Origin: Streptomyces amritsarensis
Lineage (GTDB): Bacteria; Actinomycetota; Actinomycetes; Streptomycetales; Streptomycetaceae
Assembly (NCBI RefSeq): GCF_001953875.1
Contig: NZ_MQUR01000004.1
Span: 1 to 64,000 of the forward strand
Direction: 5' to 3'
Length of the DNA: 64,000 nucleotides
Below, one piece after another: positions 1 to 64,000 of the stretch. The position numbers and the translations under genes are program-made. The notes under the pieces are model-generated. The model had not been told where the DNA came from, searched no databases, and was given only the letters and a program-made list of their open reading frames with translations. How positions within the stretch are numbered: position 1 is the stretch's first letter; the number at the start of each line of letters is the position of its first letter.

Positions 1-24
1 CGGGTGCCGCTGGGCGGGCACCCG
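1..24 (-). terminator. GC-rich hairpin after the MFS gene
   Basis: Positions 1-8 and 17-24 are perfect 8-bp inverted arms around an 8-nt loop. The hairpin lies about 25 bp past the stop codon of the MFS gene. There is no T run, as is usual for Streptomyces terminators. The stem may extend beyond the window edge. Confidence 0.55.
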
Positions 25-48
25 CTCCCGGGGGGCCGGGCCGGACCG

Positions 49-1326
49 TCAGGCGGTGATCCGGGTCTCGTCCGCGGCCGGAGATCCCTCCTCGGCGGTG
101 TCGTCGCCGCCGGGCATTTCCTTGATCTTGGCGACCGGCCCGCTGAGCAGGGTCAGGCCGCCGATGATGGTGACGGTGCCGGCCACCGCGAGGCCGCCGG
201 TCAGGCCGATCGCCTCGCCGAGTGCACCGCCGGCGAAGTAGCCGAGGGACAGGGCGCCGTACACCGCCGAGAGGGCGGTGCCGCTGACGCGGCCCATCTG
301 CTCGTTCGGGGTGACACCCTGCACCAGGCTGAGGACGTGGATGTCGAACATCGGGGACACGAAGCCGATGACGGCCTGGACCACGATCAGGCCGACGAAG
401 CCGCCGACCGCGCCGCCCGTCGGGACGAGGATGTAGCCGGCGCCGAGCACGACCGCGGTGATGACCAGCAGGCGGCCGACCGAGAGGCTCTTGGAGACGA
501 CCTCGGAGAGGACCGCGCCGACGATGACGAAGACCGACATGACGGCGAAGGCGATGCCGACCTGGCCGGGGCTGAGGTTCAGCTCCTTGTAGGCGTAGAC
601 GATCAGGATGGCGTCGCCCATCGCGGCACCGAGGTTGACCACGACGTTGGCGGTGAACAGGCCGCGCAGGATCGGGTTGCCGAAGAGGGTCTTCATGCCC
701 TCCCGCATCTCCGCCTTCGCGGAGGCCTTCCGCTCCTCGGTCCGCTCGCGCACGTCCCGGTGGCGGATGACCAGCAGGGCGATGAGCGAGATGAGGAAGG
801 TGAACGCGTCGGCGGTGATGGCGCGTGCGGCGCCGAGCAGCTGGATGAGCGCGCCACCGGCGCCGGCGCCTACCGCCTCGGCGACGCTGCGGCTGATCTG
901 GAGCTTGGTATTGCCCTCGATGAGGTTCTCGGTGCCGATGAGCTGGGGCAGCCAGGACTGGTAGGAGACCTCGAAGAAGGTGGTGAGGCAGCCGGTGATG
1001 CCGGCCACGATGAAGATATGCGCCATGGTGACGGAGTCGAGCGCGAACGCCAGCGGGATCGTGGCCAGGGCCAGGAAGCGGCCCAGGTCGGCGACGATCA
1101 TGACGGTGCGCCTCGAGACCCGGTCGGCCACCAGCCCTGCGATCGGGGCGAGCAGCAGGAAGGGGAGGAAGCGCAGCGCGCCGAGCACGCCGACCTCCAA
1201 GGCTCCGCCGTCCAGCACCACGACCGCGAGGGTCGGTAGCGCGAGAAGGGAGATCTTGTCGCCGAAGTTGCTGACGGTCTGCCCGAACCACAGGCGATTG
1301 AAATCGGAATGCCGACCGAGTGCCAT
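49..1326 (-). CDS. MFS transporter (DHA3/EntS-like exporter)
   Basis: This 425-residue membrane protein has about twelve hydrophobic segments, the normal size for a drug or siderophore exporter of the major facilitator superfamily. The first loop carries the MFS-type GLVADRVSRR motif near residue 65. The start is ATG at 1326, preceded by AAAAGGG at good spacing. It is the last gene of the leftward cluster unit. The 119-bp gap before it contains an 11-bp-period direct repeat (1386-1403), so it may have its own SARP-responsive promoter. Export of the cluster product is the likely role; the substrate is unknown. Confidence 0.85.
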   Translation of the reverse strand: MALGRHSDFNRLWFGQTVSNFGDKISLLALPTLAVVVLDGGALEVGVLGALRFLPFLLLAPIAGLVADRVSRRTVMIVADLGRFLALATIPLAFALDSVTMAHIFIVAGITGCLTTFFEVSYQSWLPQLIGTENLIEGNTKLQISRSVAEAVGAGAGGALIQLLGAARAITADAFTFLISLIALLVIRHRDVRERTEERKASAKAEMREGMKTLFGNPILRGLFTANVVVNLGAAMGDAILIVYAYKELNLSPGQVGIAFAVMSVFVIVGAVLSEVVSKSLSVGRLLVITAVVLGAGYILVPTGGAVGGFVGLIVVQAVIGFVSPMFDIHVLSLVQGVTPNEQMGRVSGTALSAVYGALSLGYFAGGALGEAIGLTGGLAVAGTVTIIGGLTLLSGPVAKIKEMPGGDDTAEEGSPAADETRITA

Positions 1327-1385
1327 GTCGACGCCCTTTTCTGATTGGGTACGGAATTGTCGGACGGCACTGACGCTATGGACCC

Positions 1386-1403
1386 GGAGTTAGACCCCGG
1401 TTA
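1386..1403 (-). promoter_or_regulatory. Possible SARP-type direct repeat before the MFS gene
   Basis: On the minus strand TAACCGG (starting at 1403) and TAACTCC (starting at 1392) share the first four bases and are spaced exactly 11 bp. A weak -10-like CATAGC follows about six bases later. The spacing matches the repeats at 13798-13855, but the heptamer sequence differs, so this is weaker than those. Confidence 0.35.
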
Positions 1404-1445
1404 TGAATTCCGGGACTATAGAACGCTTGTAGACATGCGATGAGT

Positions 1446-2477
1446 TCAGCTGGAGAAGCGTGCGATGTCGGCGCTCTCGCGGGCGATCCCGGCGGCCACG
1501 GCGGGGCTCAGGGGCTCGGTCCCGGGGAAGGGCTCGACCTTGACCGGCGTCCCGCGGCGGCCGCCCGACCAGGTGCCGACGGCCAGGCCGTCGACCACCA
1601 CGGTGGCGCGGATCTGCCCGCCGCCGGGCCACACCCGGCGCTCGTGCTCGGCGGGCACCGAGAGGTCCCGGCTGCGATAGCCGACAAGGTAGTTGTCGTA
1701 GGCCGGCAGCAACCGCACGTCGGGTTCGCCGCGGACGGGCGGGGCGTCGGGGGCAATGTCCCGTACGGCGGCCCAGGCGTTTTTGCCGGCGGTGGTCTTC
1801 AGCCCCGACCAGTGGACGAAGTCGAGGGCGTCGCAGGGCCCGTGGGCCGATCGGTAGCGCCGGGCGAGTTCCCGTACGGCCGCTTCCCCGGTGTAGGGGA
1901 CGGGTCCGGTGTCGGGCAGCCAGTCGTCGAGGAGGACGAAGGTGGCCTCACCGTCGCGTTGCGGTCCGTGGCAGATCACGCCGGCCAGGGCCGCGCGGCG
2001 GATGAGGTGGAAGGCGGACTGCCCCTTCGGCTCGACGCCGAGGGTGGTGAGCCGGTCGGTGAGCCGGGCGCGGGTCAGCGGGCCCTCCGCGGCGATCGCG
2101 TCGGCGATGAGCCGCTCCGAGCGCGCGCACAGGGCCTCGTCCAGGCCGAGTTCGCGCAGGCGCCGGGCGGCGAGCGCGAGGTAGACGGGGCCGAAGAGGC
2201 CCAGCAGCCAGCGGGCGTCGGCGGCGGGCACCAGCTGGAGGGTGCCGCGCATGAACCAGCCGCGTACGGCCGTGCGTTCGATGTCGGTGGCCCGGCGGAC
2301 CGCCTCCTGTGTCAGCCCGCGGGCCCGCGCCCGCAGCCCGAGCTCCGCCGCGGGCAGGTCCTGGGCCTGGACGGCCAGCACCCGGTCCAGGACGGCGGCG
2401 ACGGAGTCCTCCCGGACCTCGCCCCCGATCGCCTGTGCGCGTGCCCTGAGCAGCCGTTCGGTCGTACGTCGTTCCAC
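1446..2477 (-). CDS. AlkZ-like HTH_42 winged-helix protein (putative DNA glycosylase)
   Basis: This 343-residue protein matches the HTH_42 winged-helix family (AlkX/YcaQ and AlkZ). AlkZ and relatives in antibiotic clusters are DNA glycosylases that remove bulky alkyl adducts and protect the producer. The Gln-x-Gln catalytic motif of the AlkZ branch is present as VQAQD, with Q37 and Q39 at the numbering I recall for AlkZ itself. The start is GTG at 2477, only 12 bp after the phosphopantetheinyl transferase stop, so the gene is probably co-transcribed with the cluster. A self-resistance role is inferred. HTH_42 proteins also occur outside clusters in actinomycetes, so a general repair role is the alternative. 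Confidence 0.8.
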   Translation of the reverse strand: MERRTTERLLRARAQAIGGEVREDSVAAVLDRVLAVQAQDLPAAELGLRARARGLTQEAVRRATDIERTAVRGWFMRGTLQLVPAADARWLLGLFGPVYLALAARRLRELGLDEALCARSERLIADAIAAEGPLTRARLTDRLTTLGVEPKGQSAFHLIRRAALAGVICHGPQRDGEATFVLLDDWLPDTGPVPYTGEAAVRELARRYRSAHGPCDALDFVHWSGLKTTAGKNAWAAVRDIAPDAPPVRGEPDVRLLPAYDNYLVGYRSRDLSVPAEHERRVWPGGGQIRATVVVDGLAVGTWSGGRRGTPVKVEPFPGTEPLSPAVAAGIARESADIARFSS

Positions 2478-2489
2478 GTGTCCAGTCTT

Positions 2490-3134
2490 TCAGCCGAGCA
2501 GCCGCAGCCGCATCTCCTCGCGGGCCGCCACACATCCGACGGCCTGCGCGCAGCCCCAGTCCAGCAGCCGCCAGCCGTGCCAGCGCGGCGGCTCCTGCCC
2601 GTACACGGGAACGTCGAGGCGGGCCGGCTCGTCGAGCGTGCCCGCCCCGACCTTGACCAGGGACTCCTTTCGTACCCACTGGCGCAGGAAGGCGCGCCGC
2701 GGGTGGGTGGCCGACCGCAGGGCGGCCAGTTCCTTCGCGGTGCAGACGGCCTCAGCCGTCCGCCAGTCCACGTCCGTGCCGTCGACGGCCTCCACGTCCA
2801 CGCCGACGGGGCCGTCGGCCGCGGCCGCCGCGACCCAGCCCCGGGCGTGCGCGAGGCTGACGGCGGTCGCGGGCGCCTCGACGAGCCGGGGCCTGCCGTG
2901 CGGCCGCTCGCAGGAGCCGCAGCTCTGAACGACGGTGAGGCTCTGCGCCGGGCGGCCCAGGAGCCGCCCGGCGCAGAGCCGGACCAGTGCGTGCGCGGCC
3001 AGGAAGTCGTCCCGGTCGGCGGCCGACCGGAGGGCGCCGGCGCGGTCCAGTTCGGTACGGGTCAGCAGCTCCCGTACGTCCCCGGCCGCGGCCAGCACCG
3101 CTCCGGTCGGCCCGGCCAGTGCGAGACCGGCCAT
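2490..3134 (-). CDS. Sfp-type 4'-phosphopantetheinyl transferase
   Basis: A 214-residue enzyme that would move phosphopantetheine from CoA to the carrier-protein serines of the two NRPS proteins. The Mg-binding GVDVE motif is at 111-115 (D113, E115), and the WVRKESLVK signature is at 153-161 (K156, E157, K161). Its ATG at 3134 overlaps the NRPS stop codon by one base (TGATG), which indicates translational coupling. The open frame continues upstream for more than 1,000 codons opposite the NRPS reading frame, but that part is a shadow. A dedicated transferase inside the cluster is common in streptomycetes. Confidence 0.93.
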   Translation of the reverse strand: MAGLALAGPTGAVLAAAGDVRELLTRTELDRAGALRSAADRDDFLAAHALVRLCAGRLLGRPAQSLTVVQSCGSCERPHGRPRLVEAPATAVSLAHARGWVAAAAADGPVGVDVEAVDGTDVDWRTAEAVCTAKELAALRSATHPRRAFLRQWVRKESLVKVGAGTLDEPARLDVPVYGQEPPRWHGWRLLDWGCAQAVGCVAAREEMRLRLLG

Positions 3135-6100
3135 CAGCGCCTGCGGCGCAGCACCGCGTAGTAGCCGGGCAGCCGCAGCGCGTCGGAGTCCGACCGGGGG
3201 TCGATGGCGTGGAGTTCTATCGCCTCGTCCTCGACGATCTCCCAGCCGTCCGCGCCGAAGGCCTCGGCCAGTTCGGGCCGGGTGAAGCGGTGCGAGTGCC
3301 GGACGCCGGCCGCCTCCAGCGGGCCGACCAGGTCCTCGGCGCGGCCCCGCTTGCCGCCCACGAAGCCCAGGTAGCCGAAGGAGTTGCTGGAGTAGTCGGG
3401 CTCGTGCACGATCAGTGTTCCCTCGTCGCCCAGCAGCCGGTCGGCGACCGCGGCGAGCCGGGCCCGGGCCTCGGTGTCCAGGACGTGGAAGACGCCGCGG
3501 ACGAAGATGTTGTAGGGCCCCTCCCCCAGGACGGCGGCCTGTTCGGCGTCGGTCATGTCGATCGCCAGGTAGTCGACGTTCGCCACGCCCTCCGCCTCGC
3601 GCTTGGCGTGGTCGATGGCGCTGGCGGAGACGTCGACGCCGACGACCCGCGGGTAGTGCGGGGCGAGTTCGCGGCTGTAGCGGCCGTTGCCGCAGCCGAG
3701 GTCGATGAGCGGCAGGTCGCCGCGGAAGTGGCGCTGCGCCTGGTCGAGGAGCCACTGGAACTCCTCGCCGCTGTCGGCGTCCCAGATGACGTCGCCGCCG
3801 CGGCCGGTGCGGCTGATGCCCGCCCAGTAGCGCTCCCAGGCGTCGCCGGTGTCGCGCTCCTCGGCCTTGGCCGCGCCGGCGCCGTCCGCGCCGGGCGGCG
3901 GGGAGTGGCGCTCCCAGGCCTCGTCCTCGCCGAGGGCCTCCAGCAGCGCCGTGAACTCCTCGAACATGGTGTCGATGAGGCCGTCGGGGTAGACGGCGGG
4001 CAGGAAGTCCCAGTTGAAGGTGAGTCCTTCGGGCTTCTCGAAGACCTGGAAGTCCAGGGAGACCTGGGGGGTCTGGGAGATGCCGTAGACCGGGGCGCCC
4101 AGCTCGGTCTCCTCGTACTGCGGCGGGTGGCCGGCCAGGCTGGTCATCACCACGGGCATGGCCGGGGCGAGGGAGCCGCGCAGCTTGGTCAGTTCGCGCA
4201 GGACCTGCACCCCGCTGAAGTAGCGGTGCTCCAGGTCGGCCCACAGGCGGCGCTGGACGGCCTGGGCGCGTCCGGCGAAGGTGGAGTCCTGCTGTTCGAC
4301 GGCGAGCAGCAGGGTGGTGGTGGTGTCCGCGAGCAGGGCGTTGACCTGGGGGTGCAGCGGGAGCCGGTTGAAGAGCGGGAAGTTGATGGTGAAGCGGGCC
4401 TGCCCGGAGGCCTTGCCGAGGATCTCGGCGTAGGCGGCGGCCAGCACTCCGGAGGGGGTCACCTCGCGGGCGTGCGCCCGCTCCTGGATCCGGGTCCACT
4501 GCTCGGGGGAGACGACGTGGCTGCGCCGTTCGAAGCGGACGGGCAGCTCGGGGGCGTCGGCCGGCCGCTCGGGCAGTTCGGGGGCGGGCGGGAGGGTGGC
4601 GAGGCGGTCGCGCCAGTACCACTCGGAGCGGCGGTAGATCTCGCTGTCGCGCAGCGAGTTGCCGATGGCGAGCACGTAGTCGCGGAAGGTCAGCTCCAGC
4701 GGGGCGAGTTCGGCGTCCGGTTCCACGTAGTAGGTGACCAGGTCGGGGATGAGGACCTGGAAGTAGCTCCAGGCGTCGGCGACGAGGAAGTCCAGCGAGA
4801 GGTGGATCCGGGCCCGTCCGCCGCCGAGCAGGCTGATCCGTACGTCGAACAGCGGCCAGGCGTCGGCGTCGAGCACCTGGTGGGACAGCCGCTCGCGCAG
4901 GTCGGCCAGTTCGGCCGCGCGGGTCTCCTCGTCGAGGCCGCCGAAGTCGGTGACGGGGATCTCGTAGTCCGGGACCTCCTCGAAGACCTGCTGGGTGCCG
5001 TTGGGCAGGACCCGGGTGCGCAGGGCGTCGTGGCGTTCGACGAGGCGGCGCCAGGCTCGCTCGAAGCGGGGCACGTCGAGCTTCTCGCTCTCCCACTCGA
5101 AGTAGCCGTGGCAACCGACGTTGCCGAGTTCCACGAGCCCGCCGCGGCCGATCCACAGCGCCTGCTGGCTCTCGGTCAGCGGGAACGGCTCGAAGCGGGC
5201 GGCCGGGTCGGGGACGATCGCCGGGAGTCCGCCGAAGGAGCCGCGGCCGCCCGCGCGTTCGGTGGTGACCAGGGTGGCGAGTTCGGCGACGGTGGGGCAG
5301 GTCGACAGGTCGGAGAGGCTCAGCTCGACGCCGTAGCGGCGGCGGATCTCGTCGATGAGCTGGAAGGCGAGCAGCGAATGGCCCCCCAGCTCGAAGAAGT
5401 TGTCGTGGATGCCGACGCCGTCGGTGCGGAACGCGTCGGCCCACAGCCGGCTCAGGGCGTCCTCGACCTCGTTGCGCGGCGCCTCGTAGCCGGCGCCGAC
5501 GCCGTCGCGGCCTTCGGGGGGCTGGGGCAGGCTGCGGCGGTCGACCTTGCCGTTGGGCAGCCGCGGGAGGGAGGGCAGCACGACGACGGCGGCGGGGACC
5601 ATGTAGTAGGGCAGGGTGCGGGCGACTTCGGCGCGCACCGCGGCCGAGTCGGGTTCGGCCCCGTCGGCCGGGGACACGTAGGCGACGAGCCGCTTGTCGC
5701 CGGGGCCGCGCTCCTGGGTGACGACGACGGCCTCGGCGATGTCGTCGAGGCGTGCGATGTGCGTCTCGACCTCGCCGAGCTCGACGCGGAAGCCGCGGAT
5801 CTTGACCTGGGAGTCGGAGCGGCCGAGGAGCTCGACGGCGCCGTCCTCGCGGCGGCGGGCGAGGTCGCCGGTGTCGTAGAGCACCGGGTGCGGGTCGCCC
5901 TCGACGAAGTTGGGGAGGAACTTGGCGGCGGTGAGCTCGGGGCGGCCGTGGTATCCGGCCGCGACGCCGGCGCCGGAGACGTGCAGCCGGCCGACCTCGC
6001 CCTCGGGGACCGGGCGGCCTTCCTCGTCGAGGAGGTGGACGCGGAGGTTGGCGATGGGGACGCCGACCGGGACCTGGCGGGTGGCGCGGACCTCCTCGGA

Positions 6101-7072
6101 GGTGGCCTGGCTGGTGAAGTCGGTGCCGGTGCCGAGGTCGAGGCAGGACAGCACGTTGGTGGTCTCGGTGGTGCCGTAGGTCATCACCACGCGGAAGGGG
6201 GTGTCGACGGGCGGCCAGCTGTGGACGCGCTCGGCCGTGGTCACCAGGATCCGCAGCGCCGTGTCCGCCGGCCACCGCAGGCCCCACACGGACTCGGCCA
6301 GCGCGGCCACCAGCATCGTGTGGGTGATGCCCTCGCCGGCCAGCCAGTCGCGGATCTGCTCGGGGGTCTGCGCCTGGCCCGCCTCGGGGATGTGGATCGC
6401 GGCGCCGGCCGGCAGGTAGGCGAGCCACTCCATGATCTGGACGGCGAAGCCGGGGGTGGACATCCAGGAGGCGCGGTCGCCGGGCAGGACCCCGTAGGCG
6501 CGGGTGGTCCAGTGGACCAGGTTGGTGAGCGCGCCGTGCCGCTCCAGGACGGCCTTGGGGGTGCCGGTGGAGCCGGAGGTGTAGATGAGGTGGCTGACGG
6601 TGTCGGGGCGGGTCACGGACGCGGGCGCGGTGTCCGGCATCCCCTGGCCGGCGGTGGCGACCTCGGCACGCGGGACGTCCTCGGGTATCCGGCGGGCGAG
6701 TTCGGCCGGGGTGAGCACGAGCAGCGGGTCGGCGTCGGCGATCATCGCGGCGAGCCGGTCGTCGGGGTTGACCGGGTCGAGGGCGACGATCGCGGCGCCC
6801 GTCTTGAGGATCGCCACGGAGCCCAGGACGTATTCGGCGCTGCGCGGGTAGCAGAGGCCGACCCTGGTGCCGGGTCCGGCGCCGCGGGCGATCAGCGCGT
6901 GCGCCAGGCGGTTGGTGGCGGCTTCCAGTTCGGCGTAGGTCCAGGTGCGGTCGCCCTGCGCGAGGGCGGTGGCCGCGGGGGTGCGGGCGGCCTGTCCGGC
7001 GAGGAGTTCCGGGTACCCGGTCGTGGGGAACGCGGCGTCCGAACGGTTGAAGTCGACGAGTGCGGTGGTCAC
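3134..7072 (-). CDS. NRPS: adenylation, carrier, heterocyclisation and methyltransferase domains (A-PCP-Cy-MT)
   Basis: The protein has 1312 residues. The A domain spans about 15-515, with TSGSTG at 165-170, YDTGD at 399-403 and the NGK lysine K509. The carrier domain has GGHS with S566. The condensation-type domain (about 620-1045) is a true Cy domain: it opens with FPLTESQQALW, has RHDALR, and replaces HHxxxDG with D761-x4-D766-x2-S769. A class I methyltransferase domain (about 1065-1312) has DLGCGNGR at 1124. The A domain is unusual: the position that normally holds the amine-binding Asp (235 in GrsA numbering) is A210, and the usual GGE is TTAE. It may therefore activate an acid without an alpha-amine. 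The start is GTG at 7072, 15 bp after the P450. No carrier follows Cy, so the acceptor must be in trans, probably on the 610-residue NRPS. Confidence 0.93.
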   Translation of the reverse strand: MTTALVDFNRSDAAFPTTGYPELLAGQAARTPAATALAQGDRTWTYAELEAATNRLAHALIARGAGPGTRVGLCYPRSAEYVLGSVAILKTGAAIVALDPVNPDDRLAAMIADADPLLVLTPAELARRIPEDVPRAEVATAGQGMPDTAPASVTRPDTVSHLIYTSGSTGTPKAVLERHGALTNLVHWTTRAYGVLPGDRASWMSTPGFAVQIMEWLAYLPAGAAIHIPEAGQAQTPEQIRDWLAGEGITHTMLVAALAESVWGLRWPADTALRILVTTAERVHSWPPVDTPFRVVMTYGTTETTNVLSCLDLGTGTDFTSQATSEEVRATRQVPVGVPIANLRVHLLDEEGRPVPEGEVGRLHVSGAGVAAGYHGRPELTAAKFLPNFVEGDPHPVLYDTGDLARRREDGAVELLGRSDSQVKIRGFRVELGEVETHIARLDDIAEAVVVTQERGPGDKRLVAYVSPADGAEPDSAAVRAEVARTLPYYMVPAAVVVLPSLPRLPNGKVDRRSLPQPPEGRDGVGAGYEAPRNEVEDALSRLWADAFRTDGVGIHDNFFELGGHSLLAFQLIDEIRRRYGVELSLSDLSTCPTVAELATLVTTERAGGRGSFGGLPAIVPDPAARFEPFPLTESQQALWIGRGGLVELGNVGCHGYFEWESEKLDVPRFERAWRRLVERHDALRTRVLPNGTQQVFEEVPDYEIPVTDFGGLDEETRAAELADLRERLSHQVLDADAWPLFDVRISLLGGGRARIHLSLDFLVADAWSYFQVLIPDLVTYYVEPDAELAPLELTFRDYVLAIGNSLRDSEIYRRSEWYWRDRLATLPPAPELPERPADAPELPVRFERRSHVVSPEQWTRIQERAHAREVTPSGVLAAAYAEILGKASGQARFTINFPLFNRLPLHPQVNALLADTTTTLLLAVEQQDSTFAGRAQAVQRRLWADLEHRYFSGVQVLRELTKLRGSLAPAMPVVMTSLAGHPPQYEETELGAPVYGISQTPQVSLDFQVFEKPEGLTFNWDFLPAVYPDGLIDTMFEEFTALLEALGEDEAWERHSPPPGADGAGAAKAEERDTGDAWERYWAGISRTGRGGDVIWDADSGEEFQWLLDQAQRHFRGDLPLIDLGCGNGRYSRELAPHYPRVVGVDVSASAIDHAKREAEGVANVDYLAIDMTDAEQAAVLGEGPYNIFVRGVFHVLDTEARARLAAVADRLLGDEGTLIVHEPDYSSNSFGYLGFVGGKRGRAEDLVGPLEAAGVRHSHRFTRPELAEAFGADGWEIVEDEAIELHAIDPRSDSDALRLPGYYAVLRRRR

Positions 7073-7087
7073 AGTACGGGCCCTTTC

Positions 7088-8302
7088 TTACTTCGCGAAG
7101 GCTCGGCTGCGCAGCAGCCGCACGGGGAGACTGTTGATCCCCCAGGTGAAGTTGGACGAGTTGAAGGTGGCGGGACCGGTCAGTTCGAACCCGTCCAGTA
7201 CGGCGAGCATCTCGGTGAGCAAGGCGCCGAGTTCGAAGCGGGCGAGGCGGGCGCCGAGGCAGAGGTGGCGGCCGTGCCCGAAGGCGACGTGCCGGTTGGG
7301 GCGGCGGTCGACGCGGAAGGAGTGCGGGTCGGCGAAGACGTCCTCGTCCCGGTTGGCCGAGACGTTCCACAGCGTCACGCGGGCGCCTGCGGCGACGGGG
7401 ATCCCGTTGATCTCGGTGTCGCGGGCGGCGGTGCGCAGGGCGTGCACCCCGGGCGTGGTCCAGCGCAGGATCTCCTCGACGGCCGGGGCGATGCCGTCGG
7501 GTCCGAGGCCGCGCAGCAGCCGCCACTGGTCGGGGTGCTCGGCGAACATGTGGACCGCGCCGGCCGCCGAGTAGCGGGTGGTCTCGTTGGCTCCGGACAG
7601 CACGCCGTTGAGGTTGAAGACGATCTCGTGGTCGCTGAGCGGGCGTTCGCTGCCGTCGCCCTCGTCCACGAGGGTGTCGTGGGCGATCTGGCTGACCAGG
7701 TCGTCGCCGGGGCGGGCCCGGCGTTCGGCGAGCAGCTCGATGAAGTAGAGGAAGATCTCCGAGTGGGCGCTGCTGCGCACCGCCTCGTCCGGGGAGTCGA
7801 AGGCGTCGGTGGTCAGGGCGCCGATCCAGGCCCAGTCGGGGCGCGGGATGCCCAGGATGGCGCAGACCACCCGGTTGGGCAGCTGCTTGGCGAGGTCGAT
7901 GAAGTCCAGCTCGTCGCGTTCGGCGGCCTCGGTGACGAGGTCGGCGACGACCTGTTCGACGAGGGCTTCGAGGCGGGGCATCTGCTGCGGGCCGAAGGCC
8001 TGTCCGAGGGCCCGCTTGAGGCGGGTGTGGTGCGGGACGTCGGAGACGATGAGCATGCGCTGGGCGACCGCGGCGACGGCGGCGGGGTCGCTGCCCAGCC
8101 GCATGCCGCGGGCCGACAGGAAGGTGTCGCTGTCGGCGTAGACCTTCATGATGTCGCGGTGCCGGCTGAGCGCCCAGAAGCCGCCGTCGTCGCTGCCGGG
8201 CTCGGGGTGCCAGTGGACCGGCGAGTTGGCGCGCAGCCAGGTGAACGTCGGCCAGAAGTCGTTGCGGCCGAAGGGGCCCGGGTCGAGCAGGTCGATCTCC
8301 AT
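7088..8302 (-). CDS. Cytochrome P450 (probable carrier-bound amino-acid hydroxylase)
   Basis: A 404-residue bacterial P450. The I-helix oxygen-activation motif is GANETT (237-242), the K-helix ExxR is E277-R280, and the haem loop is FGHGRHLCLG with ligand C348. The ATG at 8302 lies two bases after the MbtH stop and is preceded by GAGGAG. Its place between an A-PCP/MbtH/thioesterase set and the second NRPS parallels the P450s that beta-hydroxylate carrier-bound amino acids in nikkomycin and aminocoumarin pathways. Beta-hydroxylation here is inferred from this context. Needed ferredoxin partners are not in the window. Confidence 0.93.
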   Translation of the reverse strand: MEIDLLDPGPFGRNDFWPTFTWLRANSPVHWHPEPGSDDGGFWALSRHRDIMKVYADSDTFLSARGMRLGSDPAAVAAVAQRMLIVSDVPHHTRLKRALGQAFGPQQMPRLEALVEQVVADLVTEAAERDELDFIDLAKQLPNRVVCAILGIPRPDWAWIGALTTDAFDSPDEAVRSSAHSEIFLYFIELLAERRARPGDDLVSQIAHDTLVDEGDGSERPLSDHEIVFNLNGVLSGANETTRYSAAGAVHMFAEHPDQWRLLRGLGPDGIAPAVEEILRWTTPGVHALRTAARDTEINGIPVAAGARVTLWNVSANRDEDVFADPHSFRVDRRPNRHVAFGHGRHLCLGARLARFELGALLTEMLAVLDGFELTGPATFNSSNFTWGINSLPVRLLRSRAFAK

Positions 8303-8303
8303 C

Positions 8304-8483
8304 TCAGGCTCCTCGCAGGCTGAGCGGGCGGATGTCGGGCCAGTGGGCGTCGACGAAGGCGGCGCATTCGTCCTCGGTGCCGTCGAAGCCGGCCGGTGTC
8401 CAGCCGTCGGGCGTCTCGCGCGTGGCGGGGTACAGCGCGTACTGCCCCTCGTGGTTCACGAGGACCTGGTGGGTGGTGGGCAC
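8304..8483 (-). CDS. MbtH-like NRPS accessory protein
   Basis: A 59-residue protein. MbtH proteins bind A domains and help their folding or activity. The family pattern is clear: VLVNHEGQYALYP near the start, then GW at about 29, and DAHWPDIRPLSLR at the C-terminus. I chose GTG at 8483 because GGAGGA sits 5 bases upstream. That leaves a 40-bp gap from the thioesterase and two bases before the P450 ATG. The N-terminus is shorter than usual and lacks the common NPF residues. Confidence 0.9.
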   Translation of the reverse strand: MPTTHQVLVNHEGQYALYPATRETPDGWTPAGFDGTEDECAAFVDAHWPDIRPLSLRGA

Positions 8484-8523
8484 GGTGTCCTCCGGGCTCG
8501 GGCCGATGGGTGCGGGCGGGCTG

Positions 8524-9270
8524 TCAGGCGGTCGGGGTGAGGGCCGCGCCCTCGCCCCGCAGCAGGGCGCTCAGGTGGTCCAGTACGGGCTGGGGGCGGC
8601 GCAGTACGGCGTGGTGTCCGCCGGTGGTGGTGTGCCGGGTGAAGCCGGCGGTGGTGACCGCCGCCCAGCCGTCCAGGTCGGCCGAGCTGACGGTCTCGTC
8701 GCCGTCGGCGCCCCAGGCGTGCACGGGTACGGACAGGCGGGTGCCGGGCTGGTGGACGTAGCTCAAGGACAGCTGGGCGTCCTTGCGGAGCATTCCGACC
8801 ATCAGGGCGCGGGTGTCCTCGTCGAGCAGCCGGGGGTCGAGGTCGGCGGTGTCGAAGAGCTTGTCCAGCTCCTCTCCGTCGTCGACGATGCCGCGGCCCG
8901 CTCCGGTCCAGTGGCCGGGGGCCCGGCAGCCGCTGACCACCAGGGCGCGCGGGGTGACCCGGCGGGAGACCTCGTAGCCGAGGAGGCCGCCGAAGCTGTG
9001 GCCGAAGACGATCAGCGGCCGGTTCCCGACGGTGGACACCAGTTCGGCCGCGATGGCCTCGACGGCCTCGTCGAAGGTGTCCGGCATCGGCTCGCGCCAG
9101 CGGTTCTCCCGGCCCGGGAGCTGTACGCCGTACACCTGCGCGGTGCCGTCCAGCGCGGGCTGCCAGGCGCGGAACTGCTGGCAGCCGGCCCCGGCGGGGG
9201 GCAGGCACAGCAGCACGGGCAGGGCCGGGTCGGCGGGGTCCGGCGCCCAGGTGGAGATCCAGGTTCCCAT
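8524..9270 (-). CDS. Type II thioesterase (alpha/beta hydrolase)
   Basis: A 248-residue stand-alone thioesterase. The nucleophile elbow is GHSFGG near residue 91, the oxyanion-side motif LPPAGAG is near residue 24, and GGHHAV near the C-terminus supplies the catalytic His. Stand-alone thioesterases clear wrongly loaded carriers. In the nikkomycin-type pathway a comparable enzyme releases the hydroxylated amino acid. It starts three bases after the A-PCP gene ends, so both are in one transcript. No integrated thioesterase domain exists in either NRPS, so this enzyme may also perform final release. Confidence 0.9.
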   Translation of the reverse strand: MGTWISTWAPDPADPALPVLLCLPPAGAGCQQFRAWQPALDGTAQVYGVQLPGRENRWREPMPDTFDEAVEAIAAELVSTVGNRPLIVFGHSFGGLLGYEVSRRVTPRALVVSGCRAPGHWTGAGRGIVDDGEELDKLFDTADLDPRLLDEDTRALMVGMLRKDAQLSLSYVHQPGTRLSVPVHAWGADGDETVSSADLDGWAAVTTAGFTRHTTTGGHHAVLRRPQPVLDHLSALLRGEGAALTPTA

Positions 9271-9273
9271 GGC

Positions 9274-11106
9274 CTACGCCCCTTCGGCGGCGGCGGCCGC
9301 ATCCGCTGCGGGCCCGCCCTGTTCGGCGGCGAGCCGGTCGATCTCGGCGGCGACGTCGGCGACCGTCGGCCGGGCCAGCAGCGCGCCCAGGCCGACGCGC
9401 AGTCCGGTGGCGCGGCGCAGCTCGGAGACCGCGCGGGCGGCGGCCAGGGAGTGGCCGCCCAGGTCGAAGAAGTCCGACTCGGGGCCGGGGACCTCGGTGG
9501 CGAGCACCTCGGCCCACACGGTCATCACGGTGCGCTCGCTGGCGCTCACCGTGCCGTCCCCGGCCGCGCCGGGTCCGTCACCGTCCTCCGGCTGCTCCAG
9601 GGCCCGGGCCAGCGCGGCGCGGTCGGCCTTTCCGGTGGTCAGGGTCGGGATCCGGTCCAGTACCCGCACGGTGGCCGGTACCGCCGCGGCGGGCAGCTGC
9701 TTGCGGCAGCGCTCCACGACCCGGGTGGCGAGACCGGCCGGGTCGGCGACGCCGGGTGCCGCGACGACGGCGAGGCCGAGGGTCTGGCCGGCCGCCAGCG
9801 GGCAGCAGGCGGCGGCGACGACCTCGGGGAGTTCGGCGGCGACGCGTTCCACCTCGCCGAGCTCGATGCGGTGGCCGCGGACCTTCACCTGGTCGTCCCG
9901 TCGGCCCCGGTACTCCAGTTCGCCGCCGTCGCGGCGGATCACCACGTCGCCGGTGCGGTACATGCGGGTGCCGCCGCCCTGGAACGGGTCGGGCAGGAAG
10001 CGGCTCGCGGTGAGTCCGGGACGGCCCCGGTAGCCGCGGGCGACAGCCGGCCCGCCGAGGTAGAGCTCGCCCTCGGTGCCCGCGGGCACCGGCCGCAGCT
10101 CCTCGTCCAGTACGTAGGCCCGGTAGCCGGGCAGCGGTCGTCCGATGCTGGTCACGTCGTCCCCTCGTCGGCTGTCGGCCCAGGTGGCGGCGATGGTCAC
10201 CTCCGTCGGCCCGTACACGTTGAGCAGCCGGCGGCCCTGGGCGAACCGTTCGGCGAGCGCGGCCGGGCAGGCCTCCCCGGCGACGACGACCACCTCGGCG
10301 GAGTCGAGCCCGGCGCCGTGGGCGGCGAGCAGCGACGGGGTGAGGGAGACGGTGCGCAGTCCGGCGGGCAGCGGCTCGCGGCCCTCCGCGGCGGCCTGCC
10401 GCAGTCCGTCCAGGGAGAGGTCGGTCAGCGCCACCCCCTGGCCGTGGACGAGGTAGAGCAGGGTGCACCAGAGCCAGCCGTCGAAGGCGGGCGAGACGGC
10501 GTTGAGTCCGAGTCCGCCGGAGGGCAGGCCGAGTCCGGAGAGGGCTTCGACGAAGGTGTCGAGGCCGCGGTAGGTGACCTCGACGCCCTTGGGGCGGCCG
10601 GTGGTTCCGGAGGTGTAGATGAGGTAGGCGCAGCTGTCGGGGGCGGGCGGGGACACGGCGAGCGCGCCGGGGGCGCCGCGGCGGACCTCGCGGGGGGTCA
10701 GCAGGACGGTCCCGCCCGTCTCCAGGCCGGCGGGCACGCCGGTGGCGACGAGGACCACGGCCCCGGCGTCGCGCAGTACGCCGCCGAGGCGTTCCACGGG
10801 GTGTCCGGGGTCCAGCGGTACGGCGGTCCCGCCCAGGCTCCAGACGGCGAGCAGGGCGGGCACGCTCTCGCGGGAGCGGCCCAGCAGCAGCCCCACCGAG
10901 GTCTCCGGGCCGACTCCGGCGCGGGTGAGGGCGGCGGCGTAGCGGGCGGTGCGGGCGGTCAGTGCCGCGTAGGTGAGGTTGCCGTCCACGGCCTTGACCG
11001 CGGTCTCGTTGGGCTGCTCGCGGGTCCACCGTTCCAGGCGGGCGAACAGCGGCGGGAGCCCGCCCGGGGCGTTCGCCCCGGCCGGCCCGGCATGGGGCTC
11101 GGTCAT
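9274..11106 (-). CDS. NRPS didomain: adenylation plus carrier (A-PCP)
   Basis: A 610-residue protein made of one A domain (about 20-500; TSGTTG 165-170, YRTGD 383-387, TGK lysine K493) and one carrier domain (GGHS, S553). The canonical amine-binding Asp is present (D209). The pocket residues I align are D209, G210, W213, S254, V274, A276, V297, I305 and A306. These suggest a bulky, probably aromatic alpha-amino acid and do not match Cys, Ser or Thr. Tryptophan fits the nearby halogenase. The ATG at 11106 overlaps the dehydrogenase stop by four bases (ATGA), with GAGAGGA upstream. It probably supplies the carrier-bound amino acid to the P450 and then to the Cy domain of the larger NRPS. Confidence 0.92.
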   Translation of the reverse strand: MTEPHAGPAGANAPGGLPPLFARLERWTREQPNETAVKAVDGNLTYAALTARTARYAAALTRAGVGPETSVGLLLGRSRESVPALLAVWSLGGTAVPLDPGHPVERLGGVLRDAGAVVLVATGVPAGLETGGTVLLTPREVRRGAPGALAVSPPAPDSCAYLIYTSGTTGRPKGVEVTYRGLDTFVEALSGLGLPSGGLGLNAVSPAFDGWLWCTLLYLVHGQGVALTDLSLDGLRQAAAEGREPLPAGLRTVSLTPSLLAAHGAGLDSAEVVVVAGEACPAALAERFAQGRRLLNVYGPTEVTIAATWADSRRGDDVTSIGRPLPGYRAYVLDEELRPVPAGTEGELYLGGPAVARGYRGRPGLTASRFLPDPFQGGGTRMYRTGDVVIRRDGGELEYRGRRDDQVKVRGHRIELGEVERVAAELPEVVAAACCPLAAGQTLGLAVVAAPGVADPAGLATRVVERCRKQLPAAAVPATVRVLDRIPTLTTGKADRAALARALEQPEDGDGPGAAGDGTVSASERTVMTVWAEVLATEVPGPESDFFDLGGHSLAAARAVSELRRATGLRVGLGALLARPTVADVAAEIDRLAAEQGGPAADAAAAAEGA

Positions 11107-12686
11107 CCGTGGTTCCTCTCGGTGTCCGCGGGGCGGGCGGCCTCGGTGGCCCGCAGCCGCGGGCCGACCACCTGGCCGCCCTCGCCCTGCGGGAGCTGCA
11201 TCGACTTGGTCTCCAGGAAGGACTCCAGCCCGGCCGTGCCGCACTCGCGTCCGATCCCGGACTGCTTGAACCCGCCGAACGGCGCGGCCGGGTTGAACTG
11301 GCCGCCGTTGACGTCGACCAGGCCGGAGCGGAAGCGGCGCGCCGTCTGCTCGGCGCGGGCGTCGTCGCCGGACCAGACCGCGCCGTGCAGCCCGTAGCGG
11401 GTGCCGTTGACGATCCGGACGGCCTGCTCCTCGTCGTCGTAGGGGATGACGGACAGCACCGGCCCGAAGATCTCCTCCTGGGCGATCGTGGTGAGCGGGT
11501 CGACGTCGGCGAAGACCGTCGGCCGGACGTAGTAGCCGGTGTCCAGGCCGTCGGGCCGGTCGGGGCCGCCGTGGACCAGGCGGGCTCCGCCCTCCTCGGC
11601 GCCGCGGCGGATGTATCCGGTGACGCGGGCGTGCGCGGCCGCGGACACCAGCGGGCCGAGGTCCGTCGCGGGGTCGCGCGGGTCGCCGGTGACGTAGCCG
11701 TCCATGGCCCGGATCGCGAGCTCCACCGCCTCGTCCTGGCGCTCGCGCGGCACCAGCAGCCGGCTCCACTGCAGGCAGGTCTGGCCGGTGTTGAAGAGCA
11801 TCTGGTCGACGGTGGCGGCGACGGCCGGGGCCAGCTCGGCGTCGTCGAGGACGAGACTGGCGTTCTTGCCGCCCAGTTCGAGGTGGACGCGCTTGATCCG
11901 GTCGGCGCCGAGGGCGGCGACGTCGCGCCCGGCCCGGGTGGAACCGGTCAGGGAGACCACGTCGACGAGCGGGTGGGTGACCAGTGCCGTGCCGACGGTG
12001 TCGCCGGTGCCGACGACCATGTTGAAGACGCCCGGCGGCAGGTCGGCCTCGGCGATGGCCTCGGCGAGCAGCCGGGCGTGCAGCGGGGTGATCTCGCTCG
12101 GCTTGTGCACCACGGTGCATCCGGCGGCCAGGGCCGGGAGGATCTTCTGCACGGTGAGCAGCAGCGGGGTGTTCCACGGCGTGATGCAGGCGGCCACTCC
12201 GGCGGCCTCGCGCACGACGAGCGAGTGGCCGACGCGCTCCTCGAAGGCGTAGGAGGCGGCGGTCTCGACGCAGTGCGCGGCCATGCCGAGGGACAGTCCG
12301 ACGTGGGTGTGGCGGGCCATCCGGGCGGGCGCGCCGACCTCGGCGGTGATGACCTCGGCGAAGCGTTCGGCCCGTACCTCCATGGCCTCGACGACCCTGC
12401 GCAGCAGGGCGGTCCGTTCGCGCAGCGGGGTGGCCGCCCAGCCGTCGAAGGCCGCGGCGGCCGCCCGGGCCGCGAGGTCGGCGTCCCGGGCGGTGCCGGC
12501 GGGCACCGTGGCCAGGGCGCGCTCGGTGGCGGGGTCGGTCACGACGAGGCGGCCGTCGGCCTCGGAGGGGACCCAGGCGCCGCCGATCCACTGGTCGGTG
12601 TAACGGGGCGGCAGCGGGGCCGCGTTCGGTTCGCCGCCGGGCGGTCTGGAGTCCTGCGGCGCGGTCGGCACGGTCAGCACGGTCAC
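11103..12686 (-). CDS. NAD(P)-dependent aldehyde dehydrogenase
   Basis: A 527-residue aldehyde dehydrogenase, slightly longer than usual because of a 25-residue N-terminal extension. The ALDH-type ITPWNTP is at 168-174, LELGGK supplies the general base E270, and FNTGQTC supplies the catalytic C304. The start is GTG at 12686 after GAGGA. It is the first enzyme gene after the SARP gene and is translationally coupled to the A-PCP gene, so it very likely makes or processes a precursor. One possibility is oxidation of an aldehyde to the acid that the Asp-less A domain activates. The substrate cannot be read from the sequence. Confidence 0.9.
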   Translation of the reverse strand: MTVLTVPTAPQDSRPPGGEPNAAPLPPRYTDQWIGGAWVPSEADGRLVVTDPATERALATVPAGTARDADLAARAAAAAFDGWAATPLRERTALLRRVVEAMEVRAERFAEVITAEVGAPARMARHTHVGLSLGMAAHCVETAASYAFEERVGHSLVVREAAGVAACITPWNTPLLLTVQKILPALAAGCTVVHKPSEITPLHARLLAEAIAEADLPPGVFNMVVGTGDTVGTALVTHPLVDVVSLTGSTRAGRDVAALGADRIKRVHLELGGKNASLVLDDAELAPAVAATVDQMLFNTGQTCLQWSRLLVPRERQDEAVELAIRAMDGYVTGDPRDPATDLGPLVSAAAHARVTGYIRRGAEEGGARLVHGGPDRPDGLDTGYYVRPTVFADVDPLTTIAQEEIFGPVLSVIPYDDEEQAVRIVNGTRYGLHGAVWSGDDARAEQTARRFRSGLVDVNGGQFNPAAPFGGFKQSGIGRECGTAGLESFLETKSMQLPQGEGGQVVGPRLRATEAARPADTERNHG

Positions 12687-12741
12687 GGTGGGTTCCTCAC
12701 TCGGTCACGGGATTCACGGGCTCGCTGAACAGCTGCGTGGG

Positions 12742-13740
12742 TCACGCGGTCGCGGGGTCCGCGGCGCGGGCCAGGACGGCCGGGGCCCGGTTGTCGGGCC
12801 TGGCCCTGCGGACCTGGCGGGCCAGGGCGGAGGTGCGGACCTCCGCGCTCCACGGAGGGGTTGCGGGCTGGCGGCCGGCGGGCCGCAGCGCGCGGACCGT
12901 GGCGGGGGCGCCGCCGACGGAGGCCGGGGCCTGGGCGGGAGCGGCGGCGCGGGCGGCGGACGGGATCAGGGTGCGCAGCAGCCGCTGGGTCTCCTGGCCG
13001 GGCGCCACGGCCAGCTCGTCGCGCATCCGGCGGGCGCACAACTCGTACCAGCGTCGTACGCAGGCCAGTTCGCCGCGGCGGCCGTGTGCGGCCATCAGAG
13101 CGCGGTAGGTCTCCTCGTGGTGGCGGTCGATCTCCAGCGTCCGCTTGCAGAGCTCGATCAGTTCCACGAAGTCCTCGCGGTCCTCGGCGTCGGCGCGCAG
13201 CACGCCCAGGGCCCGCAGGACCAGGGCCCTGAGGTATTCGCGCTGTTCGACGACCCAGTCGGCGCTCTCGCCACGCAGGAACTCGCCGCCGTACAGGGCG
13301 ATCGCGGCCCGCAGCCGGGTCCGGGCGAGCACGGTGTCGCCGGCGCCGGCGGCGCGCAGGCCGGCGTGCACGAGCTCCTGGAAGCGGTCGAGGTCGCACC
13401 ACAGGCCGGTGACGTGCAGGACGTAGCCGAAGTCGCGGTAGACCAGCCGGATCCCGGAGTCTCCGGGGCGGTCGGGGTGGGCGTCGAGGACCTGTCGCAG
13501 GGCGTGGGCGGCGACCTTGAGCGAGCTGCCCGCGGTGCTGTCGGTGCCGGGCCACAGCGACTCGTAGAGCCGGTCGCGGGTGAGCATCTGGCCGCGGTGG
13601 ACGACCAGGTACTGGAAGAGGCCGCGGGCCTTGCCGGCCCGCCAGCGCCGTACGGGGGTGCCGTTCACGGTCAGCTCGAAATCGCCCAGGAAGCGGACGC
13701 GTACCGCCGGCCCCGCTGTCTCGGTCGCTGCGGTGGTCAT
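12742..13740 (-). CDS. SARP-family transcriptional activator
   Basis: A 332-residue regulator with an OmpR-like winged-helix DNA-binding domain (about 15-110) followed by a bacterial transcriptional activation domain (about 118-260, with the typical FLRGE). The C-terminal 70 residues are a Pro/Ala/Arg-rich low-complexity tail. It lacks the NB-ARC/TPR parts, so it is a small SARP like ActII-ORF4 or RedD. It begins the leftward unit, and the space upstream carries heptamer repeats on both strands. It is the likely pathway-specific activator of both units, perhaps including its own gene. Confidence 0.92.
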   Translation of the reverse strand: MTTAATETAGPAVRVRFLGDFELTVNGTPVRRWRAGKARGLFQYLVVHRGQMLTRDRLYESLWPGTDSTAGSSLKVAAHALRQVLDAHPDRPGDSGIRLVYRDFGYVLHVTGLWCDLDRFQELVHAGLRAAGAGDTVLARTRLRAAIALYGGEFLRGESADWVVEQREYLRALVLRALGVLRADAEDREDFVELIELCKRTLEIDRHHEETYRALMAAHGRRGELACVRRWYELCARRMRDELAVAPGQETQRLLRTLIPSAARAAAPAQAPASVGGAPATVRALRPAGRQPATPPWSAEVRTSALARQVRRARPDNRAPAVLARAADPATA

Positions 13741-13797
13741 CGCGTCCTCCCGGTCGTCGTGCCGCCTGCCGCTCTGCCTGCGAAGAGTGTGTTCGGG

Positions 13798-13815
13798 GGG
13801 CCTATATCGGGCCTA
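13798..13815 (-). promoter_or_regulatory. SARP-type heptamer direct repeat for the leftward unit
   Basis: On the minus strand TAGGCCC occurs twice (13815-13809 and 13804-13798), exactly 11 bp apart. CACACT follows six bases later as a possible -10. SARPs bind heptamer repeats with 11-bp period just upstream of -10. The set mirrors the repeat on the plus strand at 13838-13855. Confidence 0.65.
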
Positions 13816-13837
13816 CAACGGCCGGATCTTTTCGGTG

Positions 13838-15517
<1,680 letters not shown>

Positions 15518-15529
15518 GGCCCCCCGCAT

Positions 15530-15573
15530 CTGCGGCCCGGCAGCACGGCACTCCGCCGGCTGCCGGGCCGCAG
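15530..15573 (+). terminator. Perfect 15-bp hairpin between halogenase and reductase
   Basis: CTGCGGCCCGGCAGC (15530-15544) is repeated perfectly in inverted form at 15559-15573, around a 14-nt loop. It begins 12 bp after the halogenase stop. It could end part of the transcripts or stabilise the halogenase mRNA, because the reductase and antiporter genes downstream have no other clear promoter. Confidence 0.6.
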
Positions 15574-15601
15574 TCGCTTCCAGCCACCTCAGGAGTCAGA
15601 C

Positions 15602-16222
15602 ATGCCCCACCGCTCCGCGCCCCATCCCGCCGCGCCGGACGAGTCGGCCAGAGACCGCCGCGCGGATCTGCGGCCCTTCATGGCCGCCTTCCCCAGCGGG
15701 GTGTCCATCGTCACCACTCTGGATTCGGACACTGTGCCCCACGGCCTGACCTGCAGTTCCGTCGCGAGCGTCGCCCTCGATCCGCCCACGCTGGTGGTGT
15801 GCGTACGGGCGGCGAGCCCGACGCTCGCGGTGGTCCTCGACCAGGGGGCCTTCGCTCTGAACCTGCTGCACGAGCGGGCCCGCGGTGCCTCCGACCTGTT
15901 CGCCTCGGGCGCCCCCGACCGCTTCGAACGCGTCGAGTGGCGGCTGCCGCTGGGCGCGGGCGGGCCGCACCTGACCGCGGACGCCCATGCCGTCGCGGAC
16001 TGCGCCGTGGTCAGGACCATAGGCTTCGGGGACCACACGGCCGTGTTCGCCGAGGTCCACCGGGTGACCGTACGGGAGGATCCGCAGCCCCTGCTGTACG
16101 GTCTGCGCCGTTACGCCCAGTGGTCGCAGGCGGCCGCGGCCCCGCCGCCGGCCGCCCGCCTCGACCCGTCCGCCGCGCTGCGCCCCGGCGCGCCCGAAGG
16201 AGGCACCCGTGTCGTCCGCTGA
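15602..16222 (+). CDS. Flavin reductase (FMN-binding split-barrel family)
   Basis: A 206-residue protein of the HpaC/DIM6-type flavin reductase family. These enzymes use NAD(P)H to give free reduced flavin to a partner. The early FPSGVSIVTT and the CSSVASVALDPPTLVVCV stretch are typical of the family. The ATG at 15602 follows AGGAG. Its place directly after the halogenase makes it the probable FADH2 supplier. The C-terminal 30 residues are Ala/Pro rich. Confidence 0.88.
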   Translation: MPHRSAPHPAAPDESARDRRADLRPFMAAFPSGVSIVTTLDSDTVPHGLTCSSVASVALDPPTLVVCVRAASPTLAVVLDQGAFALNLLHERARGASDLFASGAPDRFERVEWRLPLGAGGPHLTADAHAVADCAVVRTIGFGDHTAVFAEVHRVTVREDPQPLLYGLRRYAQWSQAAAAPPPAARLDPSAALRPGAPEGGTRVVR

Positions 16223-17486
16223 CCCGCTGCCCGCCCTGCTGGTCGCCGTCCCGGCGGTCATCCTCGCCTGCCAGGTCGGAGCCTCCGTCTGCCGCCGGTT
16301 CGGCCAGCCCCCGGTGGTGGGCGAGATCGCCACCGGCATCCTGCTGGGCCCGTCCCTGCTGGGCTGGATCTGGCCACAGGCCCAGCACGCGCTGTTCCCG
16401 GCGTCCGTGTTGCCGTACACCTCGGTGCTCGGCCAGCTCGGGCTGCTCGCCTTCATGTTCCTGGTCGGACTGGAGCTCGACCTGAAAAACCTGCGCGGTC
16501 ACACCCGCGTCGCGGTCGCCGTGAGCCAGGCCGGGATGCTGCTGCCGCTGGCCCTGGGCGCGCTCCTCGCGGTCGCGATGTACGACGGCTTCGCCCCGGA
16601 CGGCGTGGGCCGGACGCCGTTCATCCTGTTCATGTCGGTGGCCATGAGCATCACGGCGTTCCCGGTCCTGGCCCGGATCCTCATCGACCGGGGCCTGTAC
16701 GGGACGCCGCTCGGGGCGCTCGCCATGGCCTGCGCGGCCGTGGACGATGTCGTCGCGTGGTGCCTGCTCGCCCTGGTGGTGGCCCTCTCCTCGGCCGGGT
16801 CCCCGGTGGAGGCGGCCACCACGGCCGGGCTCGCCGTGGCCTTCACGCTGGTCATGCTGTACGCGGTGCGGCCGCTGCTGGCCCGCTGGGCGGCCCGCGC
16901 CGACCGGGCCGGGGACGCGGCGGTCCTGGTGGCGCTGTTCAGCGGGCTGAGCGTGTCCGCGCTGGCCACCGACCTGATCGGCGTGCACGCGCTGTTCGGC
17001 GCGTTCCTGTTCGGTGTGGTCACCCCGCGCACCGGAGGGCGCATCGAGGTCTCGGCGGCCCGGCTGCGCGCCTTCACGGTGCCCGTGCTGCTGCCGCTGT
17101 TCTTCGTGCACACGGGCCTGCGCACCGACATCGGCGGACTGACGGCCTCGCCCGAGCTGTGGCTGTGGACGGGCGCGATCCTGGCCGTCGCCTTCCTCGG
17201 CAAGTGGGGCGGCGCCTCGGGGGCGGCGCGCGCCTGTGGAAGACCGTGGCGGGAGGCCCTGTCGATCGGCGCGCTGATGAACTGCCGCGGGCTGACCGAG
17301 CTGGTGGTGCTCAACGTCGGACTGGAACTGGGCGTCATCGGACCGCAGTTGTTCACCATGCTCGTCCTCATGGCACTGGTGACGACAGCCATCACCAGCC
17401 CGGCGCTGACCCGGCTGCGCGCCAAGGAGGTGCCCGCGCCGGACGGGGTGCCGGCGCCGCCCGAGGGCGCGCTCTCCCGCCCCTGA
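16209..17486 (+). CDS. Cation:proton antiporter (CPA2 family)
   Basis: A 425-residue membrane protein with about twelve segments, typical of the KefB/NapA-type sodium (or potassium)/proton exchanger family. A conserved Asp pair occurs in AAVDDVVAW (near 180). Its GTG start at 16209 overlaps the reductase end by 14 bp after GGAGG, so the two are co-translated. Antiporters of this type occur in other halogenated peptide clusters such as those for glycopeptides. Its job here, whether ion balance or transport, is not known. Confidence 0.88.
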   Translation: MSSADPLPALLVAVPAVILACQVGASVCRRFGQPPVVGEIATGILLGPSLLGWIWPQAQHALFPASVLPYTSVLGQLGLLAFMFLVGLELDLKNLRGHTRVAVAVSQAGMLLPLALGALLAVAMYDGFAPDGVGRTPFILFMSVAMSITAFPVLARILIDRGLYGTPLGALAMACAAVDDVVAWCLLALVVALSSAGSPVEAATTAGLAVAFTLVMLYAVRPLLARWAARADRAGDAAVLVALFSGLSVSALATDLIGVHALFGAFLFGVVTPRTGGRIEVSAARLRAFTVPVLLPLFFVHTGLRTDIGGLTASPELWLWTGAILAVAFLGKWGGASGAARACGRPWREALSIGALMNCRGLTELVVLNVGLELGVIGPQLFTMLVLMALVTTAITSPALTRLRAKEVPAPDGVPAPPEGALSRP

Positions 17487-17498
17487 CGACCGGCCCCG

Positions 17499-17537
17499 GC
17501 CGGCGGGTGCCTGACGGCTGTTCAGGCGCCCGCCGGC
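17499..17537. terminator. Bidirectional 16-bp hairpin terminator
   Basis: Arms 17499-17514 and 17522-17537 match at 15 of 16 positions (the odd pair can be G-U) around a 7-nt loop. It sits between the converging antiporter and acetyltransferase genes and covers the stop codon of the latter. It also marks the cluster edge. Confidence 0.75.
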
Positions 17538-18031
17538 TGCTGCCGTCCCGCCGCCAGGTCGCGTTCGTAGCGGATCGCGGGACGGCCGTCCAGGACGGTC
17601 TCCCCCGTCGGCAGGAACCCGGTGCGCAGCAGCACCGTGCGGGATCCGGTGTTGTCGACGGCCGCCGAGGCGCGCAGGGTCCGCAGGCCGTACGTGTCCG
17701 CCGCCAGAAGCAGGACCTGCCGGACGGCGCTGGTGGCCAGGCCCCGTCCGGCGGCCTTCTCCGCGACGCGGAAGCCCAGTTCGGCGGAGCCGTCCTCGAC
17801 GTCGATCAGGTTGATCCGCCCCAGCACCTCCCCGTCGCCGCCGATGATCAGGTGGAGGTGGTCGCGGCCCGCTGCCTGCCCGGCGAGGAGTTCGCCGTGA
17901 CGGGCGTCGAAGTCGGCGAAGTACGCGTCCGAGCGGTCGGGCACCGACTGCGCGAAGTAGGCGCGGTTGGCGCGCTCGAACGCGAGGAGGGCCGGTGCGT
18001 GTTCGGCTCGGAGCCGCTGGAGTTCCGTCAT
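17522..18031 (-). CDS. GNAT family N-acetyltransferase
   Basis: A 169-residue acetyltransferase of the RimJ/RimL-like GNAT group. The acetyl-CoA pyrophosphate-binding motif A is visible as VAEKAAGRGLATSAV near residues 89-103, and the later AVDNTGSRTVLLRTGF is the usual motif B region. It may acetylate a protein N-terminus or a small amine; the acceptor is not evident. It sits 35 bp downstream of the stress-protein gene on the same strand. Confidence 0.88.
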   Translation of the reverse strand: MTELQRLRAEHAPALLAFERANRAYFAQSVPDRSDAYFADFDARHGELLAGQAAGRDHLHLIIGGDGEVLGRINLIDVEDGSAELGFRVAEKAAGRGLATSAVRQVLLLAADTYGLRTLRASAAVDNTGSRTVLLRTGFLPTGETVLDGRPAIRYERDLAAGRQQPAGA

Positions 18032-18066
18032 CGCAGCATCCTAGGGCGGCGGCCTCCCCGTCCGCC

Positions 18067-18492
18067 TCATCGCGGCGCGCCCTCCGTCGGCACGCACAGC
18101 ACGGGGATCGGCGAGAGGTGCAGGAGCTTGTGCGGGGTGGAGCCGAGCAGGGCGCCGCGCATCGGGCTGTCCCCCCAGCTGCCGACGATGATGACACGGG
18201 CGTCGTGGCGTCGGGCGGCGTCGAGCAGTGCCTGGGCGGGCTTCTCGTCGGCCACCTCGACGGTCGAGGGCACGCCGGCGGCGTCGGCCTCCCGGACGGC
18301 GTGCTCGAGGGCGTTGCGGCCCGCCTGGCGGACGGCTTCCCGGTGGGCGCGGGACTCCTCGCCGGTGGGGCCCGGGGCGGCCGCCCCGTAGACGAGGACG
18401 AGGGGTTCGCCGAAGGCGGTGGCCACCTCCAGCGCGACCTGCAGGGCCCGCTCGGCGCCCGGTGATTCGTCGTATCCGAGGACCACGGACAT
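18067..18492 (-). CDS. Universal stress protein (UspA family)
   Basis: A 141-residue single-domain Usp. The N-terminal VVLGYDESPGAERAL and the C-terminal ATP-binding pattern GSWGDSPMRGALLGST (Gly-x2-Gly-x9-Gly-Ser) are present, so it belongs to the ATP-binding class. It follows the APC permease by nine bases, which suggests co-expression. Usp domains are often paired with transporters as regulators. Confidence 0.9.
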   Translation of the reverse strand: MSVVLGYDESPGAERALQVALEVATAFGEPLVLVYGAAAPGPTGEESRAHREAVRQAGRNALEHAVREADAAGVPSTVEVADEKPAQALLDAARRHDARVIIVGSWGDSPMRGALLGSTPHKLLHLSPIPVLCVPTEGAPR

Positions 18493-18501
18493 CGGGACTC
18501 C

Positions 18502-20010
18502 TCAACGCTTCGGGGGGTGGACGAGGGCCGGGTCGACCACGGTGCGCCGCTCCTGCCAGAACCGTCCGTCCCGTACCCGCCAGAAGCACATGACGAGCAC
18601 GCCGACGAGGGCGATCGCGATCCCGATGACGAGCGGCGGGCCGAGTCCGAGCCAGGACACGCCGCTCGCGGAGTTCTCCGGGTTCGACATGTCCCCGATC
18701 GACTCGACCAGCAGCCAGATCAGCAGGCCGGCGCCGACGACCGGGCCGACGCCGATGAGCAGCAGGTTGTGCGGGCTCTCCATCAGGTGACGGCGGTAGT
18801 AGACGGCGCACGCCAGGCCGGTGAGCGCGTAGTAGAAGGCGATGAGCAGGGACAGCGCGGTGAGCGAGTCCAGGAGCGCGTTCTCGCTGATCTGGTTGAC
18901 GGCGAGGTACCAGCCGATGGCGATGCCGGCCACCCACCAGGTGCTCACGTCCGGGGTGCGGAACCGCGGGTGGATGTGCGCGAGGTGCGGGGGCAGCGCG
19001 TGCCGGCGGGCCATGGACAGGGCGGTGCGGGAGGCGGGGATGATCGTCGTCTGGGTGGAGGCGAGCGCCGAGGTGCAGACGGCGAGGAGCACCACCCAGT
19101 CCCAGCCGCCCATGACCTCGCGGGCGAGCACCGCGAAGATGGCCTCCTCCTCGGCGGCGTTCTCGGCGAGGAAGGCGGTGCCGGCGTAGCCGACGACCGC
19201 GAAGCCGACGGAGAGGTAGGTGACCAGGAGGATGACGGTGGACCAGATCCCGGCCCTGCCGGGGGCCGTGGCGGAGTTCTCGACCTCCTCGGTGAGGTTG
19301 ACCGCGGACTCCCAGCCCCAGTACATGAACACGCCGAGCAGCAGTCCGCCGGTGAGGGCGGCGCCGCCGGCGCCGAAGGGGTTGAGCCAGCTGAGGCTCG
19401 GCTCGATCTCCTCCAGGGTGCTGGTGCCGGCGTAGACGCGGTAGAGGGCGACCACCGCGAAGGTCAGGAGGAAGAAGACCTGGGCGAGGATGAGGATGTC
19501 CTGGAGGTGGGCCGACAGCTCGGTGCCGATGACGCAGATCGCGGTCATGGCCAGGATCACCGCGACGGTGAGGCCCTGCCGGATCCAGGGGTTGGCGGCC
19601 CAGCCGTCCAGTCCGAAGGCGAGCAGGCCGAAGTTGACGGCGACGTCCGCGAGCGAGCCGATGACCAGCACGCCCGTCATGGCGATCGCCCACCCGCCGA
19701 GCCAGCCCGCCCATGGGCCCATGGCCCGGGTCACCCAGGAGAAGGTCGTCCCGCAGTCCTGGTCGACCTTGTTGAGGTAGTAGAAGGCGGCCGCGATGAG
19801 CAGCATCGGCACGAAGGAGGCCAGCATGACGCCCGGCGCGTAGATCCCGACGAGGGCCACGATCGGCCCGAGGACGGCGGCGAGGGAGTAGGCGGGCGAG
19901 GTCGAGTTCAGGCCGATCACGAGCGCGTCGAGGAAGCCGATCGCGTTGGCCTTGAGCCCCGCTTCCCGGGTGGGCGTCCCGGGGCCGTCGCCCGCACCGT
20001 CATGGCTCAT
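18502..20010 (-). CDS. APC-family amino acid permease
   Basis: A 502-residue membrane protein with about twelve segments, of the amino acid-polyamine-organocation superfamily. Near the N-terminus NSTSPAYSLAAVLGPIVA is the helix-1 substrate region. I chose the ATG at 20010 because the family alignment starts shortly after it; the frame is open to 20079. No strong ribosome-binding site is visible. The universal stress protein gene follows directly. The substrate is not predictable from sequence alone. Confidence 0.88.
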   Translation of the reverse strand: MSHDGAGDGPGTPTREAGLKANAIGFLDALVIGLNSTSPAYSLAAVLGPIVALVGIYAPGVMLASFVPMLLIAAAFYYLNKVDQDCGTTFSWVTRAMGPWAGWLGGWAIAMTGVLVIGSLADVAVNFGLLAFGLDGWAANPWIRQGLTVAVILAMTAICVIGTELSAHLQDILILAQVFFLLTFAVVALYRVYAGTSTLEEIEPSLSWLNPFGAGGAALTGGLLLGVFMYWGWESAVNLTEEVENSATAPGRAGIWSTVILLVTYLSVGFAVVGYAGTAFLAENAAEEEAIFAVLAREVMGGWDWVVLLAVCTSALASTQTTIIPASRTALSMARRHALPPHLAHIHPRFRTPDVSTWWVAGIAIGWYLAVNQISENALLDSLTALSLLIAFYYALTGLACAVYYRRHLMESPHNLLLIGVGPVVGAGLLIWLLVESIGDMSNPENSASGVSWLGLGPPLVIGIAIALVGVLVMCFWRVRDGRFWQERRTVVDPALVHPPKR

Positions 20011-20106
20011 GTACGAATGGTCACGCAGGCGGCTCCGGAGCGCGAGGCGAGCGGGGCCGCCCGGACCCGGTCGGGGCACGGGCGTCCTGGACCGGCTGGG
20101 GGCGGG

Positions 20107-20700
20107 TCAGTCGCGGGCGTTCCAGCCGGCGATCACCGGGAGGCCGTGTTCCTTCGAGAGCGTGCTGACGGTGCCCGTGCGCAGCAGGAAGAGTCGGCCG
20201 TGCTCGGGCTCCAGGCGCAGGTAGCGGGCGGTCAGGACGCGCAGGAAGTGGCCGTGGGCGACGAGCACCACGTCGCCGTCGTCCGCGCGGAGCACGGGGG
20301 CGACCCGGGCCAGGACCCGGTCCGCGCGGGCGCCCACCTGGGCGGCGCTCTCGCCGGGATGGTCCGCGTCGCCGGGCGGGACGCCGTGGGTCCACAGGGA
20401 CCAGTCGGGAGTGGTCCGGCGGATCTCCGCGGTGGTGACGCCCTCGTAGCCGCCGTAGTCCCACTCGTACAGGTCGGAGTCGATGCCGCCGCCGGGGAGC
20501 CCGGCGAGCTCGGCGGTGGCGACGGCCCGGCGCAGCGGGCTGCTCAGCACCAGCGCGGGTGTTCGGTCCCGGAAGTAGGGGGCCAGGCAGATCGCCTCCT
20601 CCACCCCGCGCGCGGTCAGCGGAACGTCGGTGCGCCCGGTGTGCCGCCCGTTGGCGCTCCAGGCCGTCTCACCGTGCCTCACCAGCAGGAGATCGCTCAC
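20107..20700 (-). CDS. Histidine phosphatase (phosphoglycerate mutase-like)
   Basis: A 197-residue acid phosphatase of the histidine phosphatase superfamily. The catalytic RHGE is at residues 8-11 (H9), SSPLRRAVATAE gives the second Arg, and VAHGHFLRVL gives the second His. These enzymes remove phosphate from small molecules through a phospho-His intermediate. The substrate is unknown. It is divergent from the DUF1275 gene. Confidence 0.9.
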   Translation of the reverse strand: MSDLLLVRHGETAWSANGRHTGRTDVPLTARGVEEAICLAPYFRDRTPALVLSSPLRRAVATAELAGLPGGGIDSDLYEWDYGGYEGVTTAEIRRTTPDWSLWTHGVPPGDADHPGESAAQVGARADRVLARVAPVLRADDGDVVLVAHGHFLRVLTARYLRLEPEHGRLFLLRTGTVSTLSKEHGLPVIAGWNARD

Positions 20701-20769
20701 CCTCCGGACCCTACGCCTTCCGGCATGTCGGCGCCGGAGGGCCGGGCGGACGTGTCACTGTCGGGCGTC

Positions 20770-21528
20770 ATGGACGAGGACCGCAAGGCCGTGCGGACGG
20801 CCGGTTCGCTGCTTCCACCGCGCATGCCGGCCCTGTTGGTGGCCCTGACCGCGGTGACCGGGGTGATCGAGGCGGTGAGCCTGCTCGCGCTCGGGCCCGC
20901 CTTCACGGCGATGCAGACCGGGAACGTGCTGTTCCTGGCCTTCGGCGCTGCGCAGGCGGGCGACCTGCCGACGCTGCCGGCGGGGATCTCGCTGGCCGCG
21001 TTCGTCCTCGGGGTGGTCTGCGGCTCGCATGTGGAGGCCGTGCTGGAGGCCCGGGGCCGGCGCTGGTTCGTCCTGGGCCTCGTCCTGGAGGCCGGGCTGA
21101 TCCTGGCGGCGGCGGCGCTGGCATGGGGGCTGGCGCCGCAGTACGGGTCGCCGACCCCGCGGCACCTGGCGGTGACGGCGGTCCTGGCGCTGGCGATGGG
21201 CCTGCGCAACACCACGATCATGCGGGCGAACGTGCCGGGGGTACCGACGACGCTGGTCACCCGGTCCATGACGGCCTTCCTCGGCGGTTCCGCCATGGGG
21301 CGCGACGCCGTCTACGGGTACGGGTCGGCCGGCTGGAAACTGCGCGGCCTGTCCATCGTCGCCATGTTCGCCGGGGGTTTCGTGGGGGCCCTGCTGATCC
21401 GGGCCGGTTGGACGGTCGGCTGGCTGCTGGTGCCGGCCGCCGCCACGGTGCTGGTCGTGGGTCTGGTCTATCGGGGGCAGCCCCCGCTGCACACCGGCTC
21501 GGCGGGCGGCCGGGAACGATCGCAGTGA
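20770..21528 (+). CDS. DUF1275 (YoaK-like) membrane protein
   Basis: A protein of about 252 residues with six to seven hydrophobic segments and the YoaK family start LTAVTGVIEAVSLLALG, followed by MQTGNVLFLAFG. The function of the family is not settled. The start is uncertain: ATG at 20770 fits the family, but GTG at 20752 has a GGAGG upstream and ATG at 20725 is also in frame. Confidence 0.8.
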   Translation: MDEDRKAVRTAGSLLPPRMPALLVALTAVTGVIEAVSLLALGPAFTAMQTGNVLFLAFGAAQAGDLPTLPAGISLAAFVLGVVCGSHVEAVLEARGRRWFVLGLVLEAGLILAAAALAWGLAPQYGSPTPRHLAVTAVLALAMGLRNTTIMRANVPGVPTTLVTRSMTAFLGGSAMGRDAVYGYGSAGWKLRGLSIVAMFAGGFVGALLIRAGWTVGWLLVPAAATVLVVGLVYRGQPPLHTGSAGGRERSQ

Positions 21529-21553
21529 ACTATGCCGTTGGTAAAGTCCGGGC

Positions 21554-22033
21554 ATGGCGGTGGACGAGCTCGACACCAGAATCCTGCGCCTGCTGATCGA
21601 GCAGCCGCGCACCAGCGTCCGTGAGTACGCCCGGATCCTCGGTGTCGCGCGCGGCACCCTCCAGGCCCGGCTGGACCGCCTGGAACGCACGGGCGTGATC
21701 ACGGGGACGGGGCCGGTGCTCTCCCCCGCCGCGCTGGGCCATCCGGTGCTGGCCTTCGTGCACATCGAGGTCACCCAGGGCCATCTGGACGACGTGGGCG
21801 ACGCCCTGGCTGCTGTGCCGGAGATCATCGAGGCCTTCTCCATCACCGGCGGCGGGGACCTGCTGACCCGGGTGGCGGCCCGGGACAACGCGCATCTGGA
21901 GGACGTGATCCAGCGGCTGATCCGGCTGCCCGGCGTGGTCCGTACACGGACCGAGGTGGCGCTGCGCGAGCGGGTCCCGTACCGGCTGCTGCCGCTGGTC
22001 GAATCGGTGGGGCGCAGCGCCCGCAAAACCTGA
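21554..22033 (+). CDS. Lrp/AsnC family transcriptional regulator
   Basis: A 159-residue regulator with an N-terminal helix-turn-helix (about 4-60, LDTRILRLLIEQPRTSVREY) and a C-terminal ligand-binding ferredoxin-like domain (about 68-145). These proteins usually sense amino acids. It begins 25 bp after the DUF1275 gene on the same strand, so that membrane protein could be a target, but autoregulation is all the family strictly predicts. Confidence 0.9.
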   Translation: MAVDELDTRILRLLIEQPRTSVREYARILGVARGTLQARLDRLERTGVITGTGPVLSPAALGHPVLAFVHIEVTQGHLDDVGDALAAVPEIIEAFSITGGGDLLTRVAARDNAHLEDVIQRLIRLPGVVRTRTEVALRERVPYRLLPLVESVGRSARKT

Positions 22034-22078
22034 CAGGATCACTGAAAAAGGATGCGACAGGCAGGACGGGCACAGCGG

Positions 22079-22765
22079 ATGATTTCCGTCATATTCGATC
22101 TCGACGGCACCCTCGTGGACAGCGAGCCGAACTACTACGAGTCCGGGCGCCGCACGCTGGAGCGGCACGGCGTCCCGGATTTCACCTGGGAGCAGCACTC
22201 CCGCTTCATCGGCATCGGCACGCTGGAGACCCTGGAGATCCTCAAGGACCGCTACGGGATCCCGGCACCCGTCGAGCAGCTGCTCGCCGAGCAGAACGCC
22301 GCCTACCTGGAGCTCGCGCGCACCGGGACCGAGGTCTTCCCGCAGATGCGGGGGCTCGTCGAACGGCTGCGCGCCGAGGAGGTTCCGATGGCCGTGGCCT
22401 CCGGCTCCTCGCGCGAGGCGATCGACGCCGTGCTGGCGGGCACCGGTCTGGACGCGCTGCTGACCACGGTGGTGTCCGCGGAGGAGGTCGCGCAGGGCAA
22501 GCCCGCCCCGGACGTGTTCCTGGAGGCGGCCCGCCGACTGGGTGCCGAGCCGGCCGACTGCGTGGTCGTGGAGGACGCGGCGCCGGGGGCCGCGGCCGCC
22601 CGCGCCGCGGGCATGGGGTGCATCGTGGTCCCGTACGCGGCGGAGATCGCGGACGACCCGGCGTTCGCGTCCGCCGGGCTCCTCTTCCGTGGCGGGCAGC
22701 CGGAGTTCAGCGCGGACGCCGCGTACGCCTGGCTGCGCACGCGCGCCACGCCAGGAACCGCCTGA
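22079..22765 (+). CDS. HAD-family hydrolase (beta-phosphoglucomutase-like)
   Basis: A 228-residue phosphatase or phosphomutase of the haloacid dehalogenase superfamily. Motif I is FDLDGT with D7 and D9, motif II is ASGSS near 106, and KPAPD followed by VVVEDA gives motifs III and IV. It has the helical cap typical of subfamily I. I used ATG at 22079 because the family begins right there; an ATG at 22052 is possible. The substrate is unknown. Confidence 0.9.
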   Translation: MISVIFDLDGTLVDSEPNYYESGRRTLERHGVPDFTWEQHSRFIGIGTLETLEILKDRYGIPAPVEQLLAEQNAAYLELARTGTEVFPQMRGLVERLRAEEVPMAVASGSSREAIDAVLAGTGLDALLTTVVSAEEVAQGKPAPDVFLEAARRLGAEPADCVVVEDAAPGAAAARAAGMGCIVVPYAAEIADDPAFASAGLLFRGGQPEFSADAAYAWLRTRATPGTA

Positions 22766-22853
22766 CGCACCGACGCATCGGCACCCCCTGGGGCCGTGAG
22801 GCGGGCCGGTCCGGCCTCTGGTGCCGTGCGGGCGCTGCTGTCACCATGCGTGC

Positions 22854-24224
22854 GTGACCGCGACCCTGCACCCGGGCACCCGCGGCGGCGGCCCGCGCCG
22901 GTGGCCCCTGCTCGGGAATCTGCCCGCCTTCGCCCGCGATCCGCTGGCCTTCTTCGAGTCCCTGCGCGACGACTACGGGGACTGGGTCCCCTGGTCCCTC
23001 GGCCCGAAGCGCAACGTACTGGTGTCCCTGCCGGAGCACGCGGGTGAACTGCTCGGCGCCGTCGAGTCGACCTTCAGGCCGACGGAACTGGGCTGGGCGT
23101 TCCACCAGTTGCTGGGCGACGGGGTCGTCGTCGCCACCGGGGACGACTGGCGGCGCAAGCGGGCCCTGGTCCAGCCGGCGGTACGGCCGCGCCAGGTGCG
23201 CTCGTACGCCGCCACGATGGTGGAGTGCGCGGACGCCCTGGCCCGCCGCTGGCAAGAGGGCGAACGGATCGACGTGCACCGGGAGATGGCCGGCCTGACC
23301 CAGCGGATCGCGGTGCGCACGCTGTTCGGCAGCGACGCGGCGGGCCGGGAGGCGCCCATCAGCGCGGCGATGGCCACGGCGCAGCGCGAGCTGGGGGCGG
23401 AGTTCCGCGGGCTGACGCTGTTCCTGCCGCCGTGGGTGCGCACGCCCGGGCGGCGCCGCATGCGCGAGGCCGTGGCGGTCCTCGACCGGGAGATCGAACA
23501 CGTCATAGGCGAGCACGAGAGGGCGTCGGCGGCCGGCGCGGAGCGCGACGACCTGCTGAGCCGGCTGCTGGCGGCGCGCGACGAGCACGGCGGGCCGCTG
23601 TCCCGCAAGGAGCTGCGGGACGAGTCGATCACCCTGTACATCGGCGGACACGAGACCACCTCGACCACCCTGACCTGGGCCTGGCAGCTGCTGTCGGGGG
23701 CGCAGGGGGCACGGGCCCGGCTGACGGAGGAGCTGGACCGCGTCCTGGGCGGGCGACTGCCGACCTACGACGACTACGCGCTGCTGCCGTGGACCCGGCA
23801 GGTGGTCAAGGAGACCCTGCGGATCTATCCGCCGATCTGGCTGATCTCGGCGGTGGCCACCGACGGCGCGACCCTCGGCGGGCGGCCGGTGCCGGCGGGG
23901 ACGTCGGTGTGGACCAGCCCCTGGTCGGTCCACCGCGACCGGCGGTGGTTCCCGGACCCGGAGGCCTTCCGTCCGCAGCGGTGGGACGAGGACGCCCCGC
24001 ACCCGGTGCCCGAGCACGCGTGGTTCCCCTTCGGCGGCGGCCCGCGGGCCTGCCTGGGCGCACGGTTCGCGCTGGTGGAGGCCGCGCTCGTGCTGGCCGT
24101 ACTGGGACAGCGGTTCCACCTGGACAGCGGGAGCGAGCGGGCCGGCGTCTTCCCCGGCCTCACGCTCCAGCCGGACCGGCCGGTCCTGGCCACGCTGCGG
24201 CCGGCGGGCGCGGCGGGGGCGTAG
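22854..24224 (+). CDS. Cytochrome P450 (CYP102/CYP4-like class)
   Basis: A 456-residue P450 of a different class from the cluster enzyme. The I-helix is GGHETT (264-269), ExxR is E320-R323, and the haem loop is FGGGPRACLG with C400. The sequence style (WPLLGNLPAF at the N-terminus) resembles fatty-acid or terpenoid hydroxylases. The GTG start at 22854 is the first in-frame start before the conserved region. A flavin monooxygenase gene follows after 40 bp, and the two may act together. Confidence 0.92.
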   Translation: MTATLHPGTRGGGPRRWPLLGNLPAFARDPLAFFESLRDDYGDWVPWSLGPKRNVLVSLPEHAGELLGAVESTFRPTELGWAFHQLLGDGVVVATGDDWRRKRALVQPAVRPRQVRSYAATMVECADALARRWQEGERIDVHREMAGLTQRIAVRTLFGSDAAGREAPISAAMATAQRELGAEFRGLTLFLPPWVRTPGRRRMREAVAVLDREIEHVIGEHERASAAGAERDDLLSRLLAARDEHGGPLSRKELRDESITLYIGGHETTSTTLTWAWQLLSGAQGARARLTEELDRVLGGRLPTYDDYALLPWTRQVVKETLRIYPPIWLISAVATDGATLGGRPVPAGTSVWTSPWSVHRDRRWFPDPEAFRPQRWDEDAPHPVPEHAWFPFGGGPRACLGARFALVEAALVLAVLGQRFHLDSGSERAGVFPGLTLQPDRPVLATLRPAGAAGA

Positions 24225-24264
24225 CGGCGGGAAGATCCCGCGACCGCCGCGAGTTGGTAGAACC

Positions 24265-25395
24265 GTGAACCATCTGAGGCGGAACGCGGGCTCGGGAACG
24301 GGCGCGGGCACGGACGTGCACGCGGAGGTCGACGTGGACGTGGTGGTCATCGGCGCCGGGCAGGCGGGCCTGTCCAGCGCGTACCACCTGGCGCGGGCGG
24401 GCATCGACCACGTGGTCCTGGACCACGCGCCCCGCCCGGGCGGGGCCTGGCAGTACCGCTGGCCCTCGCTCACGTACGGCAAGGTCCACGGCATGCACGC
24501 CCTTCCCGGCATGGAACTGACCGGCGCCGATCCGCTGCGGCCCTCCTCGGAGGTGGTCGGGGAGTACTTCGCCGCCTACGAGGACCGGTTCGGCCTGCGC
24601 GTACGGCGCCCCGTGGACGTGTCGGCCGTGCGCGAGGGAGACGGCGGACGGCTGCGCGCGCAGACCTCGGCTGGCGCCTGGTCGGCGCGGGCCCTGATCA
24701 ATGCGACCGGCACCTGGGACCGGCCGTTCTGGCCGCGCTACCCGGGGCAGGAGACGTTCCGCGGCCGCCAACTGCACACGGCGCACTACCCCGGGCCGCA
24801 GGAGTTCGCCGGCGCGCGGGTGATCGTGGTGGGCGGCGGCACGTCGGCGGTCCAGCACCTGCTGGAGATCGCCGAGGTGGCGGAGCGGACCACCTGGGTG
24901 ACCCGGCGGCCCCCGGTCTTCCGCGACGGGGACTTCGGCGAGGCCGAGGGACGGGCAGCGGTCGCCCTGGTGGACGAACGGGTGCGCCGGGGGCTGCCGC
25001 CGCAGAGCGTGGTCAGCGTGACGGGGCTCCCGCTGAACGAGGCCGTCCGGGCCGGCCTGGCCTCGGGCGTCCTGAACCGCCTGCCCGTGTTCGACCGGAT
25101 CACCGCCACGGGCGCCGTGTGGGCCGACGGCAGCCGCGTGGACGCGGACGCCATCGTCTGGGCCACCGGGTTCCGCGCGGCCGTCGACCACCTGGCGCCG
25201 CTGCGCCTGCGCGAGCCGGGCGGCGGCATCCGCGTCGAAGGAACCCGGGCCGTCCGGGACGAGCGGATCCACCTGGTCGGCTACGGCCCGTCGGCGTCGA
25301 CCGTCGGCGCCAACCGCGCGGGCGGCGCGGCGGTCCGCGAGATCCGCCGCCTGCTGACCCGCGAACCGGCGCCCGCGCCCGCGCCCACGCCGTGA
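24265..25395 (+). CDS. FAD-dependent flavin monooxygenase-like oxidoreductase
   Basis: A 376-residue protein with an N-terminal FAD-binding GAGQAG (near residue 32) and a second NAD(P)H-binding GGGTSA (near residue 192), the layout of flavin-containing monooxygenases. NATGTWDRP and the late ATGF motif also fit. The GTG start at 24265 is only 40 bp after the P450, so the two are probably co-transcribed. The short Ala/Pro C-terminal tail is not conserved in the family. The substrate is unknown. Confidence 0.87.
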   Translation: MNHLRRNAGSGTGAGTDVHAEVDVDVVVIGAGQAGLSSAYHLARAGIDHVVLDHAPRPGGAWQYRWPSLTYGKVHGMHALPGMELTGADPLRPSSEVVGEYFAAYEDRFGLRVRRPVDVSAVREGDGGRLRAQTSAGAWSARALINATGTWDRPFWPRYPGQETFRGRQLHTAHYPGPQEFAGARVIVVGGGTSAVQHLLEIAEVAERTTWVTRRPPVFRDGDFGEAEGRAAVALVDERVRRGLPPQSVVSVTGLPLNEAVRAGLASGVLNRLPVFDRITATGAVWADGSRVDADAIVWATGFRAAVDHLAPLRLREPGGGIRVEGTRAVRDERIHLVGYGPSASTVGANRAGGAAVREIRRLLTREPAPAPAPTP

Positions 25396-25534
25396 CCCGT
25401 CGCAGCGGTTCGAAACTCGGCGAGACCGGCCCGATCCCGCCGAGCCCCGCCAACTCGTCCCGTTCCGCCGGTTCGAGGAACTCCAGGTCTGATCGTCACT
25501 TGCCGGCGCACATCCCATCGGGGACCGGCAGGTG

Positions 25535-26380
25535 TCACCCGGCGCGCGCACCCGCGTGGGCGGCGCGGTGCCGGTTGAACTCCGCCACGTGCTTCCTGTG
25601 CTCGGCGTACGTCGCCGAGAAACGCGTGTCGCCCGGCTTGACGGTGACGAAGTACAGCCAGTCGCCCGGTGTGGGCGCGACGGCCGCCGCCATCGCCTCC
25701 AGGCCCGGACTGTCGATCGGGGTGGGCGGCAGGCCCTGGCGTTCGTAGGTGTTGAAGGGGCTGTCGATCCGGGTGTCCCTCAGTGTCGTGTCGACGGTGT
25801 CGCGGTTCAGCGCGTAGTGGAGGGTGGAGTCCATCTGGAGCGGCATCGACTTCGCGAGCCGGTTGTGCACCACCCGGGCGACCTTGCCCATATCGGCGCG
25901 GCTGTCGGCCTCCGCCTCGATGACGCTGGCCATCGTCGCCGTCTGGTAGGGGGTCATGCCGTGGGCCTTGCCGCCGTCGGCCACCGCCTTGGTGGCGAGC
26001 TTCTCGTTGGCGGTGCGCACCATGTGGGCGAGGAGTGCGGCCGGGGTGGTCTTCGAGGTCACCGGGTACGTCGCCGGGAAGAGGTACCCCTCGGGATTGC
26101 CCTTGGCCTCCGCGGGCAGGGCCGGTGCGACGGCGGGCACCGCCGACTCGGCGGATCCCGGCGGTAGCTTCAGTTCGCGGTCGACCGCGGCGTACACCTG
26201 GGCCGCGCGCCAGCCCTCGGGGATCGTCAGCCGGCGCGGCTCCTCCGGCCCGTGCCCGCCCCGCAGGATCGGGAGCAGGACCACCGCCCCGGTCGCGATC
26301 AGTATGCCGAGGAAGAGGGCCAGTCGGCCCCGGCGGGTGAGCCGGGATCGGCGCTGGGGCGGCCGGTACTCATGACTCAT
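25535..26380 (-). CDS. Short MltG-type endolytic transglycosylase
   Basis: A 281-residue YceG/MltG-like protein. MltG cuts nascent peptidoglycan strands at the membrane. There is a single membrane segment (about 20-40), a LysM-like LTIPEGW region, and the catalytic ASVIEAEA with E155. LQMDSTLHYAL and NTYERQGLPPTPI are further family motifs. Streptomycetes also have a much longer housekeeping MltG, so this is probably a second, shorter copy. Confidence 0.9.
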   Translation of the reverse strand: MSHEYRPPQRRSRLTRRGRLALFLGILIATGAVVLLPILRGGHGPEEPRRLTIPEGWRAAQVYAAVDRELKLPPGSAESAVPAVAPALPAEAKGNPEGYLFPATYPVTSKTTPAALLAHMVRTANEKLATKAVADGGKAHGMTPYQTATMASVIEAEADSRADMGKVARVVHNRLAKSMPLQMDSTLHYALNRDTVDTTLRDTRIDSPFNTYERQGLPPTPIDSPGLEAMAAAVAPTPGDWLYFVTVKPGDTRFSATYAEHRKHVAEFNRHRAAHAGARAG

Positions 26381-26443
26381 GCAGGAACGCTACCCCGCAG
26401 AACATCACATGTCCGACATCCGACCCGCACACCGGTCATACAG

Positions 26444-28306
<1,863 letters not shown>

Positions 28307-28385
28307 GGGCACCCTCTCGGGGTAGGGGGACGGGGGTCGAAGGCCTTCACGGCGCCGGCTCGGGCAGGGCCGGCACCATAGGAGC

Positions 28386-28414
28386 ATAGGTCATTGTTAC
28401 CTATACTCACAATG
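28386..28414. promoter_or_regulatory. Nested palindromes over the ABC exporter promoter (probable MarR operator)
   Basis: ATAGGT (28386-28391) pairs with ACCTAT (28399-28404), and CATTGT (28392-28397) pairs with ACAATG (28409-28414). On the minus strand TTGTGA and TATGCT are 18 bp apart, a good sigma-70-type promoter for the exporter gene that the palindromes overlap. Binding by the adjacent MarR protein is inferred. Confidence 0.65.
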
Positions 28415-28439
28415 AACGGGGTCCTGATATCGTTCCCGC

Positions 28440-28892
28440 ATGAGCTCCGCCTCCGACACCGATCGCCTCCTCGCCGAACAGCTCCTGCGCCTGACGCGCA
28501 GGCTCCACCGGATCCAGAAGCGCCACATGGTGCCGCTCGGGATCACTCCCGCCCAGAGTCGGCTGCTGCGCCTCGTCTCGCATTACGAGGGCGAGCAACC
28601 GCCCCGGATGGCGGACCTCGCCGCCCGCCTCGAGGTCGTCCCCCGGGCGGTGACGACCCTCGTCGACGGCCTGGAGGCGGCCGACTGCGTGCGGCGCGCG
28701 CCCGACCCGGCGAACCGCCGGGTCATCAGGATCGAGCTCACCGACACCGGGCGCGCCACGCTGCGCCGTCTGCGCAACGCGCGGACCGACGCGGCAGAGG
28801 AGATCCTGGCTCCGTTGACCGCCGACCAGCGCGAGGTGCTCGGCGGTCTGCTGAACGCCCTGTCGGACGCCCCGGCGGAGCGCACCTGCTGA
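28440..28892 (+). CDS. MarR-family transcriptional regulator
   Basis: A 150-residue winged-helix regulator. GITPAQSRLLRLV begins the DNA-binding region and PANRRVIRIELTDTGRAT is the wing. MarR proteins are dimeric repressors usually relieved by small ligands. It is divergently transcribed from the ABC exporter with palindromes between, the usual local repressor/efflux arrangement. Confidence 0.92.
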   Translation: MSSASDTDRLLAEQLLRLTRRLHRIQKRHMVPLGITPAQSRLLRLVSHYEGEQPPRMADLAARLEVVPRAVTTLVDGLEAADCVRRAPDPANRRVIRIELTDTGRATLRRLRNARTDAAEEILAPLTADQREVLGGLLNALSDAPAERTC

Positions 28893-28932
28893 CCGGGCCG
28901 CCCGAGGGCCCTGCCGAGGCGAGGGGTCGCAC

Positions 28933-31869
28933 ATGCCGCTGCTGGAACCGAAGCCGGGGGCCCTGCGCCCGCGCGGCACCGGCGGCCCCTCCCCCGACCG
29001 GGTGCCCCCGCACCGGGCGGCGGGCACGCCGGAGCCCCTGCGCACCGAGCTGACCGATCTGCTGGGCGCCGAGAAGGTGCTGTGGAAGGTCTCCGACCTG
29101 GTCCGCTACGCCTCCGACGCCTCCCCCTACCGCTTCGTGCCGCAGGTCGTGGTGATCGCCGAGGACATCGACGACGTCTCCGCGGTCCTGTCGTACGCCC
29201 GCGGCCGGCAGCGGGAGGTCGTCTTCCGCGCCGCCGGAACCTCCCTCAACGGCCAGGCCCAGGGCGAGGACATCCTGGTCGACGTACGCCGCCACTGGGC
29301 CGGCATCGAAGTGCTGGAGGAGGGCCGCCGGGCCCGCATCCGGCCCGGCACCACCGTGCTGCGGGCCAATGCCGCGCTGGCCCGGCACGGCCGGATCCTC
29401 GGCCCCGACCCGGCCAGCGCCATCGCCTGCACCGTCGGCGGGGTCGTCGCCAACAACGCGTCGGGGATGACGGCGGGCACCACGAGGAACTCCTACCGCA
29501 CGCTGTCCTCGCTCACCTTCGTACTGCCCGGCGGCACCGTCGTGGACACGGCCGATCCGCCGGCCGACGAGGAACTGGCGCGCGCCGAGCCGGCCCTGTG
29601 CCGGGGGCTGATGGCGATCAAGCGGGAGATCGAGGCCGATCCCGCCCTGACCGCCCGGATCCGCGCCAAGTACGAGATCAAGAACACCACCGGCTACCGG
29701 CTCGACGCCTACCTGGACGGCACCACCCCCGTCGAGATCCTGCGCGGGCTGATGGTCGGCTCGGAAGGCACCCTCGGCTTCATCTCCGAGGTCGTCTTCG
29801 ACACCCTGCCGCTGGACCGCGAGCTGTGGACCGCCCTGCTCTTCTTCCCCTCACTGCCCGCCGCGGCCGCGGCCGTTCCCCGCTTCAACGAGGCGGGCGC
29901 ACTCGCCGTCGAGCTGATGGACGCCAACACCCTGCGGGCCTCGGTCAGCGTCGAGGGGGTGCCCGCCGACTGGGCCGGGCTGCCGGGGACGACCACGGCC
30001 CTGCTCGTGGAGTTCCGGGCCGCGGACGCGGCCGGCCGTGAGGAGTGCGCGCGCCGTGCGCAGGCGGCCCTCGAAGGGCTCGACCTGGTCGCCCCGGTGC
30101 CCTCGATCACCAACCGCTTCACCGGCGACCCGGGGACCATCAGCGGCTACTGGAAGGCCCGCAAGGCCTTCGTCACCGCCGTCGGCGGCGCCCGGGCCCG
30201 CGGCACCACCCTGATCACCGAGGACTTCGCGGTGCCGCCGTCCCGGCTGGCCGAGGCGTGCGCGGCCCTCCTCGAACTGCAGGCGGCACACGGCTTCGAC
30301 GCGGCGGTCGCCGGCCACGCCGCGCACGGCAACCTGCACTTCCTGCTCGCCTTCGACGCCGCCGACCCCGCGGACGTCGCGCGGTACGGGGCCTTCATGG
30401 AGGCCTTCTGCCGGCTCACCGTGGAGCGCTTCGACGGCTCCCTGAAGGCCGAGCACTCGACCGGCCGCAACATGGCCCCCTTCCTGGAACTGGAATGGGG
30501 CGCCGAGGCCGCCGCCCTGATGTGGCGCACGAAACGGCTCGTCGACCCGGACGGGGTGCTCGCCCCGCGGATCCTCCTCGACCGCGACCCGAAGGCCCAC
30601 CTGCGCGGTCTGAAGACGATTCCGCAGGTGGAGACGGTGGCGGATCCGTGCATCGAGTGCGGGTTCTGCGAACCGACCTGCCCGAGCGGGGACCTGACGA
30701 CCACTCCGCGCCAGCGCATCGTGCTGCGCCGGGAGATGGTCCGCCAGCAGCCGGGCTCGCCCCTGCTGGACGGACTGCTCGGCGCCTACGGCTACGACGC
30801 GGTGGACACCTGCGCGGGCGACTCCACCTGCCGGCTCGCCTGCCCGGTCGGGATCGACACCGGGGCTCTGATGCGGGACTTCCGCCACCGCCGCCACGGC
30901 GCGCGCGAGGAGGCCGCCGCCGCGCTGGCCGCCCGGCACTTCGCCGCCGTCGAGGCCGCCGCCCGGGCGGCCGTCGCCACCGCCGCCCGGATCCCCGACC
31001 GGGTCGCGGACCGGCTGCTGGAGGCGGTCACCGGGGCCGCACGCAAGGGCCTACGACCCGACCTGGTGCCGCGGTGGCTGCCGCAGCTGCCGGGCGCCGC
31101 CGCCCGGCAGCTGCCCGTGACACGGCGTTCGGGCGCCGCGGCCGTCTACTACCCGGCCTGCGTCAACCGGATCTTCGCAGGCCCCGGCGGACGGCCCGGC
31201 CCGTCGCTGCCGCAGGCCCTGGTGGCCGTGTCGCGGCGGGCCGGCAGGCCGGTCTGGATCCCCCGCGACGTGACCGGCACCTGCTGCGCGACGATCTGGC
31301 ACTCCAAGGGCTACGAGGCGGGCAACCGGGTGATGGCCAACCGGATCGTCGAGGCGGCCTGGGGCTGGACGGCCGGCGGGCGGCTGCCGCTGGTCGTCGA
31401 CGCCTCCTCCTGCACGCTGGGCATCGCCCGCGAGGTGGTCCCGTACCTGACGCCGGACAACCGGTCGCTGCACGAGGCGTTGCGGATCGTCGACTCGGTC
31501 GTGTGGGCCGCGGAGGAACTGCTGCCGCGCCTGGAGGTCCGGCGCACCGTGGGATCGGCCGTCCTCCACCCCACCTGCTCGATGCGGCACCTGGGCGACG
31601 AGACCCACTTGCGGGCGGTCGCCGAGGCCTGCGCCGACGAGGTGGTGGTGCCGGACGACGCGGGCTGCTGCGCCTTCGCGGGCGACCGGGGAATGCTGCA
31701 CCCGGAGCTGACGGACGCGGCGACGGCCCGGGAGGCCGCGCAGGTGACCGCGCGCTCCTTCGACGCGCACCTGTCGGCGAGCCGGATGTGCGAGGTGGGC
31801 ATGGACCGGGCCACCGGCCGGAGTTACCACTCGGCCCTCGTCGAACTGGAGCTCGCCACCCGTCCGTGA
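28933..31869 (+). CDS. Fused FAD-binding and iron-sulfur dehydrogenase (GlcD/GlcF- or D-lactate dehydrogenase-like)
   Basis: A 978-residue single-chain enzyme. The N-terminal part (about 35-265) is a PCMH-type FAD-binding domain (GTSLNGQAQGEDILVD). It is followed by an FAD-oxidase C-terminal domain (about 270-540) with GHAAHGNLHF. A 4Fe-4S part has CIECGFCEPTCPSG near 574 and CAGDSTCRLACP near 633. Two CCG-type cysteine domains end the protein (CSMRHLGDE, GCCAFAG). These enzymes oxidise D-2-hydroxy acids such as D-lactate or glycolate and pass electrons to the respiratory chain. The substrate is not fixed. It starts 40 bp after the MarR gene. Confidence 0.9.
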   Translation: MPLLEPKPGALRPRGTGGPSPDRVPPHRAAGTPEPLRTELTDLLGAEKVLWKVSDLVRYASDASPYRFVPQVVVIAEDIDDVSAVLSYARGRQREVVFRAAGTSLNGQAQGEDILVDVRRHWAGIEVLEEGRRARIRPGTTVLRANAALARHGRILGPDPASAIACTVGGVVANNASGMTAGTTRNSYRTLSSLTFVLPGGTVVDTADPPADEELARAEPALCRGLMAIKREIEADPALTARIRAKYEIKNTTGYRLDAYLDGTTPVEILRGLMVGSEGTLGFISEVVFDTLPLDRELWTALLFFPSLPAAAAAVPRFNEAGALAVELMDANTLRASVSVEGVPADWAGLPGTTTALLVEFRAADAAGREECARRAQAALEGLDLVAPVPSITNRFTGDPGTISGYWKARKAFVTAVGGARARGTTLITEDFAVPPSRLAEACAALLELQAAHGFDAAVAGHAAHGNLHFLLAFDAADPADVARYGAFMEAFCRLTVERFDGSLKAEHSTGRNMAPFLELEWGAEAAALMWRTKRLVDPDGVLAPRILLDRDPKAHLRGLKTIPQVETVADPCIECGFCEPTCPSGDLTTTPRQRIVLRREMVRQQPGSPLLDGLLGAYGYDAVDTCAGDSTCRLACPVGIDTGALMRDFRHRRHGAREEAAAALAARHFAAVEAAARAAVATAARIPDRVADRLLEAVTGAARKGLRPDLVPRWLPQLPGAAARQLPVTRRSGAAAVYYPACVNRIFAGPGGRPGPSLPQALVAVSRRAGRPVWIPRDVTGTCCATIWHSKGYEAGNRVMANRIVEAAWGWTAGGRLPLVVDASSCTLGIAREVVPYLTPDNRSLHEALRIVDSVVWAAEELLPRLEVRRTVGSAVLHPTCSMRHLGDETHLRAVAEACADEVVVPDDAGCCAFAGDRGMLHPELTDAATAREAAQVTARSFDAHLSASRMCEVGMDRATGRSYHSALVELELATRP

Positions 31870-32028
31870 GCGCCGGTGCGCACCACCCCCGTGACCAGGG
31901 ACCCTGCCGTGCCCGCGGGCGAAAACCTCTCTCCCGCAGCCGGGCGAGACGGAAAAACCAATTGCCCGGCGGCGGTGCGGAAGACGAACCTTGCACGGTT
32001 TGGACCACTCGACCAGTCATGGGGCGTC

Positions 32029-33957
32029 ATGCAGATCAGCGATCTTCCGTATCCGGATCCGGGAGTACCAGACGCTCGATCCGGCCCCCGTTTCCTGCTG
32101 TGGCTGGGGCGCGGCCAGCTCGGCGGCCAGCTCAAGAGCCTGGCCTGGGGAATGCTGCACTTCGGCGGTGTCGCCGGGCTGCCGTACGCCGTGGGCCTGG
32201 GCGTCGACGCGGTCGTCGACCGCGACGCGGACCGGCTGCTGCTCGTCGGCGCACTGCTCGTCGTGGTCGGCGTCGCCATCTCCGTCGGCGACGCCATGCT
32301 CCACCGCACCGCCGTCACCAACTGGATCACCGCCGCCGCCCGGGTGCAGCAGCTCCTCGCCCGCAAGACCGCCGAGCTGGGCTCCGCCCTGACCCGCCGG
32401 GTCGCCGCGGGCGAGGTGGTCGCGGTGTCCACCGGCGACGTGGAGAAGATCGGATGGTTCGTCGAGGCGGTCTCCCGCTTCCTCGCCGCAGTCTTCTCCG
32501 TGGTCCTGGTCTGTGTGGGCCTGATGTTCTACGCACCCGAGCTGGGCGTGGTCGTGGCCGCCGGCGTGCCGGTGGTCGCCCTCGCCGCGCTGCCGCTGCT
32601 GCCGCGGGCCACCCGGCGCGCCGACATCCAGCGGGAGAAGGCGGGCAGGGCGACCGAGCTGGCCTCGGACACCGTCGCGGGCCTGCGCGTGCTGCGCGGC
32701 ATCGGCGGCGAGGAACTGTTCCTCGGCCGGTACCGCGAGGCTTCGCAGGAGGTCCGCAAGGCCGCCGTGCGCAGTGCCCGGATGTGGGCGCTGATCTCCG
32801 CGATCCAGGTGGTGCTGCCGGGCCTGCTGCTGATCACGGTCGTCTGGTACGGCGCCTCGCTGGCCCTGGACGGACGTATCGCGGTGGGTGAACTCGTCGC
32901 GGCGTTCAGCGCGGTGGCGACGCTCCTCTACCCGCTGCGGCACTTCGAGGAGATCGCCCAGGCCTACTCCTTCTCGCGTCCCTCCGCCCAGCGGGCGGCC
33001 CGGGTGCTGTCGCTGACCCGGACGGACGCGGCGGAGCGCCCCGCGCAGGCCGGGCCGGTGGGGGAACCGTCCGCCGGCGGGGACCTGTACGACCCGCGGA
33101 CCGGGCTGCTGGCACCCGCCGGCCGGTTCACCGCAGTGGTCTGCGGGGACCCGGACCTGGCGGGCCGGCTGGCGGAACGCCTCGGCGGCCATGCCGTGGA
33201 GGAACCCGACGGGGACCGGGACGGCGGCGCGGACCGGGACGGCTCGGACCGGAGCGGCGGCGCGGCCCTGGGCGGCGCAGCGGACCTGGGCGGCGGTCGG
33301 GGCGCGACGGACGGTCCGTCGGTACTCCTCGGCGGGGTCGCGCTCGACGACCTCGACCTGGACACCGCCCGCAGGCTGGTCCTCGTACAGGACAAGGACC
33401 CCGTCCTGCTGTCGGGGACGCTGCGCGAGCTGTTCGGCGTACCGGCCTCCGGGGCCGTCGACCCGGGCGCCGCTCTGGCCGCCGCCCAGTGCGCGGACGT
33501 ACTGGACGCGCTGCTGCAGGCGGCGCCGGACGGGGTCGACGACCCGATGGACGCCCGGATCACCGAGCGCGGCCGGTCGCTGTCGGGCGGCCAGCGCCAG
33601 CGTCTGGCGCTGGCCCGGTCCCTGGTCACCGACCCGGAGGTGCTCGTGCTCGACGAGCCGACCTCCGCGGTCGACTCGCACACCGAGGCGCGGATCGCGG
33701 ACGGGATCGCGGCCCTGCGCGCCGGGCGGACCACGGTCGTCCTGGCGTCCTCGCCGCTGCTGCTGGACCGCGCGGACCGGGTCGTGCTCGTCGACGACGG
33801 CACGGTCGCGGCCGTCGGGACCCACCGCGAGCTGCTGCACCGCGAGCCGCTCTACCGGGCGGTCGTCACCCGCGAGACGGACGAGGAGCAGCGGCTCGCC
33901 GGGCTCGGCCTGACAGAGCTGGAAGAAGCACTCACAGAGATCGAGGAATCCGCATGA
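32029..33957 (+). CDS. ABC exporter subunit with degenerate Walker A (partner A)
   Basis: A 642-residue half-transporter with a six-helix membrane domain (about 35-310) and an ATPase domain (about 355-620). The nucleotide site is broken: where Walker A belongs (about 370-381) the sequence is [12 protein letters not shown] with no GKS/T, and the H-loop His is replaced in VVLASSP (570-575). The LSGGQ signature (518-522) and Walker B with Glu (LVLDE, 539-543) are intact. A 40-residue Gly/Asp-rich insert (about 390-430) follows the missing P-loop. The stop overlaps the next gene start (ATGA), so the two proteins are made together. Its LSGGQ should complete the one working site in the heterodimer. 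Confidence 0.9.
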
Positions 33958-35735
33958 TCGGCGTGGCACCGCCGGAATACGATCCGGCGGCCCCCGAAAC
34001 GGCCGCGACCCTGCCCGTGGGCACGCCGGCGACCGTCCGAGGCTATGTGCGCGACCTGTTCCGGCGCCACCGGCGGGCCTTCCTGGTACTGGTGGGCGTC
34101 AACGCGGTCGCCGTGATCGCCTCCATGGTCGGCCCGTACCTGCTGGGCCGGGTCGTGGACGACCTCGCGGCGGGAGCGCGCGAGCTGCAACTGGAGCGGA
34201 TGGCCCTGCTGTTCGCGCTAGCGCTCGCCGTGCAGGCCTGCTTCGTCCGGCTGGTACGGCTGCGCGGGGCGATGCTGGGCGAGGAGATGCTCGCCGACCT
34301 GCGCGAGGACTTCCTGGTGCGGTCGGTGGGGCTGCCGCCGGGCGTGCTGGAACGGGCCGGTACCGGAGACCTGCTGTCGCGGATCACCACCGACATCGAC
34401 CGGCTGGCCAACGCGATGCGCGAGGCCGTGCCCCAGCTGGCCATCGGCGTGGTGTGGGCGGGGCTGCTGTTCGGCGCCCTCGCGGTGACCGCGCCGCCGC
34501 TGGCACTGGCCGCGCTGGTCGCGCTGCCGGTCCTGGTGATCGGCTGCCGCTGGTACTTCCGGCGGGCGCCTTCGGCGTACCGGTCGGAGGCGGCGGGCTA
34601 CGCCGCGGTCGCGGCCGTGCTCACCGAGACGGTGGACGCCGGCCGCACGGTCGAGGCGCACCGGCTGGGGCCCGAGCGGATCGCCCGGTCGGAGCGGCGG
34701 ATCAAGGAGTGGACGGCGTGGGAGCGGTACACGCTGTTCCTGCGGACCGTCCTCTTCCCCGTCGTCAACGTCACCTTCGTGACGATCCTCGGCTCGGTGC
34801 TGCTGATCGGCGGCTACTGCGTCCTGCGGGGCTGGATGTCGGTGGGTCAGCTGACCACGGGGGCGCTGCTGGCGCAGATGCTGGTCGATCCGATCGGCCT
34901 GATCCTGCGCTGGTACGACGAGCTGCAGATCGCCCAGGTGTCGCTGGGCCGCCTGGTGGGGGTGCGGGAGATCGAACCGGAGGCGGGGGACGCGAAGGTG
35001 GTCCCCGACGGCAGGGACGTGCGGGCCGAGGAGGTCCGCTTCGGCTACAAGGAGGGCGTGGACGTCCTGCACGAGGTGTCGATGTCGGTGCCGCCGGGCA
35101 CCAGGATGGCGCTCGTCGGCCCCTCGGGCGCGGGCAAATCCACCCTGGGGCGGCTCCTCGCGGGCATCTACGGACCCCGCACCGGCCGGGTCACCCTCGG
35201 CGGGGCCCGGCTGTCGCGGATGCCGGCGGAACGGGTGCGCGAGCACGTGGCCCTGGTCAACCAGGAGCACCACGTGTTCGTGGGCTCGCTGCGCGACAAC
35301 CTCCGGCTCGCGCGGACGGGTGCCGAGGACGCCGAGCTGTGGGCGGCGCTGGGCGCCGTGGACGCGGACGGCTGGGCCCGGGGGCTGGCGGACGGACTGG
35401 ACACCGAGGTCGGCTCGGGCGGCACGGCGCTCACCCCGGCGCAGGCGCAGCAGGTGGCACTGGCCCGGCTGGTGCTCGCGGATCCGCACACGCTGGTTCT
35501 GGACGAGGCCACCTCGCTGCTGGACCCGCGGGCCGCGCGGCACCTGGAACGCTCGCTGGCCCGGGTGCTGGACGGCCGCACGGTCATCGCCATCGCCCAC
35601 CGGCTCCACACGGCCCACGACGCGGATGTCATCGCCGTGGTGGAGGGCGGCCGGATCAGCGAACTCGGCTCGCACGACGAGCTGGTCGCGGCGGACGGGG
35701 CGTACGCGGCGCTGTGGCGGTCCTGGCACGGCTGA
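33954..35735 (+). CDS. ABC exporter subunit with degenerate signature (partner B)
   Basis: A 593-residue half-transporter with six membrane helices (about 40-325) and an ATPase domain (about 355-590). Walker A (GPSGAGKST, 389-397), Walker B (LVLDE, 514-518) and the H-loop His (H549) are intact. The signature LSGGQ is replaced by LTPAQ (493-497). It therefore complements partner A: its Walker motifs plus partner A's LSGGQ give one canonical ATP site, and the second site is dead on both sides. The ATG at 33954 overlaps the upstream stop by four bases. The substrate is unknown. Confidence 0.92.
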
Positions 35736-36071
35736 GCCGCGCCGGAGGCCCCGTCAGCGGTCCGGGGAAGTCGTACGGCCTCGATCACCGGATCGTGGAG
35801 CAGTGCTGCGACCAGGTGCTCGGGGCCGCCGGCCCCCCGGCCCCGCCGGCCCACGGACCGTGGCCGGTACACCGGATCCGTCAGCGGGCGCGGGCCTCGG
35901 ACACCTCTGGCTGGTGCTGTGGCCGGAAAGGTTTGCCGGGGCGCGGCGTCCGGTGCGGTGCATCGCAAGGCGGAGGGCCGCGGCTCGTACTGGACGTACT
36001 TGCGCGGTCCGACAACGCGGCGAGGTGCCGTGCCGGGCGTCGCGACCCGGTGAACCTTGTCGGTCACAGCA
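35736..36071. other. 336-bp intergenic stretch with no recognised gene
   Basis: This space lies between the converging ABC exporter and membrane hydrolase genes. It contains several short GC-rich inverted stretches, for example around 35824-35860, but no reading frame with a family match, start signal or convincing terminator. It looks like ordinary intergenic DNA. Confidence 0.5.
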
Positions 36072-36863
36072 CTAGACGAGGCCGAGGGCAGAGGCGCCTC
36101 CGAAGCCGCCCAGCAGGATGAAGACCGGCATGAGGACCTTCAGCTCCACCCAGCTGCCGGCACGGAAGCGCAGGGCCTTCGGCGGGCCGATCGGGTACCA
36201 GCGCTTCCCGGCGATCGGCAGGGGCCACAGGACCGGGCAGCCGGAGACGGTCAGCGCGTCGCCGATGTCGTGGACCAGGGCGCCGAGCACGATGGGCAGG
36301 CCGAGCCAGAGGTACTCCTGCCCGGGGTCGGTGAACAGCCAGTTCGCCCCGTTTCCGGGCTGGTCGAGGACGCCGGCCATGATCCACGCGCTGGTCGCGC
36401 CGAGCAGCCAGACCAGGACGTCGCTGGACATCCGGGCGGCCCGCCACAGGAGGCCCTCGACCGCGAGCACCAGGTGCACGAAGAGCAGCGCGAGCACGCC
36501 CCAGCGGTCGGCGGTCACGGCGAGCGCGGAGGCTCCGCCGCCGATCAGCACGGCCCAGAGCCAGGTGTGCGTCAGGGTTCGGTGGCCGCCGGAGCGGCGG
36601 GCGTCCTTCGTGGAGCGGGTGGCCTTGTAGACGGCGTAGGAGAGCTTGTCGACGACCTCGCACAGGCCCTTGGACAGCGGGCCGAAGGCGCGGGAGATCG
36701 TCGCCGACTTGTGGTCGAGGTCCGGGGCGAGGGCGGCGCCGGCGCAGATCAGCGCGCCGACGACGAGGACCGGCCAGGGCATGGGGTGGCCGGCGGCGGC
36801 TGTGGCCGCGCCCACCCCCAGCCAGGCCGCCGCCCCGGACAGTGAGTGCGCCGGACCCATCAT
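36072..36863 (-). CDS. Membrane-bound metal-dependent hydrolase (YdjM/DUF457 family)
   Basis: A 263-residue membrane protein with about six hydrophobic segments. The family His/Asp motifs are visible: HSLSG near the N-terminus, APDLDHK near 50, HRTLTHT near 95 and HDIGDALT near 195. The family is thought to bind metal at the membrane; its substrate is unknown. The start is one of two consecutive ATG codons (36863 or 36860). It is divergent from the helicase gene. Confidence 0.85.
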   Translation of the reverse strand: MMGPAHSLSGAAAWLGVGAATAAAGHPMPWPVLVVGALICAGAALAPDLDHKSATISRAFGPLSKGLCEVVDKLSYAVYKATRSTKDARRSGGHRTLTHTWLWAVLIGGGASALAVTADRWGVLALLFVHLVLAVEGLLWRAARMSSDVLVWLLGATSAWIMAGVLDQPGNGANWLFTDPGQEYLWLGLPIVLGALVHDIGDALTVSGCPVLWPLPIAGKRWYPIGPPKALRFRAGSWVELKVLMPVFILLGGFGGASALGLV

Positions 36864-37005
36864 GGTCGTTCCCCGCCCCGCTGGTGTGTGTCGGGCCCTG
36901 TTGACCGGTTCGTTCGGGCCGCATCGACGGCACAGCGTACAGTCGGTGATCTTCGTTCCGTCCTCCGGTTCCCTGATCCGGGGGGAAGCCAGGCAAGATG
37001 GGGGC

Positions 37006-39528
37006 GTGACCCTCATTGATCAGCTCCCGCCGACCGCCGACCCCGACGCCCTCTTCGAGGCTTTCTCCTCGTGGGCCGAGGAGCAGGGCATCACCCTGTA
37101 CCCGGCTCAGGAGGAGGCGCTGATCGAGGTCGTCTCCGGGGCGAACGTGATCCTGTCCACCCCGACGGGCTCCGGCAAGAGCCTGGTCGCGGCGGGTGCG
37201 CACTTCACCGCGCTGGCCCAGGACAAGGTGACCTTCTACACCGCCCCGATCAAGGCGCTGGTGTCGGAGAAGTTCTTCGATCTGTGCAAGCTCTTCGGCA
37301 CCGAGAACGTCGGCATGCTGACCGGCGACGCGTCGGTGAACGCGGACGCGCCGGTGATCTGCTGCACCGCCGAGGTGCTGGCCTCCATCGCCCTGCGTGA
37401 CGGCAGGCACGCCGACATCGGCCAGGTCGTGATGGACGAGTTCCACTTCTATGCGGAGCCGGACCGCGGCTGGGCCTGGCAGATCCCGCTGCTGGAGCTT
37501 CCGCAGGCGCAGTTCGTCCTGATGTCGGCCACCCTCGGCGACGTGAAGCGGTTCGAGGACGACCTGACCCGGCGGACCGGCCGGCCCACGTCGGTGGTCC
37601 GCTCCGCGACCCGCCCCGTCCCGCTGTCGTACGAGTACGTCACCACGCCGATCACCGACACGATCACGGAGCTGCTGGAGACCCGGCAGGCGCCCGTATA
37701 CATCGTGCACTTCACGCAGGCCCAGGCGGTCGAGCGGGCGCAGTCGCTCATGAGCATCAACATGTGCACGCGCGAGGAGAAGGACAAGATCCAGGAGCTG
37801 ATCGGCAACTTCCGCTTCACCACCAAGTTCGGCCAGAACCTGTCGCGGTACGTACGGCACGGCATCGGCGTGCACCACGCCGGCATGCTGCCCAAGTACC
37901 GGCGCCTGGTGGAGAAGCTCGCGCAGGCCGGTCTGCTGAAGGTGATCTGCGGTACGGACACGCTCGGGGTCGGCGTCAACGTCCCGATCCGCACCGTGCT
38001 GTTCACCGCGCTCACCAAGTACGACGGCAACCGGGTCCGCACGCTGCGCGCCCGCGAGTTCCACCAGATCGCCGGACGGGCCGGACGGGCCGGCTTCGAC
38101 ACGGCGGGCTTCGTGGTGGCGCAGGCGCCCGAGCACGTCATCGAGAACGAGAAGGCGCTCGCGAAGGCGGGCGACGACCCGAAGAAGCGCCGCAAGGTCG
38201 TCCGCAAGAAGGCACCCGAAGGCTTCGTCGCCTGGTCGGACACCACCTTCGAGAAGCTCATCGCCGCCGACCCGGAGCCGCTGACCTCGCGCTTCAAGGT
38301 CACCAACATCATGCTGCTGTCGGTGATCGCCCGGCCCGGCGACGCCTTCCAGGCGATGCGCCACCTCCTGGAGGACAACCACGAGCCGCGCAAGGCCCAG
38401 CTGAGGCACATCCGGCGGGCCATCGCGATCTACCGCTCGCTGCTGGACGGCGGCGTGGTGGAGAAGCTCGACACCCCGGACGCGGAGGGCCGTACCATCC
38501 GGCTCACCGTCGACCTCCAGCAGGACTTCGCGCTCAACCAGCCGCTGTCCACCTTCGCGCTGGCCTCCTTCGACCTGCTGGACCCGGAGTCCCCCTCCTA
38601 CGCGCTGGACATGGTGTCCGTGGTGGAGTCCACCCTGGACGACCCGCGCCAGATCCTGGCCGCCCAGCAGAACAAGGAGCGCGGCATCGCGGTCGGCCAG
38701 ATGAAGGCCGACGGGATCGAGTACGAGGAGCGGATGGAGCGGCTCCAGGACGTCACCTATCCCAAGCCGCTGGAAGAGCTCCTCTCCCACGCCTACGACG
38801 TGTACGCCAAGAGCCACCCGTGGGTGCGCGACCACCCTGTCTCCCCGAAGTCGATCATCCGCGACATGTACGAACGCGCGATGACCTTCACCGAGTTCAC
38901 CTCCTTCTACGAACTGGCCCGCACCGAGGGCATCGTGCTGCGCTACCTGGCCAGCGCGTTCAAGGCGCTGGACCACACCATCCCCGACGACCTCAAGTCC
39001 GAGGACCTCGAGGACCTGATCGCCTGGCTGGGCGAGCTGGTCCGCCAGGTCGACTCCAGCCTGCTCGACGAGTGGGAGCAGCTGGCGAACCCGGAGGTGG
39101 AGACGGCGGAGCAGGCTCAGGAGAAGGCCGACCAGGTCAAGCCGGTCACCGCGAACGCGCGCGCGTTCCGCGTCCTGGTCCGCAACGCCATGTTCCGCCG
39201 CGTGGAGCTGGCCGCCCTCGACAACGTCGACGCGCTGGGCGAGCTGGACTCCGAGTCGGGCTGGGACGCCGACGCCTGGGGCGAGGCCATGGACGCGTAC
39301 TGGGACGAGTACGACGACCTGGGCACCGGCCCCGACGCCCGTGGCCCGAAGCTCCTGCAGATCGAGGAGGACCCCGGGCACGGCCTGTGGCGCGTCCGCC
39401 AGACCTTCGCCGACCCGAACGGCGACCATGGCTGGGGCATCAGCGCCGAGGTCGACCTGGCCGCGTCCGACGAGGAGGGCCGGGCGGTCGTCCGGGTCAC
39501 CTCGGTCGGTGAGCTCGGCACCCTGTGA
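37006..39528 (+). CDS. Ski2-like DEAD/DEAH-box helicase with DUF3516
   Basis: An 840-residue helicase. Motif I is TPTGSGKS (K58), motif II is DEFH (144-147), SAT is motif III near 178, and HQIAGRAGRAG is motif VI near 350. The C-terminal half (about 390-840) matches the DUF3516 region of the actinobacterial Ski2/Mtr4-like group. Such helicases unwind RNA or structured nucleic acid. The GTG start at 37006 gives the family-like N-terminus; the frame is open further upstream. It is divergent from the membrane hydrolase gene. Confidence 0.92.
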   Translation: MTLIDQLPPTADPDALFEAFSSWAEEQGITLYPAQEEALIEVVSGANVILSTPTGSGKSLVAAGAHFTALAQDKVTFYTAPIKALVSEKFFDLCKLFGTENVGMLTGDASVNADAPVICCTAEVLASIALRDGRHADIGQVVMDEFHFYAEPDRGWAWQIPLLELPQAQFVLMSATLGDVKRFEDDLTRRTGRPTSVVRSATRPVPLSYEYVTTPITDTITELLETRQAPVYIVHFTQAQAVERAQSLMSINMCTREEKDKIQELIGNFRFTTKFGQNLSRYVRHGIGVHHAGMLPKYRRLVEKLAQAGLLKVICGTDTLGVGVNVPIRTVLFTALTKYDGNRVRTLRAREFHQIAGRAGRAGFDTAGFVVAQAPEHVIENEKALAKAGDDPKKRRKVVRKKAPEGFVAWSDTTFEKLIAADPEPLTSRFKVTNIMLLSVIARPGDAFQAMRHLLEDNHEPRKAQLRHIRRAIAIYRSLLDGGVVEKLDTPDAEGRTIRLTVDLQQDFALNQPLSTFALASFDLLDPESPSYALDMVSVVESTLDDPRQILAAQQNKERGIAVGQMKADGIEYEERMERLQDVTYPKPLEELLSHAYDVYAKSHPWVRDHPVSPKSIIRDMYERAMTFTEFTSFYELARTEGIVLRYLASAFKALDHTIPDDLKSEDLEDLIAWLGELVRQVDSSLLDEWEQLANPEVETAEQAQEKADQVKPVTANARAFRVLVRNAMFRRVELAALDNVDALGELDSESGWDADAWGEAMDAYWDEYDDLGTGPDARGPKLLQIEEDPGHGLWRVRQTFADPNGDHGWGISAEVDLAASDEEGRAVVRVTSVGELGTL

Positions 39529-39580
39529 CCTGATCCGGCACGCCGCCGGACCGCCCGGACGCGACACTGGAGATCCTCTG

Positions 39581-40486
39581 ATGACGAACCCCGCCGAGAG
39601 ACTGGTCGATCTGCTCGATCTGGAGCAGATCGAGGTCAACATCTTCCGCGGCGCCAGCCCGCAGGAGTCCCTCCAGCGCGTCTTCGGCGGCCAGGTCGCC
39701 GGCCAGGCGCTGGTGGCCGCGGGCCGCACCGTCGACAGCGACCGCCCCGTCCACTCGCTGCACGCGTACTTCCTGCGCCCCGGCATCCCCGGGGTGCCGA
39801 TCGTGTACCAGGTGGAGCGGGTGCGCGACGGGCGGTCTTTCACCACGCGCCGGGTCACCGCGGTCCAGCAGGGCAAGACGATCTTCAATCTCACCGCCTC
39901 CTTCCACCATCCGGAGGACGGCAGCATCGAGCACCAGCTGCCTCCCCACCACTGCCCCCATCCCGACACGCTCCCGAAGGTCGCGGACGAGATCCGCGAG
40001 CACCTCGGGGCGCTGCCGGAGGCGCTGGAGCGGATGGCCCGCCGCCAGCCCTTCGACATCCGCTATGTGAACCGGCTCCGCTGGACTCCCGAGGAGCTCA
40101 AGGGCGCCGATCCGCGCAGTGCGGTGTGGATGCGGGCGGTCGGCCCGCTGGGCGACGACCCGCTCGTGCACACCTGCGCCCTCACCTACGCCAGTGACAT
40201 GACCCTCCTCGATGCCGTGCGCATCCCCGTGGAGCCCCTGTGGGGCATGCGCGGTTTCGACATGGCCTCGCTCGACCACGCCATGTGGTTCCACCGGCCG
40301 TTCCGGGCGGACGAGTGGTTCCTGTACGACCAGGAGTCGCCCATCGCGCACGGCGGCCGCGGCCTGGCCCGGGGCCGTATCTACGACCTGGAGGGCAGGC
40401 TGCTGGTCTCCGTGGTCCAGGAGGGCCTCTTCCGCCCGTATCCCGCGAAGCCGGACCGGCCGTCCGATTCCGCACCGAAGGACTGA
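39581..40486 (+). CDS. tesB: Acyl-CoA thioesterase II
   Basis: A 301-residue double hot-dog thioesterase of the TesB family, which hydrolyses medium- and long-chain acyl-CoA to free acid and CoA. The N-terminal FRGASPQESLQRVFGGQVAGQ and the C-terminal LDHAMWFHRPFRADEWFLYD are family hallmarks. The active-site Asp (D253 of TLDHA type) is in SLDHAMWF. The ATG at 39581 follows the helicase gene by 52 bp, and the SEC-C gene follows by eight bases. Confidence 0.93.
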   Translation: MTNPAERLVDLLDLEQIEVNIFRGASPQESLQRVFGGQVAGQALVAAGRTVDSDRPVHSLHAYFLRPGIPGVPIVYQVERVRDGRSFTTRRVTAVQQGKTIFNLTASFHHPEDGSIEHQLPPHHCPHPDTLPKVADEIREHLGALPEALERMARRQPFDIRYVNRLRWTPEELKGADPRSAVWMRAVGPLGDDPLVHTCALTYASDMTLLDAVRIPVEPLWGMRGFDMASLDHAMWFHRPFRADEWFLYDQESPIAHGGRGLARGRIYDLEGRLLVSVVQEGLFRPYPAKPDRPSDSAPKD

Positions 40487-40494
40487 GCAGACTC

Positions 40495-40896
40495 ATGCCC
40501 ACCCCCGCCCTGCCATGCCCCTGCGGGCTGCCCGCCACCTATCCGGAATGCTGCGGCCGCTTCCACTCCGGTGCACGGCAGGCACCGACCGCGGAGCTGT
40601 TGATGCGCTCCCGCTTCAGTGCCTTCGCCGTCGGCGACACGGCCTATCTGCTGCGCTCCTGGCACCCCTCGACGCGCCCCGCCGGCCTCGACCTGGATCC
40701 CGGTCAGCGCTGGGAGCGGCTGGAGATCCTCGCCACGCAACGCGGCGGGATGTTCGAGACGGAGGGCTCGGTGGAGTTCCGCGCGCACTACCGCGAGGGC
40801 CGGCACACCGGCTCGCTGCACGAGCACAGCGCATTCGCCCGCGAGGCCGGGGCCTGGGTCTACGTCGGCCCCCTCTCCCCCGTCGACTTCGACTGA
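40495..40896 (+). CDS. YchJ-like SEC-C domain protein (UPF0225)
   Basis: A 133-residue protein of the YchJ family. The N-terminal Cys pattern CPCGLPATYPECCGRFH is the zinc-binding SEC-C motif, followed by the LMRSRFSAFAVGDTAYLLRSWHP core. The function is not established. It lies eight bases after tesB. Its last 37 bp overlap the end of the convergent DUF6397 gene. Confidence 0.9.
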   Translation: MPTPALPCPCGLPATYPECCGRFHSGARQAPTAELLMRSRFSAFAVGDTAYLLRSWHPSTRPAGLDLDPGQRWERLEILATQRGGMFETEGSVEFRAHYREGRHTGSLHEHSAFAREAGAWVYVGPLSPVDFD

Positions 40897-41708
40897 CGCC
40901 GGGCGCCCGTCAGGGCGAATTCCAGGCTGGTGCGGTACCAGTGGACCTCGTCCGGCGGGCCGGCCCGCAGCAGCCCCTCCGCCACCGCCGCGGCGGCGGG
41001 GACCTGCGGGTGCCCGTACGGCGGGGGTGGGGCGAGCGCGGCCAGGATGAGGCGTTCCGCCGGATCGGGCACGGCCTCGCGCAGCTCGCCCTCGGGAAGC
41101 ACGCAGGCCAGTACGGCCGCGCGCGCCCAGGGATCGGCGGTCCGTCTCAGCAGGAGCCCCACGTGCCGTCCGCGCCAGGTGCGCGGGCGCATGTCCCCCC
41201 TGGCCGCCAGCAGTTCCCGGTCCTCGGCGGGCGCCGTCCCGCGCAGCATCAGCGGCTCCCGGCCGGCGAACTCCCTCAGCTCCGCGGTCAGATAGAGCCA
41301 TACGACGGCGCGGTAGCGGTTGATCCGGTACCCGACGGGTGTGAGGTGTCCGCAGCGTGCGAGCCGGGTGAACCGGCTGGGGCCGACCCCCAGCACCTCG
41401 GCCGCCGCCTGGGCACCGGCGACCGTCTCGACCTGTCGGCGCAGTCCGTCGGGCCGGTCGGCGGTCGCGGCCCGCACCCGCGCAAGCTCCGCTCGCGCGA
41501 AGCGCGCGGCCCCGCCGGCCGTCGGCGGCCCGGCCCGTACGATCCCCAACTGGACGGCCCGGGCCAACTCGCCCCGGGTCAGATCCAGTTCCCCGGCGGC
41601 CTGCGCACTGCCCACCAGCGCCCGCCCGGCCCCGTCGGCACGGACGGCGGCCTCCTGCCCCGCGCGCGCGGCCCCGTCCTGCGGCGGCGCGGTCATCATC
41701 TGCGTCAT
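40860..41708 (-). CDS. DUF6397 family protein with MerR/HTH-like segments
   Basis: A 282-residue protein known mainly from streptomycetes. Two short segments resemble helix-turn-helix units (about 32-75 and 95-130, the second AAAEVLGVGPSRFTRLARCG). The middle is Arg-rich. The function is unknown; DNA binding is a guess. The ATG at 41708 is preceded by GGGGGAGG. The end overlaps the SEC-C gene on the other strand. Confidence 0.75.
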   Translation of the reverse strand: MTQMMTAPPQDGAARAGQEAAVRADGAGRALVGSAQAAGELDLTRGELARAVQLGIVRAGPPTAGGAARFARAELARVRAATADRPDGLRRQVETVAGAQAAAEVLGVGPSRFTRLARCGHLTPVGYRINRYRAVVWLYLTAELREFAGREPLMLRGTAPAEDRELLAARGDMRPRTWRGRHVGLLLRRTADPWARAAVLACVLPEGELREAVPDPAERLILAALAPPPPYGHPQVPAAAAVAEGLLRAGPPDEVHWYRTSLEFALTGARRQSKSTGERGPT

Positions 41709-41834
41709 CACGATCCTCCCCCACGAGCAATGATTACTCTGTGTGAAGACCGTAACTCGCTGCAATGCCACCCCGCGAGGCCTGTGGAAAACCCCCGCGC
41801 CCGCCCCGCGCCACCCGGCCCCGGGGCCTCCGGC

Positions 41835-42233
41835 TCAGCCGCCGGTGATGCGGCGCTCCGCCACTCCCAGATGCTCGCCCACCCGGTTGACCAGCAGCGT
41901 CATCTCGTACGCGACCTGGCCGATGTCCGCCTCGGAAGCGCTCAGCACGCACAGGGAGCTGCCCGCACCCGCCGCCATGACGAAGAGCGCCCCGTCGTCG
42001 TACTCGACCATCGTCTGGCGGACCTCGCCGGCCCTGAAGTGCCGCCCCGACCCCTTCGCCAGGCTCTGCAGTCCGGCCGCGACGGCCGCCAGGTGTTCCG
42101 CGTCCTCCCTCGGCAGCCCCGCGCTCGCCCCCGTCACGAGGCCGTCGTTGGAGAGGACCACGGCGTGACGCACCTGCGGGACCCTGCGTGTCAGGTCGTC
42201 CAGCAGCCAGTCCAGTTGCTTGTCCAGTGCCAT
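41835..42233 (-). CDS. Roadblock/LC7 domain protein (orphan CvnB paralogue)
   Basis: A 132-residue roadblock protein. It aligns through its whole length with the conservon roadblock at 43913: both share LDWLLDDL, RHAVVLS, REDAEHLAAVA, RQTMVE and RVGEHL. These proteins regulate small GTPases. It lies outside the conservon, beyond the GTPase and an oxidoreductase gene on the other strand, and has no DUF742 or GTPase of its own. The ATG at 42233 follows GAGGGG. Confidence 0.9.
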   Translation of the reverse strand: MALDKQLDWLLDDLTRRVPQVRHAVVLSNDGLVTGASAGLPREDAEHLAAVAAGLQSLAKGSGRHFRAGEVRQTMVEYDDGALFVMAAGAGSSLCVLSASEADIGQVAYEMTLLVNRVGEHLGVAERRITGG

Positions 42234-42339
42234 TCCCAGCCCCTCCCCGTTGACGCGGCCCGTTCGGCCGCGCCCCACCCCGCGTACTCGTGCCGCAAGC
42301 CTTCCCCACCAGCGCCTTTCCGGCAAGGAGGATGTGCCC

Positions 42340-42777
42340 ATGGCGAAGAAGATGACTCAAGAGGAATGGCGGGCATTCGTCTCCCGTTCCACCCGCACCG
42401 GCAAGCTCTCCACCGTCCGCGAGGACGGAAGTCCGCACGTCGCCCCCGTCTGGTTCGTACTCGACGGCGATTGCTTCGTCTTCAACACCGGGAAGGACAC
42501 CGTCAAGGGACGCAATCTGGCCAGGGACGGCCGCGTCGCCCTCTGCGTCGACGACGACCGGCCGCCCTTCTCCTACGTCGTCCTCCAGGGCCGCGCGGAG
42601 ATCAGCGAATACGCCGACGCCGCGGAGGAGATGCTCGCCTTCGCGACCCGCATCGCCGCCCGCTACATGGGCGAGGCGCAGGCCGAGGCGTTCGGCCGCC
42701 GCAACGCGGTCCCCGGCGAGCTGCTGGTCCGCGTCCCGATCGACAAGGTGATCGCCGTCGCCGACGTGTCCGACTGA
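42340..42777 (+). CDS. PPOX-class FMN/F420-type oxidoreductase
   Basis: A 145-residue split-barrel flavin or deazaflavin enzyme of the pyridoxamine 5'-phosphate oxidase-like superfamily. The family core TGKLSTVREDGSPHVAPVWFVLDGD and the later VKGRNLARDGRVALCVDD are clear. Many actinobacterial members use F420. The ATG at 42340 follows AAGGAGG. It is embedded between the orphan roadblock gene and the conservon. Confidence 0.88.
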   Translation: MAKKMTQEEWRAFVSRSTRTGKLSTVREDGSPHVAPVWFVLDGDCFVFNTGKDTVKGRNLARDGRVALCVDDDRPPFSYVVLQGRAEISEYADAAEEMLAFATRIAARYMGEAQAEAFGRRNAVPGELLVRVPIDKVIAVADVSD

Positions 42778-42798
42778 CCCTCCCCCGCGCCCGGCCGC

Positions 42799-43512
42799 TC
42801 ACCCGGAGCCGGCCTGCGGGCCCACCGAGTCCAACAGCCGGGCGGTGTGCACCCGCCCGGCGTACTCGACCAGCCTGATCAGCACTTCCTTGCCCGAGTC
42901 CCGGTCCCGTGCGTCGCACAGCACCACCGGCGTCCCCTGCTCCAGATCGAGCGCGCGCGAGACGTCGTGCGCCCCGTACCGCCGGGCCTCCGTGAAGCAG
43001 TTGACGGCGACCACGAACGGGATGCGCCGGTGCTCGAAGTAGTCGACCGCCGGGAAGCAGTCCTCCAGCCGCCGCGTGTCGGCGAGCACCACCGCCCCGA
43101 GCGCCCCCGTGGACAGCTCGTCCCACAGGAACCAGAACCGGTCCTGGCCCGGTGTGCCGAACAGGTACAGGGACAGCCCGGACCTGATGGTGATCCGCCC
43201 GAAGTCCATGGCCACGGTCGTGGTCGTCTTGTGGTCGACGCCGTCCGTGTCGTCGACCAGTTCGCCGGCCTCGCTCAGCTGCTCCTCGGTGCGCAGCGGC
43301 CGGATCTCGCTCACCGCGCCGACCAGCGTGGTCTTGCCCACCCCGAAACCTCCCGCCACGAGGATCTTCAGTGCGAGCGCGGCCAGTTCGCCGTCCTCCT
43401 CCACCGTGCCCGGCTCCGCGTCCGGAGCACCGGCGTCGGCCTCGGTGTCGGCGTCGCCGGCCCGTCCGGCGGAACCGGCGCTGCCGAAGGTTCGGTTGTC
43501 GTGCTGTCCCAT
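42799..43512 (-). CDS. Conservon GTPase (CvnD-like)
   Basis: A 237-residue small GTPase. The P-loop is GGFGVGKTT near residues 54-62, the switch-II region is FGTPGQDRF, and NCFTEA stands at the guanine-specificity site. A 40-residue acidic linker precedes the domain. Its ATG (43512) overlaps the DUF742 stop by one base (TGATG). It is the last gene of the conservon and would be the output switch of the membrane kinase. Its partners are the three genes upstream. Confidence 0.92.
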   Translation of the reverse strand: MGQHDNRTFGSAGSAGRAGDADTEADAGAPDAEPGTVEEDGELAALALKILVAGGFGVGKTTLVGAVSEIRPLRTEEQLSEAGELVDDTDGVDHKTTTTVAMDFGRITIRSGLSLYLFGTPGQDRFWFLWDELSTGALGAVVLADTRRLEDCFPAVDYFEHRRIPFVVAVNCFTEARRYGAHDVSRALDLEQGTPVVLCDARDRDSGKEVLIRLVEYAGRVHTARLLDSVGPQAGSG

Positions 43513-43895
43513 CAAAGCGCTCTCAATCCCTCGATGACTTCACGCAGAATCCGCTCGTCCGGCAACTGGGCGGGCGGTACCGGGCGGCTGACCTTGACGT
43601 GTCCGCCCTCCAGCAGGTCCCCGAGGAGCACCCGCACGACTCCCACGGGCAGGTCGGCGTCGGCGGCGAGTTCCGCCACCGACTGGGTCTCGGACCGGCA
43701 GAGCCCCAGCAGTGCCCGGTGTTCGGGGCCGAGCAGCGACTCGGCCTCCTCGTCCGCGCCGCCCTGCGGATCCACCGCGACCAGGGCGATCAGGTCGAAG
43801 CGGACCCCGTGCGGTCCCGGCTTGGTACGCCCCCCGGTCATGGCGTACGGGCGGACGAGCGGGCCCGCTTCGGCGTCGTACCACTGGCCGTTCAT
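43512..43895 (-). CDS. DUF742 conservon protein (CvnC-like)
   Basis: A 127-residue protein of the DUF742 family. AGPLVRPYAMTGGRT opens the domain, and a helix-turn-helix-like SVAELAADADLPVGVVRVLLGDL follows. It is the third conservon component and interacts with the roadblock and GTPase partners in related systems. The ATG at 43895 lies 17 bp after the roadblock stop. Its frame continues upstream across the roadblock gene, but that part is a shadow. Confidence 0.9.
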   Translation of the reverse strand: MNGQWYDAEAGPLVRPYAMTGGRTKPGPHGVRFDLIALVAVDPQGGADEEAESLLGPEHRALLGLCRSETQSVAELAADADLPVGVVRVLLGDLLEGGHVKVSRPVPPAQLPDERILREVIEGLRAL

Positions 43896-43912
43896 GTGCC
43901 GGACCGCCGCCC

Positions 43913-44356
43913 TCAGCCGGCGGCCGGCGGCCGCGCCGCGAACCGGGGCGGCGTGTAGAGGTGTTCGCCGACCCGCTTCACCAGTCGGGCCATCTCGTAG
44001 GCGATCAGTCCGATGTCGGCGCCGGCGGCGCTGAGCACCGCCAGGCAGGAGCCGTCGCCGGCCGCCGCGACGAAGAGGAACCCCGCGTCCATCTCGACCA
44101 TCGTCTGGCGCACGCCCCCGGCGTGGAAGTGCCGGCCCGCGCCCTTGGCCAGGCTGTGGAAGCCGGAGGCCACCGCCGCCAGGTGCTCGGCGTCCTCCCG
44201 GCTGAGCGCGCTGGAGGCTCCGACCGCCAGGCCGTCGCTGGAGAGGACCACGGCGTGCCGGACCTCCACGACCCGGTGCACCAGGTCGTCCAGGAGCCAG
44301 TCGAGCTCTCCCGACCGGCGGATGCCGTCGTGCCCGACCTTCTGGTGTTCGATCAT
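43913..44356 (-). CDS. Conservon roadblock/LC7 protein (CvnB-like)
   Basis: A 147-residue roadblock domain protein, a paralogue of the one at 41835. It probably acts as regulator of the GTPase encoded two genes on. Its ATG (44356) overlaps the kinase stop by one base, with GGAG seven bases upstream. A GTG one codon earlier is possible. The C-terminal tail is Pro/Ala rich. Confidence 0.92.
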   Translation of the reverse strand: MIEHQKVGHDGIRRSGELDWLLDDLVHRVVEVRHAVVLSSDGLAVGASSALSREDAEHLAAVASGFHSLAKGAGRHFHAGGVRQTMVEMDAGFLFVAAAGDGSCLAVLSAAGADIGLIAYEMARLVKRVGEHLYTPPRFAARPPAAG

Positions 44357-47010
44357 CACACTTCTCCTTCACTGCCTGCGTGGGGGGTGTTCTCCTCGGC
44401 GCCGCGGACCCAGCCCGCCCGGTAGGCGGCCATCCGGTCCCGGGCCTCCTCCGGGCTGCGCCCCGGCGGGTCCTCGGGCAGCCGGACACCGGCCGGATCC
44501 TTGGGCGCGGGGGCCTCCCGGAGCTGCGGGACGAGGCTGGCCTGGCGCACGCGGCGCGGCAGTTCCGTCACCGAACCCGATGCGGGTATGGGTGCGTGTG
44601 CGGGTGCGGAGGGGTCCGTACGGGTGCCCGCGGCACCGGCGGTGCGCGGCCGCAGGGGTGCCACCGGAGCCGGACTGGGCTCCTCGGCCGCCGCGGGGGC
44701 CGCGTCCCGGCCCTCCGGGAGGCCGCGCGCGCCGTCCCGTACGGCGGCCGGGCCGCGCGCGTCGTCCCGTACGACCGTGACGGTGGGGGGCTGCTGCGCG
44801 GCCGGGGCCGCTTCGCGTGGCGGTCGGGTCGACGGGGCCGCGGAGGGGGTCCGGTCCGGGCCGGGGGCCGCCGGCTGCTCCTCCAGACGTCCGCGAGCGG
44901 GGCGGGCCTCGGCGGTGCCGCCGGCCGGGTCCTCGACGGTGGTGCCGCCCTGGAGCATGGAGTTGGGCAGGAGGACCACGGCGGTGGTGCCGCCGTAGGG
45001 CGATGTGCGCAGGTGCACCTTCACGCCGTGGCGGGCCGAGAGGCGGCTGACCACGAACAGGCCGAGCCGGTCGCTGTCGAAGAGGTCGAGGTCCTCGGAC
45101 TGCTCGATGCGCCGGTTGGCGTCGGCGAGGGATTCGCGGCCCATGCCCAGTCCGCGGTCCTCGACCTCGAGGACGTAGCCGGTGCCGACCGGTTCGCCGC
45201 TGACCCGGACCTTGGTGTGCGGAGGGGAGAACTGGGCGGCGTTCTCGATGAGTTCGGCGAGGAGGTGTGTGAGGTCGGCGACGGCTCCGCCGACCACCGC
45301 GGCCTCGGCGAGCCCGCGCACCTCGATACGGGGGTAGTCCTCGATCTCGGAGACGGCGGCCCGGACGACGTTGGTGAGGGGCACCGGCATCCGCCAGGCC
45401 CGGCCGGGGGCCGCGCCCGAGAGGATGATCAGGCTCTCCGCGTGCCGGCGCATCCGGGTGGTCAGGTGGTCGAGGCGGAAGAGGTCGCCGAGTTCGTTGG
45501 GGTCGTCGGCGCGCCGTTCCATGGAGTCGAGCAGGGTGAGCTGCTTGTGCACGAGGACCTGGCTGCGGCGGGCGAGGTTGACGAAGACGCCGGACACCCC
45601 GCTGGCGAGCTCGGCACGCTCGACGGCTGCGCTGAGCGCCGCGCGGTGGACGGTGCCCAGGGCCTCGCCGACCTGGGTGATCTCGTCGTCGGCGGGCGGG
45701 CCTGCCGGTGTCTCGGCGGCCACGTCGATCTCCTCTCCGGCGCGCAGCCGCTCCATCGCGTGCGGGAGTTTGCGGTGGGCGATCTCCAGGGCGGTGTTGC
45801 GCAGCGAGACCAGTTCGACGACGAGGACGCGGCCGATCCGGACGGAGATGACGAGGGTGGCGGCGACGGCCGCCAGGCCCAGCAGCACGGCGGCGCCCGC
45901 GGGGCTGAACGCCCCCTCGGCGACGGGGTCGACGCGGTCCGCGGCCGCGGTGTGCGCGGCCTCCTCGATCTCGCGCATGGAGGTGCTGATGCCGCTGTGG
46001 GCGGCCTCCCATCCGGCGGGCGCCCCGCGGGCGTCCCGGGAGGTGCCGGCGGCCAGTGCCCGGTCCTCGGCGCCGGTGAGGTCGGCGTAGGCGGCGCTCT
46101 TGGCGACGGACTGCCATGCGTCCTGCTGGGCGGCGGGCAGGTCGCGCGCCGCGGCCTCGGTGAGGGCGCGGCGGGACTCGACGGCGCCGGTCAGCTGCCG
46201 AATGGTTTCGGCGCTGCGCTGGCCCGGCAGGGCGAGGAGGGCGTCCTCGCGCGACAGGAGTTCCGCGGCGCGGGCGAATTCGAGCAGGACCCGCGCGTCG
46301 GGGCCGAGGTCGGCATCCTCGCCCCCGGTGAGGGAGCCGCCGACGGCGAAGGCGGCGTCGACCACCCGGGTGTAGATCGCGATGGCGGCCTCGGGGGTGG
46401 CGCGGCGGTCGGTGATGTCCTTGCGGGCCGAGCCCAGCGCCTCGGCGGCGACGACGAAGGCGTCCAGCCGGACCACGGTCTCGGAGCGGTAGTCGCCGGA
46501 GTCGGCGACGGTGTGGCGGTCGCCGAGCCGCAGGCTGCGGACGGCGCTGTCGGTGCGGCGGGCCTGCTGGTCGAGTGCGCCCGCGTCGGCGGCGGGGTCG
46601 GCCAGCAGGCGGACGGCTGCCCGCCGTTCGGCCTGGAGCTCGGTGACGGCGGCGGCGACGGGGGCGCGTATCTCGGAGTCGACCTGCTGGACCCGCCCCA
46701 GCCGGGCTATGTCCTGGGCGGTGTTGACGGTGGCGAAGGCCCAGAGCGCGAGGAGCGAGACGACCGGCACCATCAGCAGGGAGACGATCTTCGCGCGGAC
46801 GGTGGCGGGGCGCAGCCGCAGCCGGGGGCCGCGCTCACGCGGGGCGGCGGGGCGGGTCGGGCAGGTGTCGTCCGCCCCGTGCGGTTGCTGCCGCGCGCGG
46901 TCTTCGGCCGGTTCCTCGGCCGGTGGCCCGGCGTGGGCCCGGCGGCCGCGTGCCGGGGGCGCGGGCAGCCGCGGCGCCGCTGCTTCCGGTCTTCTGCGGG
47001 GTGTTCGCAT
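44356..47010 (-). CDS. Conservon sensor histidine kinase with nitrate-sensor (NIT) domain (CvnA-like)
   Basis: An 884-residue membrane kinase. A Pro/Arg-rich N-terminus is followed by membrane helix one (about 75-95), an extracellular helical region of about 260 residues resembling the NIT sensor, membrane helix two (near 360), a linker, the His-box LDHLTTRMRRHAESL, and the ATPase domain with ENAAQFSPP, EDRGLGMG and LFVVSRL. The C-terminal 230 residues are Pro/Ala-rich. The ATG at 47010 follows GAGGAG. It heads a four-gene operon joined by overlapping stops and starts. Confidence 0.9.
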   Translation of the reverse strand: MRTPRRRPEAAAPRLPAPPARGRRAHAGPPAEEPAEDRARQQPHGADDTCPTRPAAPRERGPRLRLRPATVRAKIVSLLMVPVVSLLALWAFATVNTAQDIARLGRVQQVDSEIRAPVAAAVTELQAERRAAVRLLADPAADAGALDQQARRTDSAVRSLRLGDRHTVADSGDYRSETVVRLDAFVVAAEALGSARKDITDRRATPEAAIAIYTRVVDAAFAVGGSLTGGEDADLGPDARVLLEFARAAELLSREDALLALPGQRSAETIRQLTGAVESRRALTEAAARDLPAAQQDAWQSVAKSAAYADLTGAEDRALAAGTSRDARGAPAGWEAAHSGISTSMREIEEAAHTAAADRVDPVAEGAFSPAGAAVLLGLAAVAATLVISVRIGRVLVVELVSLRNTALEIAHRKLPHAMERLRAGEEIDVAAETPAGPPADDEITQVGEALGTVHRAALSAAVERAELASGVSGVFVNLARRSQVLVHKQLTLLDSMERRADDPNELGDLFRLDHLTTRMRRHAESLIILSGAAPGRAWRMPVPLTNVVRAAVSEIEDYPRIEVRGLAEAAVVGGAVADLTHLLAELIENAAQFSPPHTKVRVSGEPVGTGYVLEVEDRGLGMGRESLADANRRIEQSEDLDLFDSDRLGLFVVSRLSARHGVKVHLRTSPYGGTTAVVLLPNSMLQGGTTVEDPAGGTAEARPARGRLEEQPAAPGPDRTPSAAPSTRPPREAAPAAQQPPTVTVVRDDARGPAAVRDGARGLPEGRDAAPAAAEEPSPAPVAPLRPRTAGAAGTRTDPSAPAHAPIPASGSVTELPRRVRQASLVPQLREAPAPKDPAGVRLPEDPPGRSPEEARDRMAAYRAGWVRGAEENTPHAGSEGEV

Positions 47011-47170
47011 GGGCTCCTCGTTCCGGGCGGTGCCTACGGGTGCGGTCGATCGGTGGGGCGGACCATCGGGAGGGGGGAGCGTCCGATGGGGGCGGATGGC
47101 GGATGGCGGGTGGGCCGTGCGGTGGGACGGGCGCGGGCACGCCCGCGCGGGCGGAGCGGGGCCGGGCGGG

Positions 47171-47959
47171 TCAGTGCGCGGCCGCCGTGTGCTCCCCCAG
47201 GTGCCGGGCGGAGGCGGAGGCGGCGCGCTCGTCGGCGGTCGGGGAGAGCGCGACGAAGGCGGCGGTGATGAACAGGTAGGAGCCCAGCCCGACGGCGAGC
47301 GGGAAGATGAACTGCATCGCGGTGGCTCCGGGCAGGGCCGCGTCCGAGGGGCTGACGCTGACGGCGACGGCCGTCATCCCGGTGTAGTGCATGCTGCTGA
47401 CGGCTGCGCCCATGACCAGGGAGGCCGCGGCCACGGCCACGGGCGACTTGATGTTGAGCGCGGCCCAGAGGGCGGCGGTGGCCGCGACCACGGCGATGAC
47501 GACGGAGAGGCCGACGACGAGCGGGTCGTAGGAGACCTCGCCGTGCAGGCGCAGGGCCGCCATGCCCAGGTAGTGCATGCTGGCGACGCCGAGTCCGGTG
47601 GTGAGGCCGCCCAGTACGAGGGAACGGCCGCGCGCCTTGCCGTAGCCGACGGCGAAGACGCCGGCGCCGACGACCAGCATGGCGACGAGCAGGCTCAGGA
47701 TGGTGAGCGGCACGTTGTAGTGGATCTCCGTACCGGTGACCTCGAAGCCGAGCATGGCGACGAAGTGCATCGTCCAGATGCCGGTTCCGATGGCGGAGGC
47801 CGCGGTGAGAAGCCAGTTGCGGCGGACGGCTCCGGTCGCGGCGAGCGCGCGCACGGTGCAGCGCAGCCCGAGGGCGGCGCCGATCGATGCCATCACGTAT
47901 GACAGCACGGGGGTCAGCCAGCCGTAGGCGGCGTGGTCCAGATGTCCCAGGTGTCCCAT
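47171..47959 (-). CDS. MHYT-domain membrane sensor protein
   Basis: A 262-residue membrane protein with about seven helices and three MHYT motifs: MHF near 64, MHYLGM near 130 and MHYTGM near 194. The family is thought to bind copper and sense O2, CO or NO. No output domain follows. The ATG at 47959 is preferred; a TTG two codons earlier is in frame. It lies just upstream of the conservon kinase on the same strand, with a 160-bp gap. Confidence 0.9.
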   Translation of the reverse strand: MGHLGHLDHAAYGWLTPVLSYVMASIGAALGLRCTVRALAATGAVRRNWLLTAASAIGTGIWTMHFVAMLGFEVTGTEIHYNVPLTILSLLVAMLVVGAGVFAVGYGKARGRSLVLGGLTTGLGVASMHYLGMAALRLHGEVSYDPLVVGLSVVIAVVAATAALWAALNIKSPVAVAAASLVMGAAVSSMHYTGMTAVAVSVSPSDAALPGATAMQFIFPLAVGLGSYLFITAAFVALSPTADERAASASARHLGEHTAAAH

Positions 47960-48127
47960 GGCCAACGGACGCTAGTCCGGGTGAGGGCGCGAACAGGGGG
48001 CGCATTTCGAAAGCAGCTGGAAGTGCTGGAATATGACAGAGCTACGTTCACCTTCGATCACCCGGCGTGCCACCTTGCGCACCGCTCACGGACACCGGGG
48101 CGTGCGGGGGTGGGGGATCATGGGCCC

Positions 48128-48727
48128 ATGAGCGAAGACCACACGCACGTGCAGGAGTTCTTCGGGGCGCGGGCCGCCGACTGGGACCGCAGGTTCCCGC
48201 AGGACGGCCCCGCCTTCGCCGCCGCCGTGACGGAGTTCGGGCTGCGGCCCGGGGACCGTGTGCTCGACGCGGGCTGCGGCACCGGGCGGGCCCTGGGGCC
48301 GCTGCGGGCCGCCGTCGGACCCGCGGGGACCGTGCTGGGCGTGGACCTCACCCCGCAGATGCTGGCGGCCGCGCGGCGGGCCGGGCGCGCCGCCGAGGGC
48401 ACGCTGCTGCTGGCCGACGCGGCCCGGCTGCCCCTGCGCGACGGGGTGCTGGACGCGGTGTTCGCCGCAGGCCTCGTCGCACATCTGCCCGATCCTGCGG
48501 CGAACCTGCGCGAGCTGTCGCGGGTGGTCCGCCCCGGCGGTCGGCTCGCGCTCTTCCACCCGATCGGGCGGGCGGCGCTCGCCGCGCGCCAGGGCCGCGA
48601 ACTGACCGCGCAGGACCTGCGGGCCGAGCACAACCTCGGCCCGCTCCTGTCCTGCGCGGGCTGGGACATGATCTCGTACGCGGACGAGGACCACCGCTTC
48701 CTGGCGCTGGCCGTGCGCAACCCCTGA
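48128..48727 (+). CDS. Class I SAM-dependent methyltransferase
   Basis: A 199-residue methyltransferase. Motif I is VLDAGCGTGRA near residue 45, and a second acidic motif is LGVDLTPQM near 70. The FFGARAADWDRRFP start is shared with UbiE-like and arsenite-like small-molecule methyltransferases. The substrate is unknown. The ATG at 48128 is divergent from the MHYT gene. A tandem 7-bp repeat follows its end. Confidence 0.87.
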   Translation: MSEDHTHVQEFFGARAADWDRRFPQDGPAFAAAVTEFGLRPGDRVLDAGCGTGRALGPLRAAVGPAGTVLGVDLTPQMLAAARRAGRAAEGTLLLADAARLPLRDGVLDAVFAAGLVAHLPDPAANLRELSRVVRPGGRLALFHPIGRAALAARQGRELTAQDLRAEHNLGPLLSCAGWDMISYADEDHRFLALAVRNP

Positions 48728-48748
48728 CGGCCGACCCCGAAAAGCCGA

Positions 48749-48776
48749 CCCCTGACCCCTGACCCCTGACCCCTGA
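48749..48776. repeat. Four tandem copies of a 7-bp unit
   Basis: CCCCTGA is repeated four times without change from 48749 to 48776, starting 22 bp after the methyltransferase stop. It is a simple sequence repeat between two converging genes. No function is evident. Confidence 0.8.
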
Positions 48777-48943
48777 CACCGGCCACCGGCCACCCGCGCG
48801 GACACGCCGCGGCCCGCCGCACCGGAGGCCGGCCCGCTCCCCCGCCGCACCGAAGCGCGGCCGCCACGGAGCGGCACCTGTACGACACCAGCACGGCACC
48901 TTGACGACGGCACCGCGCCCGGTGCCCGCGGAGGTGCCCGGGA

Positions 48944-49858
48944 TCAGGCCGGGGGCTGGGCCTCGGCTCCGGCGGGCCGGCGCGGATGCGGCACGGGGCA
49001 GCCGCCCGAGCCGGGCACGGGGAACGTGCCGAGCTCGCCCACGTCGTAGCCACCCGGGTAGCCCTTGATCTCCGGGTTCTGGCGGGCGTAGTGCGGGGCC
49101 CGGCGCGGGGGCAGCAGCCGGACCGCGCGGCCGCGCAGCCGCAGCGCGCCCTGCACCAGCTTCCGGACACCGGCGCGGGGCGCCTCGTACCGGAAGGCTT
49201 CGATCAGCGAATCGTCGAGGAGGGCGATCCCACCGCGGCGCACCGCGGGGGCGAGCGGCGCCGGGTACCAGGACGCCATCAGGTCGAGGGTGGAGTCGGC
49301 GACCTTGCGGGCGCCTTCGTCCCAGCCGAAGTGGGCCGCTTCGTAGGCGACGAGAGTGGCCTCGAACTCCTCGTAGGAGCCCGGGATGTCCCTGATGCCC
49401 AGGTGTCGGCCGAGCGTGGCGTAGTAGTTGGCACTCGCCCGGCGCTCGTGGTGGGTCATCGGGCGCCAGCCGTAGGCGTCCAGCCAGCGTGCGGGAATGA
49501 CCACGAACGTGCACAGCACGTAGCGCATGTCGTCGTCCGAGATGTCGTAGCTGCGGTGCATCTGGTTGACGCGGCGGATCGCCGTGCGCGCGGTGTCGCT
49601 CTCGAAGCCGTGCTCGACGACCGCGTCGAGGAGCAGCGCGGTGTCGTCGTAGCGCTTCTGGGCGCGGTCGGTGAACTCGGCGGTCTCGGCCAGCAGCCCG
49701 CCGATGCTCGGGACGGCGTACGTCCGGAACAGTGCGAGCTCCAGGGCGCGGGTGAAGTCCCAGGGGAACTCGTAGGTGGCGGTGAGCCGGTAGATGGCGA
49801 GGAAGTCCTTGTCGGGGTCGAGCCGGAGGATCTCCTTCAGCCGGTCGTAACGCTGCAC
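48944..49858 (-). CDS. MpaB-like oxygenase (DUF2236 family)
   Basis: A 304-residue protein of the DUF2236 group, which includes the rubber oxygenase-type and MpaB-type haem proteins. The conserved RVNQMH near residue 97 and HFGWDEG and ARWLDAYGWRPMTHHE segments fit. The GTG at 49858 is chosen because AAAGGGA lies upstream; an ATG ten codons earlier is also in frame. The C-terminal Pro-rich tail is not conserved. The substrate is unknown. Confidence 0.8.
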   Translation of the reverse strand: MQRYDRLKEILRLDPDKDFLAIYRLTATYEFPWDFTRALELALFRTYAVPSIGGLLAETAEFTDRAQKRYDDTALLLDAVVEHGFESDTARTAIRRVNQMHRSYDISDDDMRYVLCTFVVIPARWLDAYGWRPMTHHERRASANYYATLGRHLGIRDIPGSYEEFEATLVAYEAAHFGWDEGARKVADSTLDLMASWYPAPLAPAVRRGGIALLDDSLIEAFRYEAPRAGVRKLVQGALRLRGRAVRLLPPRRAPHYARQNPEIKGYPGGYDVGELGTFPVPGSGGCPVPHPRRPAGAEAQPPA

Positions 49859-49993
49859 CGGGTGTCCCTTTCTGTGGCGGGTCCCCAACTCTACGTGCAG
49901 GTAGCAGCCTTGGAAATCGTGGCCCGCAAGCTCTCGACGCGCGGGTTACCCGCTGGTTAAGGTGCGCCGACGAGAGAGCAGGCTGGAGGCCAG

Positions 49994-50773
49994 GTGTCCG
50001 ACGACGAAGGTGGCGGCTCGCTGTACGTGCTGACCGCCGTACTCCTGACCCCCGCGCAGTTCCCCGGCTTCCTGGGTGACGACTTCCCCGAGGCCTGCGC
50101 CCTGCTGGGCGTGCCGCCGAACGGGCAGGGGTACGGGCTGGTGCTGGGCCAGGACGAGGAGGGCGCGCGCTGGACGGTCGTCGTCGACGACGTCTCGCTC
50201 GTGGCCGCGGCCATCGCCTCGTGGGACTGCGGCATGGAATACGACCTGTCGCCCGACGAGCGGACGATCGTGGTCTCCCTGGCGGGCTGGCCGGTGGAGT
50301 TGTCGGTGGCCGCACCGGGGATCCCGGAGCCGCACGATCCGGAGCAGGGTGCGGACGGTACGGGGCGGGTGCCGCTGGCGCCGCCCTCGGCGGAGGCCTG
50401 GGGCCCGGTGCAGCGCCGGCTGGGTGCGGACCAGATCGGGCGGGAATGGGCCGACTGGCGCGAGCGGGTGGCGGCGGACGGCGGAGCCGCGGCCGCTGCC
50501 CACCCCGGGCTCGCGCGTGCGCTGGAGCAGGCGCTGGAATACACGCGGACCCCGCCGCCGGCCGGCCGCGTGCGGTCCGCCTTCGCGGGCGAGGGGGCCC
50601 GGACCCTGCGCGTGGACGGGCCCGGCTGGTCGCTGGTGGCCCGCACCGGCGACGCGGCCTTCGTCCTCCTGGACGAAGAGCCGGGCGAGGTGCTCACGGT
50701 CCCCCGCCAGGGGGATCCCGACCTGCCGGACCTGCTGGCGGCGCTGGAGCGCGTCGCGGTCCGGCCGGCGTGA
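49994..50773 (+). CDS. Conserved actinobacterial hypothetical protein
   Basis: A 259-residue acidic, soluble protein with no recognised motif. The N-terminal half contains a repeated strand-like pattern (GARWTVVVDDVSLVAAAIASWD), and the C-terminal half ends in GWSLVARTGDAAFVLLDE. There is no signal peptide or membrane segment. The GTG start at 49994 follows GGAGG closely. It is divergent from the MpaB-like gene and upstream of the TrmO gene, but no functional link is visible. Confidence 0.7.
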   Translation: MSDDEGGGSLYVLTAVLLTPAQFPGFLGDDFPEACALLGVPPNGQGYGLVLGQDEEGARWTVVVDDVSLVAAAIASWDCGMEYDLSPDERTIVVSLAGWPVELSVAAPGIPEPHDPEQGADGTGRVPLAPPSAEAWGPVQRRLGADQIGREWADWRERVAADGGAAAAAHPGLARALEQALEYTRTPPPAGRVRSAFAGEGARTLRVDGPGWSLVARTGDAAFVLLDEEPGEVLTVPRQGDPDLPDLLAALERVAVRPA

Positions 50774-50821
50774 GCCCCGGCCGGACCGGCCGGGGGCGCG
50801 AACGAACGGGGTCGCGCGGAC

Positions 50822-50872
50822 GAACAGCGTGTGCGCGAGCGGCACGAACGGCGTGTGTACGGACAACGTGTG
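50822..50872. repeat. Imperfect 11- to 12-bp direct repeats before TrmO
   Basis: GAACAGCGTGTG (50822), GAACGGCGTGTG (50846) and GACAACGTGTG (50862) are related copies spaced 24 and 16 bp apart. They lie in the gap before the TrmO start. Function, if any, is unknown. Confidence 0.4.
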
Positions 50873-50921
50873 CATGAGCAGCGGGTGCAGGAGCGACGGT
50901 ACGAGAGGGACGGGGGCGCAC

Positions 50922-51380
50922 GTGGTGGAGTCGGAGCCGGTGGGTGTGGTCGTCGGTGGGCGCGTCGACGTCGTGGACGACGGCTGGGGGCGGGAGAGGG
51001 CCGTGATCCGGCTGGACGGCGGACGGTTCGGCCCCGAAGCCCTGTACGGGCTGGAGGACTTCTCGCACGTCGAGGTGGTCTACCACTTCGACCGGGTGCC
51101 GGTCGGGAAGGTCGAGACGGGTGCGCGGCACCCGCGGAACAACCCGGACTGGCCGCTCGTCGGGATCTTCGCGCAGCGCGGCAAGAACAGGCCCAACCGG
51201 CTGGGGGTCTCGCGCTGCCGGGTGGTGAAGGTGGACGGTCTGGACGTCCACGTGGAGGGGCTGGACGCCGTGGACGGCACACCGGTCCTCGATCTGAAAC
51301 CGTACATGGTCGAATTCGGGCCACGCGGCGAGGTGCGCCAGCCGGAGTGGGCGACGACCTTGATGGATGGCTACTACTGA
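50922..51380 (+). CDS. TrmO-like tRNA t6A37 methyltransferase
   Basis: A 152-residue protein of the TsaA/TrmO (YaeB) family, which uses SAM to N6-methylate threonylcarbamoyl-adenosine 37 in tRNA. The family core is clear: GLEDFSHVEVVYHF, RHPRNNPDWPLVGIFAQRG, NRPNRLGVSRC and LDLKPYM. I chose GTG at 50922; a second GTG follows directly, and an ATG at 50874 is also in frame but gives a non-conserved extension. Confidence 0.87.
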   Translation: MVESEPVGVVVGGRVDVVDDGWGRERAVIRLDGGRFGPEALYGLEDFSHVEVVYHFDRVPVGKVETGARHPRNNPDWPLVGIFAQRGKNRPNRLGVSRCRVVKVDGLDVHVEGLDAVDGTPVLDLKPYMVEFGPRGEVRQPEWATTLMDGYY

Positions 51381-51411
51381 TCGGTCCAATGGCTCAAAAT
51401 CTTTGTTACCG

Positions 51412-51438
51412 CCGGTAGTTTAATGCCTAAACTAACGG
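51412..51438. promoter_or_regulatory. 27-bp near-perfect palindrome upstream of the isoprenoid synthase
   Basis: Arms 51412-51422 and 51428-51438 match at 10 of 11 positions around a 5-bp centre. The region is AT-richer than its surroundings. The symmetry looks like an operator for a dimeric repressor such as a TetR protein, but no regulator gene is adjacent. It could also be part of the terminator for TrmO. Confidence 0.5.
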
Positions 51439-51445
51439 GATTCGG

Positions 51446-51470
51446 CCAGGGCGACTGAAAATCGCTCTGG
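51446..51470 (+). other. Leader hairpin before the isoprenoid synthase
   Basis: CCAGGGCGA (51446-51454) pairs with TCGCTCTGG (51462-51470), using one G-U pair, around a 7-nt loop. It lies about 95 bp before the TTG start and may be in the mRNA leader. A pyrimidine-rich CCCCTCCCTCC follows and could pair with the GGAGG ribosome-binding site at 51553. Confidence 0.45.
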
Positions 51471-51563
51471 ATCCCCTCCCTCCGGAATGATCGAATCGGC
51501 CAGTCACGCGGCTCAAAGGGTGCGCACCTCACCCCCACGCTCATTCCACGATGGAGGCCACTC

Positions 51564-52571
51564 TTGAATTCCATGTCGTACCTGGACCTGCACCGAAAGG
51601 TCGCACAGGACATCGATGCGGAGATCGAAACCGCTCTGGACCGGCTCGGCCCGGTCGCGGCGACCACCAGGAACTCCGTGGCCAAGCTCTTGGAGCAGCG
51701 CAAACTGAGACATCCCCTGTCGGTGCTCCCGCTGCTCACGCACGCCATAGAGACGGGGAATCCCGGGCCGGCCGTTCCCCTGTCGGCGGTGCACCTGCTG
51801 TGGTGGACCTCGGCCTGCTATCTCGACGACCTGGCCGACGCCGACGGCGCGTCCATCTCGGGCGAGCTCACCGAGGACGAAGCGCTCCTCGCCTCCGTCA
51901 TCACCGGAAATGCCCTCCCCATACAGATCATCCTGGCGCAAGATCTCCCCGGGGCGGCGCACGGCGCCCTGATATCCGAGATCCTCAATGGCTGGATCAT
52001 AGGCGTCGACGGCCAGATAGACGACATGCGCGGGAACGTCTGCAGCGCATCACGCAAATCGGTGGTGGAGACGTACCGCGGAAAATCCGGCGCACCCTTC
52101 GGCATGATCACGGCAATGGCCGCCATATTCTCGGGCACCACGGCCGACAAGGTCGAATTGTGGCGTGAGTTCGGCTACGTCTTCGGAATCCTGTGGCAGA
52201 TCTTCAACGATCAGGAAGACATCCTGTCCGGCCGCGACGAGGACCTGCTCAATGGCACGGTGACCTATCTGCTCGCCTCCGTGCTCGAGGACGCTTCACC
52301 CCTTTCCCGGGAACACATCCTGGGACTGTGCGCCGCCGCGAGCCGCTCGCATCAGGCCAGGAGGGAACTCGCGAGCCTCCTTCGGACACCGGTCGCCCTC
52401 GACCGCTACCGCGCGGAGATCGACGGTTTCCGCGCCGAGGCCTACCGGATCCTGGACGAACTGGGCGGTGACGAGGCCTACCAGCCGGTGCTCCGCAACC
52501 TCGTGGACCACGCGTCCCAGATGCTGCTCGAAGCGGACCTCCCGCCGGTCGTGGTGAGCGGCGCGGCCTGA
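51564..52571 (+). CDS. Class I isoprenoid (polyprenyl diphosphate) synthase-like protein
   Basis: A 335-residue all-alpha protein of the trans-polyprenyl diphosphate synthase fold. The first Asp-rich motif is DDLADAD near 89. The second is NDQED near 218, with Asn in place of the first Asp, in the context LWQIFNDQEDIL. It may be a prenyl diphosphate synthase or a prenyl transferase of the ComQ-like type. The TTG at 51564 is supported by GGAGG six bases upstream, whereas the nearby ATG at 51573 would be too far. There are no terpene cyclase or mevalonate genes around. Base composition is somewhat AT-richer than its neighbours at the 5' end, which may mean recent acquisition. Confidence 0.8.
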   Translation: MNSMSYLDLHRKVAQDIDAEIETALDRLGPVAATTRNSVAKLLEQRKLRHPLSVLPLLTHAIETGNPGPAVPLSAVHLLWWTSACYLDDLADADGASISGELTEDEALLASVITGNALPIQIILAQDLPGAAHGALISEILNGWIIGVDGQIDDMRGNVCSASRKSVVETYRGKSGAPFGMITAMAAIFSGTTADKVELWREFGYVFGILWQIFNDQEDILSGRDEDLLNGTVTYLLASVLEDASPLSREHILGLCAAASRSHQARRELASLLRTPVALDRYRAEIDGFRAEAYRILDELGGDEAYQPVLRNLVDHASQMLLEADLPPVVVSGAA

Positions 52572-52621
52572 GTCGTCGCCAGGGCGGACCCGCGCCGAAC
52601 CCCCGTCCCGCGGGCACGCCC

Positions 52622-52652
52622 GCCGGGCTCCGCACACCAGCCGGAGCCCGGC
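52622..52652. terminator. 11-bp perfect hairpin after the isoprenoid synthase
   Basis: GCCGGGCTCCG (52622-52632) pairs perfectly with 52642-52652 around a 9-nt loop, about 50 bp past the stop codon. It lies between two converging genes and can act in both directions. Confidence 0.65.
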
Positions 52653-52680
52653 CACTCCTCGAAACGCCCCCCGCGGCCCG

Positions 52681-52715
52681 CCGTGCGCCGCGTGCCGTGC
52701 GCCGCGTGCCGTGTG
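52681..52715. repeat. 14-bp tandem repeat, two and a half copies
   Basis: CCGTGCGCCGCGTG is present twice in direct succession (52681-52694 and 52695-52708), followed by a partial copy that ends at the small membrane protein stop codon. It is a local tandem duplication with no evident role. Confidence 0.7.
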
Positions 52716-52898
52716 TCAGCGGCCGATCTGCTTCCTCGACAGACCGCGGACCCGGCGCCGCTGGGAGGAGTCCAGCAGGAGGTAGGCCGCGGCCGGCACT
52801 CCGATCAGAACCAGCAGGCCTGCCCAGAAGCCCACCGCCCAGAACAACACGATGGCTGCCACGACTCCGGCAACCGCGACCTTTCCGCTGTTGGACAT
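52716..52898 (-). CDS. Small hydrophobic membrane protein
   Basis: A 60-residue protein with two likely membrane segments (about 7-24 and 25-43) and a basic C-terminal tail (RRRVRGLSRKQIGR). The ATG at 52898 has AAGGAAGG about ten bases upstream. Its length, clean hydrophobic pattern and ribosome-binding site support a real gene. The family and function are unknown. Confidence 0.65.
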   Translation of the reverse strand: MSNSGKVAVAGVVAAIVLFWAVGFWAGLLVLIGVPAAAYLLLDSSQRRRVRGLSRKQIGR

Positions 52899-53171
52899 CT
52901 GCGGACACCTTCCTTGTGACGTCGACCACTACCCCCCTCAACGCGCCGCCGCGACCGCGCGTTCCCGGGAGGGGGACGAGGCCCGAACCGGCGCCGCCCG
53001 GTGCGGCCTGGTGCGGCCGGACCGCGCGCCCCTCGTCCGATGCGGGCACCGCGCCGGCGCGCATGCGGAACACAGCGTCCCCGCAGAGGTCCCAGGTGGC
53101 GGGCCGGGCGGGCTGTGCGTGCACCCCTGGCCCAGCGGCTGCTGGCCGACTGTGCTGTGGGCAGCCTGGGG

Positions 53172-54686
53172 TCAGGTGGTGGTGGGGGCGGTTTTGTTCG
53201 CGGCCGTGCCGTCTTCGTCCTGGGCGTCCGGCACCGACGGCTGCTGCGGAGCGGGCGGGGTGCGGATCAGCAGCGCGACCAGCACGGCCAGGGCGCCGAG
53301 CGCGGCACCGACGCCGAATCCCCACCGGATACCCGTGGCGAGGGCGCCGGTGGCGTCGGCGCCCTCGGCGGCCGCCGTGGCGGCCTGTCCCGACATGACG
53401 CTGATCACCAGGGCGGTGCCGGCGGCGGCCGCGACCTGCTGGAGGGAGCCCAGGATGGCGGAGCCGTGGGGGTAGAGGTGCGGCGGCAGCACGGACAGAC
53501 CGGAGGTGAAGACGGGGGTGAAGACGAACGCCATGCCCGCACTCAGGGCGACGTGCAGGGCGAGCACCAGCCACGGCGAGGTCTGCTCGCCCGTGAGGGC
53601 GAACAGCGCGAGGCAGAGCGCCGTGAGTACGGCGCCGGGTACCACCAGGCGTGGCGCGCCGAGTCGGTCGTAGAGCTTGCCGACCTGTGGTCCGAGCAGG
53701 CCCATGGTCAGGCCGCCGGGGATGAGGAGCAGCCCGGTCTGCAGTGAGGTCAGGCCGCACACCTCCTGCAGGTAGATCGGCAGCAGGATGAACGCACCCA
53801 TGAGGGCCATGAAGGACAGGCACATCAGGGCGAGCGCCACGGAGAAGTGCCGGAACGTCAGTGCGCGCAGGTCCAGCAGCGGTGCGGACGAGCGCTGCAG
53901 CGCAAGCTGCCGCCATACGAACAGGCCCACCAGCACGGCGCCGACCAGGGTCGTGACCGCGGGGGGCACGGGGCCCCGGACCGCGTCCCCGGCGCCGAGC
54001 CCGCTGAGGCCGTAGACCAGGGCGCCGAAGCCCGCCGCCGCCAGGGGGACGGACAACCAGTCGATCGGACCGGCCTGCGGCTCGCCGATGTTGATCAGTT
54101 TGCGCCGGCCGAACACGGCCATGGCTCCGGCGATGGGGAGAACGGCCAGGAACAGCAGGCGCCATGACCCCAGCTGCAGCAGCACTCCGGAGACGGCGGG
54201 GCCGAGGGCGGGTGCGACGGAGATGACGAGGGTGATGTTGCCCATGACGCGGCCGCGGTCGTGCGGGGGCACGAGGGTCATCAGCGTCGTCATGAGCAGC
54301 GGCATCATGACGGCGGTGCCGCCGGCCTGGATGACGCGGGCGGCCAGCAGTACGGGGAAGGCGGGCGCGGCCGCGGCCAGGGCCGTGCCGGCGAGGAACA
54401 GCGCCATGGCGAGGCTGAAGGCGGTCCGGGTCGTGACCCGTTGCAGGAACCATCCCGTCACCGGGATGACGACGGCCATGGTGAGCATGAAGGCCGTGGA
54501 CAGCCAGCCTGCGGCTGCCGCGGTGACCTCGAATTCGCGCATGAGCCGCGGGATCGCGTTGACCATGATCGTCTCGTTGAGGAGGACGACGAACGTGGAC
54601 AGCACGAGGATCCGCAGCACGGCGGTGACGCGGTCGGGCGAGAGCTCGGGTGTTGCGTGTGGGGCGGACATGGTGCCTTCCGTCAT
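53172..54686 (-). CDS. MFS multidrug efflux transporter (DHA2, EmrB-like)
   Basis: A 504-residue transporter with about fourteen hydrophobic segments, the number typical of DHA2 proton-driven drug pumps. AARVIQAGGTAVMMPL and the early FVVLLNETIMVNAIPRLMREF are characteristic of the EmrB/QacA group. I chose ATG at 54686 with GGAGG nine bases upstream; the frame is open to 54716. No regulator gene is adjacent. The substrate is unknown. Confidence 0.9.
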   Translation of the reverse strand: MTEGTMSAPHATPELSPDRVTAVLRILVLSTFVVLLNETIMVNAIPRLMREFEVTAAAAGWLSTAFMLTMAVVIPVTGWFLQRVTTRTAFSLAMALFLAGTALAAAAPAFPVLLAARVIQAGGTAVMMPLLMTTLMTLVPPHDRGRVMGNITLVISVAPALGPAVSGVLLQLGSWRLLFLAVLPIAGAMAVFGRRKLINIGEPQAGPIDWLSVPLAAAGFGALVYGLSGLGAGDAVRGPVPPAVTTLVGAVLVGLFVWRQLALQRSSAPLLDLRALTFRHFSVALALMCLSFMALMGAFILLPIYLQEVCGLTSLQTGLLLIPGGLTMGLLGPQVGKLYDRLGAPRLVVPGAVLTALCLALFALTGEQTSPWLVLALHVALSAGMAFVFTPVFTSGLSVLPPHLYPHGSAILGSLQQVAAAAGTALVISVMSGQAATAAAEGADATGALATGIRWGFGVGAALGALAVLVALLIRTPPAPQQPSVPDAQDEDGTAANKTAPTTT

Positions 54687-54957
54687 GTGAGTGTCCTCCG
54701 CATGTGGGCGGGTCACACTGACAGACCGCGGCGCCGGGAAGAACTCATCGGTGTCCCCCGATCCTCTCGGTGCCGCGGCCCGAGCTCAAACCATTTTGCC
54801 GACCCGGGACCTCCGAGACACGCCTTCCGGGGCAGGCCGCTGCCCGGCTGCGGGACGGCCGACAGCAGGGCCGCTCCCCTTCGGGCGCACGGACCGGGGC
54901 CTTCCGCCCCGTCGCGGCCTCGTCGCCGCCCCGTCGCCGCCCCGAGTGCGCCGTCGT

Positions 54958-56355
54958 TCAGTCGCAGCAGTCGCAGCAGCACTTGCAGGGGTTGCAGCAG
55001 CCGCCGCCACCGCCACCGCAGCCGTCACCCGAGCCGCCGCCGGAGCCCCCGGAGCCGCTGCCGCCGCCCGAGCCGCCTGAGGACCCGCCCGAAGGGCCGC
55101 CGCCCTGGCCGCCGAACCAGCCGTCGCCCCCGGAACCGTCCCTGCCGGAGCCGTCCCGGGTGGTGCCGTCGCTGCGGTTGCCGTCGCCGAACTGCCAGGG
55201 CTCCCCGTCGCCGGCGTCCTCGTCGCAGCGGCAGCATCGGAGGCACAGCCCGCACCGGCCGCACAGCCGACGCCATTCGCGACACCGCCGGCACTGCCCC
55301 TCCGGCGGCCGGCCCGACGCCGTCACCCCGCCCTGCGGGCCCGCGCCCGCGAGCGCGCCCACGCCGCACGCCGTGCCCGTCGCGCCCGCGCCGGCCGTGT
55401 CCGTGCCCGCTGCCGGAGGCGTCTCCGTCTCCGTACGGCGTCCCAGCCAGGGCAGCATCCGCAGGCCCCGCACCTGCGGGCGGTGCTGAGGGTGGCGATG
55501 CCGGGGGTCGAAGGCCCGGTCGACGGCACGCTCCAGTTCGCCGCCCAGAAGCGCCCGCACCAGCCGGTCGTCGACGAACACGGCGTCGGACAGGGCGAGC
55601 CGGATTCCGTGGACGGCGTCGTCGCAGAGCCTGCGCACCTCGGCGCGGTCCGCACCGGTCACGGCGATCGGGTTCCACGCGCCGGACGCCTCGTCAGCGT
55701 CCATGTCCTCCACCGCGTCCAGCAGATGCGCCAGCCTGCCGAACAGACGGCCGGCTTCTGCCAGCGGTTCGGCGTTGCCCGGGCGGTCCGTGAGCACTGC
55801 GGTGTACGCGAAGGCGGCTGCGGTCGCCGTCTCCGCGGGCTCCGTGACCGTCAGCAGCGAGCCACCGGGTCCGACCGACCGCTCGACGTCCTGCTGGCGC
55901 TCGACCGCCCCGAGCAACAGCGAGGTGTCGAAGCCCAGTCGTGCGCCGCCCGCGATTCCCGCACGATCCCAGGTGTGGGCGATCCGGCGTGCCGCCAGCG
56001 CCACCGGGCGGCGCCCCACCAGGCCGTCGCCGTCCGCCGCGTGGTCGCGCATCTTCGCCGCGGCCAGCACCAGCGACACCGTCGCCGCCAGCCGCGCACC
56101 CTCACCCTGCGCCACGTCCGCCGACCGCATCCCGCGCAGCGGGCACGGGCCGGCAGCCCGGCGCCAGCCACCGGTACGCTCCGACTGCGCCTCGGTCAGC
56201 ACCGAGACGATCAGGCCGTCGTAGTTGGTGGCCACCCTCGCGAACTGCCCGTACTCGCTGCGCAGAGCCAGGCACAGCCCGCACAGATGCGCCATCCACT
56301 CGGTACGCAGGCCTTCACCCAGGCGATGACGGCATGGCCTGATGATTCCGAACAC
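54958..56355 (-). CDS. DUF5685 protein with Gly-rich, Cys-rich tail
   Basis: A 465-residue protein found in streptomycetes. The N-terminal 280 residues are helical and begin MFGIIRPCRHRL with a CGLC pair. The C-terminal 180 residues are unusual: CRRCREWRRLCGRCGLCLRCC near 350-372, a Gly/Ser-rich stretch of about 70 residues, then a terminal run containing nine Cys (CCNPCKCCCDCCD). The Cys pattern suggests metal binding or disulfide links. The function is unknown. It is divergent from the FKBP gene. Confidence 0.85.
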   Translation of the reverse strand: MFGIIRPCRHRLGEGLRTEWMAHLCGLCLALRSEYGQFARVATNYDGLIVSVLTEAQSERTGGWRRAAGPCPLRGMRSADVAQGEGARLAATVSLVLAAAKMRDHAADGDGLVGRRPVALAARRIAHTWDRAGIAGGARLGFDTSLLLGAVERQQDVERSVGPGGSLLTVTEPAETATAAAFAYTAVLTDRPGNAEPLAEAGRLFGRLAHLLDAVEDMDADEASGAWNPIAVTGADRAEVRRLCDDAVHGIRLALSDAVFVDDRLVRALLGGELERAVDRAFDPRHRHPQHRPQVRGLRMLPWLGRRTETETPPAAGTDTAGAGATGTACGVGALAGAGPQGGVTASGRPPEGQCRRCREWRRLCGRCGLCLRCCRCDEDAGDGEPWQFGDGNRSDGTTRDGSGRDGSGGDGWFGGQGGGPSGGSSGGSGGGSGSGGSGGGSGDGCGGGGGGCCNPCKCCCDCCD

Positions 56356-56552
56356 CGAAGTTCTCCCCCATAGGAACCGCTACCCGGCGCGGTGTCGACA
56401 GCGTGTGACATCGGCGCGCGGCCGACATCCTAAGCGGTGCCTTCCGAGGGGTGTCCGCGGAGCCGTCGCCGCGCGCATGCACCCGGGGTTGGGGTTTGAT
56501 GTACTTCGGTCGGCCTGTACGAGGGATACCGGCGGAGAGTGGTGAGGGTGCG

Positions 56553-56930
56553 ATGAGCGAACCGACGAAACCCGTGGTCGAACGCCCGCTGGGTGACGCT
56601 CCCGCAGAGCTGACCATCCGGGACATCGTCGTCGGGGACGGCCCCGAGGCGAAGCCGGGCAGGGTCGTCCGGGTGCACTACGTCGGGGTCACCTTCGCGT
56701 CCGGAGCGGAGTTCGACGCCTCCTGGGACCGGGGCGAGCCGTTCAAGTTCGCCGTGGGCGGAGGCAGGGTCATCAAGGGCTGGGACCGGGGCATCAGGGG
56801 GATGAAGGTCGGCGGCCGGCGTGAGATCGTCGTTCCCCCGCGCCTCGGCTACGGCAAGCAGTCCCCCTCGCCGTTGATCCCGGCGGGTTCCACGCTCGTC
56901 TTCGTGGTGGACCTGCTCTCCGTGGTCTGA
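56553..56930 (+). CDS. FKBP-type peptidyl-prolyl cis-trans isomerase
   Basis: A 125-residue single-domain FKBP, the standard cytosolic size. The core VHYVGVTFASGAEFDASWDR, KFAVGGGRVIKGWDRG, and the final LIPAGSTLVFVVDLL carry the active-site hydrophobic residues and W59-type Trp. It catalyses prolyl isomerisation in protein folding. The ATG at 56553 follows GTGAGGG. The Ser/Thr kinase gene follows after 89 bp, which contains a TTGACT element. Confidence 0.93.
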   Translation: MSEPTKPVVERPLGDAPAELTIRDIVVGDGPEAKPGRVVRVHYVGVTFASGAEFDASWDRGEPFKFAVGGGRVIKGWDRGIRGMKVGGRREIVVPPRLGYGKQSPSPLIPAGSTLVFVVDLLSVV

Positions 56931-57019
56931 GGCCCCGTGGCGGGCGGGCATTGGGTACGCTCTCGGTTGACTTCGGGGCGCCGGCAGGTGCTGCATCGCC
57001 GCAATCAGAGACGGATCCC

Positions 57020-58822
<1,803 letters not shown>

Positions 58823-58977
58823 CGGAGGGTGCGTCCTCGCGTGCCTTTCGCGCACCGGGCGACGTCGCCGGGTCCTCGTCCTTGCGGGGGCGGTCGAAGT
58901 CGTCGACGATGCCTTCAGGCCCCGGCCTTCCGGATCCCACCAGGTCCGGGCGGGGTCGGGGAGAACTGGGGGAGACA

Positions 58978-59355
58978 GTGACAACGCACAGCAATCCGAA
59001 GAAGCGCCCGGTGATCGCGGCGGCGGTCGTCCCGCTCCTCGTGCTCGCCGGACTGCTCCTGGCTCCGGCGGCAACCGCCTCGGCGGCCGTTCCGGCCGCC
59101 CGGCAGGCCCCTGCGGCCGCGGCGCAGGCGCAGGGCGGTCTCTTCGCCGGCGCAGGCGTGGCCACCGGGCTCCAGGCGCCGGCGTCGTCGCAGGTCCGGG
59201 CCACCACCGGGAACAAGAAGGGCAAGAAGAAGGGCAAGAAGAGCAAGAAGAAGAGCGGCCTGTTCAGGATTCTCCTGATCGTCGTGGTCGTGGCCCTCGT
59301 GCTGCTCGTCGCCCTGTGGGGGGTCCGCCGGGCCCTGCGCCGCAGGTCCGCCTAG
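58978..59355 (+). CDS. Exported Lys-rich single-pass membrane protein
   Basis: A 125-residue protein. It has a typical signal peptide (basic PKKR, hydrophobic core, APAATASA with cleavage probably after residue 36), an Ala/Gln-rich middle, a remarkable basic patch (KKGKKKGKKSKKK near 80-92), and a C-terminal membrane helix (about 97-117) ended by RRALRRRSA. The GTG at 58978 follows GGGGGAG. It lies 155 bp downstream of the kinase gene. The function is unknown; the basic patch could bind acidic polymers or lipids. Confidence 0.75.
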   Translation: MTTHSNPKKRPVIAAAVVPLLVLAGLLLAPAATASAAVPAARQAPAAAAQAQGGLFAGAGVATGLQAPASSQVRATTGNKKGKKKGKKSKKKSGLFRILLIVVVVALVLLVALWGVRRALRRRSA

Positions 59356-59367
59356 GAACGGCGCCCG

Positions 59368-59389
59368 ACCCGGCCGGGACGGGCCGGGT
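59368..59389. terminator. 8-bp hairpin between converging genes
   Basis: ACCCGGCC (59368-59375) pairs perfectly with GGCCGGGT (59382-59389) around a 6-nt loop, just past the stop codon of the Lys-rich membrane protein. It can serve both converging genes. Confidence 0.6.
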
Positions 59390-59452
59390 GGGCGGCTCGC
59401 CGGGGTGGAACAGCGGCTCAGGATGACGCCGGGTCCGCCCGGCCGGTGCGCG

Positions 59453-61564
59453 TCACGGGGTGGGGCGTGCGAGGAACGTGTCGATCGCCGTGGCGACTTC
59501 GGGGTGGGCGAGGTACTCCTCGATGCTGTGGGCCCGGTCGCTCGCGTTCACCACCGCGTGCTCCTCCGTCAGCTTGCCCCAGACGGGCTCCAACGGGCAG
59601 CCGATGGCCACCGCGTCGGTCGGGCACCAGGCGTTGACCCACTCGCGTACGGCCCCGGGGCGGCTGGTGCCCGGCGGGAGGAGCCGACTGGTGATCGCGT
59701 TCATCCCCAGGGGGCTGCCCGCGGTGACGAGGAGGGTGACCTTCATGCCCGCGGGGAGCCGGTTGGCGACGAGGTCCATGCCGACCACCGTGCCGAGGCT
59801 GTGGGTCACCAGGACCAGCTCGCCTTCGCGTGGGATCTCCTCGGACACCCGGTCCAGGACGGCCTCGCGGACCGCGCGGTCGCCGAGGTAGGCGTCCACG
59901 TCGCGGAAGATGGTCGCGATGGCCAGCGCGTCCACGTCGGTCTTGGCCGCCAGCCAGCCCAGGGCGCCCTGGAGTGATCCGACGATCGTGCTGCCGATGT
60001 TCTCCGCGGCCTGCTGCCCGTCCTGCGGCATGCCGGCGAGGGCGGCGGCCTCCATGACGAGCTGCTCGTACGTCCCCTGCTCGGAGCGGGCGGCGAAGGC
60101 CTCCAGTGCCGCCGCGGCCGGCGCGTCGGCGTAGGCGGCGGGCAGCGCCTCGTGCTGCCCGATGACCTCGACGATGCGGTCGCCGTAGTAGGGGAACCAG
60201 ACGTCCTGCGGGTCGACGGTGCGGAGGCCGGCGCGGGTGAGCCCGTGGTTGAGTCCCCCGGTCCAGCCGCGGCGCAGCGTCTCGGGGTCCTTGCCCTGCT
60301 GGCTCCTGCCGTGCAGGAAGACCAGGTGCCGGGCACCGCCGAACGCGTTCATCGGGGCCTTCAGGCCGACCCGGGAGCCGGCGGGCGCCGCCTCCCGCGG
60401 GGCGGGGGCCGGGGTCCGGGCCGGGGCCACGGCCGGCGCCACGGGCGTTGTGGGCGTTGCGGGCGCCACGGGTGTTACGGGCGCGAGCGGTGCGACCGGC
60501 GTCTCCACCGGGGCGGCCACGGCGTCCTGCCGCAGCCCCGATTCGGCTCCCATCTCCGCCAGCAGCGCGCGCCGCCCGGCGTCCAGCGGCTGTGCGGCCA
60601 GGTGCTTGAGGATGGAGCTGGTGCGGGCGCCTTCGTTGGAGACGTAGTCGACGGTGTCGTCGCTGTCGACGCCGCTCCGCCAGAGCTGGCCGTCCTTGCG
60701 CAGGATGCGGCCCTGGGCGTCCGTTCTCGGCACGCCCATGTGGTGGAGCGCCACGACCTCCCACTGGTCGTTGTAGACCGGGGAACCGGAGTTGCCGGGC
60801 TCGGTGTCGGTCCGGTAGTGGAGGAAGTCGTCGAGCCGCTGCACGAGGGCGTTGTCGCGGAGCGCGATCTCCTTGAGCCGGCCCATCGGGTGGCCGATGA
60901 CGTTCACCGGTTCGTTCTGGACGAGTTTGCCCTGCTGGATGCTGAGCTGGTTCCAGCCGAACATCTCGCCGGCGAGAGTTCCGTCGGTGGCGGGAGCGAC
61001 GGCCACCAGCGCGTAGTCGAGGTGCCTGTCCGCCGTGAAGAACGTGTCCGGGTCGAAGGTGAACCGGATCGCTGCGTCGGGTGCGTTGTCGATGGTGACC
61101 TGGGCGTTGAACTCCAGGAAGCAGCGCCGCGCCGTCTGCGCGTCCGGCAGCACGTGGTGGTTGGTGAGCAGCAGCCGCGGGGAGACCAGGAAGCCGGTTC
61201 CGTGCGGCCTTTCGAGGCCGCCGCGGAGGATCGAGATCCGGGCGACGGTGGCGGCCGCGCGGGCACCTCGGGGCAGGAAGCTCCACGGCTGGAGGTCCTT
61301 GGTGAGTCCGATGACCCGCTCCAGGGTTTCGGGCAGGTCCAGCGCCTCCGCGTGGACGCCCTCCACCGCCGCCGTCGGCGGGATCCCGCCCCGTTCGAGC
61401 AGCCGGCCGGCCCGGGAGGCGATCCGCTCGGGGGTGTCCGGGTACCGCACCCCGGCCGCCAGCTGCGCCTCGATCTCCTTGCGCTCCGCGGACGCCTCGC
61501 GGTACCGCTGCACCGCAGCCTGCTGCTGTTCCCGCTCTTCCGGGGATTCGTTGGATGGGAGCAT
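59453..61564 (-). CDS. Trypsin-like protease fused to an alpha/beta hydrolase
   Basis: A 703-residue fusion protein with no signal peptide. A charged N-terminal helix (about 8-35) precedes a helical region to 110. A V8/trypsin-like serine protease domain (about 110-325) has H137 (TNHHV), D183 (HLDYALV) and S259 (PGNSGSP). After a Pro/Val-rich linker (about 345-400), a hydrolase domain (about 410-703) contains THSLGT as nucleophile elbow and a late EEHAVV His. I chose ATG at 61564; the frame is open further. Proteases of this type with extra catalytic domains occur in bacterial signalling or conflict systems. It is divergent from the peroxidase fusion gene. Confidence 0.85.
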   Translation of the reverse strand: MLPSNESPEEREQQQAAVQRYREASAERKEIEAQLAAGVRYPDTPERIASRAGRLLERGGIPPTAAVEGVHAEALDLPETLERVIGLTKDLQPWSFLPRGARAAATVARISILRGGLERPHGTGFLVSPRLLLTNHHVLPDAQTARRCFLEFNAQVTIDNAPDAAIRFTFDPDTFFTADRHLDYALVAVAPATDGTLAGEMFGWNQLSIQQGKLVQNEPVNVIGHPMGRLKEIALRDNALVQRLDDFLHYRTDTEPGNSGSPVYNDQWEVVALHHMGVPRTDAQGRILRKDGQLWRSGVDSDDTVDYVSNEGARTSSILKHLAAQPLDAGRRALLAEMGAESGLRQDAVAAPVETPVAPLAPVTPVAPATPTTPVAPAVAPARTPAPAPREAAPAGSRVGLKAPMNAFGGARHLVFLHGRSQQGKDPETLRRGWTGGLNHGLTRAGLRTVDPQDVWFPYYGDRIVEVIGQHEALPAAYADAPAAAALEAFAARSEQGTYEQLVMEAAALAGMPQDGQQAAENIGSTIVGSLQGALGWLAAKTDVDALAIATIFRDVDAYLGDRAVREAVLDRVSEEIPREGELVLVTHSLGTVVGMDLVANRLPAGMKVTLLVTAGSPLGMNAITSRLLPPGTSRPGAVREWVNAWCPTDAVAIGCPLEPVWGKLTEEHAVVNASDRAHSIEEYLAHPEVATAIDTFLARPTP

Positions 61565-61902
61565 GCCACTCACCGTTCTGTCGCTGTGGGTCTTCCGACG
61601 CCTTCCAGAAGGCGGACGCGCATCCGATGCCGCAACAACAACGGGTGCGGCCGCGCCCGCGCCGGGCGGAGCGGACGGCATGGATCGGACCGGCTTCCTG
61701 GGGCGATGTCCCGGCGCAGAAGAATCCGGGCCGCTGCGCCGGACAGGTGCCGGGCGGAGCGGCGGGCGCGGTTGCACCGTGATGCCCCGGATCCCGCCTT
61801 TCACCTGGGTTTTCGCCTGTCTGCCGCGCTCCGCACGACAGCTGCCGAGGGCTGGGGCAGCGTCGTGGGGAGTGCACGGAGATCCCCTGGGAAGAGGCTC
61901 GC

Positions 61903-64000
61903 ATGGACGAGGTCGAACAGTACGAGCGCTACGCCGGCGGCAGTCCGGAGGCCGAGCGGCTGGTCTTCGAACGGCTGGCGCATGAGCTGCTGCGGGTGCA
62001 GCACAAGGTGAGGAAACGCAGTGGCGCCGCCGCCGTCGACCGGACCTTCCACGCCAAGGCGGTCCTGGGCGTGGAGAACGCCCGGCTGAAGTTCCGCGAG
62101 GACCTGCCGCAGGAGCTGCGGGCGGGTTTCGCCGCGCCCGGCGCCGAGTACCCGGTCACGGTCCGGCTCTCCAACGCCAGCGGGGCGCGCCAGCCGGACT
62201 TCGCGCCCGATCTGCGCGGTGCGGCGCTGCGCGTCGAGGCGGGTCCGGGTGAGACCCACGATCTGCTGATGACGAGCTTCCCGGTCTCCCACGCCCGCGA
62301 CGCGCGCGAGTTCGTCGCCTTCGCCAAGGCCATGGCGGGTGCCGACACGCGGCTGCGCAAGGGGATCGCCCTGTTCCTCAAGCTGCCCCTGGCGGTCGGC
62401 CGGCCCGCGGCCACCCGTATGCGGCGCAACATCGTCGCGGGTACCCGGCGCACGGTGCGCAGCCTGGCCCTGGAGACGTACTGGAGCCGCGGCGCGATCC
62501 TGTGGGGCGACCGGGGGCCGGTGCGCTACCAGTTGCGGCCCGCCGCGTCCGCCGCGCCGGCCCCGGCCGCGTCGGGTACCGACCCCGACTACCTGCGGCG
62601 CGAGCTCTCCGGGCGGCTGCGTCAGGGGGACGTCGTCTTCGAGCTGTGCGTGCAGCGCTACGTGGACGCCCGGCGCACGCCGATCGAGGACGGTGCGGCC
62701 GAGTGGCAGGAGGGTGTCGCACCCGTCGTGCCGGTGGCCACGCTGACCGTCCCGCGCCAGGACGTCGACACCGCGCAGGCGCGCGCCGCCGCGGCACGGG
62801 TCGACCTGCTGGCGTTCAACCCGTGGCACACCTCGGAGGACTTCCGCCCCCTGGGGAACCTCAACCGTGCCCGCAAGGCCGCCTACGAGGCGAGCAGCGC
62901 CCACCGCCTCGGCCGGCGCTTCGTGACGGTCGAGCCGCGCCGCAACACCCTGCTCGGGGTGCCGCTGCGGGCCGGCTTCCGCACGGTCAACCGCTTCGTC
63001 CCGTGGCACCGGCTGCCCACCCCGCTCGGCCTGCTCAACCTCATGGCCTTCCGGCAGACGCTGCGGCGGCACAACCTGATCGACACCGAACCCCACGAGG
63101 CTCCGCCCGTGGCCGGGCCGGTGGAGGCGCCGCCGGACGAGGAGCTGCTGGTCAGGCGGAGTTACGACGGCTCGTACAACGACCTGTCGGCGCCGCGGAT
63201 GGGGGCCGCAGGGGCGATGTTCGGCCGCACCATGCCGCCCGTCTACCGCCCGGACCGCTTCGACTCGCCCAATCCGGTCACCGTCAGCAGGGAACTGCTG
63301 CGGCGTGAGGCGTTCATCCCCGCGACCTCGCTGAACGTCATCGCCGCCGCGTGGATCCAGTTCCAGGTGCACGACTGGGTCAAGCACCGGCGGCATCCGG
63401 TCTCCACCCGCAGCGTGGAGGTGCCGCTGCCGCCCGGGGAGACGTGGCAGAACACGCCGGGCGGCCCGCGCGAGGCGGTGATGCGCTTCGGCGAGGACGA
63501 GGCGGCGGCGACGCCCGGCGGGCGGCCGCCGATCGTGTTCGCCAGCGACGTGTCGCACTGGTGGGACGGCTCGGAGGTCTACGGCGGCGACCGGGCGGCC
63601 GCGACGGCGCTGCGCGAGCCCGACGGCGGCGCCGGCCTGCGGCTGGAGGACGGGCACCTGCCGGGCGGCCCGAACGGCTCCCCGCTCACCGGGTTCACCG
63701 ACAACTGGTGGCTCGGCCTGAGCGCCATGCACACGCTCTTCGCCCGTGAGCACAACGCGGTGTGCGAAGCCCTGCGGCACGAGTATCCGCGCATGGACGA
63801 GGAACGGGTCTACCACACGGCCCGGCTGGTCGTCTCGGCCCTGATCGCGAAGATCCACACGGTCGAGTGGACGCCCGCGATCCTCGCCACCGAGACGCTC
63901 GACGTCGGCATGCGGACCAACTGGCAGGGGCCGCCGAAGAAGTGGCTCGACCAGCTGGGCGTCTGGCTGCTGGAGGCGAACGGGCGCCAGGGCATCCCGA
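61903..64000 (+). CDS. Catalase-like and animal haem peroxidase fusion (partial, runs off the window)
   Basis: At least 699 residues from ATG 61903, with GAAGAGG upstream and no stop before the window end. The N-terminal 330 residues resemble a catalase core (VDRTFHAKAVLGVENA with H50), but the distal Asn of catalases is not visible. From about 415 onward the sequence matches animal-type peroxidases of the cyclooxygenase/linoleate dioxygenase group: FQVHDW has the distal His, and MHTLFAREHN and the following helix are typical. The proximal haem ligand region lies beyond the window. It may oxidise fatty acids. Divergence from the protease/hydrolase gene suggests a linked function. Confidence 0.85.
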   Translation, partial: MDEVEQYERYAGGSPEAERLVFERLAHELLRVQHKVRKRSGAAAVDRTFHAKAVLGVENARLKFREDLPQELRAGFAAPGAEYPVTVRLSNASGARQPDFAPDLRGAALRVEAGPGETHDLLMTSFPVSHARDAREFVAFAKAMAGADTRLRKGIALFLKLPLAVGRPAATRMRRNIVAGTRRTVRSLALETYWSRGAILWGDRGPVRYQLRPAASAAPAPAASGTDPDYLRRELSGRLRQGDVVFELCVQRYVDARRTPIEDGAAEWQEGVAPVVPVATLTVPRQDVDTAQARAAAARVDLLAFNPWHTSEDFRPLGNLNRARKAAYEASSAHRLGRRFVTVEPRRNTLLGVPLRAGFRTVNRFVPWHRLPTPLGLLNLMAFRQTLRRHNLIDTEPHEAPPVAGPVEAPPDEELLVRRSYDGSYNDLSAPRMGAAGAMFGRTMPPVYRPDRFDSPNPVTVSRELLRREAFIPATSLNVIAAAWIQFQVHDWVKHRRHPVSTRSVEVPLPPGETWQNTPGGPREAVMRFGEDEAAATPGGRPPIVFASDVSHWWDGSEVYGGDRAAATALREPDGGAGLRLEDGHLPGGPNGSPLTGFTDNWWLGLSAMHTLFAREHNAVCEALRHEYPRMDEERVYHTARLVVSALIAKIHTVEWTPAILATETLDVGMRTNWQGPPKKWLDQLGVWLLEANGRQGIP

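Follow-up and report, generated by a model that had tools for sequence, protein, structure and literature searches.

An A-PCP-Cy-MT Protein with an Asp-less Adenylation Domain as the Probable Starter Module of a Tambromycin-Type Assembly Line

Introduction

Tambromycin (JBIR-126) and JBIR-34/35 are described as sharing chlorinated indole and methyloxazoline moieties, and AlkZ-like (AZL) proteins are encoded in the clusters of both (PMC9040887). According to the published account of its distribution, the tambromycin cluster occurs in 46 Streptomyces genomes, ten of them without a PPTase gene; the same source gives an [M+H]+ of 536.1907 for tambromycin A and the formula C20H23ClN4O5 for tambromycin B (PMC8466323). 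Lysine feeding is reported to have tied the compound to its cluster (PMC10206073), and strain H27-S2 is reported to carry a cluster 96% similar to that of JBIR-126 (PMC12451607). JBIR-34 is described as having alanine and serine where tambromycin has a pyrroline amino acid and alpha-methylserine. The alpha-methylserine module of the JBIR-34/35 pathway is FmoA3, whose recognition residues are given as A688, N730 and S760 (PMC11253843).

Here we analyze a nonribosomal peptide synthetase (NRPS) of Streptomyces amritsarensis, encoded at 3134-7072 of a 64,000-nucleotide stretch of DNA (the window). We conclude that it is most probably the starter module of an assembly line of the tambromycin/JBIR-34/35 type, on which it would load a chloroindole acid that its Cy domain joins to alpha-methylserine.

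Results

The A-PCP-Cy-MT Protein and Its Neighbors

The genes around the NRPS, with the basis for each name, are as follows.

49-1326, minus strand: MFS-type transporter (named from its translation; kept beside the cluster in relatives)
1446-2477, minus strand: AlkZ-like DNA glycosylase (Pfam PF06224)
2490-3137, minus strand: 4'-phosphopantetheinyl transferase (PPTase), ACPS family (Pfam PF01648)
3134-7072, minus strand: NRPS, A-PCP-Cy-MT, with an Asp-less A domain, a terminal Cy domain and a C-terminal SAM methyltransferase (Pfam and motifs)
7088-8302, minus strand: cytochrome P450 that probably beta-hydroxylates tryptophan on a PCP (closest solved structures)
8524-9270, minus strand: type II thioesterase (Pfam PF00975)
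9274-11106, minus strand: stand-alone A-PCP, Asp kept, FDGWLW pocket (Pfam and A-domain alignment)
11103-12686, minus strand: aldehyde dehydrogenase (Pfam PF00171)
12742-13740, minus strand: SARP-type regulator (BTAD and Trans_reg_C)
13916-15517, plus strand: flavin-dependent tryptophan halogenase, 6-halogenase-like (closest solved structures)
15602-16222, plus strand: flavin reductase (Pfam PF01613)
16209-17486, plus strand: antiporter-like membrane protein (named from its translation; kept beside the cluster in relatives)

The NRPS is a single open frame of 1312 amino acids with a GTG start, in which Pfam places AMP-binding at 26-375, AMP-binding_C at 434-509, PP-binding at 539-602, Condensation at 662-1047 and Methyltransf_25 at 1123-1218. 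Ala210, within TPGFAVQIMEW, aligns with Asp235 of a GrsA segment used as the ruler, and VTTAER stands where A domains usually have GGE-type letters. The Cy signature DxxxxDxxS is present as D761-x4-D766-xx-S769. By motif we also found T977 and D1007, which we take to be the catalytic Thr and Asp of the Cy domain; such a pair is described as important for cyclodehydration (PMC9547227). Pfam and alignment thus agree with the original prediction on the domain order, on Ala210 at the Asp235 position, on TTAE in place of GGE and on D761/D766/S769. NCBIfam gave the protein no specific name (E 1e-10). Of the 58 matches listed in its own genome, no other is full-length, and a close match to its Cy region was seen in 6 of 150 sampled genomes of the genus (its own included; one match partial, at a contig end).

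Among solved structures, the P450 was closest to 4l0e (E 4.5e-87), presumably P450sky, with CYP125MRCA (8vxg, 2.4e-84) nearly as close and 3mgx, which we take to be OxyD, at 3.8e-61. The halogenase matched the tryptophan 6-halogenases 6ul2, 8rs4, 7cu0 and 6h43 at 903-897 bits and the 7-halogenase RebH at 872 bits; NCBIfam returned no family at E 1e-10 for the halogenase or the thioesterase. The stand-alone A-PCP foreseen by the original prediction is indeed present, and its FDGWLW pocket presumably represents a Trp-like code. With an AlkZ-like glycosylase among the cluster's genes, its product may be one that damages DNA.

The Other Half of the Cluster

The window begins at the first base of its contig (C176). 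On a Streptomyces virginiae contig, the end of another contig of the same genome, C205, maps to position 55033 and the window start to 55074, in the same direction. Since these positions nearly meet, we conclude that C205 and the window contig abut, with about 40 bases missing. C205 carries genes for a Cy-A-PCP, a threonine-aldolase-like enzyme (GntG family aldolase in NCBIfam, scoring 332.7 bits where the cut-off is 230), a lone C domain, a C-A-PCP and a C-A-PCP-TE, and also the following regulator.

L045:13595-15571, on C205: regulator with BTAD and NB-ARC domains

An SHMT-like gene adjoins the Cy-A-PCP; its Pfam assignment (PF00464) comes from the S. virginiae copy, because the cut between the fetched stretches L045 and L046 splits the genome's own. 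Elsewhere on C205 (L046:2936-5274) lie two adjacent acyl-CoA-dehydrogenase-like proteins, one of them without Pfam matches for the N and middle domains.

The Cy-A-PCP of C205 matched FmoA3 (6lta) with 1150 bits over 1085 residues. In an alignment with hand-counted positions, A688, N730 and S760 are kept in this copy and in those of S. virginiae, L031, L033, L037, L038 and Rhizohabitans. Of the 31 loci queried, 12 gave a match of at least 50%, and the six remaining ones of these 12, all fused proteins, differ at the three residues. The best reading of these alignments is that the cluster has an FmoA3-like, putative alpha-methylserine acceptor module. The Cy domain therefore lacks a downstream carrier, as had been claimed, only within its own polypeptide, C205 supplying a Cy-A-PCP for the cluster. 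The stand-alone A-PCP is probably not the partner carrier. Together with its companions, a P450 and a type II thioesterase, it makes up the set used for beta-hydroxytryptophan in echinomycin biosynthesis; the FmoA3-like module is the likelier partner.

A Cluster of the Tambromycin Kind

Several features described for tambromycin- or JBIR-34/35-type clusters recur here: a tryptophan halogenase with a flavin reductase; an SHMT-like enzyme (PF00464), a putative source of alpha-methylserine; an FmoA3-like Cy-A-PCP with A688/N730/S760 on C205; and the AlkZ-like protein at 1446-2477. The locus of strain H27-S2 (L020) encodes an NRPS 92% identical to that of the window, and the cluster copy of S. virginiae, measured between limits of our choosing, is about 41.7 kb long, against 42,431 bp reported for MIBiG entry BGC0001368 (tambromycin, JBIR-126). 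We saw no PPTase match beside L023, L024, L025, L026 and L028, among other related loci, and the gene is likewise described as missing from some tambromycin genomes. This gene content firmly predicts a tambromycin-type cluster and makes tambromycin itself the likely product. We hold the claim at "tambromycin-type" because the reference was judged by its published description, the synteny with S. virginiae, the FmoA3 chain and the H27-S2 report.

The reported masses are consistent with this assignment. In the one kind of assembly calculated, chloroindole-3-carboxylic acid plus O, CH2, two alpha-methylserines and lysine minus 2 H, less 4 H2O, gives the reported [M+H]+ of 536.1907 for tambromycin A, and the same assembly with one alpha-methylserine gives C20H23ClN4O5, the formula of tambromycin B. 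The balance fails without the O or without the CH2 and fits a single cyclodehydration, implying that one methyl and one oxygen are added to the chloroindole acid. The MT domain is the obvious source of the methyl; for the oxygen on the indole we found no gene. The published formula of tambromycin C (PMC8466323) exceeds that of A (C24H30ClN5O7) by C11H20N2O3S, which by our arithmetic equals pantetheine minus water; tambromycin C is perhaps a pantetheine thioester or adduct.

The A-Domain Code Travels with the Halogenase Route

We aligned five homologues and scanned genome contigs with this alignment and the peptide patterns VQIMEW[LM] and CHGYFEW, which yielded 28 related loci, all of which were used. 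Automatic A-domain alignment misplaced positions 278, 299 and 301, so we used motif-anchored positions instead, which give AVMAVTTNVK for the window NRPS. The code [A/G]VMAVTTN[V/A]K recurs in 23 of the 28 loci, as does the combination of Ala or Gly at position 235 with TTAER. This share is biased upward, since VQIMEW[LM] spans two of the ten code positions and thus favored loci with the V and M of the code; position 235 and TTAER lie outside the pattern. The combination occurs in Streptomyces, Frankia, Rhizohabitans, Planomonospora, Kibdelosporangium and a MAG, suggesting that it is kept more than chance would allow. The other five loci have the codes GLVARAVVVK (four) or AIQPFTFVTK (one).

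The two groups also differ in what accompanies the code. Within the 23 code-class loci, the MT is fused in 21 (L034 is truncated where its contig stops, and L035 lacks an MT); 22 have a P450 relative, 20 a Trp-type A-PCP, 21 a thioesterase and 19 a halogenase. In the five other-code loci, MT, P450, Trp-type A-PCP and halogenase were each found in none, with a weak thioesterase match (35%) in two and a weak aldehyde dehydrogenase match (28-29%) in three. The code class therefore goes together with the halogenase/P450/MT route. At whole-genome scale, P450 relatives (E 1e-80) were present in all three code-class genomes checked, for L035 on another contig, and in none of three others. A halogenase relative (E 1e-60) was found in four of six genomes (L022, L030, L035 and L039), a check that left out L042 and L025; L039 is a counter-example, having a 70% halogenase relative in its genome and an NRPS with another code. 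The main support for our assignment (the FmoA3-like partner, synteny, cluster content and mass) is independent of the bias in the scan pattern. In the literature that we consulted, we saw no substrate assignment for [A/G]VMAVTTN[V/A]K, and our analysis proposes one.

L039, L040, L041, L043 and L044 (Lentzea, Kribbella and Streptomyces sp. HM190) encode A-PCP-Cy-A-PCP proteins with other Asp-less codes, and neither halogenase nor P450 was seen within these loci. Judging from their sequences, they probably start from different acids and use a different amino acid as acceptor.

Which Cy Domain Closes the Ring

The pathway has two Cy domains, the terminal one of the starter protein and that of the FmoA3-like module, and both keep DxxxxDxxS and the Thr/Asp pair. 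One division of labor, compatible with the starter-module explanation, is that the terminal, donor Cy forms only the amide and the FmoA3-like Cy closes the ring. The mass fit to a single cyclodehydration suits this arrangement, and the Cy of the preceding module, FmoA2, reportedly forms the amide in the JBIR-34/35 pathway, leaving ring formation to FmoA3. Two observations argue against it. The Thr/Asp pair of the terminal Cy is intact in all 27 rows covering the site (L029 and L034 had no coverage). Moreover, in Rhizohabitans arisaemae (L051:11072-13582) and the groundwater MAG L033 (11744-14365, minus strand) only a C-lobe remnant of a Cy precedes the alpha-methylserine A-PCP: D-x4-D / DxxxxDxxS, PVVxTS and QTPQV are absent while the alpha-methylserine pocket is kept. 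On balance we give amide formation alone by the terminal Cy slightly less than an even chance.

The remnants suggest, conversely, that ring closure too may be a task of the terminal Cy; in Rhizohabitans and L033 it retains all three motifs, and no other intact Cy was seen in the cluster stretches that we read. An SHMT relative (60%) is present in Rhizohabitans as well. In S. hygroscopicus (L031), Cys replaces the final Ser of DxxxxDxxS in the second Cy. A tree of 26 Cy rows (the two of the window pathway, the terminal Cy domains from 15 of the 28 related loci, three FmoA3-type and six other Cy domains) grouped the FmoA3-type Cy (four rows) with the fused Cy of Lentzea and HM190 (98/96), apart from a clade of 12 terminal Cy rows (100/99). 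It is a tentative and rather unlikely possibility that the terminal Cy is a true bifunctional catalyst, making both amide and methyloxazoline across a protein boundary, with the FmoA3-like Cy an auxiliary or decaying duplicate. Alternatively, the Rhizohabitans and L033 relatives may make an open product. These natural single-Cy relatives could settle which Cy makes the methyloxazoline ring.

Other Acceptors and Other Acids

In a rival reading, the Cy would couple its acyl group to beta-hydroxytryptophan on the neighboring A-PCP, giving a 5-(chloroindolyl)oxazoline of the kind in pimprinine- or streptochlorin-like compounds. The genes for the A-PCP, P450 and thioesterase are indeed neighbors of the NRPS gene and share its strand, and beta-hydroxytryptophan would in principle be a legitimate Cy acceptor. 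Against this, the cluster has an SHMT and an acceptor module of its own, the FmoA3-like one. In all six relatives with an A-PCP after the Cy in the same chain (L035, L039, L040, L041, L043 and L044), the A domain is FmoA3-type-like (53-56%), with differing pocket residues, and no Trp-type A-PCP was detected in these loci. For the tentative streptochlorin region, the published account lists halogenase, Na/H transporter, decarboxylase-like and dehydrogenase-like genes and, in that listing, names no NRPS (PMC10127220). We consider this acceptor very unlikely; a pimprinine/streptochlorin-type indolyl-oxazole pathway was dropped once the C205 half of the cluster had been found.

The fused relatives had in turn seemed to offer proof of an alpha-methylserine acceptor, an argument weakened by their second-A pockets: Leu/Asn/Ala in L039, L040, L041 and L043, Ile/Asn/Gly in L044 and Leu/Gly/Ser in L035. 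They would indicate only the type of module that follows this Cy.

A short hydroxy or keto acid, in place of an indole acid, is a very unlikely substrate of the A domain. A domains for hydroxy and keto acids are described with residues at 235 that are small and neutral or hydrophobic (PMC11253843), but Pfam finds no ketoreductase in the NRPS, the code is found together with the halogenase and P450 route from tryptophan, and a chlorinated indole acid agrees with the mass of tambromycin.

Discussion

The domains, their conservation, the cluster content and the synteny were read directly from the DNA, and from these we infer the substrates, the order of steps, the site of methylation and the division of tasks between the two Cy domains. 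In the route that we propose, the halogenase and flavin reductase would yield 6-chlorotryptophan, which would be loaded onto the stand-alone A-PCP, beta-hydroxylated by the P450 and released by the thioesterase. The resulting beta-hydroxychlorotryptophan would be split by the threonine-aldolase-like enzyme to chloroindole-3-carbaldehyde, and the aldehyde dehydrogenase would oxidize this to chloroindole-3-carboxylic acid. This acid, which may have gained its hydroxyl by then, would be loaded by the Asp-less A domain onto the PCP of the same protein, and the C-terminal MT would add the methyl group. The SHMT would supply alpha-methylserine, held on the separate FmoA3-like Cy-A-PCP; the terminal Cy would couple the chloroindole acid to it, the methyloxazoline would be closed, and the C-A-PCP and then the C-A-PCP-TE would complete the peptide.

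The aldolase step is the weakest of the route. A region of about 60 kb surrounding the cluster in Rhizohabitans gave no aldolase match at E 1e-8 and no flavin reductase match either; the aldolase matches in L031 and L037 reach only 30-31%, and our literature search found nothing linking an aldolase with tambromycin.

The original prediction thus made a sound observation and got the chemistry partly right. A donor very likely without an alpha-amine, and an acceptor amino acid on another protein, are what our reading of the cluster supports. Its claim to novelty is not upheld: it knew of no characterized pathway of this kind, and the surroundings match those described for tambromycin/JBIR-126 and JBIR-34/35 (PMC9040887, PMC8466323, PMC12451607).

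Comparison with known adenylation domains bears on the starter acid. The aryl-acid A domains of the DhbE type lack Asp235, as does the one studied here, whose substrate would likewise have no alpha-amine. They differ in having Asn235, in place of which the 23 code-class loci all have Ala or Gly, and in their A5 motif, where the window NRPS has MTYGTTETTN. The account of McyG indicates that substitution at Asp235 need not exclude an amino acid substrate, and the loss of this residue also fits hydroxy or keto acids.

Echinomycin biosynthesis offers the closest parallel for the tryptophan branch: Qui18, Qui15 and Qui14 are described as a stand-alone A-PCP, a P450 and a type II thioesterase for beta-hydroxytryptophan (PMC3578932), the same set as here. 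There a tryptophan dioxygenase acts next, whereas we propose an aldolase and an aldehyde dehydrogenase. For the acceptor branch, the SHMT-like FmoH of the fmo cluster is said to make alpha-methylserine for JBIR-34/35, and an SHMT-like enzyme is encoded here as well. The kind of pathway is therefore already known and the NRPS is an ordinary member of its family; its puzzling A-PCP-Cy-MT order becomes a placed step of the pathway described for tambromycin and JBIR-34/35.
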